DNA of 33,679 bases from positions 1-33,679 of the forward strand of contig CAHJXE010000002.1 in the NCBI GenBank assembly GCA_903644085.1, given 5' to 3'. This DNA comes from Hyphomicrobiales bacterium (GTDB lineage: Bacteria > Pseudomonadota > Alphaproteobacteria > Rhizobiales > Beijerinckiaceae). The position numbers were made by a program, and so were the translations under genes. Below, piece by piece: positions 1-33,679 of this stretch. Positions within the stretch are counted from its first letter, which is position 1. Each line of letters begins with the position of its first letter. The notes beneath the pieces were generated by a model. That model worked only from the letters and a program-made list of their open reading frames with translations, did not search any database and was not told the origin of the DNA.

Positions 1-250
1 CCTGCGCGGCGCCCGAGGCCTTGGCGTCGGCGACGCCCCTCTTCGCCTCCGCGGTGGCGGCGCGCGCCGCGTCCAGCATGCGCGTGGCGTCGACGGCGGC
101 CTTATTCGCCGCCCCGGAATAGTCGCTGGTCGCCTGCCGGACCTGACGGAGGGAGCCGGCCGCCCGACCGAACGCCTGTTGCACGTCGGACAGGCCGACG
201 ACGGAGAACCGGGTTCGGAGGTCGGCGACCTCGCGGCGCATCGTGGACAC
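1..250 (-). CDS. Tail length tape measure protein, N-terminal part (runs off the window)
   Basis: Only the first ~83 residues are present; the gene continues past position 1. The start of the protein (RTRFSVVGLSDVQQAFGRAA) followed by an Ala/Gln/Lys-rich helical stretch is the usual beginning of a siphophage tape measure protein, which sets tail length and is threaded through the tail tube. A GTG at 250 lies 8 nt after a strong AGGAGG and is preferred; the ATG at 241 is in the same frame but 17 nt away. It directly follows the tail assembly chaperone frames, the position of H after G/T in lambda. The assignment rests on composition and gene order, because the diagnostic long repeat region lies outside the window. 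Confidence 0.75.
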   Translation of the reverse strand, partial: MSTMRREVADLRTRFSVVGLSDVQQAFGRAAGSLRQVRQATSDYSGAANKAAVDATRMLDAARAATAEAKRGVADAKASGAAQ

Positions 251-270
251 GGGTCAGACCTCCTTCCTCG

Positions 271-705
271 TCACACGGGTTTCGTGATCCACTCGTTCAC
301 GGCGGCGGCGCGCTCCTCTGTCTCGGCGGGGTGCGCGTACGACGTCGCGACGAAGTCCCGGAGTTGTTGGCGCTTCCGCGTGCGGAGATGCATGGCGTGG
401 TAGGCGAGGATCTGCGCAGGGGTGAGGTCCCACGCGCCGAGCCCGAGGTGGGTCTCCACCGCGAGCTCCATCGCCATCTCGACGTGGATCTCGACTAGGC
501 CGCGCGGCTCTTCCTGCTCGCGGACTGACGCCGCCCCTTGCGGTTCGACGTCTGGCTGGTCCTCGCCTTCGAAGCGGTCGGGGTCGACGAACCCGTCGCC
601 TCCACCGGTGGGGACGTCTCCGACCTCGCCTGCTCCGCCTCGAATTGGGCCATCATCGCTTCCTGGATCCGGCCGCGCATCTTGCGTTGCGCCCGGTCCA
701 AAAAA
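271..705 (-). CDS. C-terminal extension of the tail assembly chaperone (GT-like), probably reached by -1 frameshift
   Basis: This frame lies -1 relative to the upstream chaperone gene, overlaps its 3' part and continues about 220 nt beyond its stop at 495. The last ~75 residues (for example GLGAWDLTPAQILAYHAMHL, ending EWITKPV) look like real protein, not a shadow. No good Shine-Dalgarno precedes the only plausible internal ATG, at 477. This is the geometry of lambda G and GT, where a fraction of ribosomes slip and make a longer chaperone that recruits tail tube subunits to the tape measure. The interval starts at the candidate slip site. Between 699 and about 655 third-position GC is poor in this frame, so the true switch could be nearer 495, or the part after 477 could be translated on its own. 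Confidence 0.6.
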   Translation of the reverse strand, partial: FFGPGATQDARPDPGSDDGPIRGGAGEVGDVPTGGGDGFVDPDRFEGEDQPDVEPQGAASVREQEEPRGLVEIHVEMAMELAVETHLGLGAWDLTPAQILAYHAMHLRTRKRQQLRDFVATSYAHPAETEERAAAVNEWITKPV

Positions 706-1166
706 CCCTTGGGATCGTCCTCCCAGGTGGCGTGCTCGCACTGCTTCAGGGCGGCGTCGATCTCGTCGTCGTCGCAGTCCATGATCCACGCGATGACGTC
801 CGGATCGCCGGGCTGTCCGATGCAGATCGCGATGAAGGCCGCGTCGGCGACGGCCTGGTCCGTCGCGGTCGCGGTGAGGTATGCCGTGTCGGCCTTCGCG
901 AGGAACGCCTCGATCTCCTGCGGGACCGCCACGCCGGCCTTCTCGGCCTCGTCGCGCGCGGCGAGCACGAAGGCGAGCTTCGTGCCCCGGACGTAGAAGG
1001 CCTTCGGGGCCTCGTACGGACCCATGTAGTACCGACAGAAGTTCCCGAGGCTCGCGCCGCTGAAGGGCACGGGTTTGCCGTTGAGCGTCAGCGTCCCGCC
1101 CTGGTGCCGTGGCACCGTGCGGCGGAAGAGCTTGCCGAGTTCCTGTTTGTCGAGGAGGGCGGTCAC
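495..1166 (-). CDS. Tail assembly chaperone (lambda G-like)
   Basis: A 223-residue protein encoded between tail tube and tape measure, the position of the lambda G chaperone that binds the tape measure during tail assembly. The GTG start at 1166 follows GAGGGGA by a few nt, 11 nt after the tail tube stop at 1178. The N-terminal two thirds is a compact alpha/beta region with NGKPVPFSGASLGNFCRYYM and a DEIDAALKQCEHATWEDDPK segment. The C-terminal ~45 residues are Ser/Thr/Arg-rich and low in complexity. They overlap a second coding frame, as expected for a G/GT pair. I assign it from position, size and the overlapping frame; I recognise no sequence signature specific to one chaperone family. Confidence 0.7.
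   Translation of the reverse strand: MTALLDKQELGKLFRRTVPRHQGGTLTLNGKPVPFSGASLGNFCRYYMGPYEAPKAFYVRGTKLAFVLAARDEAEKAGVAVPQEIEAFLAKADTAYLTATATDQAVADAAFIAICIGQPGDPDVIAWIMDCDDDEIDAALKQCEHATWEDDPKGFLDRAQRKMRGRIQEAMMAQFEAEQARSETSPPVEATGSSTPTASKARTSQTSNRKGRRQSASRKSRAA
699..705 (-). promoter_or_regulatory. Candidate -1 ribosomal slippery heptamer (T TTT TTG)
   Basis: On the minus strand the chaperone frame reads GGT TTT TTG GAC here, so T TTT TTG fits the X XXY YYZ pattern in register. A -1 slip enters the frame that ends at 271. Six T in a row is rare in this GC-rich operon. I did not identify a downstream pseudoknot by eye. The zero frame continues 68 codons past the site, longer than in lambda, so other slip positions remain possible. 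Confidence 0.5.
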
Positions 1167-1177
1167 GCGACTTCCCC

Positions 1178-2014
1178 TCAGCCCAGGTCGACCATGTAGC
1201 CGCTCTCCAGCCCCGGGGGCTGCGAGTAGTCGGCCTCGATGGTGCCGCTCACCTTCACCTTCACGACGTCGTTGCCGTCCTGGATGAGCTGGATGTCGGA
1301 CCCGCCGTCGCCGCCGAAGACGAGCTTCGGGATGACGATCTTGCGGTCCTGGCCGCGAAGGTTGTTCTGACGGAGGACGAAGCGACCCCGAAGGCTGAGG
1401 AGCTGGAGGAGCTCTGCCACCTGTTTGCCGGACGTCCCCAGGACTTGGGGTGCCGAGAACGCCACGGTGACGTCCTCCTCGACGGACCCGCCCTCCGGCC
1501 ACATGGTGACCTGCACGGCACCGCCCTTGCTGTCGTTCCGGAACATGGCCGCCCCGATGACGTCGCCGCCGACCGTGACGGCGGTCACGACGGTGTTGAC
1601 GAGGCCCGGATGCGACACCTCCATCGCGGCCTGGACGTCGGCGTCGGCATCGGTCCCGCCTTTGAGTTCGAGCCACTGGTTGACGCGGACGTTCTTGAAC
1701 GTCTGCACCTTCGCGGGGACAGCCTCCTGGGTGAACGGCTTGACGTTCGCCATGAAGCCGAGCGCGAGCCCGAGCGTGTTGAGCGTGCCGAACTCGACGT
1801 CGACCATGCCGGCGAGCTCGGAATAGTCGGTCGCGATGATGGGGCGCCCGGGATCCTCTGGGGTCCGGACCTCGCTCTTCGTCGCGCTGGTCTTGAACGA
1901 CACGGTCGCGTGACCGAACGGCACGAGCGACGTCGTACCTTCGAGCTGGAAGGCGCACTGCCCGGCGGGCTTGTTGAGAAGCTTCGGGTCGAGGGGCTTG
2001 TAGATGGTCGACAT
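1178..2014 (-). CDS. Major tail (tube) protein
   Basis: A 278-residue structural protein starting MSTIYKPLDPKLLNKP. It is rich in beta-strand segments, with repeated hydrophobic and Thr/Val stretches such as VVTAVTVGGDVIGAAMF and VVKVKVSGTIEADYSQ, and has no enzyme motifs. It sits between the tail terminator gene and the tail assembly chaperone, which is the position of lambda V. Tube subunits of this size stack into hexameric rings around the tape measure. The ATG at 2014 follows GAGGA and lies 11 nt after the upstream stop at 2026, consistent with coupled translation. The role is secure from gene order; I cannot name the subfamily. Confidence 0.8.
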   Translation of the reverse strand: MSTIYKPLDPKLLNKPAGQCAFQLEGTTSLVPFGHATVSFKTSATKSEVRTPEDPGRPIIATDYSELAGMVDVEFGTLNTLGLALGFMANVKPFTQEAVPAKVQTFKNVRVNQWLELKGGTDADADVQAAMEVSHPGLVNTVVTAVTVGGDVIGAAMFRNDSKGGAVQVTMWPEGGSVEEDVTVAFSAPQVLGTSGKQVAELLQLLSLRGRFVLRQNNLRGQDRKIVIPKLVFGGDGGSDIQLIQDGNDVVKVKVSGTIEADYSQPPGLESGYMVDLG

Positions 2015-2025
2015 GATCGAGGTCC

Positions 2026-2493
2026 TCAGCGGGTCGGGGTGATCGCGGCCATGTCCCGCTCGGGGGACACGAAGGTCGCGCGGAACGCGAGATGGAAGCC
2101 TCCCTGGGCGCCCTTTTCGCTGGCGAACTGCTGCGGCGAGGACGTCAGGGGTATGATGGTGTCGAGGCCGACGCCGAGCTCGTCCACGTCGGCGAGCGCC
2201 GCGACGACGGCGGCTCGGATCGTGCGGGCCTGTGGTCGGAACTCCTTGCGGGAGGCGTCGACCACGACGAGCACGTCGACCTGCAGGGAGCGGTCGATGA
2301 AGTTGTCCGGGCCCTCGCCGATCTCGCCGAGCGTGCGGGTGTAGTTCTCGTTCCCGAGGTCGACGACGACGCACGGCAGGTCGCGCTCGCCGAGTGGGAG
2401 ATCCTCGAACCCGAACGCGCCATTCACGCCTGGCAGTGACGCCAGGCGTGCGCGAAGCGCGGTCTCGATGAGCGTGTGGGCGTCGTCGGCCAT
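2026..2493 (-). CDS. Tail terminator / tail completion protein (lambda U-like)
   Basis: A 155-residue protein (MADDAHTLIETALRARLASL near the start) with an alpha/beta pattern: helix, CVVVDLGNENYTR strand, DRSLQVDVLVVVDAS strand, helix. This is typical of the small protein that caps the tail tube and joins it to the head. It lies immediately upstream of the tail tube gene, as U precedes V in lambda. The start codon has no clear Shine-Dalgarno. Instead, one of the repeated hairpins (2515-2539) ends 21 nt upstream, so the hairpin may matter for expression of this gene. Confidence 0.7.
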   Translation of the reverse strand: MADDAHTLIETALRARLASLPGVNGAFGFEDLPLGERDLPCVVVDLGNENYTRTLGEIGEGPDNFIDRSLQVDVLVVVDASRKEFRPQARTIRAAVVAALADVDELGVGLDTIIPLTSSPQQFASEKGAQGGFHLAFRATFVSPERDMAAITPTR

Positions 2494-2514
2494 GACGACG
2501 ACGCTGCACGGGCT

Positions 2515-2539
2515 CGCGTGGCCAGTTCTAGGTCACGCG
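2515..2539 (-). repeat. Hairpin repeat copy A (9-bp stem, 7-nt loop)
   Basis: Read on the minus strand: CGCGTGACC, loop TAGAACT, GGCCACGCG. The arms pair over 9 positions with one mismatched position (A opposite C on this strand, G opposite T on the other). It lies 21 nt upstream of the tail terminator ATG at 2493. The same element occurs at 8839, 14001, 18420 and 22425. No T-tract follows, so it is not a standard intrinsic terminator. Confidence 0.8.
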
Positions 2540-2598
2540 GCTATGATGCGCGGGCCAGGCAACCGTACCAAATCCTCGCGGCCGCCCCGGAGTTGTAT

Positions 2599-2955
2599 GT
2601 GTCGGTTTTGATAGTAGGTCTGCTTCAGGCCGGGAAAACCATGTGTTTCCTGTGCACGGTTTGCGTGTACGGACAATTCTTCTACGATCCGCAAGGCCTC
2701 AAGCGTAGAAGCGAGGCGCATCCGGTATCGATGAGGATCTGCCATCTGGCCAGCATGGCCGGTTCAGGCATCGCGATATTCTACCTGACTAGGTTCTCCC
2801 TCTCTTGGATGCCTCTGGATTGGGCGGTCGGTGACCGCTGGGTCGCCGAGGTGATCGCGTTCCTGGTAGCGGCCTACGGATCCTTCCTGCTTCCGTTCGG
2901 CATGGACAGCGTCGTGAAGCGGCTTGCCGAATTGGAACGGCGGGTCCCGAACTGA
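2599..2955 (+). CDS. Small membrane protein, accessory gene on the opposite strand
   Basis: About 118 residues with three or four hydrophobic segments: VSVLIVGLLQAG near the start, then around CFLCTVCVYGQFF, SGIAIFYLTRFSL, and VIAFLVAAYGSFLLPF. It has a charged C-terminal helix ending LAELERRVPN. GTG at 2599 was chosen because GGAG lies 6 nt before it; an ATG at 2641 is an alternative. It runs against the late operon and is followed 45 nt later by the GIY-YIG gene on the same strand, so the two may form one accessory unit. I do not recognise the family. A superinfection-exclusion role would be an inference from position only. Confidence 0.6.
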   Translation: MSVLIVGLLQAGKTMCFLCTVCVYGQFFYDPQGLKRRSEAHPVSMRICHLASMAGSGIAIFYLTRFSLSWMPLDWAVGDRWVAEVIAFLVAAYGSFLLPFGMDSVVKRLAELERRVPN

Positions 2956-3000
2956 CGCTCGAACCAGGTCACGCGGGCGGTCCCGTGCTACGAAGCGGTC

Positions 3001-3882
3001 ATGGAACTCAACGACCTCCTCCGCGAACACGACGTCGACCCCGAACGCACCCTGGTCCTCAGACATCGCCCGAGCGAACCGGCCTTCCGCAAGGCGTTGG
3101 CCCTGGCCATGGACGACAGGCTCGACCTGTTCGACGCCTACCAGGCGTACCAAGGCGAAACGGTCGAGCGCTCGATCAAGGACCGCATGGGAGGCTGGGT
3201 CGCCTCGTTCGTCGCGTACGGCGCGGGCAAGGCGGTTTTCGTCGGCATCTACGAAATCGCGGGATCGTGGTCGGTGACGAGGCAGGAGTTCTGGTTGGTC
3301 CCGGCCCACCTCGAACTGAAAGCCCTGGGAAACCCGTGCTGGAAGGACGACGACACGCGCGAGACGAGGCTGCTGTTCGACCTGAGGCGTACGGAGATCC
3401 TCGCGGACTGGCGGGGCAAGCTGGTCGTCAAGTGGCCGCCGCCGGAGATCGGGTGGTACAGGCGCGCGCATAAGAACGCGATGCCGGTCGTCGCGATCCG
3501 CGAGGACTCCTGGTTCGCCGACGCGATGCCGGCCTGGGACGCCGTCGACTACACCTGGGCGGAGCTGAGGGTGCTCTCGTCCCGGGCGCAGGACGCCCTC
3601 AGGCAATGGCGGGTGATCTATCTCATATGGGACGGCGCGGACGGCAAGGGTTACGTCGGCGCGGCCTACGGGGCCGACAACCTGATGGGTCGGTGGGGAG
3701 ATTACTGCAACACCGGGCACGGCGGGAACAAGCACCTGCGCCTCCGGCCGCCCGAGTTGTTCCGGTTCACGATACTGCAACGGGTCTCGCCCGACATGAC
3801 GGTCGGCGACATCACCAAGCTCGAAGCGTCTTGGAAAGACCGCCTACACACGCGGTTCCCCGATGGCCTCAACGACAATTAA
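3001..3882 (+). CDS. GIY-YIG nuclease domain protein with unknown N-terminal domain
   Basis: A 293-residue protein. The C-terminal ~90 residues fit a GIY-YIG nuclease: VIYLIWD and KGYVGAA supply the two tyrosine strands, then GRW with the conserved Arg, YCNTGHGGNKHLR, and a helix with LEASWK that supplies the metal-binding Glu. The N-terminal ~200 residues contain VASFVAYGAGKAVFVGIYEI, which may be a PUA/EVE-like nucleic-acid-binding fold, but this is tentative. The family covers homing endonucleases, restriction enzymes and phage exclusion nucleases. The gene sits on the opposite strand inside the morphogenesis operon, so a moron acting against other phages is plausible. There is no intron or split gene nearby, which argues against a homing role. 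Confidence 0.75.
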   Translation: MELNDLLREHDVDPERTLVLRHRPSEPAFRKALALAMDDRLDLFDAYQAYQGETVERSIKDRMGGWVASFVAYGAGKAVFVGIYEIAGSWSVTRQEFWLVPAHLELKALGNPCWKDDDTRETRLLFDLRRTEILADWRGKLVVKWPPPEIGWYRRAHKNAMPVVAIREDSWFADAMPAWDAVDYTWAELRVLSSRAQDALRQWRVIYLIWDGADGKGYVGAAYGADNLMGRWGDYCNTGHGGNKHLRLRPPELFRFTILQRVSPDMTVGDITKLEASWKDRLHTRFPDGLNDN

Positions 3883-3902
3883 AGGCCGCGCGGTGTTCGC
3901 GC

Positions 3903-4220
3903 TCACGGTCGAAGGGTTGACGCGCATCGACCTCCGAAGGTCATCTTTCCGATGATCACGCTGGATCGCGCACCTATGCTGAAGGTGTATTCGACGTCGT
4001 CGACGGTCGCCGTCGAAAAGCCCGACCCCTGGAAGAGCTGCACGGGACGTCGTTGCCCGACCTGGAGCGTATTGTCGTCCGCACCCATGCCTCCCCGGTA
4101 GATCAGGATCATGGGAGGCTGCGTTTTGAACGCGCACGCGAGGACTATCGGCTCACGGGCGATGGCCGAAGTCGTGAGTGTCGCGGCCGCCATGGCAATT
4201 GCGATGCAACGTTTCGACAT
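3903..4220 (-). CDS. Small secreted protein, unknown function
   Basis: A 105-residue protein with a clear Sec signal peptide (MSKRCIAIAMAAATLTTSAIA, cut before REP). The mature part of about 84 residues holds two cysteines (LACAFKT and GGRCAS) that could form a disulfide, and a beta-rich pattern ending YTFSIGARSSVIIGKMTFGG. The size and the periplasmic beta fold resemble small lysozyme-inhibitor-type proteins, but I see no family motif and do not claim it. It ends 20 nt from the convergent GIY-YIG gene and is part of the non-structural insertion in the late operon. Confidence 0.65.
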   Translation of the reverse strand: MSKRCIAIAMAAATLTTSAIAREPIVLACAFKTQPPMILIYRGGMGADDNTLQVGQRRPVQLFQGSGFSTATVDDVEYTFSIGARSSVIIGKMTFGGRCASTLRP

Positions 4221-4238
4221 CCGAATGCCCTGAGGTGA

Positions 4239-4727
4239 TCACGCGCGGGTGAGCCCGACCTTAGCATAGCCCGATCCCCAAGCCGTCACCCCGTCGACGA
4301 TCCACGTCCCGTCGATCTCGTCGCCGACCGCCGGCGCGCTCCCGAAAGGAGCGAGCGCGACCGTCGTGTCGGCGTCCCGGTCGACCTCGATTATCGCGAG
4401 GCCCTCGGTCAACGACGGCACCTCAAGCTGCAACTTCACGGATGCCGCACCGTCGTCCAGCGGCGTCCGGACCGCCCACAGGCGACCGCTCACGTAGATG
4501 AGGTCGCCCTTGGCGACGTCGGGCGCGTCCGCCTCGGGGATGACGGCCCACGGCTCGGCGTCGAGAACCTCGACGTCGCCGTCGAAGCGGCTCCGGGAGA
4601 CCTCGCGTCGCTGGAAGGTCGCCCTCGTGATTACGGTGCCATGGGCGGCGGTCTCCAGCACGGCGGCGTCGGCGAGCGAGGACCGTGATATCGTCCGTGC
4701 GAGGACCGCGAAGAGGGGCGAGGTCAT
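4239..4727 (-). CDS. Head-tail joining / head completion protein (lambda FII position)
   Basis: A 162-residue protein with a helical N-terminus (MTSPLFAVLARTISRSSLAD) followed by beta strands including GDLIYVSGRLWAVRTP and VKLQLEVPSL. It starts directly after the stop of the upstream structural gene at 4729, so translation is coupled. The GDLIYVSGRLWAV segment resembles the small beta-barrel joining proteins placed between capsid and tail genes, such as lambda FII. Its place between the capsid block and the tail terminator supports this. The call rests on position and fold impression and is not backed by a diagnostic motif. Confidence 0.55.
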   Translation of the reverse strand: MTSPLFAVLARTISRSSLADAAVLETAAHGTVITRATFQRREVSRSRFDGDVEVLDAEPWAVIPEADAPDVAKGDLIYVSGRLWAVRTPLDDGAASVKLQLEVPSLTEGLAIIEVDRDADTTVALAPFGSAPAVGDEIDGTWIVDGVTAWGSGYAKVGLTRA

Positions 4728-4728
4728 C

Positions 4729-5748
4729 TCAGAAGCCCAGGCTCGCGAGGGCCTGTTGCAGGCCTAACGCATGACCGTTCTTGTCGTTCACGATCACCGC
4801 CGTCGGGTTGACGACGACCGTGCTCCCGGACGCCGCCTGGTTTCCGCCTTGGTTGACGAACCCGAACCTCACAGACGCGTCGGTCTCAAAAATCGTCAGG
4901 GTCGACTGCGATGATTCGAGGCCGACGTAGAGGCGGAACGTAAAGAAAGGCGCGAACGATTCGACGTTGATGTGCGCCGATGCGAGTTCCTGCTGCCCGT
5001 ACCAGAAATCCGCGACGGTCGTGGCGAGGTCGTCCTGCGTCACCGTGACGGTGACGGGGACGTCGGCCTGACCCGCGGCGGAATACCGGAACTGAAATTC
5101 GTCTCCGGCGAGGTATCCTGCGGCGGCCAATGTGGCGTTCGGGTCTTGCGCGGCGCCCGGGATCAAAGCGCCGACCACGTAGAGCGCGTTGGAAGCCTGA
5201 ATGCCCTGCACGACGGTCGCGATATAGCGCAGGTACTCCAACGCCGTGTTGAGCTCCGTGAGATGCCGGTGCAGCGACACGGGTTCGTTGCGCGTGAGCC
5301 CGTCCGGGGCACCCACGTCCGCCTCGACCGCCACCCAGTCGGTTGCGGTGTCCGACTGTCTCGATCCCGCCGTGATGACGAGGTTTTCCGAAATGTTGCC
5401 CAGCATGGCCAAGAAGGCGGCGCCGCCCTCGGCGTTGTTGGGGTTTTGGACGAAGTTCAGAGGTTCGGATACCGTGAATACGACATGGCCGTCGCCGTCG
5501 AGCGAGATGACGGCTTGGATACCGGCCCACTGAAACCTGTTGTTGATCGTGTCGATTACGAAGGCGGCGTCCACGCCGGGACCGAGAAAGGTGACGGTGT
5601 TTGCGCTCTGCCCGGAGATCTGCCCGCTGAGCATGGTCGTCGGTGAGACGAACGGCCCTGGCGAAGTGTAGACTTTGGAGGCCTGCAGGGGCGTTGAATG
5701 CGCGGCTCCGCCAGGCGAGCTCAGCGGGATGCTGGGGAACATGGTCAT
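4729..5748 (-). CDS. Phage structural protein, unknown (possible decoration or fibre-like)
   Basis: A 339-residue protein rich in Ser, Thr, Ala and Gly with many predicted beta strands (for example VPVTVTVTQDDLATTVADFW, SGSTVVVNPTAVIVNDKNGH) and almost no Lys. This is a composition typical of exposed virion proteins. There is one helical stretch in the middle (HRHLTELNTALEYLRYIATV). It overlaps the upstream gene by 4 nt (ATGA at 5748) and is followed directly by the joining-protein gene. A protein this large has no counterpart between E and FII in lambda, so it is an addition to the standard order. I do not recognise the family. Confidence 0.6.
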   Translation of the reverse strand: MTMFPSIPLSSPGGAAHSTPLQASKVYTSPGPFVSPTTMLSGQISGQSANTVTFLGPGVDAAFVIDTINNRFQWAGIQAVISLDGDGHVVFTVSEPLNFVQNPNNAEGGAAFLAMLGNISENLVITAGSRQSDTATDWVAVEADVGAPDGLTRNEPVSLHRHLTELNTALEYLRYIATVVQGIQASNALYVVGALIPGAAQDPNATLAAAGYLAGDEFQFRYSAAGQADVPVTVTVTQDDLATTVADFWYGQQELASAHINVESFAPFFTFRLYVGLESSQSTLTIFETDASVRFGFVNQGGNQAASGSTVVVNPTAVIVNDKNGHALGLQQALASLGF

Positions 5749-6113
5749 GCCTCCTCGCCGAGCGTCGCGGCCTCAAGCACCGGCAGCTTGAAGTCGGCAT
5801 CGCCGAGTAGGCGGACGCCGGCCTGGTCCTCGTCGACGACCGAGAACGTCAACACACTCGCCGGTAGCGGGAACATGACCGCGCGGGCGGCATCGCCGAC
5901 GAGATCGCCGACCTGGGCGGCGTTGCCGACGTAGAGCGTGTGGCCCGGCGGGATTCCGATCAGGAACAAGCTCGCCCGAGCGTCGACGACGCCGTCGAGC
6001 GACACCGGGGTCTCCCCGGAGATCGCGACGTGGACGACGCGCCCGCCCAAGGGGAACGCCTGGACGGCGTTGTCCCGGGCGAAGGTGGCGGCGGATACGA
6101 GCTTGTCACCCAT
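5745..6113 (-). CDS. Small phage head or connector protein, unknown
   Basis: A 122-residue protein (MGDKLVSAATFARDNAVQAF) containing two strand-rich blocks, VVHVAISGETPVSLDG and ARASLFLIGIPPGHTLYVGN, and an acidic C-terminus (LEAATLGEEA). It follows the major capsid gene and overlaps the next structural gene by 4 nt. Its position matches the lambda FI/FII interval. It has no membrane segment or enzymatic motif. A capsid-associated or connector role is inferred from place alone. Confidence 0.6.
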   Translation of the reverse strand: MGDKLVSAATFARDNAVQAFPLGGRVVHVAISGETPVSLDGVVDARASLFLIGIPPGHTLYVGNAAQVGDLVGDAARAVMFPLPASVLTFSVVDEDQAGVRLLGDADFKLPVLEAATLGEEA

Positions 6114-6193
6114 GTACGGCCCTCAGGTGGACGAAGGGCCGGCGCGGTCGCCCGGCCGGCCCTCGATGGCGATGTCGGCGGAGGGATCCCGGC

Positions 6194-7216
6194 TCAGTTG
6201 ACGGGGCCGACCACGTGCACCTTCACGACCGACCGGGGCCGGGCGAAGAAATGGAGGAAGCACGCCTGCACGAGGATCTCCTCGCCCTTGCCGTGCCCGA
6301 GGTCCCGGATCGACGTGTAGAAGTCGAGGATCTGGCCGCGGAACTGCTTCATGTCGCTCGGGCCCGCGATCTCGCGCGCCAGGCCGGGGCCGATCGGCAC
6401 CATGTAGGCGTAGTCGTCGTCGACGAACCCCACCACGTTCCCGTTCGGGAGACGGTGACGCTGGCGTCCGTAGGACACGATGTCGACGTCCTCCTGGATC
6501 GGCACGCCCTTGCGGTTGTCGCGCTGCTGCACGAAGAACCGACCCGCGTTCGTGGTCGCCTCCTTCACCTGCTTGAGGCGGCGAAGACGCTTGCTGGCGT
6601 TCCGGCCCGCGACGACGACGTAACGCTGGGCGTTGAAGCCGCCGAGCTCGTCCTCGATCTCCTCCTTCTGGTCCGTGATCGTCTCGGACAGGTCGAAGCT
6701 CGCCGCGGAGGTGTCCCACTCCTTGACGATCTGCGTCTCGCCGAGGCGCTTGAACACGTCCATCCAGAGCGAGCCGTCGTGGTCGAAGATCTTGCCTTCG
6801 AGCCATCCCTTGCAGCGCTGCCAGGACCTGGTCATCGTGACCGACTGGCCCATGGGCTGGAGGATGATGTTGCGGCGCGTCTCCGCCGAGCGCAGGGCCG
6901 TCGAGCCCGTCTCGCGGACGGCGTCGAGGTTCTCGCGCTCGTAGATCGTGTCCGTGACCTCGTAGACCGGGAGCTTCAGGTCCACGGTGTCGCGCTTGTT
7001 GCGCTGGTTCGGGGTCGGCTCGGCGCCGCGGCCCGAGATGGGGAGCACCTGCACGAAGCCGGTCTCGGTGTCGACCTGGACGCGTTCCGTCATCACCTCG
7101 GACGAGGACGACGGGATGATGTCCTTCAGCCCGTCGTCGACGAAGGGCATCTTGTTGATCGCGTCCGTCATCTCCGGTGCGGAGAACGGATCCTGGGTCA
7201 GAGCGTCACCGGCCAT
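6194..7216 (-). CDS. Major capsid protein (lambda gpE family)
   Basis: A 340-residue protein, the usual length for the gpE family (HK97 fold). Diagnostic segments include DPFSAPEMTDAINKMPFVDD at the N-terminus, LPVYEVTDTIYERENLDAVR, and the C-terminal ILDFYTSIRDLGHGKG. It lies just downstream of the gpD-like decoration protein, as in lambda D-E. It forms the icosahedral shell. The start ATG at 7216 is preceded by CAGGAGAG at proper spacing. I see no anomaly. Confidence 0.9.
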   Translation of the reverse strand: MAGDALTQDPFSAPEMTDAINKMPFVDDGLKDIIPSSSSEVMTERVQVDTETGFVQVLPISGRGAEPTPNQRNKRDTVDLKLPVYEVTDTIYERENLDAVRETGSTALRSAETRRNIILQPMGQSVTMTRSWQRCKGWLEGKIFDHDGSLWMDVFKRLGETQIVKEWDTSAASFDLSETITDQKEEIEDELGGFNAQRYVVVAGRNASKRLRRLKQVKEATTNAGRFFVQQRDNRKGVPIQEDVDIVSYGRQRHRLPNGNVVGFVDDDYAYMVPIGPGLAREIAGPSDMKQFRGQILDFYTSIRDLGHGKGEEILVQACFLHFFARPRSVVKVHVVGPVN

Positions 7217-7255
7217 CGCCGTCTCTCCTGGTTTCGTCGTCGGTGGGACGACCGG

Positions 7256-7669
7256 TCAGTGCCGGTCGCGGAAGAGGATGCCGAGGGCGAGCGCCTCGGC
7301 GACGAGGGCGGTCTTCAGCGCCGCGGTCGCGGCGGCGTCGACGGTGCCGTCGTTCGCCAGCACGACCGGGTACGGGACGCGGTCCGCGAAGACCTCGCCG
7401 TCGCGGGCCAGGATCTGGACCACGTCGAACTCGCCCTCGAACCCCGGGAGCACGCGGTCGCAGAGGAACCCCTTGAGGACCTCGGACCCGTCGTTTCCGG
7501 CGTTGTCGTACCGTACGAGCATGCCCGTCGCGGTCAGGACCGAGACCGGCGTGCCGGGCTCGAAGCCCTGGTCCGTGACGATCTTGCCCTTGTCGTAGGA
7601 CCGCATGCCGAGGTCCGACTTGACGAAGACGGACGGCCGGGTCGGCTCGGAGAGGCGGGAGGCGTACAT
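7256..7669 (-). CDS. Head decoration protein (lambda gpD family)
   Basis: A 137-residue protein starting MYASRLSEPTRPSVFVKSDL, with GTPVSVLTATGMLVRYDNAG and a C-terminal AAATAALKTALVAEAL helix. This is the pattern of gpD-like trimers that clamp the expanded capsid at threefold positions. The ATG at 7669 is preceded by AGGAGA at 5 nt; the frame is open further upstream but that part is arginine/proline-rich shadow of the protease gene. It sits between protease and major capsid exactly as D lies between C and E. Confidence 0.85.
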   Translation of the reverse strand: MYASRLSEPTRPSVFVKSDLGMRSYDKGKIVTDQGFEPGTPVSVLTATGMLVRYDNAGNDGSEVLKGFLCDRVLPGFEGEFDVVQILARDGEVFADRVPYPVVLANDGTVDAAATAALKTALVAEALALGILFRDRH

Positions 7670-7691
7670 GTTGGTCTCCTGGATTTCGGGA

Positions 7692-8804
7692 TCAGCGACC
7701 CTGGGCCGCCGCCGCGCGCATGGCGGCGTAGTCGGACCGGGTCTTGAGGACGGTGACCTGGGCGGACGCGGCGACGGTGCCGGAGCGCATTCCGGACACG
7801 CCGGAGATCTCGCCCCCGCCGGTGGCGGTCGCGGCGGTGACGGACGCGCGGAGCTCCGCGATCCCGGCGCCCGTACGGACGAGGATCTCGAACTCGCGGA
7901 CGGCGTCGGCGCCACGGCGACCCGCGACGAAGCGCAGGCCCTCGATGTCGGCGGCGCGCTGTGCCTCGACCGCGGGATCGACCTGCTGCCTGACCTGCTG
8001 GGTCGGGGCGGCCCGCTTAGCGAGGGCCGCCTCCGCGGACGCTAGCGCCGAGCGGGCGGTCTCGACCGCGGCCTGGAGCGCCGTGGCGTCCTCGGTCGTG
8101 GTCGTCGCCGCGACGGTCTCCACGGTCGCCGTCGTCTCCGTCGTGACGGTCTCGACGGAACGCTGGCCGGCGGGCGGTGGGACGATGCGTGCGGTCACGG
8201 GATCTTCTCCGGAGCGGATTCGGGCTGAGGGATCGGCGGGCACCGGCACGAGGCTGGCCTCGCGCGGGCGCCACTTGGTGATGGTGACGAGCGGGACCTG
8301 GCCGTCGCGAAGCGTCAGAACCTCCTCGATGGGGTCGAAGCCGCCGCTGACGGACCGGATGATCCCGTCCTCGATGTCGCGTGCGATGTCGGCGACGTCG
8401 TCACGCCGGGACAGGCGGGCGCGGCAGACGAGGTCGTCCCCTTCGACGGCCGCCGCCTCGATGACGCCCTTGACGCTGCCGATGTCCCAGTAACGGTGGC
8501 TGTCGAGGACCGACGACCCGACGAGCTCGTCGAGGCCGGTGACGCCGGCCATGTCGAGCTTCTCCTCGACCTGCGTGTACTCGGGCCACCGGTCCCCGTC
8601 GTTTAGGATGTAGCGCCAGCCTTTGCACGAGCGGTTCGTGAGGAGCGTGAACTCGAAGGTCATCGCCTTCGGGTCGAAGGACGACGACGCCGGGGCGCCG
8701 TTGGCGGCGGCCCGGGTGCGGATCTCGCCGGGCACGAGGCCACGGGCGCGCACCAAGGAGGGCGCGGTCTCCGTGTTCTCTGTCCTGGCGGCGGCCTGCG
8801 GCAC
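7692..8804 (-). CDS. Prohead protease (U35/HK97-type) fused to scaffold-like C-terminus
   Basis: A 370-residue protein. Residues ~48-220 resemble the U35 (S78) prohead protease: SSVLDSHRYW carries the likely catalytic His, IIRSVSGGFDP the likely Ser, and ITKWRPREASLVPVPADP is a conserved strand. The remainder is Thr/Glu/Ala-rich and helical (ALQAAVETARSALASAEAAL), which fits an internal scaffold removed during maturation. GTG at 8804 was chosen because GGAG lies 7 nt upstream; an ATG at 8663 would remove the unstructured first 47 residues. The start region lies inside an inverted repeat (8793-8842). Pairing a U35 protease with gpD/gpE-type capsid proteins differs from lambda, which uses an S49-type protease. 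Confidence 0.8.
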   Translation of the reverse strand: MPQAAARTENTETAPSLVRARGLVPGEIRTRAAANGAPASSSFDPKAMTFEFTLLTNRSCKGWRYILNDGDRWPEYTQVEEKLDMAGVTGLDELVGSSVLDSHRYWDIGSVKGVIEAAAVEGDDLVCRARLSRRDDVADIARDIEDGIIRSVSGGFDPIEEVLTLRDGQVPLVTITKWRPREASLVPVPADPSARIRSGEDPVTARIVPPPAGQRSVETVTTETTATVETVAATTTTEDATALQAAVETARSALASAEAALAKRAAPTQQVRQQVDPAVEAQRAADIEGLRFVAGRRGADAVREFEILVRTGAGIAELRASVTAATATGGGEISGVSGMRSGTVAASAQVTVLKTRSDYAAMRAAAAQGR

Positions 8805-8842
8805 GCGGTGTCTCCGATGTCGGGGAGACCGTGGCGCAGGCC
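8793..8842 (-). promoter_or_regulatory. Long imperfect inverted repeat covering the protease start
   Basis: The outer arms GGCCTGCG (8793-8800) and CGCAGGCC (8835-8842) are perfect complements. Inside them CAC/GTG, GGT/ACC and CTCC/GGAG also pair, with small bulges. On the transcript the GGAG Shine-Dalgarno (8815-8812) and the GTG start (8804-8802) of the protease would both be in the stem. Its outer GGCC (8839-8842) is also the outer arm of hairpin copy B, so the two structures compete. Confidence 0.55.
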
Positions 8843-8869
8843 GCGTGGCCAGTTCTAGGTCACGCGGCC
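8839..8869 (-). repeat. Hairpin repeat copy B (12-bp stem, 7-nt loop)
   Basis: The longest copy: minus strand GGCCGCGTGACC, loop TAGAACT, GGCCACGCGGCC. It lies between the portal stop (8913) and the protease start (8804), 34 nt upstream of the latter. It has the same core and loop as copy A but a different outer stem that remains complementary. Confidence 0.85.
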
Positions 8870-8912
8870 CACGGTGGGCGCGAAGGCGCCTCTAGGAAGC
8901 CGCGCGACCCGT

Positions 8913-10547
8913 TCAGGTCCGTTCCGGATCGATGGCGCCGTCCTCGCGGGCGCTCTCCTCGACCACGTCCCGCTCGCGGCGCTCCTCCTCGGTGACTTGC
9001 GCCAGGATCCGCTGCGGGATCTCCCCGGAGGAGTCCCACCGGGCCTTGCCGACCGCGAGGCCGAGGGCCTCCGACCTGGCGGCCGCGCGGGCGGCGAGGC
9101 GGTCCTTGACCTCGGGCTTCACTCCGAAGACGGAGCGGGTGACCGTGTCCGGATCGATGACCTGACTGTCGACGCCCTTCAGGAGTGCGGCCAGCTCCTG
9201 GCTCATCTGGGTGATCTCGGTGATCGGCCATTGCCAGTCGCGCTCGTAGGCCTCCCAGATCGGGCGACCCGGGGGCGGGCGCCACAGGCCCATCGCGAGG
9301 CATCCGTCGACGAAGGCGTCGGCCATGGGATTGAGGAGCTGGTGCTCGTACCGGGCGTGGATCACGTCGCCACGTCGCCGCGTCGACAGGCCGATGTGGC
9401 GCATCGCGCGCTCGGGCGTGCTCTCGTAGTCGCCCGTCATCTCGAAGTACGGCACGCCCTGGCCCGTGCACACGTAGAAGGCGTTGGTCCGTACGGTGAC
9501 GGCGAAGTTCGGGTTGGCCGCGGCCTGGAGGGACCGTGCCTTGAACCCCGGGGGCAGGCGCGCGAAGTTCCCGCCGCCGAGTACGAGCGTCTGGAGCGCC
9601 TCTCGCACCTCCTCGTCCTCGGGGCTGTCGTCCCCGTCGAGCCGGTCCTCCTCGATCATGACCGAGAAGCACGCCGACAGGTTCATCTGCTGCGCGTTGT
9701 TGTCGAGGAACTGCGCATTCTTCAGCGCCATGAGGATCGCCGCGGCCAGGGGCACCTCGGGACGCGGCGCGCCCGTCTGCGCCGGGATGAACAGGTGGTG
9801 GAACTCGTCGGCGGCGACGCGGGTCTGCGTGAGGGGCGTGCCGGGCTGCGTCCGGTCGAGCGGATGCCTCCTGTACGGGTGGTAGGCGACGCGGGACTCG
9901 ATGACGTCGAATTCGATGCCCGAGATCACGCGGTTGCCTCGCGCGACCTCGGCCGTCTCCGTCGTGCCGTCCGAGATCGGCAGGTACGCGGACGGCAGCG
10001 ACTGCCATTGCATCGGGACGAACAGCCCGCGCTCGGGGATGAGGGATCCGTCCCGGCCACGTCGTACGTCGCGACCTCGGCGACGCACACAGGCCTCGCC
10101 GTCGATGGTGAAGTCGCGGTGGACGTCGTCGCGAAGCCACGTCCCGAGGTCGGACACGCCACGCGCGTCGAACCGCCGGGACGCCAGGCAGAACAGGTCG
10201 TCGAGTTCCGGAAAGCGCGACACGGGCACGGGCATGCCGGGAATGAACAGCTCTCCGCTCTTGTCCACGAGCGACCGGATCCAGTTGTCGTTCCGGTACG
10301 CGTGCCTCACGAGACGCTGGCACGGACGCATGAACCGGACGCCGTCGAACGGCCCCAGGTCGGTGACCTGCGGGATCGAGGGCCCGTTCCCCGCGGCGTG
10401 GTATGCGGGCTGGACGCGTCGTCCGCCCCGCTCCCCGGCGAACGGGTCGCCCGGTCCGGCGAAGCGCACGCGCGCGGCGGATCCGGCACGCATCGCGGCG
10501 TCGAAGGCGCGTGCGAGGAGACCGGCCGTCGAATGGGATCGCGCCAT
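8913..10547 (-). CDS. Portal protein (lambda gpB family)
   Basis: A 544-residue protein of the usual portal length. Family-typical features are an N-terminal Ala/Arg helix, the SLVDKSGELF segment, RVISGIEFDVIESRVAYHPY, the FHHLFIPAQTGAPRPEVPLA segment, and DNNAQQMNLSACFSVMIE. It forms the dodecameric ring through which DNA is packaged and to which the tail attaches. It starts 2 nt after the W-position gene and is followed by the protease, matching lambda W-B-C. The C-terminal ~60 residues are Arg/Glu-rich and probably disordered. Confidence 0.9.
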   Translation of the reverse strand: MARSHSTAGLLARAFDAAMRAGSAARVRFAGPGDPFAGERGGRRVQPAYHAAGNGPSIPQVTDLGPFDGVRFMRPCQRLVRHAYRNDNWIRSLVDKSGELFIPGMPVPVSRFPELDDLFCLASRRFDARGVSDLGTWLRDDVHRDFTIDGEACVRRRGRDVRRGRDGSLIPERGLFVPMQWQSLPSAYLPISDGTTETAEVARGNRVISGIEFDVIESRVAYHPYRRHPLDRTQPGTPLTQTRVAADEFHHLFIPAQTGAPRPEVPLAAAILMALKNAQFLDNNAQQMNLSACFSVMIEEDRLDGDDSPEDEEVREALQTLVLGGGNFARLPPGFKARSLQAAANPNFAVTVRTNAFYVCTGQGVPYFEMTGDYESTPERAMRHIGLSTRRRGDVIHARYEHQLLNPMADAFVDGCLAMGLWRPPPGRPIWEAYERDWQWPITEITQMSQELAALLKGVDSQVIDPDTVTRSVFGVKPEVKDRLAARAAARSEALGLAVGKARWDSSGEIPQRILAQVTEEERRERDVVEESAREDGAIDPERT

Positions 10548-10548
10548 C

Positions 10549-10836
10549 TCAGCACCCGTACCCTGCGTCGAACTCGACCCTGACCGTGCCGATGGTCCGG
10601 CGCGGGATCATCGACGTGGGAGCGACCGGCGCGGCCAGGCCGCGGAGCTCCGCCAGCCGGCAGCGTAGGAGATAGATCTTGCGTTCCGTCTCCTTGTCGG
10701 CGCGGATCTGGGCGCCCCCTGTCGGCGTGTTGACCGCCGAGGCGTTGGCGCCGAGCTGCGCCGCGAGGAACGATATGGTCGAGACGCATTCGACCTCGGT
10801 GTACTCGGCGAACGGATTGAAGCCCGGCATCGTCAT
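10549..10836 (-). CDS. Small head-tail joining protein in the gpW position
   Basis: A 95-residue protein (MTMPGFNPFAEYTEVECVST) with two central helices (TISFLAAQLGANASAV and ETERKIYLLRCRLAELRGLA) and a terminal strand pair (TIGTVRVEFDAGYGC). It overlaps the large terminase stop by 4 nt and ends 2 nt before the portal start. This is exactly where lambda W, which stabilises filled heads, lies. It is longer than gpW (about 68 residues) and I see no clear gpW motif, so the function is inferred from position and the helix-helix-strand plan. Confidence 0.6.
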   Translation of the reverse strand: MTMPGFNPFAEYTEVECVSTISFLAAQLGANASAVNTPTGGAQIRADKETERKIYLLRCRLAELRGLAAPVAPTSMIPRRTIGTVRVEFDAGYGC

Positions 10837-13031
10837 CCCCCACGCGCTCCCGATCCGATGGCGCCGTATCGGCGACGCTTGGCCGGGACGGCCTCGACGA
10901 CGGCGTCAGGCGTGATCGTCCGGACGCCGGAGAGCACCCTCACGCCCGGGCGTGCGGGAACCGACGCGACGGCACGCGCCCCACCGTCCGCAGGTGACGA
11001 CGGCGGGCGTGGCTCGTTCAAGGCCACGGGCTCGGCGGACGAGGTGGGTGCGGAGGCGGGCGCCTCCAGCCGGATGGCCACCGCCTCCCGCACGCGACGG
11101 GATTTTGCCTTGTGGAGGCACAGGGCCGCGTAGGCGTAGACGATGCAGTCGAGCGCCTCGTTGGACGTGCCCGGCTTGAGGACGTCCCACCACGTCCGAC
11201 CCTTCTCGTCGACGTGGAGCGTCTCGGCCGTGAGCTGCTCGTACACCTCCATCGGCAACGTCGACGAGAAGTGGACGCTCTCCGCGGCGCCGGGTCTGTA
11301 CCCGAGGCGGCGGAAGATCGTGTCCTTCGCCGATTGGGTGCCGAGGGGCTGGAACTCGAAGCCCGACTTGCTGACGGACGGGCGCCTGGTGATGACGGGC
11401 AGGCGGGATCCGTGGCTCTCGCGACGTCCCTTGACGGGGACGACCTTACGCCTGCGGCTCTCCCGGTGATGGCAGAACGCCAACGCGCGGTTCATGTCGT
11501 AGCCGACGTCGACGGCGACCATCTCCGTCTTAACGACGGTGCCGTCCGCCTTTCGCCACTCGCGGTCGAGCGCCGTCCACACCGCCCGGGCGGCGTCGGG
11601 TGAGAACGGCTCGATCTGCTCCTGCACGACCTCGCCGTCGGCGGTGACGCCCTCGACGCCGTCGATCACGGTCCGGTCGAGGATCCACGACTCCTCGCCG
11701 GGGCCGTAGGCGACGGTATAGATCTCGTGGCGGGGCAGGCCGTTCCGCCCGCCCTCCTGAGTGTCGATCCCCTTGTAGAGGCCGAGCGCCGCGTCCGGGA
11801 CGAAACCCGCGAGATCCTCGGCGCGCTCGGACAGTTTGTGGGGGTCGAGCGTCCCGACCCCCTCGACCTTCCAAGGTCGCGCCCGCGTCAGGTTCATGAA
11901 GGGCTGACGCTGCTCGGGATCCTTCCGCTGCGCCACGTCGTCCCGGGCGATGTGGAGCCACGTCGACTGCGGGTCCGTCGAGTACGCCGCCCACGCCCAG
12001 ATCGACGCATGGTCCGGGTCGGACGGTTTCGGGTTCTGCGGGACGAGGACGCCCGTCTCCATCATGTCGACCTTGGAGGTCTCCTCGATGGCGCCGCCGC
12101 AATGGGCGCACTCGTACCATGCGTCGTCCGGACGTCCCGTGACCTCGTCGCACGTGTACCTGAGGCCCTTGCCGAGACGGACGTGCCGGCCCTCGACCTG
12201 TTGGATGTCGTCGTGGAACTCCTGCGGCTCGTCCGGGCAGCACGGAGACCTCATCATGAAGAGGCTCTGGTCGCCCTTCTCCCATTCCTCGGACGTCAGG
12301 CACGCGCCGACGACGGTCGGGGTGCCGGCCACGTAGACGATCGGGTCGAAGAACTCCTGGGCTCGCTTCAGGATGAGCGCCAGCTTCGACCCCTCGCCCT
12401 TCTCGCCCGTCGTGCCCTCCTGGTATTCCTTGGACGACGGCTCGTCGACGCCGATGAACAGCCCCTTGATGCCCCGCATCGACCCGTTGGTCGTGACGCT
12501 GCGGAGCTGGATCGAGGCTCCCGTCGTCAGGATCCGGTCCGACCACGCGTCCTGCACGCCGGACCGCGTGTCCGGACGGATCAGGTGAGCGACGTCGGGG
12601 CTCTCCAACAGGATCGGGTAAAGCTTCTTGTCGTGGAAGTCCTGCGCGTCACCCTGGGTCCGCTCGTAGAACAGGACGTCAACGCCGAGGTGGCCGGCGT
12701 GGTAGATGAGCCCGACCACCATGATGAGCGTCGACCCGAAGCGGGGCGGCTTGAGGAACGTGACCCGGCGCTTCGTCGCCCATAGGCGGGCGATGGCGGC
12801 CTGGAGCGGCGACATGATGAGAGGCCCGGACCGTTGCGACTGCGCGGCCGGCATGCGGAGCATCTCGCGGGCCCACCCCGGGATGTCGACCGGGGCGTTC
12901 GGCACGAGGTTGTGTGCCGCCGTCACGATACCGGCCTCGAACAGGACGAACCCGAGGGCGGTCAGATCCTGGTAGGCCTCGTCGACGAGCGGGTCGCCGA
13001 CCGGGACCGGCGGGAGGACGAGTTCGGTCAT
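10833..13031 (-). CDS. Terminase large subunit (GpA family)
   Basis: A 732-residue protein, about the length of lambda gpA and its relatives. It is the ATPase and nuclease that packages DNA into the prohead. Visible elements: an adenine-binding/Walker A region at VTFLKPPRFGSTLIMVVGLI, a Walker B-like GLFIGVDEPS, and a CPDEPQ...YTCDE...CAHCGG zinc-binding cluster. The nuclease part has YKGIDTQEGG, MVAVDVGYDMNRALAF and the late NEALDCIVYAYAAL. ATG at 13031 was chosen because it sits 3 nt after the small-subunit stop; upstream in-frame sequence is shadow of that gene. The Walker A loop ends RFGST where relatives usually have GKT. The C-terminal ~110 residues are a Pro/Ala-rich tail, probably contacting the portal. 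Confidence 0.9.
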   Translation of the reverse strand: MTELVLPPVPVGDPLVDEAYQDLTALGFVLFEAGIVTAAHNLVPNAPVDIPGWAREMLRMPAAQSQRSGPLIMSPLQAAIARLWATKRRVTFLKPPRFGSTLIMVVGLIYHAGHLGVDVLFYERTQGDAQDFHDKKLYPILLESPDVAHLIRPDTRSGVQDAWSDRILTTGASIQLRSVTTNGSMRGIKGLFIGVDEPSSKEYQEGTTGEKGEGSKLALILKRAQEFFDPIVYVAGTPTVVGACLTSEEWEKGDQSLFMMRSPCCPDEPQEFHDDIQQVEGRHVRLGKGLRYTCDEVTGRPDDAWYECAHCGGAIEETSKVDMMETGVLVPQNPKPSDPDHASIWAWAAYSTDPQSTWLHIARDDVAQRKDPEQRQPFMNLTRARPWKVEGVGTLDPHKLSERAEDLAGFVPDAALGLYKGIDTQEGGRNGLPRHEIYTVAYGPGEESWILDRTVIDGVEGVTADGEVVQEQIEPFSPDAARAVWTALDREWRKADGTVVKTEMVAVDVGYDMNRALAFCHHRESRRRKVVPVKGRRESHGSRLPVITRRPSVSKSGFEFQPLGTQSAKDTIFRRLGYRPGAAESVHFSSTLPMEVYEQLTAETLHVDEKGRTWWDVLKPGTSNEALDCIVYAYAALCLHKAKSRRVREAVAIRLEAPASAPTSSAEPVALNEPRPPSSPADGGARAVASVPARPGVRVLSGVRTITPDAVVEAVPAKRRRYGAIGSGARGG

Positions 13032-13033
13032 GG

Positions 13034-13639
13034 TCAGGCGGTGTCGCGAGCCGCCGTATCGGGGGCGACGGGTTTGGGCGACGTCCTCTCCTCCTCGGAC
13101 GCGGCCGCCTCCGCCGCCTGACGGATGGCGTTCGCCGCATCGGCGAGGGCCTCCATGCAATAGTCGCGTGCCTGGCGTCGCCATGCGGCGACCCGGTCCG
13201 GGGGAAAGCCCGCCATGTCGCGGGCGATCCGGTCGGGGACGGCCATCACGGCTTGCCGCACGAGGCCGAACGCACGTTCCATCGCCGCCTGCATCGGGGC
13301 GCGGTGGACGAGCGCGCGCTCGCTTTCGCCCATGGACACCCACTTGGCGCGCGCCATGATCGCCTTGTAGCTGTCGGTGATCCCCATGAACTGGAAGGCG
13401 CCTTCCGAGGTGGCCTTCAACGCGCTCTCGGCGGAGGCCTGCTTCTCGCGCCACTCGACGAACTCGCGCACCGAGATCTGGTACTCGACGCCGTGGCGAC
13501 CGCCCCGGACGACGGGCATCCGCTTCTTCGTGATCCAGTCGGAGATGGTGCCGCGGTGGTAGCCGGTGAGGTCCGCGAGGTCGGTCAGGCTGACGACGCG
13601 CCCGACGGGGACGTCCGCTGGGAGGCCGTCGTCAGCCAC
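13034..13639 (-). CDS. Terminase small subunit (Nu1-like)
   Basis: A 201-residue protein with an N-terminal winged-helix/HTH (SLTDLADLTGYHRGTISDWI, then TKKRMPVVRGG) that matches the Nu1-type DNA-binding domain recognising cos. It is followed by a helical body (MQAAMERAFGLVRQAV) and a charged Ala/Glu tail. It lies directly upstream of the large subunit, the standard order in lambda-like phages. This makes the adjoining upstream DNA (13640-14000) the likely cos region. Confidence 0.8.
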   Translation of the reverse strand: MADDGLPADVPVGRVVSLTDLADLTGYHRGTISDWITKKRMPVVRGGRHGVEYQISVREFVEWREKQASAESALKATSEGAFQFMGITDSYKAIMARAKWVSMGESERALVHRAPMQAAMERAFGLVRQAVMAVPDRIARDMAGFPPDRVAAWRRQARDYCMEALADAANAIRQAAEAAASEEERTSPKPVAPDTAARDTA

Positions 13640-14000
13640 GGTCGCGACCCGACATTCCGGCGTCGTCGTTTTCGTTGTCGGTCAACGGGTTGGCCCCGGA
13701 CCGAATGTCGAATGCCGGGTGTGTCCGCGATTTTTCGCAAGTATCGAGCGGTCGGGGGCGAACGCCTCCCCGCACGCCATCGCCCCCTCGTGGGGTCCCC
13801 ATCGGGGTGGGGTGGGGGTCTCGGACGGCCCCGGCGCCCTCGGGACGGTGCGCGGGCGTCGCCATCCGGTTCCTGGACGCCCCGCCCAGCCTGTCGTCGC
13901 CGCCTCGTCGCATCCGTCACGCTCACATGGCCGTCGCCCCTGGTGCCCGTGCCTGTCGGCGTAGGCGTCGGTATCGCGATGACGGTGAGGGTGGCTTGGT
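13640..14000. other. Gene-poor stretch upstream of the terminase genes; candidate cos region
   Basis: I see no convincing gene in this GC-rich stretch; open frames here are Arg/Pro-rich and unlike coding sequence. In phages with Nu1/GpA terminases the packaging site lies just upstream of the small subunit, so cos is expected here by analogy. GGGGTCCCC-type symmetrical tracts occur around 13792-13816. I cannot identify the nick site from sequence alone. Confidence 0.35.
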
Positions 14001-14027
14001 CGCCGTGGCCGGTTCTAGGTCACGGCG
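14001..14027 (-). repeat. Hairpin repeat copy C (10-bp stem, 7-nt loop)
   Basis: Minus strand: CGCCGTGACC, loop TAGAACC, GGCCACGGCG. It lies between the divergent terminase small subunit gene (361 nt away) and the plus-strand gene that starts at 14079 (51 nt away). Core and loop match copies A, B and E; the outer CGCC/GGCG pair is different but complementary. Confidence 0.85.
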
Positions 14028-14078
14028 CGACAAGCGACCGGGAACGCGACTATCATCGAAGCTCGGGGAGGATGACCG

Positions 14079-14855
14079 TTGTCGAAGTTCAGAGCGTTCG
14101 TGAGGAGCACCTTCAAGCTCAAGCTCTCGGCCGCAGATCTGCTCGCTTTGGCGCAGTCGGACCTCGACGACCCTCCGAGCATCCTGGACATCTCGACGAG
14201 GTTGCAGATGTCTCAGGTGATCGGCGGCCAAGGTCGAACGACGTTGGACGTCTGGCGGGACGGGTACCGGTTCTGCCTTAACGAACTCGCCTCGCGGTCT
14301 ACCTGGCAGGAGCAAAGGGCGCAGTGCCTGCGCTTGTGCGTGAACCAGCTCCAGTGGATCGTGATCGGTCAGGTGATCGACGACTTCGCCGACACGTCGC
14401 CATGGGCGCACTACACGACCGACCATCCGTCGTTCGAGGATCTGGGAGAAGGCGGCTTGAAGAGCAGGGCGCGAGGTCGCTTCTATCAGGCGATCCTGAC
14501 TTACGGGTCGCTCGTCAATCTCGGGGAAGCGGCGTTCCATGTGGGGCACGGTGACACGGGCGCGCTCAATGTCTACCGGCTGCTCTACAAGGACTTCGTA
14601 GACGTGGAGACCAAGTCGCTCGACTACGTACATCGGTACATCCGGGACGCCGAGCGGGACGAGGACGCCGAGTGGATGGCCGACGTGTTCAAGCGTGAGA
14701 TTGAACCGTTCACGGACGAGTACCGCGCCTTCGCCGAGAAGCTGGCCGACGACATCTGCGCGGGTCGATACGACGGTCCGACCTTCCTGCCTCAGTTCAA
14801 GGAGTTCGACCGACGACGTTCCGAGTTCACCGAACGATTCGTCGGGGGGAAGTGA
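14079..14855 (+). CDS. Unknown plus-strand accessory protein
   Basis: A 258-residue, mostly helical, acidic protein that begins MSKFRAFVRSTFKLKLSAAD. The TTG start at 14079 is supported by GGGGAGGA 8-9 nt upstream; there is no other in-frame start close to a Shine-Dalgarno. There are no membrane segments and I see no catalytic motif that I trust. The central region has WIVIGQVIDDFADTSPWAHY and the C-terminal half is rich in Asp, Glu and Arg. It sits between the terminase genes and small phage genes and runs opposite to both, so it behaves as a separately expressed accessory gene. I do not recognise the family. Confidence 0.65.
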   Translation: MSKFRAFVRSTFKLKLSAADLLALAQSDLDDPPSILDISTRLQMSQVIGGQGRTTLDVWRDGYRFCLNELASRSTWQEQRAQCLRLCVNQLQWIVIGQVIDDFADTSPWAHYTTDHPSFEDLGEGGLKSRARGRFYQAILTYGSLVNLGEAAFHVGHGDTGALNVYRLLYKDFVDVETKSLDYVHRYIRDAERDEDAEWMADVFKREIEPFTDEYRAFAEKLADDICAGRYDGPTFLPQFKEFDRRRSEFTERFVGGK

Positions 14856-14898
14856 CCGATAGCCAGACGGGTACCTGTCATCCTTCCTACGACGCTAC

Positions 14899-15147
14899 CT
14901 AACCGCGGTCGGATGGAGCAGGGTTCCAATGTATCGTCGCGGGATCGGACAGCGCTTCGAGAGTTGCCTTGGCTAGCGAACGCAGAAACGCAGGGATGTC
15001 GTCCTTGTGCGTGGCGAGGGCAACGGGTGGCATGTCCGAGATGGAAATCCCCACCTCGCCGCCGTCGAAGGCCACGGTGTACAGCAAGCCCGTCTTATCC
15101 TTCCCGTGCGGGTCCCTGAGAGTGGTGCCGATGAAAATTTGTGCCAT
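14899..15147 (-). CDS. Small phage protein, unknown
   Basis: An 82-residue protein. ATG at 15147 is supported by AGGAG 5 nt upstream; the longer upstream reading (to 15210) lacks a ribosome site. The sequence alternates strands (AQIFIGTTLRDP, GLLYTVAFDGGEVGISISDM) with a C-terminal helix (IPAFLRSLAKATLEALSD). It is the last gene of a three-gene minus-strand set starting at 15878. No family is recognised. Confidence 0.55.
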   Translation of the reverse strand: MAQIFIGTTLRDPHGKDKTGLLYTVAFDGGEVGISISDMPPVALATHKDDIPAFLRSLAKATLEALSDPATIHWNPAPSDRG

Positions 15148-15210
15148 CGCCTCTCCTACCACCGAACGTTCTGACGCGCCTCCAGCTTGAGGGTCGACCT
15201 GGTAGGCCAA

Positions 15211-15684
15211 TCATGATGGTCCGTCCCTGTCCCGCCCTTTCCGACCCCTGTCCCGGACGGAGACGTCCTTGTTCCGGGACATCTCCGCGCCGGCGACGGC
15301 CTCTTCGATGATCCCGGCGACCGCATGCTTGCGGCGCCATGCGGCGTCCGAGGCCGTGCATGGGTAGACCGAGGGATCTCTCGTCTCGACCGCCTCGCCG
15401 GTGATCTCGCCGGCGTGGGCGCCGACCCTGTCGACGAACAAGGTGACGGGCGGGTGGCCCCCGACGACCATGAGGCCGAGCGGTCTACCTGCGTTGAGGG
15501 CGGCGAGCTCTTCCGGCGATGGCGTCCAGAACGTCATGACGGCGCGGGCTATGGTCTGCACCCCGTGCGCGAGCGTCCACGGGATGAGGACGTGACGGCA
15601 CGGCAGGCTGCCGCAGTTACGGCCGTCGTCGTCGGGAGGTGGACCGAGGTCGCCGTTCTGGCTCTCGAAGCGGACGGCCTTCAC
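15211..15684 (-). CDS. Conserved-looking small phage protein, unknown
   Basis: A 157-residue protein. The central segment MTFWTPSPEELAALNAGRPL followed by GLMVVGGHPPVTLFVD is a pattern I associate with small prophage proteins of alphaproteobacteria, but no function is known to me. Two CxxxxC-like pairs near the N-terminus (GRNCGSLPCRH) could bind metal or be incidental. It starts with GTG inside a 4-nt overlap (GTGA) with the upstream gene, so translation is coupled. The C-terminal 25 residues are highly charged (RDRGRKGRDRDG). Confidence 0.6.
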   Translation of the reverse strand: MKAVRFESQNGDLGPPPDDDGRNCGSLPCRHVLIPWTLAHGVQTIARAVMTFWTPSPEELAALNAGRPLGLMVVGGHPPVTLFVDRVGAHAGEITGEAVETRDPSVYPCTASDAAWRRKHAVAGIIEEAVAGAEMSRNKDVSVRDRGRKGRDRDGPS

Positions 15685-15878
15685 GACGCTGTCTCGTCGA
15701 CGGTGTCGTAGGTCGCGGCCTCGTTGACCTTGCCTGCGAGGACGCCGGCGTAGGCGAGGTCGTCCGTCGCGACCGTGTAGACGAGCGACATGTCGCCGGC
15801 CTTCCGCAGGTGGACGGTGTAGCCGTCGCCGGTTCGCACCGGTTGTACGAACGCCAGGAGCCTCTCGTTCTTCCGCAT
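15681..15878 (-). CDS. Small phage protein, unknown
   Basis: A 65-residue protein starting MRKNERLLAFVQPVRTGDGY. ATG at 15878 has a near-perfect GAGGAGG at proper spacing. The acidic C-terminal half includes YTVATDDLAYAGVLAGKVNE. It overlaps the downstream gene by 4 nt. It has no membrane segment and no recognisable domain. Confidence 0.6.
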   Translation of the reverse strand: MRKNERLLAFVQPVRTGDGYTVHLRKAGDMSLVYTVATDDLAYAGVLAGKVNEAATYDTVDETAS

Positions 15879-15948
15879 GGTGACCTCCTCGGATGCGAGA
15901 AGGTCCGCCTCGGCCCGGTGTGGCACAAGTCGATGTAGGTTTGGGCGG

Positions 15949-17235
15949 CTATACCGCTTTCGGAGGTGGTGGAGCCGGTGGCGGTCCCGGTCGGTAACGC
16001 GGTGCCGGTGGCGGACCGTCGTTCGATACCGGCTTGCCGTATCGAGACGCGTTCTGCTCACAATGGGTTCGAACGACGTCCACCCATCGGTCGTACCAAG
16101 CCCAGTCGCCTTGCCCCTTGCCGTACACGGAGACACCGAAACCCTTGCCGGGGTTGCGGGCGTCCATGCTTTGCCAAAGGCGTGTGTGATGGGCGGTGTT
16201 GAAGGATCGGTAGCCCTCCCGGTGCATCTTCGTCACGATCTGCCCGGGCAACCACTTCTTCTTCTCGGTCTCCTTCAGGATGAGGTCCGCGACCTGTTTC
16301 GCGTCGTCCGAGCCCGGCTGCACCAGCCTGTAGGCGACGTCGGCTTGGTTGACGCGGTTCACCGTGATCGGGACCAAGGCGACGCGGAAGGCGAACCTGG
16401 TGTCCTTGGCCTCTTCCTCGGACAGATGGTCGTGGAACGCGTCCATCATCGCGGAGACGTTCGGTGGCAAGCCTCCGGCGCGTTTGAGGATCTCCTGATG
16501 GTCCGGGCTGAAGGTGACGAACTGCAGGGCGATGGGCAGGCGTCTTTCCAGCCCGAACTGCTCCCCGAAGTGACCCTTGATCGCGTCGTTGAAGTTGATG
16601 GCGCACGACTGGAGCTGCGCCGAGACGGCGTCGTCGATCCGGTTGGTAGACCTGTGCTCGATTTCGTGCCGAAGCCCCAGGACGAATTCCAGGTTCGACT
16701 TGACCGCCTTGTCGAGAGGGCACCTGTTCGAGCGAACGCACTTGCCGAGCTCCCAATAGCGCTCTGCGCCCCGCTCGGTCTTGTCCGCCTCGGGATCTGA
16801 CTGACGGTACCGGTAATCGACGCCCTCGCGTTTGTAGAAGGCGTGATGGAGGTAGGTCCACGCGATGACGGCCGTCACGATGAAGAGCTCCGCCCGGAAA
16901 TGGAGGCCGGCGCCGTTGAACGTATGAACCGCCGCGATCATCGCCTCGCGGGCCTTGATGAGGAGCTCGTCGCCGCGGAGGCTCAACCCGGTCGTGTGGT
17001 CGATCTCGGGCCAGGAGGCCAGGAACGCCGACAGGTCGTCCTGGGAGGCGGCGGGCACGGCCGTGTGCTTCGTGCCCGTCCTGATCTCGATGATGGCACG
17101 ATGGTTCACCGACCGCGTCGGACGCGTGAAGTAGGCTAGGATGTCCTGGTCCGTCCGGCCGCCGCGGTCCAGCAAGGCCTTGACCATGCCGGCCTCCCAA
17201 GGTTCCAACTTGTTCCCGGGACGTCTGACCCGCAC
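15949..17235 (-). CDS. DUF3644-type protein with HEPN-like R-x4-H motif; candidate abortive-infection RNase
   Basis: A 428-residue soluble protein. Residues ~10-55 are a small DNA-binding-like domain (GRTDQDILAYFTRPTRSVNH). Residues ~85-330 match DUF3644 as I know it: LHFRAELFIVTAVIAWTYLH, CPLDKAVKSNLEFVLGLRHE, and ALVPITVNRVNQADVAYRLV. RHEIEH at 189-194 fits the R-x4-6-H active-site motif of HEPN ribonucleases, and DUF3644 is, to my knowledge, in the HEPN-type group. HEPN proteins often act in toxin-antitoxin, abortive infection and RNA-cleaving defence. The C-terminus is a Pro-rich tail (PAPRYRPGPPPAPPPPKAV). GTG at 17235 is preceded by GGGAGG. No antitoxin partner is evident; the nearest gene is a divergent zinc ribbon. 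Domain call fairly sure; defence role inferred. Confidence 0.75.
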   Translation of the reverse strand: MRVRRPGNKLEPWEAGMVKALLDRGGRTDQDILAYFTRPTRSVNHRAIIEIRTGTKHTAVPAASQDDLSAFLASWPEIDHTTGLSLRGDELLIKAREAMIAAVHTFNGAGLHFRAELFIVTAVIAWTYLHHAFYKREGVDYRYRQSDPEADKTERGAERYWELGKCVRSNRCPLDKAVKSNLEFVLGLRHEIEHRSTNRIDDAVSAQLQSCAINFNDAIKGHFGEQFGLERRLPIALQFVTFSPDHQEILKRAGGLPPNVSAMMDAFHDHLSEEEAKDTRFAFRVALVPITVNRVNQADVAYRLVQPGSDDAKQVADLILKETEKKKWLPGQIVTKMHREGYRSFNTAHHTRLWQSMDARNPGKGFGVSVYGKGQGDWAWYDRWVDVVRTHCEQNASRYGKPVSNDGPPPAPRYRPGPPPAPPPPKAV

Positions 17236-17243
17236 CGCGTCCT

Positions 17244-17272
17244 CCCTTGTCGTTGCCGGGAGGCTACAAGGG
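17244..17272. promoter_or_regulatory. Inverted repeat upstream of the DUF3644 gene
   Basis: CCCTTGT (17244-17250) and ACAAGGG (17266-17272) form a perfect 7-bp inverted repeat with a 15-nt spacer. The left arm abuts and partly overlaps the Shine-Dalgarno of the DUF3644 gene. The centre-to-centre spacing of about two helical turns fits a dimer operator, and the gene product has an N-terminal HTH-like region, so autoregulation is possible. It lies in the 116-bp divergent intergenic region that must also hold both promoters. Confidence 0.45.
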
Positions 17273-17351
17273 GCGTGGACCGATCCGCAACTTTCGGTGG
17301 CGGTTTTCCCCCGGACTTGTCGGTATGTTGGTCCCGACGACAGGCAGCCCC

Positions 17352-17567
17352 ATGACCGCCCGAGACCTCTACACGATAAAGCTTCGATGTCCTCGATGTA
17401 GGACGGAGGGCGTGGCGCACGTGTCGGAGAACGACGGTTGGGCGGCGACCCACGACGTAGGGTTCTCGGTGGGATCGGTCTCCCCTGGGTTCAGGGTGGC
17501 CAAGGAGGGCCGGACCGCGATGGACACCGAGTTCAGGTGTACGACCTGCGACTCGGTGTCGGGGTAG
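17352..17567 (+). CDS. Small zinc-ribbon protein
   Basis: A 71-residue protein with two Cys pairs, CPRC near residue 13 and CTTC near the C-terminus, in a zinc-ribbon arrangement. ATG at 17352 begins MTARDLYTIKLRCPRC; open frame continues upstream but without a ribosome site. It is divergent from the DUF3644 gene and converges on the gene at 17572-18396, ending 4 nt before it. It may be a small regulator or inhibitor, but nothing in the sequence specifies a partner. Confidence 0.6.
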   Translation: MTARDLYTIKLRCPRCRTEGVAHVSENDGWAATHDVGFSVGSVSPGFRVAKEGRTAMDTEFRCTTCDSVSG

Positions 17568-17571
17568 GCGG

Positions 17572-18396
17572 TCAACGCATGCGGCCCTGTCGGGCCTGGT
17601 AGGCGACCGCGTCCGCGAGCTCTGCCGCCATGATGCCCGGGATCCTCTTGATACCCTCCTCCTGGAGGCGGACCCAATAGGGCTGGAGGACGGGCGTGTA
17701 CCTCGCCCGGTCGACGGCGAAGAAGAGGATCCGAGGCAGGTCCGAGTTGACCGTGTACGGGACCGCCCGCTGACCCCTCTGCGAGGCGAACACGGTGGTG
17801 CCGCCGACCCTGGCCCGGACACGTGGCGGCCTGGCGATGTAGGCGAGGACGGGCGAGCCCTTCACGTTGATCATGCCTTTCCAGACGCCCCACCGCGACG
17901 GTGTCGACCTCGTGTACGTCTCGGCGTCACGGGCGATGGACGCGAGGGCGCCGGACGGCAGGTTGCCATAGGAGTTCGCGCGGACACCCCGGGCGTGGGC
18001 GAGGTTCTTGAAGTTCGGGATCAGGATCTTGTCGCGGGCCGGCCCGACGTCGCCGGGGAGACGTTCGTTCTCGCCGGTCTCTCCCATGAGGTACTTGAGG
18101 ACGATGCTCTGGTCGGGCAACGCGTAGACGTCGGACGCGACCCCGTCCGCGAGGGTCTTCGCCTTCCCCAAGCTACGGGTGTACTGGAACGCCCTCGCCG
18201 TCCACGGGGTGGGGTTGTCGAGGGCTTCGCCCATGGCCTCGCGCATGCCGACCGCGATGCCCTTCACGATCTCGTCCACGGTCCATGTCGCCGCCCGCTC
18301 GAACCGCTTGTGGGTCGACGGACCGATGAAGGCGGCCTCCCAGGCCTTGAGTTGGTCGCTGAGGTCGGAAAGCGTCTTGACGTCGAAGCCGGGCAT
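17572..18396 (-). CDS. Conserved phage virion-type protein, function unknown
   Basis: A 274-residue protein. It carries the pattern DNPTPWTARAFQYTRSLGKA followed later by KNLAHARGVRANSYGNLPSG, which I recognise from a widespread prophage family with a D-x-PTP-[WFY]-T motif near virion genes but with no established role. Other parts are helical at the N-terminus (THKRFERAATWTVDEIVKGI) and strand-rich in the C-terminal half (RILFFAVDRARYTPVLQPYW). It lies well outside the main late operon, behind the accessory genes. Hairpin copy D is 23 nt upstream of its ATG, as copy A is for the tail terminator. Confidence 0.6.
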   Translation of the reverse strand: MPGFDVKTLSDLSDQLKAWEAAFIGPSTHKRFERAATWTVDEIVKGIAVGMREAMGEALDNPTPWTARAFQYTRSLGKAKTLADGVASDVYALPDQSIVLKYLMGETGENERLPGDVGPARDKILIPNFKNLAHARGVRANSYGNLPSGALASIARDAETYTRSTPSRWGVWKGMINVKGSPVLAYIARPPRVRARVGGTTVFASQRGQRAVPYTVNSDLPRILFFAVDRARYTPVLQPYWVRLQEEGIKRIPGIMAAELADAVAYQARQGRMR

Positions 18397-18419
18397 GCGG
18401 GCGACGATGACGCGGATCG

Positions 18420-18440
18420 CGTGGCCGGGGACAGGTCACG
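18420..18440 (-). repeat. Hairpin repeat copy D (7-bp stem, 7-nt loop, divergent loop)
   Basis: Minus strand: CGTGACC, loop TGTCCCC, GGCCACG. The stem core and the odd A-C position are identical to the other copies and the loop is again 7 nt, but the loop sequence differs. It lies 23 nt upstream of the ATG at 18396. Confidence 0.65.
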
Positions 18441-18538
18441 ACGACGGGGTCCGGATACGACGACGCCCGCCACGGGAGACCGCGACGGGCGTCTACGATG
18501 GGGTACATCGTTCTCCAGGTCCGGAGAAGCTTACATCA

Positions 18539-18555
18539 TACCGGCCGGGTCGGTA
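18539..18555 (-). terminator. Possible weak hairpin after the polymerase-like gene
   Basis: TACCG (18539-18543) and CGGTA (18551-18555) can pair around a 7-nt loop. The hairpin begins 13 nt beyond the stop of the gene ending at 18569. No T-run follows, so termination would have to be Rho-dependent or the hairpin may only stabilise the transcript. Confidence 0.25.
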
Positions 18556-18568
18556 CGGGACAAGGCGA

Positions 18569-20248
18569 TCAGGCGATCAGACCCGCCTTTCGCCTCGCGA
18601 AATCGGAGGCGAATAACTCGATCTCCCACGACTGTCGCCAGCACCTGATCGCCTCCGTGACCGAGCACCCGCCCGCGACGAGTTCGACGAGAACCTCACG
18701 GCATCGGGTCTCGTACCGCGCCAGGTCGCCGGGCCTGACGAACGCTCGCGGCGAAGGCAGGGGCATCGTCGCGACGTCGACGAGCTGACGCCCACGTCGG
18801 GGCTTGCGTGGCCTGACGGGCTTGTGGGCACCTCCGGGGCTGACCTCGGACGAATGGGCTGATGTGCGTTCGAACCGGTCCTCGGGGCAGGGCGGGGTGT
18901 CTAGGCAAGCCACCGGCGGGACGACAAGTGACAGGACCTCGGTTTCACCATTGCAAGGAAGGGTGTCCGGGACAGGAGAGCCGAGGTGTCCGAGAGGGCA
19001 GGAAGAGAGGGCGGAAGGCGCACCGAATACCATATGTAAGTCGCGATTGAGGTAAGTCCTTACCCGACAAGAGGAAATTCCGTTAAACTCGTCCTCGCAT
19101 TTCGAGGTCATGATGGACCCCATCTCGGCCTCGTCGGACGCCTTCGCGACGAACGAATCGTGCACTGGGAGAACCGGCATCGCGCGGGCCTCGCACTCAA
19201 GCAGCACCCGCGTCGCGATACGGCCGTCGATAGCCATGAGGCGGACGCCCTCGTCCGCTCCGAACGAAGACGCGACCGGAGCGTGGCGCGCCTTCACGGC
19301 TTCGTAGACCTCCCTTGCGTATCCCCATTCGCATCCGAGCTTCTCGACCAAGGCCCCGAGTGCCGCGCGGTCCGTCTCCGCGTTGATGCCGATGACGAAT
19401 GCGGCCTTGGCGTGATCGCGATGGATGCCCCCGCCGACATCGTACGCGTCGCCCTCGAACCGCAGCCCAGCCCTCGCGTAGACGATGAAGGCGTGAAGGC
19501 TCTCGAAATCGGGCTCGGCCACGGGAGACCCGTCAAGTAGCATCTGAGACCGGTAGGACTTCGGGACCGCCTGCCACCATCCGTACAGTCGGCCTCCCAT
19601 GGTCCACGAGCCGCGGTTGAATATGCGGCGTACGCCCGCGTCGTGGGGAGTGACAACGACCTCGCCCCTCGTCCCCTGCATCACGAGGTGATCGCCGCGG
19701 ACCTGCGCGCCCGGGATCTGGACCTGCTGGCGCCGCAGGTGGGAGTTGATGCGGAGAACCTCCGCCCGCATCCGGTCGGTCCGCTGGGTGTCCCGATAGT
19801 CGACGTCGCACCCGTCTCCGTTCCGCAAGACGACGAGCCCGTTGTCCGGGAGGCCGTACCGAGTTCGGACGCCGGACATGGCGTCCATGAGCTCGGGCGT
19901 CGCCGTGAACGTGCTCTGCAACCCGGTCGTCAGGTGGGCACCCTGGCGGGCCCGTAGTCCAGTCAACCACGGTGTCTCGGCGACGAGGTGGTCCACGAGG
20001 CCAGTGACGTTGCGGTAGGTGAAGCCCTCGCCCTCGTAGCGCTCTCGCCCCGCGTACCAAGCGCGGTTGCGGGAATAGGAGACCCGGCGGTCGACCATGC
20101 CGGCCAAGTATGCCGACGTCAGGATCCGGTCCCGGACCCTGGCGATCTCGTCCGACGCGGGAGGTAGCCGGAGGCGGGCGAGCGCATCCGGGCCGACGTA
20201 CCGTCTCCCGGAGAGCGGCATGTCGATGTGACGGTGTTCTGGACGCAC
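18569..20248 (-). CDS. Polymerase-like protein with family A / T7-RNAP-type palm motifs
   Basis: A 559-residue protein. Residues ~235-390 read like a single-subunit polymerase palm. Motif A-like EPDFESLHAFIVYA (245-258) has a candidate catalytic Asp at 247. Motif B-like HRDHAKAAFVIGINA (276-290) has a Lys at 281. LPVHDSFVAKASD (360-372) carries the HD-S of motif C, where family A DNA polymerases have HDE and T7-type RNA polymerases HDS. The first ~210 residues have no exonuclease motifs that I see. The C-terminal ~150 residues are a Cys/Pro/Arg-rich linker plus a short helical domain (CSVTEAIRCWRQSWEIELFA). It lies across a control region from a RuvC-like gene. Start is GTG 20248 or ATG 20221. 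It could be a replication polymerase, primase or RNA polymerase, or inactive. Confidence 0.6.
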   Translation of the reverse strand: MRPEHRHIDMPLSGRRYVGPDALARLRLPPASDEIARVRDRILTSAYLAGMVDRRVSYSRNRAWYAGRERYEGEGFTYRNVTGLVDHLVAETPWLTGLRARQGAHLTTGLQSTFTATPELMDAMSGVRTRYGLPDNGLVVLRNGDGCDVDYRDTQRTDRMRAEVLRINSHLRRQQVQIPGAQVRGDHLVMQGTRGEVVVTPHDAGVRRIFNRGSWTMGGRLYGWWQAVPKSYRSQMLLDGSPVAEPDFESLHAFIVYARAGLRFEGDAYDVGGGIHRDHAKAAFVIGINAETDRAALGALVEKLGCEWGYAREVYEAVKARHAPVASSFGADEGVRLMAIDGRIATRVLLECEARAMPVLPVHDSFVAKASDEAEMGSIMTSKCEDEFNGISSCRVRTYLNRDLHMVFGAPSALSSCPLGHLGSPVPDTLPCNGETEVLSLVVPPVACLDTPPCPEDRFERTSAHSSEVSPGGAHKPVRPRKPRRGRQLVDVATMPLPSPRAFVRPGDLARYETRCREVLVELVAGGCSVTEAIRCWRQSWEIELFASDFARRKAGLIA

Positions 20249-20750
20249 CTGGCGCGATCCCCGGACCTGAGCCCGCCGACGCCCGGAGTACCCCTACCCG
20301 AACCGGCGACCGGCAAGGCTGCCCCTGGCCGACGCATAATTCCAGAGCTGTCCCAAACACTTACCGGGGGCGGTCAAAGGGCTCGAAGGCCCTGCCGACG
20401 CCGGGAGGGGGTACCCCCTGGGGGTCGGCCTCCATGAGAAATCGTTTCCAGCCATGGTTTCTCCATGACCTTTCGCGAGCACGTCATTTTTGGTCGCGAG
20501 GGCTCGACGGGTCGTAGGATGCCTCCAGGCGATTTTACGGGGGCATGGTTGCGACGACGCCTCTGGCCGGAGGTATGCGCCAGACGCATGTGTTGCCCCA
20601 TGGAGGTCCACCGGGCGGTTCGACGGTCTCCATGAAAAACATGGCTCACGCGTACGATTTCTTGACCTGACATGCCGTCGGCTGACCGCGAGGGGGACGA
20701 CTTCGGCCTGTCCAGGTGTCCCTCGCCGCGTGCGGGGTCAGGCTTCTTGG
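20249..20750. other. Divergent intergenic control region with repeats; possible replication origin or operator region
   Basis: I see no convincing gene in this ~500-bp stretch between the polymerase-like gene and the resolvase-like gene. It contains CTCCATGA at 20430-20437, 20461-20468 and 20628-20635, and an inverted CATGGAG at 20599-20605. A perfect palindrome GGGGGTACCCCC lies at 20407-20418. Runs of A/T (around 20438-20443, 20483-20491, 20635-20639) stand out in GC-rich DNA. TTGACC at 20662 could be a -35 box toward the plus-strand genes, but no good -10 is visible. Confidence 0.4.
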
Positions 20751-21284
20751 ATGCCCGATTCGTTTTCCGGCCCCCGCATCCTCGCGCTCGACCTCGCCAC
20801 CCTGGCCGGCGCCGCCTGGCGCGTGGACGGTGTCTTCGCGACGCGTGCCGTCGACTTCCGGGCCGTCGCCCGCATTGGGCTCAAGAGCCCGCCATCGAAC
20901 GGTGCGCTCCTCGACGCCGCCCTGTTCTCGATCTCCTCGCTGGCCCACGACATCTCCCCCACCGTCTTCGCCGTCGAGCGTGACACGGGCCGCGGCGCGG
21001 GGACCGAGCTCCTGAGGGGTTACCTGGCCGTCGCATCGATAGTCGCCGCTCGGCACCGGGCCGAGCTCGTGACCATGAGCGCCGTCGAGGTCCGCAAGGT
21101 CGTCCTCGGCGACGGGTCGCTGAGCAAGGTCGACGCCGCCCGTCAGGCGGTCGCGTACGGGCTCGTCCCGGACGGCCTCTCCGGAGACGAGGTCGACGCC
21201 GTCCTGCTGCTGCTCGCGGTCGAGGGGAGGCGGCGGGCGGCCTCCCTCACGCGCGCGCACGTGAAGAGGAAGAGGGCCGCATGA
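20751..21284 (+). CDS. RuvC-like Holliday junction resolvase / RNase H-fold nuclease
   Basis: A 177-residue protein starting MPDSFSGPRILALDLATLAG. The first strand carries the Asp of an RNase H-fold (LALDLAT), the next acidic position is FAVERDTGRG, and the C-terminal GLSGDEVDAVLLLLAVE supplies the last catalytic Asp pair on a helix. This is the arrangement of RuvC-type resolvases used by phages to debranch DNA before packaging. A basic C-terminus (RAHVKRKRAA) may bind DNA. It overlaps the next gene by 4 nt and is the first of a long plus-strand operon. Confidence 0.75.
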   Translation: MPDSFSGPRILALDLATLAGAAWRVDGVFATRAVDFRAVARIGLKSPPSNGALLDAALFSISSLAHDISPTVFAVERDTGRGAGTELLRGYLAVASIVAARHRAELVTMSAVEVRKVVLGDGSLSKVDAARQAVAYGLVPDGLSGDEVDAVLLLLAVEGRRRAASLTRAHVKRKRAA

Positions 21285-21628
21285 GCGACGCCGTCGCGAT
21301 CTCGCCGGTGCCGGTCGACGTCATACGGGACAGGTCCGGCGGCTACCGCGCTCACGTCACGACGCACGCCATCCGCCGATATGCCGAGCGTACCGGACTA
21401 TGGGGGTGCGACCTGGCCGAGACTTATGACGACGTGAGCGACAAGGAGATCCTCGCGGTCTTCCGGAGCTGCGAGATCCCCGTTCGCGCGATCCGAGCCC
21501 GGCTCGCGTATTTCGGAGGCGTCGTCATCCGATGCGGCGGGATCGGCGCGACGGTCGATGGCGTCGGCTTGGTCGTCGTGAACGGCACGGTGAGGACCGT
21601 TCTGCCGCGTCGCGGTCACGACCGATGA
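21281..21628 (+). CDS. Small phage protein, unknown
   Basis: A 115-residue protein overlapping the resolvase gene by 4 nt (ATGA). A helical segment HVTTHAIRRYAERTGLWG is followed by acidic residues and a beta-rich C-terminus (GGVVIRCGGIGATVDGVGLV). The layout loosely resembles small toxin-like or RNA-binding folds but I see no diagnostic residues, so no function is proposed. Translational coupling on both sides suggests it belongs to the replication-to-lysis operon. Confidence 0.6.
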   Translation: MSDAVAISPVPVDVIRDRSGGYRAHVTTHAIRRYAERTGLWGCDLAETYDDVSDKEILAVFRSCEIPVRAIRARLAYFGGVVIRCGGIGATVDGVGLVVVNGTVRTVLPRRGHDR

Positions 21629-21777
21629 TCGGCCCCTGGGATTTCCTGGCCGTCGTGGTCGTCGCCTCCGTGACGAGCCACCTCGTCACGACCTGGATCC
21701 ACGCATGGCGGGACGTCCGCCTGGCGCGCGCCAGGCCGCCCGAGAGCCTCTCGTCGATCCGGAAGGATCTTCACTGA
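21625..21777 (+). CDS. Small single-pass membrane protein
   Basis: A 50-residue protein, MIGPWDFLAVVVVASVTSHL and onward, with one membrane helix at residues ~7-22 and a positively charged C-terminal half (HAWRDVRLARARPPES), giving an N-out/C-in prediction. It overlaps both neighbours by a few nt (ATGA and TGATG). Function is unknown; proteins of this shape are common in phage early and lysis operons. Confidence 0.6.
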   Translation: MIGPWDFLAVVVVASVTSHLVTTWIHAWRDVRLARARPPESLSSIRKDLH

Positions 21778-22151
21778 TGACGCAAGCCGAGCACGTCGTG
21801 GCGTTGTGGAAGGGCGGCATCCGCGACCGCGCGGCCATCGCGGCCGCGACGGGGGCGACCCCAATCTACATCAGGTGCGCGCTGAGCCGGGCCAAGATCA
21901 CGCGGCGCAAGCGCAAGGCCTCGCCTCCGCCCGGTACGGTCGTCACCTCGGACCGTCGGGAGGACATCCTGGCGGCGTGGGCCGAAGGAATGGACCTCGC
22001 GGACATCGCGCTCGTGACGGGTCTCAAGCGCGGCACGGTCAACATGACGATCCAGCGGGCCCGTGAACAAGGCGACCCCCGGGCGGGGAACCGCAAAGCC
22101 CTTCGGCGCGCCCGTGACCTGGAACCGGCAACGCGAGAGAGGGAAGCTTGA
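21777..22151 (+). CDS. Helix-turn-helix protein, putative phage regulator
   Basis: A 124-residue protein with two similar HTH-like halves: residues ~15-38 (GIRDRAAIAAATGATPIYIR) and ~65-92 (GMDLADIALVTGLKRGTVNM), separated by a basic linker (KITRRKRKASPPPG). The repeated alternation of AI/DI, ATG/VTG and a variable recognition helix fits two tandem DNA-binding domains. It lies in a dense plus-strand operon before the lysis genes and could be an activator or repressor of that operon. No cofactor-binding part is present. Confidence 0.6.
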   Translation: MTQAEHVVALWKGGIRDRAAIAAATGATPIYIRCALSRAKITRRKRKASPPPGTVVTSDRREDILAAWAEGMDLADIALVTGLKRGTVNMTIQRAREQGDPRAGNRKALRRARDLEPATREREA

Positions 22152-22155
22152 CGCC

Positions 22156-22437
22156 ATGGAAACCTTCATCGCCCTCACGTGGCCCGACGTCGGCCTCGAC
22201 GCCTGGCACCAGATCTTGATCGTGGCGATCCTCGCGCGTGGGGTGGCGTACGACACCGGCAGCGTCGACCGCGTCGTCACGTCCGGCATGATCGCATGGG
22301 TCGTCCTGCCGCCGCCTCTCGACTGGACGGTCGCCATCGTCGTCCTGCCGTTCGCCTGCTGGTCCTTGTGGACGTCCTGGCGAGCGACCTGGCGAGCGTT
22401 CTTCCACCGACCTGCACCTGATGACCCCGTGACCTAG
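22156..22437 (+). CDS. Small membrane protein
   Basis: A 93-residue protein with two or three hydrophobic segments (WHQILIVAILARGVAYD, VTSGMIAWVVLPPPL, WTVAIVVLPFACWSLWTSW) and a basic/aromatic tail. Its TAG stop (22435-22437) forms the beginning of the loop of hairpin copy E. It is encoded directly before the holin. A role in lysis timing or membrane modification is possible, but no family is recognised. Confidence 0.6.
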   Translation: METFIALTWPDVGLDAWHQILIVAILARGVAYDTGSVDRVVTSGMIAWVVLPPPLDWTVAIVVLPFACWSLWTSWRATWRAFFHRPAPDDPVT

Positions 22438-22451
22438 AACCGGCCACGGGG
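22425..22451 (+). repeat. Hairpin repeat copy E (10-bp stem, 7-nt loop)
   Basis: Plus strand: CCCCGTGACC, loop TAGAACC, GGCCACGGGG. It is in the same orientation relative to transcription as copies A, B and D, which lie on minus-strand operons. The loop TAG is the stop codon of the upstream gene. The hairpin ends 19 nt before the holin ATG. Confidence 0.85.
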
Positions 22452-22470
22452 CCGGTGGTCGTCTCGGGCC

Positions 22471-22707
22471 ATGAGACTCGTCGACAACTGGCGCCGCGTG
22501 CTGAAGCACGCTTGGTCGATCCGCCTCGGCCTCCTTTCCGCCGCCCTCGGTGCCGCCGAGGTCGGCGTCAACCTTCTGTCCAGCGACCCGCCGATCCCGC
22601 GGGGGACCTTCGTCGCAATCGCGTCCGCGGTCTCGCTGGCGTCCGCCGTCTCCCGCCTAGTCGCGCAGACGGCGGTATCCGGGCCCGCGCCGGAGGGCGA
22701 CCGGTGA
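22471..22707 (+). CDS. Holin
   Basis: A 78-residue protein with two membrane helices (LGLLSAALGAAEVGVNLL and FVAIASAVSLASAVSRLV) separated by a short polar turn with prolines. A basic N-terminus (MRLVDNWRRVLKHAW) and charged tail complete a class II holin layout. It is followed, with overlapping stop and start, by the endolysin gene, the standard lysis cassette order. Its product would form the inner-membrane lesion that triggers lysis. Hairpin copy E lies just upstream, with only a weak Shine-Dalgarno between. Confidence 0.75.
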   Translation: MRLVDNWRRVLKHAWSIRLGLLSAALGAAEVGVNLLSSDPPIPRGTFVAIASAVSLASAVSRLVAQTAVSGPAPEGDR

Positions 22708-23255
22708 CGTTCCTCGCCCGCCTTCTTCGCCGCCCGGCCGCGGCGGCTCCCGTACCCGTCGCGACGCCGGTCGCCCCTCGACCGTCCGGCTCACGCATGC
22801 GGCGCAACTCGGCGCTCGCGGCGGCCTGTGTCACTTGCGTCGCCGGGTTTGAAGGCCTGCGCCTGAACGCCTACCCCGATCCGGCGACCGGCCGCGAGCC
22901 CTGGACCGCCTGTTACGGCGAGACGGAGGGCGTCACGAGAGGCGAGAGGTTCACCCTCGCCCAGTGCAAGGCGATGCTGGCCGCGTCGCTGGAGAGCTTC
23001 GCGACCGGCATGGAAGGATGCATCACCCGCCCGCTGCCCGACACGACCTACTCGGCCTTCCTCTCGCTCTCGTACAACGTCGGCACGGGCGCGTTCTGCA
23101 AGTCGTCCGTCGCTCGTCTCTGGAATGCCGGCGAAGGTCGTTCGTCCTGCGACGCGATGCTCAAGTGGAACCGCGCCGCCGGGGTCGTCATGACGGGGTT
23201 GACCCGGCGGCGCGAGCAAGAACGCGCCCTGTGCCTGCAGGGCCTCGCACAATGA
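22704..23255 (+). CDS. Endolysin, GH24 phage lysozyme (R21/T4 type)
   Basis: A 183-residue peptidoglycan muramidase. The catalytic Glu is in AGFEGLRLNAYPD, with the conserved Asp 9 residues on, and Thr-Ala-Cys in PWTACYGETEG follows after a 3-residue insertion compared with R21. FLSLSYNVGTGAFCKSSV and TGLTRRREQERALC are further family signatures. The first ~50 residues are basic then Ala/Pro-rich, with a weakly hydrophobic NSALAAACVTCVAG before the active site; a signal-anchor-release function is uncertain. The GTG at 22704 overlaps the holin stop. It acts in the periplasm after holin opening. Confidence 0.88.
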   Translation: MTFLARLLRRPAAAAPVPVATPVAPRPSGSRMRRNSALAAACVTCVAGFEGLRLNAYPDPATGREPWTACYGETEGVTRGERFTLAQCKAMLAASLESFATGMEGCITRPLPDTTYSAFLSLSYNVGTGAFCKSSVARLWNAGEGRSSCDAMLKWNRAAGVVMTGLTRRREQERALCLQGLAQ

Positions 23256-23671
23256 CCTCGCTCGCGTCCCTGTTCCTCGGCTGGCTCGGGCCGGTCGGCG
23301 TCGTCGCCGTCCTGGTCGTCGTCGGCGTGGTCGCGACGCTGTACCTCGGGCGCTGGGCGGGATTCGGTGTCGTCGCGGTCGGCGCGCTTCTCGGCGCGTA
23401 CGTCGCGGGATCCCGCGAGGCCTCACGAGACGCCGAGGTCCGGGATTTTAGGGCGAGGGCCGAGACCGCCGAGACGTCGCTCGCTTCCGAGCGGACCTCC
23501 CACGCCTTGGCCGTCGCGGCCCTCGAAGCGGACCGAGCGTCCGCCGTCGCCCGCGCGCTGGCCGACCGGCCGGCACATCTTCGTATCGTCCGCGTGCGCC
23601 CGGAGGACGACGGTCCCGTCGCGCCGGTGCTCGACGACACATTGGATCATATCGGGAGGGCGCCTCGGTGA
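23252..23671 (+). CDS. Inner-membrane spanin (Rz-like)
   Basis: A 139-residue protein with two hydrophobic N-terminal segments (PVGVVAVLVVVGVVATLYLG and FGVVAVGALLGAYVAG), then a long Ala/Glu/Arg coiled coil (RDFRARAETAETSLASERTS). It ends with GPVAPVLDDTLDHIGR, the pattern typical of Rz C-termini. With the following lipoprotein it would bridge the periplasm to fuse inner and outer membranes in the last step of lysis. It overlaps both neighbouring genes by 4 nt. The two hydrophobic segments instead of one are slightly unusual. Confidence 0.75.
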   Translation: MTSLASLFLGWLGPVGVVAVLVVVGVVATLYLGRWAGFGVVAVGALLGAYVAGSREASRDAEVRDFRARAETAETSLASERTSHALAVAALEADRASAVARALADRPAHLRIVRVRPEDDGPVAPVLDDTLDHIGRAPR

Positions 23672-23901
23672 GGATCGTCGCCGTCGCCCTGCTCGTGGCC
23701 GTCCTCGCCGGTTGCCAGACGACTTCCGCGCCCCGAGTGCCGGCGTCGCTGCTCGCGTGCGCCGTCGAACCGCCGCCGCCGCCGAAGCCACGGACACAGG
23801 CCGGGGTCGCGGACTGGACGCTCGACGTCGTCGAGGCCGGGCGTGACTGCCGGGGCAAGCTCGACGCGGTCCGCAGGCTCGAAGCCGAGGTGCTTCCGTG
23901 A
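23668..23901 (+). CDS. Outer-membrane spanin lipoprotein (Rz1-like)
   Basis: A 77-residue lipoprotein precursor. The signal peptide MRIVAVALLVAVLAGC ends in a LAGC lipobox; Cys16 would carry the lipid. The mature part has a Pro-rich stretch (PPPPPKPRTQ) and a short helix (RDCRGKLDAVRRLEAEVL), typical of Rz1. It starts with GTG overlapping the Rz-like stop by 4 nt; it is not nested in another frame as in lambda. Confidence 0.75.
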   Translation: MRIVAVALLVAVLAGCQTTSAPRVPASLLACAVEPPPPPKPRTQAGVADWTLDVVEAGRDCRGKLDAVRRLEAEVLP

Positions 23902-24377
23902 GGCGCGTCCGGGTCGTGAAGACCGTCTACACCCCCTCGCGCGAGGTCGAGTGGCTGGGCGCCTGGGTCGCCGCGGCCTTCGCGGCCGCGCTCGCGTTGC
24001 CCGGGCAGACGTTCACCCTGTCGCACTCGTTCGACAGGATGGCCGCCGTCATGCCGGAGGGTGCGTGGGCCGTCGCCATCGCCGCCATCGCGGCGGTCCG
24101 CATGACGGCCCTGTTGGTCAACGGGCATTGGCAGCGGACGCCGCTGCTGCGTGCCGTCACCGCCGCGCTCGGGGCGGGCCTCTGGACGTACGTCGCCCTC
24201 CTGTTCGTTCAGCCTACCTGGCCGCAGTCGACCGGCGTCGGCGCCTACTTCGTGATCGCCGTCTTCGAGTTCCGGTCGACGATGCGGGCCGGCAAGGACG
24301 CCGCCATCGCCGCGCGGGTGCGGGCCATGATGGACGCCTCTCCTGCGGCGGAGATGCCCTGGGAGGTGTCCCCGTGA
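23898..24377 (+). CDS. Phage membrane protein, unknown
   Basis: A 159-residue protein with about four membrane helices: around WLGAWVAAAFAAALALPG, EGAWAVAIAAIAAVRMTALL, LLRAVTAALGAGLWTYVALL and GVGAYFVIAVFEF. It has a cytoplasmic basic N-terminus and an acidic tail. It overlaps both neighbours by 4 nt in the post-lysis part of the operon. Similar small four-helix proteins follow spanins in alphaproteobacterial prophages in my experience; their role is not known to me. Confidence 0.6.
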   Translation: MRRVRVVKTVYTPSREVEWLGAWVAAAFAAALALPGQTFTLSHSFDRMAAVMPEGAWAVAIAAIAAVRMTALLVNGHWQRTPLLRAVTAALGAGLWTYVALLFVQPTWPQSTGVGAYFVIAVFEFRSTMRAGKDAAIAARVRAMMDASPAAEMPWEVSP

Positions 24378-24676
24378 TCGCCTGGGACTGGGTGGTGGAC
24401 AACAAGGAGGCGCTGACCGCGGGCGCCGCCGTCGTGGGCGCGCTCGTCGGCGCGCTGATCAAGAACGGCGCGCAGAAGAAGGACGCGACGCCGCTCGGGA
24501 TCGAACAAGCCGCCCTCGGGCCGCGACCCATGGTCGTCCGCCTCCACGGCGACGACCGCGCCGCCATGGGCGAGCTCAAGGACGCGATCTGCGACCTGGG
24601 CCGGTCCGTGAAACGGCACGGCGACATCGTCTACGACCACGCCGACGCCCTCAACCGTAGACCTCGAAGGAACTGA
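24374..24676 (+). CDS. Small membrane-anchored phage protein, unknown
   Basis: A 100-residue protein starting with GTG at 24374 inside a 4-nt overlap. One hydrophobic helix near the N-terminus (ALTAGAAVVGALVGALIK) is followed by a soluble, charged region with a helix (AMGELKDAICDLGRSVKRHG). The layout fits a tail-side or membrane-tethered accessory protein of the lysis operon. No family is recognised. Confidence 0.55.
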   Translation: MIAWDWVVDNKEALTAGAAVVGALVGALIKNGAQKKDATPLGIEQAALGPRPMVVRLHGDDRAAMGELKDAICDLGRSVKRHGDIVYDHADALNRRPRRN

Positions 24677-24678
24677 CG

Positions 24679-24945
24679 ATGGGCATCTCGCTGGCGTTCC
24701 CGATCTTGCATCTGCCGCTGCTCCTCGTCCTCGCGGCGCTCACGGCCGTGGCCATCCCGGCCTGGCGTGTCCCGGCCCGCGCCGGTCCCCTGACCCGCGT
24801 CGGCGCCGTCTGCCGCTCGGTCCTCGGCCGCGCCGTCCTCGGCGTCGTGGCCGCCATCGGCATCTACGTCATCGCCATGCTGGCCGGCACGATCCTGGTG
24901 TCCGCCCTGACGCCCGCGGCGTCGAAGATCGAGAGGTCCGCGTGA
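24679..24945 (+). CDS. Small two-helix membrane protein
   Basis: An 88-residue protein (MGISLAFPILHLPLLLVLAA) with hydrophobic segments at ~5-28 and ~52-75 (LGVVAAIGIYVIAMLAGTIL) joined by a basic loop (AWRVPARAGPLTRVG). The start is 2 nt after the previous stop, with GAAGGAACTGACG upstream as the ribosome site. It overlaps the next gene by 4 nt. A second holin or antiholin is conceivable, but there is no sequence evidence beyond topology. Confidence 0.55.
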   Translation: MGISLAFPILHLPLLLVLAALTAVAIPAWRVPARAGPLTRVGAVCRSVLGRAVLGVVAAIGIYVIAMLAGTILVSALTPAASKIERSA

Positions 24946-25244
24946 GCCCGATAGTCCACGCCGAGGACCGCTCGCTCTCCGTGCCGCCCGGGCAGCGCGT
25001 CGTCACCGGCTATGTCCATGTCGACGACCTGATGCTCGGGTGCCGCGCCCGCATGGCCGTCGGCGACGTCGACCGGGCGTACCAGCGCCGCCTGCAGCTC
25101 GGCGACCACCAGCCCTGGCCATGCCCTCGCGGGGAGTGGCGCGGCGACCGCTTCGTCGTCCTCGACGGTCGCCACGACGTCGTCGCGGCGACGATGCTCG
25201 GACAGGAGCACGTCCTCGTCGCGTGGCCCGAGCCGGTCACGTGA
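24942..25244 (+). CDS. Small phage protein with ParB-like DGRH motif
   Basis: A 100-residue soluble protein. The C-terminal part FVVLDGRHDVVAATMLGQEH followed by VLVAW resembles the DG-x-H-x3-A-x3-LG core of ParB/sulfiredoxin-type nucleotide-binding folds. The N-terminal part lacks the other ParB elements and there is no HTH, so it is not a partition ParB. It is encoded in the late part of the lysis operon and overlaps the next gene by 4 nt. Function unknown; the motif match is suggestive only. Confidence 0.5.
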   Translation: MSPIVHAEDRSLSVPPGQRVVTGYVHVDDLMLGCRARMAVGDVDRAYQRRLQLGDHQPWPCPRGEWRGDRFVVLDGRHDVVAATMLGQEHVLVAWPEPVT

Positions 25245-25411
25245 CGCCCGCGCGACCCGAACCGGTCGTCCCGGACGATGCCGTCGACCTCGTCGCCGAG
25301 ATCCTCGCGACGACGGACGGCGACCTTGCGCGCGCCATCGAGATCCTGGCGGTCATGGTCGTCCGTGCTCGCGCCGCGGTCAGCGTGGGGTACGTGCGCG
25401 GGCGGCTCTGA
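25241..25411 (+). CDS. Small helical phage protein, end of operon
   Basis: A 56-residue protein starting GTG at 25241 in a 4-nt overlap with the previous gene. It has a Pro-rich N-terminus and then a single amphipathic helical stretch (DDAVDLVAEILATTDGDLAR, EILAVMVVRARAAV). It is the last gene of the plus-strand operon; 52 nt separate it from the convergent gene that ends at 25464. Function unknown. Confidence 0.5.
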   Translation: MTPARPEPVVPDDAVDLVAEILATTDGDLARAIEILAVMVVRARAAVSVGYVRGRL

Positions 25412-25463
25412 CCGGCCTCGACGGTGATGCGCGTCATCCCTACCTAAGCTCGATCCGCTACGC

Positions 25464-26291
25464 TCAACGGGTGGCGAGGGACTGGCTGTAGAGGCGCCCG
25501 TCCGGGAAGCGGATCTCGTCGATCCGCCATCCGGCACCCTGCTTCACAAGGTCCAGCTTGACGGTTTCGACCTTCGGGTCGCGCCGGCTCATGTTCTTAA
25601 AGGAGACGACACCTTCGACGAGATCGTCTCCCTTCGGCACGGTCAGGATGTGGAGATCGCGGATATCCCACTCGACCGCGTTCACGAAGGGGTCGCCGCT
25701 CAGGCCTCCCGGCCCGTTCCCGGCGCGGGCGTACGCGACCGCGTCCCGGAACTCCTTGCTCAGACGCTTGCCATAAAGCTTGTCGGCGTCCGCCACCTCG
25801 ACGTCGACGCTGGGTCGGTGGTCGGGATAAGGCTCGTAGATCCAGGTCAGGTAGTCCTGTGCCGACAGGCCGTCCGGCGGGAGAGCCTTCGGTGGTGGCG
25901 GGGACTGGCGGGTGAACGCGGCCGGCGTCGCCTTGGCCGGCTTCTTGAGGTCCGATTGGTAGTGGAACCGACAGGCCTTGTAAGCCTTCCCGTCCACCGT
26001 GATCGTGTCGCCGGCGAACCTCCAAGCCACGTTCATCGGCGCGGCGAGGTGTCCGTTGGCCCAGCATTCCTTGGCGCGCATCCGACCCGTCCGGAGAACG
26101 GGGCTGTTGCACTGGAGACCCTCGATGCCGATCCAGGGGACCTCGTCGGCCGAACTCTCGACGATGATGGCGTCGTTGCCGCCGCCGGGGCCGCAATAGC
26201 GACCGTCCTGAGTGCCGGCGACGGTGCCGGCCAGAGCGGAACCGCCGTAGATGAGAGCGCCGACGAGGGACGCTAAACGTGACTTGTTCAT
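25464..26291 (-). CDS. Secreted protein with DUF3828-like C-terminal domain
   Basis: A 275-residue protein with a Sec signal peptide (MNKSRLASLVGALIYGGSALA, cut before GTVAG). The first mature half has four or five Cys (YCGPGGGN, LQCNSP, KECWANG, KACRFHY) and resembles small periplasmic inhibitor-type domains. The second half (from ~135) has DYLTWIYEPYPDHRP, LSKEFRDAVAYAR, WDIRDLHIL and GAGWRIDEIRFPDG, similar to DUF3828/NTF2-like secreted domains. ATG at 26291 follows GGGAG. It is co-transcribed with the upstream lipoprotein gene (13-nt gap). An envelope or exclusion function is an inference. Confidence 0.65.
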   Translation of the reverse strand: MNKSRLASLVGALIYGGSALAGTVAGTQDGRYCGPGGGNDAIIVESSADEVPWIGIEGLQCNSPVLRTGRMRAKECWANGHLAAPMNVAWRFAGDTITVDGKAYKACRFHYQSDLKKPAKATPAAFTRQSPPPPKALPPDGLSAQDYLTWIYEPYPDHRPSVDVEVADADKLYGKRLSKEFRDAVAYARAGNGPGGLSGDPFVNAVEWDIRDLHILTVPKGDDLVEGVVSFKNMSRRDPKVETVKLDLVKQGAGWRIDEIRFPDGRLYSQSLATR

Positions 26292-26303
26292 GTCGTTTTC
26301 TCC

Positions 26304-26717
26304 CTAATCGACCATCTCAAGCCACCCGTCGGGCTTGTAACGACCATGAAACGTCATGTGGTCCGCTTTCCTTTGTCCCATCACGCCCAAGCTGGACACG
26401 TAGCTGACGTCGCATTTGATGTGATCTGCCGGATAGCCGTCGGCCTTCTTGCATTCCTTGATCTGGAAATCCGAGAACTCCGGACCGTCCTCGGCCTGTG
26501 ACGGACTGAGAGCTGCCAGGGCCTTCGCTCCGTAGTGGAGCTTGTACTGCATGGCGCCATCCGAGTGGTGCCACCAGGATCGGCTTGTCACCTCGATGAC
26601 CCTCTGCACGCCTTTCACCGGATCCTCGCGGGGAGCTTCGGCTTGGGAGGGATTGCAAGCCGCCAATCCAAGGGGAAGCAGCATGACTACGAGGCCAGGC
26701 TTCAATCTATCGATCAT
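26304..26717 (-). CDS. Putative lipoprotein, unknown function
   Basis: A 137-residue protein with a lipoprotein signal: MIDRLKPGLVVMLLPLGLAAC, where Cys21 follows LAA. The mature domain is polar, with two further Cys (KECKKADG and IKCDVSYV) that may form a disulfide, and aromatic-rich SRSWWHHSDGAMQYKLHYG. It is the first gene of a two-gene secreted unit on the minus strand. Its base composition is a little more AT-rich than the phage genes. No family is recognised. Confidence 0.6.
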   Translation of the reverse strand: MIDRLKPGLVVMLLPLGLAACNPSQAEAPREDPVKGVQRVIEVTSRSWWHHSDGAMQYKLHYGAKALAALSPSQAEDGPEFSDFQIKECKKADGYPADHIKCDVSYVSSLGVMGQRKADHMTFHGRYKPDGWLEMVD

Positions 26718-26804
26718 GACAACCCCGAACTATGTTTCGCCCACGACGTAAGTACAGATCAGGAGTTGCATTTAGCCTGAACGTTCATGTCGAATTTTAC
26801 GCGA

Positions 26805-27194
26805 TCATCGGTTTGCCGCCGTGTAGGCTGTCGCGGCCGCCCGGGCCCGCGCACGCCGCGCACCGGCTACCGTCCGGTGCTCCTCGCGACGCCAATGGAT
26901 GCGACGGAGACCCCACCATCTGGTCTCGCGCACAGGCTCCCGTAGGACCGCGTCCCGGGCCGCCCGGGCGACCGCCTCGTGATCAACTGGCGGCTCGGGC
27001 TCACCCCGCAGGCCACGTATGACGCGCTGGAGCTCGACGACCTCCGCGGCATGACGACGGCGCTCGGCGACGACCTGGGCCGCGAGCTCGGTGATCGTGG
27101 CGTTCGCACGATTGATCTCGCGGGTGGCCGCGACCTCCAGATTTCGCATCGTCCGCTGGAAACCGATGCTCTCGCCAAGTCGCTCGAAGTCCAT
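26805..27194 (-). CDS. Coiled-coil protein at the end of the mobilization operon
   Basis: A 129-residue protein. The first ~70 residues form a helix with coiled-coil character (INRANATITELAAQVVAERR, then RHAAEVVELQRVIRGLRG), and the rest is Arg/Ala-rich and basic. ATG at 27194 has GGGAGGA upstream. It follows the relaxase by 72 nt on the same strand. A role as accessory DNA-binding or relaxosome protein is plausible but unproven. Confidence 0.55.
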   Translation of the reverse strand: MDFERLGESIGFQRTMRNLEVAATREINRANATITELAAQVVAERRRHAAEVVELQRVIRGLRGEPEPPVDHEAVARAARDAVLREPVRETRWWGLRRIHWRREEHRTVAGARRARARAAATAYTAANR

Positions 27195-27266
27195 GTCGCA
27201 AGTCCTCCCTCACGGGTGACGGGGAGGACGCGTGGCATGGACGGGCTGGCGTGAGATGCGGACGCG

Positions 27267-28535
27267 CTACTTGCCGTCTAGGATGCCGACGCCCCACATG
27301 TCGGTGAGCCCCCAAACGGTGGGCCGCTTTCGCGCTTGAGAGGCCAGGAACTCCAGGCGGTCCGCCAGACGCTCAAGCGACCGGAAGTGTCTCCAATCTA
27401 CGCCGGAGAGCCCGACCCCGAGACGAAGAGCGAGCGAGGCATCCCTGAGAGCACGATCCGGACGGCCTTTACGTCCATGCCCACCAGTCCGATAACTGAG
27501 TTCTGCGCCTGAACGGCTTGGGCCAGCTCGCACAGCGCTTCCGTCAGATTGACCACGGGATCCCCGCCCGACGTCGGGTCGTCCTGAGGCTGGAGCGCCG
27601 CCAGGAGTGCGTCCAGCGTCCTGCGCATCTCCCGGACCTCGCCGGCCAAGACTTCGATCTCCGACATCTGTGTCTCCGTGGATTGGAGGGGTGAGGCCCT
27701 CGACGCGGGCCCTGATGGTCGCCGCCCCGATACGCTGTCCGGCTTCCCGGGAGGCTGCGCCGACGAGGCGGGTGAGGGAATGCGCGGTCCCGGACTTGTC
27801 GACGACGACGGGGCCCACGCGGCCTTGAGCGAGCGCGAGACCGCGATCCGAGAGGGCCGCCCGGAAGGTCGCTCCGTCGTCCGACGATCTCCAGGCGGCC
27901 AGGGCGGCGGCCCGGAGATCGTCGAGAGGAATACCGGTTCGCGATTCGATGAGACGTTCGGTCGGCGTGCTTTTCGCTATCGGGATCGCGAGGTCGACGA
28001 GACCGGTGTCGGTCATCCAGTCGACGACTGCTTGGTACCCATCCTTCTTGAGCTGCTGCGCGACCGCCCGCGAGTGGGGCGTCGGGGTCGGCGGGAGCCC
28101 GTGTGCGTGATCGACAAGGACATTGATCTTCGTGCGACGCACGTAGTCGTGGCTCATGTCTGCGAGCCGCCCGTTGGGACGAACGAGCGAATAAACGCGG
28201 TGCTCGTGGTGCCGGCCATGTTTGAAGTGCTGCGCCCCCACGTACGCGTTAGACGTCAGCTTGAACTCGTGCTCGAACTTGGCCCACCAGTCCGCGAGGA
28301 CGACTTGCGGATCGATGCCCTCGACGACGGGCGGGTCCAAGTGAACGTGGTAGATCGCTTTGTCTGTGTGATGCCTGGCCGCGCCGGCGACGAGCTCGCG
28401 AAGCTGCGTATGGAGGTCCCCACGGGAGACGATGCCGCGAGGTGCGATGACGCGGACCTCCTCGTTCTCGTGCGTCTTGAGCAAGTGAGCGCTGAGGGCC
28501 CGGCCGCCTTTGCCCCGCATCGACCCGGAAATCAC
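27267..28535 (-). CDS. Relaxase / mobilization nuclease (MobA/VirD2-like)
   Basis: A 422-residue protein starting ISGSMRGKGGRALSAHLLKT, the opening of a relaxase group found on mobile elements. Family features follow: AIYHVHLDPP, WWAKFEHEFKL, then the metal-binding histidine cluster in AQHFKHGRHHEHRVYSLVRP, the motif III equivalent. No classic catalytic Tyr motif is obvious near the N-terminus, as in several relatives. It would nick oriT to start transfer, relying on another element's type IV secretion system, none of which is in this window. GTG at 28535 follows GGGAGCC. Roughly residues 290-370 are Gly/Arg/Ser-rich and overlap another gene; the end (FRSLERLADRLEFLASQARK) again looks like a real helix. 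Confidence 0.75.
   Translation of the reverse strand: MISGSMRGKGGRALSAHLLKTHENEEVRVIAPRGIVSRGDLHTQLRELVAGAARHHTDKAIYHVHLDPPVVEGIDPQVVLADWWAKFEHEFKLTSNAYVGAQHFKHGRHHEHRVYSLVRPNGRLADMSHDYVRRTKINVLVDHAHGLPPTPTPHSRAVAQQLKKDGYQAVVDWMTDTGLVDLAIPIAKSTPTERLIESRTGIPLDDLRAAALAAWRSSDDGATFRAALSDRGLALAQGRVGPVVVDKSGTAHSLTRLVGAASREAGQRIGAATIRARVEGLTPPIHGDTDVGDRSLGRRGPGDAQDAGRTPGGAPASGRPDVGRGSRGQSDGSAVRAGPSRSGAELSYRTGGHGRKGRPDRALRDASLALRLGVGLSGVDWRHFRSLERLADRLEFLASQARKRPTVWGLTDMWGVGILDGK
27398..27667 (-). CDS. Small coiled-coil protein nested in the relaxase gene (different frame)
   Basis: An 89-residue protein entirely inside the relaxase gene, +1 relative to it. MSEIEVLAGEVREMRRTLDA, then LLAALQPQ, and later LTEALCELAQAVQAQ form convincing amphipathic helices. 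The relaxase frame over the same DNA is low-complexity Gly/Arg/Ser. The ATG at 27667 is preceded by GGAGA at 6-7 nt. Nested mobilization genes are known from ColE1 (mbeB/mbeD in mbeA) and IncQ (mobB in mobA), where the inner product helps the relaxosome. I infer a similar role; no sequence homology is claimed. Confidence 0.6.
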   Translation of the reverse strand: MSEIEVLAGEVREMRRTLDALLAALQPQDDPTSGGDPVVNLTEALCELAQAVQAQNSVIGLVGMDVKAVRIVLSGMPRSLFVSGSGSPA

Positions 28536-28537
28536 GG

Positions 28538-28675
28538 CTAGGCTCCCATCCGGTCGAACAACGACGCTGCGATCAGGCCGTCGTCGATCCCGGGGGCGTC
28601 GTCCCTGTCGCGGGACAATGCCTTCCCGACCGCGACGCCGACAACGAACCCGATCAGGGCGGCAAGGACGGTCAT
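28538..28675 (-). CDS. 45-residue single-pass membrane protein
   Basis: MTVLAALIGFVVGVAVGKAL is a membrane helix with GxxxG-like spacing, followed by a charged tail ending FDRMGA. The ATG at 28675 overlaps the stop of the upstream gene (ATGA) and the TAG stop is 2 nt before the relaxase GTG, so it is translationally coupled on both sides. This coupling is the main evidence that such a short gene is real. It may attach the relaxosome to the membrane or simply be a small accessory protein. Confidence 0.55.
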   Translation of the reverse strand: MTVLAALIGFVVGVAVGKALSRDRDDAPGIDDGLIAASLFDRMGA

Positions 28676-28938
28676 CGAAGATCTCCGATCTGGACGAGGA
28701 AGGCGTCGAGGGTCCGGTACGCGTTCGCGAGGCGACGCTCGTATGCAGCGACGTAATCGAGGTCGCGACGGGACCGCTTGCTCGCGACCCGGGCCCGGGC
28801 TTTCGCGAGCCTGACCCGGGCGTCTTCCACCTCGGCCCGGAGGCCGCGGATTACGTACTCGGTGACCTGATGCTCGGTGAGGATGACGGCGGGGCGAGAC
28901 CGGCGTCCCGTGGCGTGTGATGAGATCGCCGCGCTCAT
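28672..28938 (-). CDS. Small coiled-coil mobilization-operon protein
   Basis: An 88-residue protein; ATG at 28938 overlaps the upstream stop (ATGA). An N-terminal polar region leads to VILTEHQVTEYVIRGLRAEV and a long basic helix (DARVRLAKARARVASKRSRR) that continues to the end. It is likely all-helical and may bind DNA. Position inside the mob operon is the only functional clue. Confidence 0.55.
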   Translation of the reverse strand: MSAAISSHATGRRSRPAVILTEHQVTEYVIRGLRAEVEDARVRLAKARARVASKRSRRDLDYVAAYERRLANAYRTLDAFLVQIGDLR

Positions 28939-29177
28939 GAAAGCGTCCCCGCGGCGCGACGGCGATGGGCCTCGGCCGCTTCGCCGAGGGTCACTCCGCA
29001 CTGGCAACGGATGGCCTTGAGCTCGGCCTGGACGCGGGCTTTCGCGATAGTCGTCGCGAGGCCGCGAGGATCCCGCTCGTCAGGCTGCAGGCGGACGATG
29101 TGCGTGTGCGTCCGCCCGCATGCGAGACACTGAGGCTCGCACCGCAGGACGGCCACCTTATCGGCGTTAGGCGCCAT
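28935..29177 (-). CDS. Small zinc-binding protein of the mobilization operon
   Basis: An 80-residue protein with a Cys-Cys pair CLACGRTH and a later CQCG that together make a four-Cys zinc site, plus a helical stretch (TTIAKARVQAELKAI). ATG at 29177 is 2 nt after the stop of the upstream gene at 29179; the longer upstream reading lacks a ribosome site. Zinc-ribbon proteins of this type often contact DNA or protein partners. Function unknown. Confidence 0.55.
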   Translation of the reverse strand: MAPNADKVAVLRCEPQCLACGRTHTHIVRLQPDERDPRGLATTIAKARVQAELKAIRCQCGVTLGEAAEAHRRRAAGTLS

Positions 29178-29178
29178 C

Positions 29179-29493
29179 TCAGGGCGCCTCGGGATCGAGG
29201 ACACGAAGGTCGACGTCCATGCCGAGTACCTCACGGACTTGATCGCCGAGGACCGCGATCCGGCTCTCGATGACGTCTCGGGTCTCCCCGGGGTCGACGG
29301 TGAGCGTCGCCTTCAGGATCGGCGTCCGCCACAGGGCGAGAGGAAGGCTCGCCTCGATCTTGATCGCGCGCTCGGCCGCAGTCTGCCCGGGCTCGCCGCG
29401 CACGAGGCGTACGCCGCCGTCGCGGGAGAACACGAGCCACAGGTCGAACACGAGCGCGTCGCCCGACCTTCGTGTGTGACGTCCGAGGTTCAT
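29179..29493 (-). CDS. Small mobilization-operon protein, unknown
   Basis: A 104-residue protein starting MNLGRHTRRSGDALVFDLWL. It alternates strands (LVFSRDGGVRLVRGEP) and helices (ETRDVIESRIAVLGDQVREV) and ends with a strand (DVDLRVLDPEAP). ATG at 29493 overlaps the MobC-like stop by 4 nt (ATGA), with AGGTGG upstream; the longer in-frame upstream part is an Arg/Pro-rich shadow. No family is recognised. Confidence 0.55.
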   Translation of the reverse strand: MNLGRHTRRSGDALVFDLWLVFSRDGGVRLVRGEPGQTAAERAIKIEASLPLALWRTPILKATLTVDPGETRDVIESRIAVLGDQVREVLGMDVDLRVLDPEAP

Positions 29494-30026
29494 GCCGCCA
29501 CCTCGTCGTGTGACGCGCCGGCCGCCGTGGGTCGCCGCTGTGCCGCGCGTCTCACGGCCTCCGCGGATTCGATGAGGCGGACGAGGCGGAGGTGGACGGC
29601 CTCCAGCGCGCCGAGTACGCCGTCGCGCCTCGCGTCGGCCGCGAGCTCGCGGGCGGACAGGACCAGGCGTCCGACGTCGTCCATGAGACGACAAGCCGCC
29701 GCGACGTCCGCGTCGACGAACCGGCGCCCGTCGACGCGGTCTTTCGGGCCCTCGACGGCAAGGTGGTCCGCGAGGAGCGTCCGCACGTAGCAGGACGCCG
29801 AGGTCTGCTCTGTCGACGCCTGGGCCTCCAGGGCGTCGCGGAGATCCTGCGAGAGGCGGATGCCGAACCAGGGCGTCCTCTTGCTCTCGGGGTCCACGGG
29901 GCGAAGTCCCTGGCCTGCGGCACGCGCTCCGGAGAACCGGAGGGCGTGCCTGAGGTCGGCACCGGGCGGGAGCCCCGTGTGACGGCCTATGCCTGGCTTA
30001 TCTCTATCCGCTTCCGCACTGATCAT
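29490..30026 (-). CDS. MobC-like ribbon-helix-helix mobilization accessory protein
   Basis: A 178-residue protein. Residues ~52-90 read WFGIRLSQDLRDALEAQAST followed by SASCYVRTLLADHL, a strand plus two helices in the ribbon-helix-helix pattern of plasmid mobilization proteins (MobC/MbeC type) that bind oriT and load the relaxase. The C-terminal helices (CRLMDDVGRLVLSARELAAD and later) are also typical. It lies upstream of the relaxase in the same operon, as is common, so oriT is expected near its 5' side; I could not identify a nick consensus. Confidence 0.65.
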   Translation of the reverse strand: MISAEADRDKPGIGRHTGLPPGADLRHALRFSGARAAGQGLRPVDPESKRTPWFGIRLSQDLRDALEAQASTEQTSASCYVRTLLADHLAVEGPKDRVDGRRFVDADVAAACRLMDDVGRLVLSARELAADARRDGVLGALEAVHLRLVRLIESAEAVRRAAQRRPTAAGASHDEVAA

Positions 30027-30059
30027 GGTTTTTACTCCGTGTGTGACGTTCGGGAAAGA

Positions 30060-30719
30060 TCAGGTCCGCGTCGGACCTTTCGGGTGTGCCGGCTCTGCCT
30101 TCACGCCGCCTGAGGTCGCGCCTCCGAACCGACCTGCATGTCGGGCCTTCTCCGCAGCCCGTTTTTCAAGGCCGTCCCGGATTTGTCGCGGGATGACGAG
30201 CGGGAGCGGTTCGGGATCGCCGGACCTTTTCGCGAACGCGCATGCCTTGCGGTGCCCGACGATGCCGGCGGCCCAGGTGTCGAGATCGGTGACCGCCCGC
30301 TCTTCCACGTCGGCGCGGTAAGCCTTGAGGTATGCGAGCCGGTCGGCGTCGCCGTCGGTCACGACGTGAAGGTGGCCGCCGGCGTACGTGAGAGCCCTCA
30401 GGTACTCGTACGCACCCTCTCCGATCCGGGCGCGGTCGTAGGGCTGCTCGCGATACCGCCCGGACGCGTTGCTCACGAGACGGAGCCCGACGGCGACGCC
30501 GCGGATCGCGAACGGGTAGCGTCGGGCCTCTTCGAGATCTCGCGAGACCTCAGGGAGATGGCTGGCTGCGCTTTTAGCGTCCTCGATCCGCTGGAGCGCC
30601 CTGACACGGCGACGCTCGTCGTCCGTCATCTCGGACCACCGTCGCCGCAGCTCGGACGTTGGGATCGATGGCGGTGCCGGGCGCGAGAAGCCGGCGAACC
30701 TAAGGATGGCTTGGAACAC
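30060..30719 (-). CDS. Unknown protein, first gene of the mobilization operon
   Basis: A 219-residue soluble protein starting GTG at 30719 with GGAG 8 nt upstream. The N-terminal third is helical and charged (RRWSEMTDDERRRVRALQRI). The middle has YEYLRALTYAGGHLHVVTDG, and the C-terminus is basic (LEKRAAEKARHAGRFGGATS). No membrane segment or nuclease motif is evident. It could be a relaxosome or regulatory protein. The 245-bp region upstream of it, shared with the divergent AT-rich gene, should hold the operon promoter. Confidence 0.55.
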   Translation of the reverse strand: MFQAILRFAGFSRPAPPSIPTSELRRRWSEMTDDERRRVRALQRIEDAKSAASHLPEVSRDLEEARRYPFAIRGVAVGLRLVSNASGRYREQPYDRARIGEGAYEYLRALTYAGGHLHVVTDGDADRLAYLKAYRADVEERAVTDLDTWAAGIVGHRKACAFAKRSGDPEPLPLVIPRQIRDGLEKRAAEKARHAGRFGGATSGGVKAEPAHPKGPTRT

Positions 30720-30964
30720 TCTTGCGTCTCCGATAGACGCTCCTCATGATCCGGCCGCCATGGTGAGGCACAACCGCCTAATGGTCTGTTTCACGCCCCT
30801 GCGACTCGACGCCTCGGCTCATGAATTACGGTCGCGAGTTGGTCGCGTCCGACGCTTCCCTCGTCGTTCTCTGATCCAGGCGTTTTCACTACCGCCTCTC
30901 AGCATCTGCGACGAATTATGATCCAACGATCTACTGCTATCGTCGTAAATAGATTGGTGAAATC

Positions 30965-31942
30965 ATGAGAGTTCAAGAAGAGCAACAATTAAATCCTGTC
31001 GAGGACGAGGTTCTCGCCTTAACTGCCGTAGTGCGCCCAATACTCAAGGGTACGCTATACGCTCTCAAAGCTGACGTTGTGGCAGAGGCGGGAGGTTATG
31101 AGAACGTAAAATTGAAAATGCTACCTCGGCTGTATAAGGCTGGCGATGGCGATTGTGGAATCTGTTTCGAGTATGCTGTACACGAGGCAATGAATCAAGG
31201 TGACGCAAGAGTGCTTGAAAGGATCAACGACGCTGCCAAGCTTTGTAACGTGCCTGGGGACGATCCAAAATCTATATTGTTCGGTTTAGAAAAGACTGGG
31301 TCTCAGCAGCTAATTGCGACTGCGGACGACATCCTTACAGACAACTCAAGCCTTCTCTATGGTAAGAGAGGAAGGCCCGTCAAATTGAAGAAGCATCTTA
31401 ATTCGATCGCAGGCGCGTTCAGAAACAGGCGAACCAGACTTGCGCTCCCGAACTCGATTAAAGGTCTTTGGAAGACCGATCTTTTCATAGGGTTTTCAGA
31501 CAGCGAGAAATGGGCTGCGACGTCGGTTAAGATCAATCCATCTCAACTCGAAGGTGCCGAAGGGCTCCGCATAGGCATCGTTCCGACTCGACAAGGCCGA
31601 TCTGACGCGGTTCGGAAGGACGACGCTAAGAACCTCGTGATCTGCCCGCTACATCACGACGGTGACTTTATGCAGATGTTCTATGAAGGTTGGCGTGTGA
31701 TCCAAGCATTCATAGCTGCGGATGCGCACATACCTAGAGAGGTCAGCTTGCCTGGGCCAGTCGAACGAGAGGTCGCTCGAATTTTAGAGCAGCGACGAGA
31801 GTTCGCGATTGTGGACGTTATCGAAGCTCTTCTTCCCTTCAGTCAAACCGAGCTCCTCACCACTCAAAACCGGGAGGCGGATGCGCTTACATTGCGTGGC
31901 GGCACCAATACGGAAATGTTTATCGCACCGCTGTCGCGTTGA
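30965..31942 (+). CDS. Solitary AT-rich gene; possible PD-(D/E)xK nuclease
   Basis: A 325-residue protein with codon use unlike its neighbours: many AAA, ATT, TTA, ATA and CTA codons and clearly lower GC than the flanking genes, indicating recent transfer. ATG at 30965 follows GGTGAAATC. A candidate nuclease core is CFEYAVHEAM (Glu69/Glu74), then WKTDLFIGFS (Asp172) and WAATSVKINP (Lys189), a D-x16-[E/S]-x-K spacing seen in restriction-enzyme-like folds. The following strand EGAEGLRIGIVP and DAKNLVICPLHHDGDFMQMF also suggest an alpha/beta core. There is no methyltransferase nearby. The nuclease assignment is tentative; a stand-alone defence gene is the leading inference. Confidence 0.6.
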   Translation: MRVQEEQQLNPVEDEVLALTAVVRPILKGTLYALKADVVAEAGGYENVKLKMLPRLYKAGDGDCGICFEYAVHEAMNQGDARVLERINDAAKLCNVPGDDPKSILFGLEKTGSQQLIATADDILTDNSSLLYGKRGRPVKLKKHLNSIAGAFRNRRTRLALPNSIKGLWKTDLFIGFSDSEKWAATSVKINPSQLEGAEGLRIGIVPTRQGRSDAVRKDDAKNLVICPLHHDGDFMQMFYEGWRVIQAFIAADAHIPREVSLPGPVEREVARILEQRREFAIVDVIEALLPFSQTELLTTQNREADALTLRGGTNTEMFIAPLSR

Positions 31943-32094
31943 GGCGAGCGCGTGCGTCAGCGTCGTCGCTCGCGGTTGTCACTCAGACAGTCCAAGCGAC
32001 CGGGCTCGCGTAATTGATGACCTTGCTAACCCTGTGCCCTTCGTGGATTTCAATTTAACGGCCAATAACAGCGTGGTGCGTTCCGAGGGCCACG

Positions 32095-32532
32095 TCAGCG
32101 CCCCCCCGTCGCGAGGGCGCCGCGGACGATGTGGGACCGCTCGATGCCCCAGGGTGCCGCTTCGTAGCCGGGGAGGCCCTGAAGGATGGCGCCACGGATC
32201 GTCTCGACGATCTCGTGCGCCGGGGTCGACCGCCAATCGTCGGTCTCGCAGGACTGGTAGTCGAGGCAATCGAGGGCCTTCGCGAGCTGCCCGGGCGTGA
32301 TCGCCAGGTATCGGGTGTGCCGGTATGCGGCGACGGCGTCGGCGTAGACCTGGGCCTCGTCCGTGGCGACGATCCTAGGGTATCGATGAAGGACGCTCCG
32401 GACGTTGGCTCGCCAGAGGATCTGGCCGATGAGGTCGGGGGTACCGTGTCGGTACGCGAGGGACGGGAGGACGTCGGAGGCACCGGACACGACGACGTCG
32501 ATGTGGGTCTTCGAGACTACGAACGCTGACAT
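32095..32532 (-). CDS. Conserved plasmid/ICE-type protein, unknown
   Basis: A 145-residue protein starting MSAFVVSKTHIDVVVSGASD, with ATG at 32532 behind a strong AGGAGATC. The opening and the YADAVAAYRHTRYLAITPGQ segment followed by LAKALDCLDYQSCETDDW are characteristic of a protein that I associate with plasmids and integrative elements of alphaproteobacteria. Its function is unknown to me. It is encoded with the DUF736 gene, which supports a mobile-element backbone and not a phage module. Confidence 0.6.
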   Translation of the reverse strand: MSAFVVSKTHIDVVVSGASDVLPSLAYRHGTPDLIGQILWRANVRSVLHRYPRIVATDEAQVYADAVAAYRHTRYLAITPGQLAKALDCLDYQSCETDDWRSTPAHEIVETIRGAILQGLPGYEAAPWGIERSHIVRGALATGGR

Positions 32533-32586
32533 GTGGATCTCCTCGGGTGCGAGGAGGGCCGCCGGGGAGGCGGCCCCCGGTCGGGC

Positions 32587-32904
32587 TCAGTCGCGAGCCT
32601 CGTTGAGGAGAAGGGCCCAGTTGCCGGGCTCACGGGTGCTCTCGACGAGAGCGAGGTAGACCGGGGTAGGACCGAGGGCGGGATCCTGGACCCTCACGTT
32701 GAGGAACTCGGCGTCGCTCTTCCGGGCGCGGCGGACCCAAGCCGCCCCGATCTCGCGGCCGGAATGCTGCACGCGGTAGTCCGGTGAGCTGTCGCCCCCG
32801 CCCTCGACCGGGATCAGGTCGAGCTTCGCCTTGATCGCGAGGGTCGTGATCGTGCCCTGGAAGGCGGAACCGTTCTTCTTGAAAGTGCCGAGGTTGACCG
32901 ACAT
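32587..32904 (-). CDS. DUF736 family protein
   Basis: A 105-residue protein beginning MSVNLGTFKKNGSAFQGTIT. It has the conserved DUF736 order: N-terminal strand pair, AIKAKLDLIPVEG, DSSPDYRV, REIGAAWVRRARKS, and the C-terminal PVYLALVEST. DUF736 genes are regularly found on conjugative plasmids and integrative elements of alphaproteobacteria, often near transfer or segregation genes; the molecular function is unknown. ATG at 32904 has GGAGAGAG upstream. It marks the right-hand part of the window as plasmid or ICE backbone. Confidence 0.85.
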   Translation of the reverse strand: MSVNLGTFKKNGSAFQGTITTLAIKAKLDLIPVEGGGDSSPDYRVQHSGREIGAAWVRRARKSDAEFLNVRVQDPALGPTPVYLALVESTREPGNWALLLNEARD

Positions 32905-33129
32905 CGTCTCTCTCCACCGGGTCGCAACAGCGCGACCTCGTGGCGGCCTGGAAGACGACGGTGGGCGACCTGCACCCGCAGGGCCGTAACGGAGAGTAGG
33001 ACGCCGAAGGCGTTGCGGGGATCAGCCCGACGACGGCGTAAGACCCGACACAAAGAGAGGTCCGCGTCGCGTAACCCGGTCGAGAGACGCCTCGTCGCTC
33101 CTCGGGTCACGTCGGTGTGACGTCTCCGA

Positions 33130-33399
33130 TCAGGGACATGATGCCAGCGCATCGAACGCGGGACACGGCCGCGTCGTCGGTAGCGGGATCAGGAGCTCTC
33201 GCCGGTATTTCGCGCAAACGTCGGCTTCGTAGTTCGCGCCGGTCCGCGCCGTCGCCGGAGCCGGGCCGGCATACGGCCGTCGATGTCGACAGCCCTCGCA
33301 CCGGTCGTCCCCACGTCGCCGACCTACGACGTCGTCCGGGACCGCGAAGGGCCTGGTGGCCGCTAACGAGAAGGTCGCGAGGTAGGCGTTCCGCGGCAT
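33130..33399 (-). CDS. Small Cys-rich protein, unknown
   Basis: An 89-residue protein starting MPRNAYLATFSLAATRPFAV. The ATG at 33399 is supported by AGGAG 7 nt upstream; 20 further residues upstream in frame lack such a site. RCEGCRHRRPY, then VCAKYRREL, LPTTRPCPAF and a final Cys give five cysteines that could bind zinc. It precedes the DUF736 gene on the same strand. No family is recognised. Confidence 0.5.
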   Translation of the reverse strand: MPRNAYLATFSLAATRPFAVPDDVVGRRRGDDRCEGCRHRRPYAGPAPATARTGANYEADVCAKYRRELLIPLPTTRPCPAFDALASCP

Positions 33400-33600
33400 G
33401 CCGATCTCCTGGTCGATACCCATCGTTCGCGCGAGGGGTCCGGAGTTCGACATCGTCATCCCTTGCCGCCTACGACCCGGAGAGGCTCCCGGACCGGCGG
33501 TCTCGGCTCCGGCGTGACGAGGTTCGGGTAATGGCTGAGACAGCGCTGGTCCGGGAGATGATCGACGGTCGGAAAGGCTGACCGCCCGAGCCCGTCACGT

Positions 33601-33679
33601 CTATCGGTCGACGGCGTCGCCCAACGTGATCTGGAGGACGACCCGGCCGCGCCCGTCGAACAGGTGGATCAACCAGTGT
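33601..33679 (-). CDS. C-terminal fragment of a gene that enters from the right edge
   Basis: The last 25 residues of a minus-strand frame, HWLIHLFDGRGRVVLQITLG then DAVDR and a TAG stop at 33601-33603. The strand-rich pattern looks like real coding sequence, but too little is present to assign a function. Confidence 0.4.
   Translation of the reverse strand, partial: HWLIHLFDGRGRVVLQITLGDAVDR

Follow-up and report, generated by a model that had tools for sequence, protein, structure and literature searches.

Does the small polymerase-like gene that lies between tail and lysis genes on contig CAHJXE010000002.1 encode a DNA polymerase, an RNA polymerase or a primase, and what could it do for the virus that carries it? 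The stretch analysed here (33,679 nucleotides, hereafter the window) belongs to the genome of a Methylobacterium relative, and the polymerase is carried in it by a bacterial virus. With very high confidence we identify the product as an A-family palm polymerase without an exonuclease and with a winged-helix-like N-terminal domain, a member of the divPolA2 group of phage proteins and a relative of the TV-Pols. Its role can be named with less assurance.

The open reading frame at 18569..20248 is real and lies on the minus strand (559 aa, GTG start, stop codon at 18569-18571); the plus strand of the same interval is interrupted by stops, and the GC content by codon position (0.68/0.51/0.81) is the normal coding signal for this contig. 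The protein matches phrog_4756 with an E value of 4.3e-29. The residues that the initial annotation had singled out, namely D247 in EPDFESLH, K281 and the HDS at 363-365, were numbered correctly and are near-invariant beyond chance. In alignment A4 (29 rows, the window protein counted among them) Asp247 of motif A (19508..19510, minus strand) is identical in 29/29 rows, Lys281 of motif B (R277xxxK281; 19406..19420, minus strand) in 29/29, and His363, Asp364 and Ser365 of motif C (19154..19162, minus strand) in 29/29, 29/29 and 28/29. Both catalytic aspartates also occur in 13/13 rows of alignment A1, made of the window protein and 12 phage members. Arg277 is present in 27/29 rows of A4, the two gaps being the two Methylobacterium relatives, in which the Arg lies one residue closer to the Lys; outside A4, L024 has Lys in place of R277, and neither L022/L122 nor L024 retains RxxxK in this form. 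Two further arginines, R220 and R233, are found in 29/29 rows of A4 each, the former preceding motif A within a strand (218-222) of the structural model.

No Pfam family was obtained up to an E value of 10, NCBIfam and sequence searches of the PDB gave nothing useful, and no exonuclease family was matched in the Pfam and phrog libraries. Contact with PF00476 and PF00940, the families proposed for comparison in the initial annotation, was negligible: neither matched the protein, one of the 29 members touched PF00940 (E 0.057) and none touched PF00476 at 0.1. The A1 profile reached yeast mtRNAP with the motifs in register (E 0.059, ranked below an unrelated match at 0.014); in the PDB the A4 and A5 profiles returned mostly implausible matches (RSV fusion protein, SKP1) and a TrmB regulator at 0.61, and hhalign of A4 against T7 RNAP and against T7 DNAP was without significance.

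The palm/fingers core (residues ~207-404; 19037..19630, minus strand) was modelled by AF2 with pLDDT 88-98 by 10-residue block for residues 211-390, and the predicted core superposes on Pol I, mtRNAP, T7 RNAP and T7 DNAP about equally closely (Z 13.2-13.8), with R277xxxK281 in a model helix at 277-289. Thus the palm fold foreseen in the initial annotation is supported by prediction, as is, from the motifs, the model and the lack of an exonuclease match, its reading of an A-family/T7-type palm in a phage setting. Its use of HDS as a sign of an RNA polymerase was not borne out, since the core is modelled as near to DNA as to RNA polymerases and the third letter of motif C may be S, A or G within the family: among 20 chromosomal rows HDS was counted in 4, HDA in 8 and HDG in 8, so that, with 16/20 carrying HDA or HDG, HDS is no proof of RNAP. 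Ahead of the palm the model has a single long helix (155-172), and no antiparallel helix pair was identified in it as a thumb.

The N-terminal region models as a domain separate from the palm (residues ~20-131; 19856..20191, minus strand; residues 20-178 folded alone, pLDDT 77.4). Its structural matches are moderate (Z 5.9-7.9, under 8), the best of them being nearly all, judging by their names, what we take to be winged-helix proteins; Foldseek returned nothing for this domain at E<=0.001. On the model, the domain is probably a winged helix and probably binds DNA. The winged-helix reading of this 'unassignable' domain is absent from the section on divPolA2 in PMC11348598 and is new. At the other end, the Cys/Pro-rich tail noted earlier is indeed present in a C-terminal extension (residues 405-559; 18572..19036, minus strand) that is mostly disordered in the model apart from two terminal helices; disorder is predicted for residues 401-490 (pLDDT 28-52 by block). 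A tail of such length occurs in 0/12 other phage rows of A1 (those of L012 and L017 are short); in L022, from Methylobacterium, it is likewise long.

The lineage is poorly characterised, as had been supposed, but it is not new: it has been published as divPolA2 (PMC11348598) and is related to the TV-Pols (PMC2579912). The window protein matches H32 (E 3e-5), the gene under which is AUR84708, the modelled divPolA2 representative. In BFVD it has 11 matches at E<=1.1e-16, including the 'DNA polymerase' of Rheinheimera phage Barba31A (1.1e-19) and proteins of Aeromonas phages, followed by a gap and then by further proteins from 2.3e-6, several named PolA. Searched alone against viral and genome contigs it found no relative, and Ma-LMM01 was not among the matches of the polymerase homology searches. 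As far as PMC11348598 (2024) describes the divPolA2 proteins of barbaviruses and related large phages, they share with the window protein the palm motifs, the lack of an exonuclease and an N-terminal globular domain, and no homologous thumb is reported there for them. In contrast, the window protein is only 16-24% identical to the 12 aligned phage members, has the long disordered extension, and carries HDS where AUR84708 (L018, outside A4) has FDE. In a tree computed with its first 470 residues it clusters with the relatives from Methylobacterium and with the chromosomal part of the family.

Those chromosomal relatives connect divPolA2 with the TV-Pols. Relatives were found in 25/297 sampled genomes of the bacterial order (8%, the genome of the window counted), and 9/9 chromosomal relatives scanned matched phrog_4756. 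Among 15 chromosomal regions compared, a member of a resolvase cluster was present in 10 and one of an integrase cluster in 8; PF00239 was confirmed on the one resolvase tested and PF00589 exceeded the cut-off on 1/2 integrases tested. According to the parts of Iyer, Abhiman and Aravind 2008 (PMC2579912) that concern them, TV-Pols adjoin resolvase/integrase and D5 helicase genes, have an Arg in a beta-hairpin before motif A, and have a thumb of two antiparallel helices. Since the neighbourhoods match, we join the two groups here; the connection is based on features and gene neighbourhoods rather than on alignment with sequences named TV-Pol in that paper. The likeness covers the two catalytic aspartates (D247, D364), the Arg before motif A (R220), RxxxK in the fingers helix, no visible fusion to a nuclease, and resolvase/integrase neighbours of chromosomal relatives in the same order, whereas D5 helicase, resolvase and integrase were not found among the window ORFs scanned.

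The positions that select the sugar in better known enzymes are replaced. We set the correspondence by motif spacing and take the residue numbers at those positions to be E710, F762 and Y766 in Pol I and G542 and Y639 in T7 RNAP; E710 then becomes H252, F762 becomes V285, and Y766 (Y639 of T7 RNAP) becomes N289 in the window polymerase. Asn occupies position 289 in 27/29 rows of A4, and a count by eye of the E710 position in 19 chromosomal relatives gave Glu 0, His 2, Phe 10 and others 7. Both signatures of T7 RNAP, Y639 (motif B +8) and G542 (motif A), are therefore missing, as N289 and H252 stand there, and so are the hallmarks of Pol I, with no PF00476 match, HDS instead of HDE and H252 instead of E710. 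The predicted palm/fingers fold is thus shared with T7-type RNAPs and DNA polymerase I, while the Pfam match, the Pol I exonuclease, the HDE and the Tyr at motif B +8 are not. These replacements suggest that the sugar choice of the enzyme may be relaxed.

The setting is that of a tailed phage. On the minus strand lie the major head protein (phrog_29; 6194..7216), a head maturation protease or head protein (7692..8804), the portal protein (phrog_21; 8913..10547), the large (phrog_15; 10833..13454) and small (phrog_57; 13034..13639) terminase subunits and a minor tail protein (phrog_1924; 17572..18396), which is the next gene downstream of the polymerase and whose homologue lies close to the polymerase in loci from Methylobacterium; an endolysin ORF (22455..23255, plus strand) matches phrog_7 over its residues 118-264. 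The major head protein had only remote matches, in 13/198 other genomes of the family, and megablast of window positions 1-25000 against phages returned nothing; hence these searches yielded no close relative of the phage. The opposing gene at 20490-21284 (plus strand), called RuvC-like in the initial annotation and taken there to suggest a replication or primer-making role, has RNase H-like motifs only by eye and gave no informative library or PDB match. As to the repeats beside it, 20200-20560 contains two imperfect direct pairs, of 17 nt and 12 nt, and none that is inverted; gene and repeats are both weak arguments. Neither a helicase nor an SSB partner could be recognised on the contig, which is cut within tail genes, and the helicase-primase context of the TV-Pols is to that extent missing; the Walker A pattern [AG]x4GK[ST] occurred in 0/41 ORFs, a weak test that missed the large terminase too.

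Taken as a whole, the best explanation of these data, to which we give about even odds, is that this winged-helix palm enzyme of the divPolA2/TV-Pol kind acts as a site-binding primase-polymerase for phage DNA. The winged helix would keep the enzyme bound to phage DNA or to particular sites in it, the palm would synthesise short template-directed strands there, and the enzyme would in this way begin or patch phage DNA synthesis with a relaxed choice of sugar. We count in favour of it the conserved catalytic set, the palm model, the phrog_4756 and BFVD matches, the TV-Pol-like neighbourhoods, the loss of E710 and F762, and a precedent: CcPol, a small A-family polymerase of mobile elements (staphylococcal cassettes) classed as a TV-Pol by Iyer et al., primes DNA de novo with its partner MP, as reported in the parts of PMC7581432, PMC10061031 and PMC2579912 that treat it. 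Against it, PMC11348598, as far as it deals with these proteins, and a term search of the literature yielded no activity for any divPolA2 protein. CcPol is moreover no close model, since it retains the equivalents of E710 and F762 (PMC7581432; PMC10061031); an MP-like partner was not identified near the window polymerase, and the comparison is not one by sequence. About half of the records have the polymerase gene upstream of the terminase and not recognisably among replication genes, which we counted against this explanation.

This arrangement also underlies a different reading, that of a DNA polymerase which does not prime but works late or in repair, filling gaps, processing ends or carrying out recombination-coupled synthesis ahead of packaging; we consider it unlikely. 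Within 15 kb downstream of the polymerase gene, and on its strand, there is a large terminase in 6/11 phage records (two of them on the assumption of a circular record) and in 9/16 IMG/VR records (one on that assumption), as well as in the window and in the Leaf91 prophage, where the distance from the polymerase to TerS is 4.9 kb and 1.8 kb, respectively. The phage sample comprised 12 records searched, 11 with a terminase match, with distances taken by hand; for IMG/VR, 38 loci gave 33 records searched, of which 22 matched phrog_2; we retained the 16 whose open frame reached 430 aa (G683, G684, G691, G693, G698 and G710 were dropped for shorter frames). The arrangement is, however, absent from 5/11 and 7/16 of these records, which are not independent, and terminase proximity is weak evidence of function. 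In favour of this reading, several large phages encode a separate replicative polymerase, namely barbaviruses (PMC11348598, in its account of divPolA2 phages) and, according to their annotations, KASIA and M1; none was found on the incomplete 33.7-kb window contig. The same account names repair among the options and considers an RNA polymerase as well.

The RNA polymerase option was prompted by a 21-nt hairpin-shaped element with four exact copies (E1-E4) and weaker ones in the window, often 22-23 nt before ATGs in the tail and lysis regions. E1 (2517..2537, minus) lies 23 nt before ATG 2493 of a 155-aa ORF that precedes the major tail protein match, E2 (8844..8864, minus) 39 nt before GTG 8804 of the head protease gene, E3 (14004..14024, minus) 364 nt ahead of the ORF for the small terminase subunit, with no start at the usual spacing, and E4 (22428..22448, plus) 22 nt before ATG 22471 of a 78-aa ORF that is followed by the endolysin match. 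E5 (22113..22133, plus; 2 mismatches) stands 22 nt before ATG 22156, and E7 (18420..18440, minus; 4 mismatches), with a score also reached in 2/20 shuffles, 23 nt before ATG 18396, between the polymerase and the tail gene. E6 (11008-11028), with a score equal to that of E7, was left out, as it lies inside the terminase gene and no start follows. The spacing of 22-23 nt is thus seen in E1, E4, E5 and E7, against a background of 618/67118 positions. The stems of all four exact copies are longer by 2 to 9 pairs, at least 2 further pairs being found at 16% of random positions, and their outer bases vary on both sides with pairing preserved; the template strand folds as DNA with -10.6 to -15.2 kcal/mol. 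The elements are oriented with the downstream genes, and none lies directly upstream of the polymerase. The exact core was absent from the viral contigs searched; a shorter 15-mer occurred in 29 viral contigs once each, which we read as chance. At <=2 mismatches 37 of 397 genomes of the family (the genome of the window counted) had a match, no other genome more than 2. The element was not found in the Leaf91 prophage, the two stem-pattern places of that genome lying elsewhere, and, lacking counterparts in relatives, it is not amenable to footprinting. It resembles the N4-type hairpin promoters, which in the description given in PMC4496689 consist of a conserved heptamer with flanking inverted repeats, in which non-conserved bases may be of any kind as long as the hairpin is maintained. 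The element is a candidate hairpin promoter, but nothing ties it to the polymerase.

The protein could be a single-subunit RNA polymerase for late genes, using the elements as template-strand hairpin promoters in the style of the N4 virion RNAP, a possibility that we rate slightly below the late or repair DNA polymerase. Four exact and two weaker elements in gene sense ahead of head, tail, terminase and lysis ORFs, their extended compensating stems, folding and spacing, and their similarity in design to the N4 promoters (PMC4496689, same description) speak for it, as do the predicted core, equally near to Pol I, mtRNAP and T7 RNAP, the missing E710 and F762, which exclude ribose in Pol I, and an HDSF in motif C that hhalign sets as in T7 RNAP in an alignment that is not significant; PMC11348598, where it discusses the group, leaves such a role possible. 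Against it stand the Asn in place of Y639, the violation of the spacing rule by E2 and E3, the lack of a shown link between element and protein, and the resolvase or integrase genes beside most of the chromosomal relatives examined. In addition, TTGACA, the sigma70 -35 box, occurs in promoter-readable repeated words of HNL01 and M1, two phages with a relative of the polymerase: HNL01 has 10 such places, including one that lies 55 nt before the large-terminase operon, and M1 has 5. RNA polymerase as the leading reading was raised by the hairpin element and ranked lower after these words were found. The words came from a search for 18-mers with <=3 mismatches, which could easily miss hairpin promoters whose stems vary, and HNL01 also has other repeated intergenic families, such as TTTTGTAATGTGAACTAG in 7 places and others in 6; given these repeats and that blind spot, the TTGACA words do not exclude a phage-specific promoter. 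A first pass over 17-41 kb pieces of six phages had shown terminator-like repeats, no clear phage promoter and one promoter-associated word, in HNL01, with TTGACA/TAATACT-like boxes alongside at 2/5 places; it found none in KASIA either, although an RNA polymerase is annotated in that phage, and thus had little power. A bolder and still less probable proposal is that divPolA2 and TV-Pol proteins are winged-helix site-reading polymerases and that the one in the window is a minimal phage RNAP (559 aa, core about 400), starting late transcripts at extruded hairpins ~22 nt before start codons, an N4-type promoter reinvented. That the protein is a catalytically dead palm retained as a DNA-binding regulator is very improbable: the unusual sugar-selection residues and the DNA-binding-like N-domain of the model would fit, and the PolA-SSB paper, in the part concerned, allows that some Pol components of mobile elements may be vestigial, but the catalytic Asp pair is kept in 29/29 rows of A4 and 13/13 of A1, with R277xxxK281 intact here.

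What is new in this work is the winged-helix model of the N-terminal domain, the replaced sugar-selecting residues (H252, V285, N289) and the hairpin element; compared with the divPolA2 literature, as far as PMC11348598 represents it, the modelled winged helix and a candidate site family on the same contig offer new handles on these proteins. Joining divPolA2 with the resolvase-linked chromosomal family yields a group present in 25 of 297 genomes sampled from one order. Should the enzyme prime DNA, tailed phages would have in it a primase that belongs to neither the DnaG nor the AEP family. The hairpin element makes the RNA polymerase reading testable, and if the polymerase acts at it, the phage would possess a very small RNA polymerase with hairpin promoters.

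The interval 18569-20248 on the minus strand of the window is a single 559-aa frame, the plus strand of the same span being interrupted by stops upon translation, and the catalytic residues named in the initial annotation were found at the expected positions of the translated protein. Searches by sequence against Pfam, NCBIfam and the PDB gave no match. The protein matched phrog_4756 ('unknown function', E 4.3e-29), and tblastn matched 42 phage records, chiefly of large Vibrio and Aeromonas phages, with about 21-27% identity among the 40 matches listed. AUR84708, which lies under the match in MG592441.1, is the modelled representative of 'divPolA2' described in a 2024 Virology Journal paper (PMC11348598). 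The poorly described lineage suspected initially is therefore already in print as divPolA2, a term used in both a preprint and an article. According to the article, this group was first found in 110 barbaviruses, its model has the palm without homologous thumb or exonuclease, and its N-terminal domain is described there as resembling nothing known (PMC11348598). One viral contig (IMGVR_UViG_3300032080_000003) carries two divPolA2 paralogues (L135, L143), and paralogous pairs are reported for other phages too (PMC11348598). The window protein is very probably a divPolA2-type palm polymerase.

The proposed palm was upheld by structure prediction. An AlphaFold2 model built with 29 sequences (mean pLDDT 73.9) was confident over residues 211-390 (pLDDT 88-98 by block), residues 401-490 being disordered, and VIA-align Z scores were tied between Bst Pol I (13.8), yeast mtRNAP (13.6), T7 RNAP (13.5) and T7 DNAP (13.2). 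In BFVD eleven proteins matched at 1.1e-16 or better, the next only at 2.3e-6. Modelled alone, N-terminal residues 20-178 (pLDDT 77.4) had no Foldseek match at 0.001, and the best 50 VIA rows reached Z 5.9-7.9. Going by their names, we take almost all of these rows to be winged-helix proteins, presumably of the MarR, PadR, HxlR, ArsR and Fur families, Orc1, ribosomal S10e and Wadjet JetABC chains. With moderate confidence, we take residues 20-131 to be a winged helix; searching by sequence alone backed this faintly at best, with TrmB at 0.61 and 0.05.

All 29 rows of an alignment including the window protein share D247, H252, K281, H363 and D364; R277 is kept in 27, the other two being gaps, N289 is present in 27, and position 285 varies among L, M and V. 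From motif spacing we assume that H252 corresponds to E710 of Pol I and G542 of T7 RNAP, V285 to F762, and N289 to Y766/Y639. Among 19 chromosomal proteins counted by eye, the H252 position holds Phe in ten, His in two, other residues in seven and Glu in none. The staphylococcal cassette primase CcPol is described as retaining E710 and F762 (PMC7581432, PMC10061031), whereas the window protein has H252 and V285 there instead. Judged by these residues, the family would lack the ribose filter of Pol I, and since the alignment is also mostly without the RNAP tyrosine, sugar choice is unreadable from sequence. Motif C is FDE in AUR84708 (outside the alignment) and HDS, HDA or HDG in four, eight and eight of 20 chromosomal rows; given this variation and the tied structural scores, HDS does not hold as the RNA-polymerase sign it was first taken for.

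Among 297 genomes sampled from the host's order, 25 encode a polymerase relative, the host's own included; that of G125, a genome of the same family, is identical to proteins of Methylobacterium sp. 10 and M. bullatum. Clustering of neighbouring genes in 15 relative-bearing regions (9.5-39 kb each) placed a serine resolvase in ten, an integrase in eight and a conserved unnamed gene in eight, which in four of them precedes the polymerase by no more than 100 nt. PF00239 was upheld on the one resolvase tested and PF00589 on one of two integrases, the other scoring 22.1 against a cut-off of 27.1. Such surroundings are the neighbourhood set out for TV-Pols, mobile-element A-family polymerases, in 2008 (Iyer et al., 2008; PMC2579912). 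All nine chromosomal relatives scanned matched phrog_4756. In a 53-row tree with numerous long branches, the window protein groups with Methylobacterium relatives (99/94), then with one viral contig (98/90), and falls with all 20 chromosomal rows within a 24-row set (98/95). Because of the TV-Pol-like neighbourhood, the phrog_4756 matches and the tree, we treat divPolA2 and the resolvase/integrase-linked chromosomal family as one group, which, judged on features and neighbourhoods, probably represents the TV-Pols.

The window is a complete contig of a 3.2-Mb genome in 398 contigs (completeness estimate 86%). Its left and middle part is a tailed phage, in which both terminase subunits, the portal, the head protease and the major head, head closure and tail proteins are encoded on the minus strand and the endolysin on the plus strand. 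The left end breaks off within tail genes and mobilisation-type genes fill the right end from about 25.4 kb, so that the missing further replication genes are weak evidence. With a relaxase (27267-28535, minus; PF03432 above cut-off), a NikA/MobC-like protein (29490-30026, minus; below cut-off) and a DUF736 protein (32587-32904, minus), this right end appears plasmid- or ICE-like, and the contig may therefore be a prophage adjoining a mobilisable element. A phrog_30306 protein (30965-31942, plus) shares 57% identity over 99% with a Pseudomonas phage AUS531phi protein. A GIY-YIG-like gene (3001-3882, plus; just under cut-off), perhaps a homing endonuclease, stands opposite to the leftward late genes around it. 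The divergent neighbour of the polymerase (20490-21284, plus), called RuvC-like at first, shows RNase H/RuvC-like motifs by eye, and neither the library nor the PDB gave an informative match to its sequence.

The polymerase is the first gene of a leftward block followed by a minor tail protein, a DUF3644 gene (15949-17235, minus; E 2.6e-51, within the late arm), terminase and head genes. The Methylobacterium sp. Leaf91 prophage, which carries the nearest relative, has the order polymerase, 156-aa ORF, ParB-like, TerS, TerL, and the minor tail family recurs after TerL on the other strand. Its TerL (L122:14090-17056, plus) is a GpA-type protein that carries an S49 head protease as a fusion. A large terminase on the same strand, downstream and within 15 kb was found in six of the 11 phage records with a terminase match (12 searched; two of the six require a circular record) and in nine of 16 IMG/VR records kept from 33 searched (one of the nine requires a circular record), the distances being worked by hand. 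Because the remaining records are without this arrangement and the records are related to one another, it is only a tendency, which fits the 'variable gene neighborhood' ascribed to divPolA2 genes (PMC11348598).

The 21-mer CGTGACCTAGAACYGGCCACG occurs exactly four times in the window, as E1 (2517-2537, minus), E2 (8844-8864, minus), E3 (14004-14024, minus) and E4 (22428-22448, plus), with weaker copies E5 (22113-22133, plus) and E7 (18420-18440, minus), spread over head, tail, terminase and lysis regions. Observed scores were 21, 21, 21, 21, 19, 17 and 17 of 21; the top score in 20 shuffles was 17, reached in two. Its inner 19 bases (≤2 mismatches) were not found in the rest of the genome save for one weaker copy on the same contig, the exact core was not found in the viral contigs scanned, nor the repeated set in 396 other family genomes. 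An ATG opening a frame of at least 60 codons lies 22-23 nt past E1, E4, E5 and E7 (background 618/67118 positions; the spacing was seen first and tested afterwards). E2 has a GTG at 39 nt, and E3 no start codon at such spacing. The stems of E1-E4 lengthen by 2 to 9 outer pairs, the first being G-C in E1/E2 and C-G in E3/E4, with pairing kept where the bases differ between copies; those of E5 and E7 have no further outer pairs. As DNA, the template strand folds better than the non-template strand (-10.6 to -15.2 against -8.4 to -13.4 kcal/mol), since a G.T pair in the former is replaced by mismatched A.C in the latter. The element resembles N4 vRNAP promoters, described as a heptamer between inverted repeats (PMC4496689), and shares its association with starts with the SAS/ESAS of cluster K mycobacteriophages; the latter are described as typically 3-7 bp from starts among non-structural genes.

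This hairpin as a candidate promoter, the HDSF motif C and the loss of E710 would speak for an RNA polymerase; a regulator binding site or an mRNA element is an equally possible role for the hairpin. Against an RNA polymerase, chromosomal relatives adjoin recombinase genes, and TTGACA lies inside repeated words upstream of genes in Vibrio phage HNL01 (L012, L117, L118) and M1, one HNL01 word preceding the operon with the large terminase. HNL01, though, carries further repeats, unexplained ones among them: AATGAGAATCATTATCAA, which we take to be like a Fur box, is present at nine places (≤3 mismatches), and the unexplained TTTTGTAATGTGAACTAG at seven, of which six fall between leftward genes in the stretch from 2.5 to 8.3 kb. 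On balance, we consider an RNA polymerase unlikely.

The divPolA2 authors allow either a repair DNA polymerase or an RNA polymerase (PMC11348598); a late or repair DNA polymerase appears slightly less doubtful than the latter, and a dead regulator highly improbable. We rank first, at about an even chance, a predicted role as primase-polymerase; this DNA-synthesis reading is favoured because of the TV-Pol setting (PMC2579912) and the biochemistry described for CcPol-MP (PMC7581432, PMC10061031).
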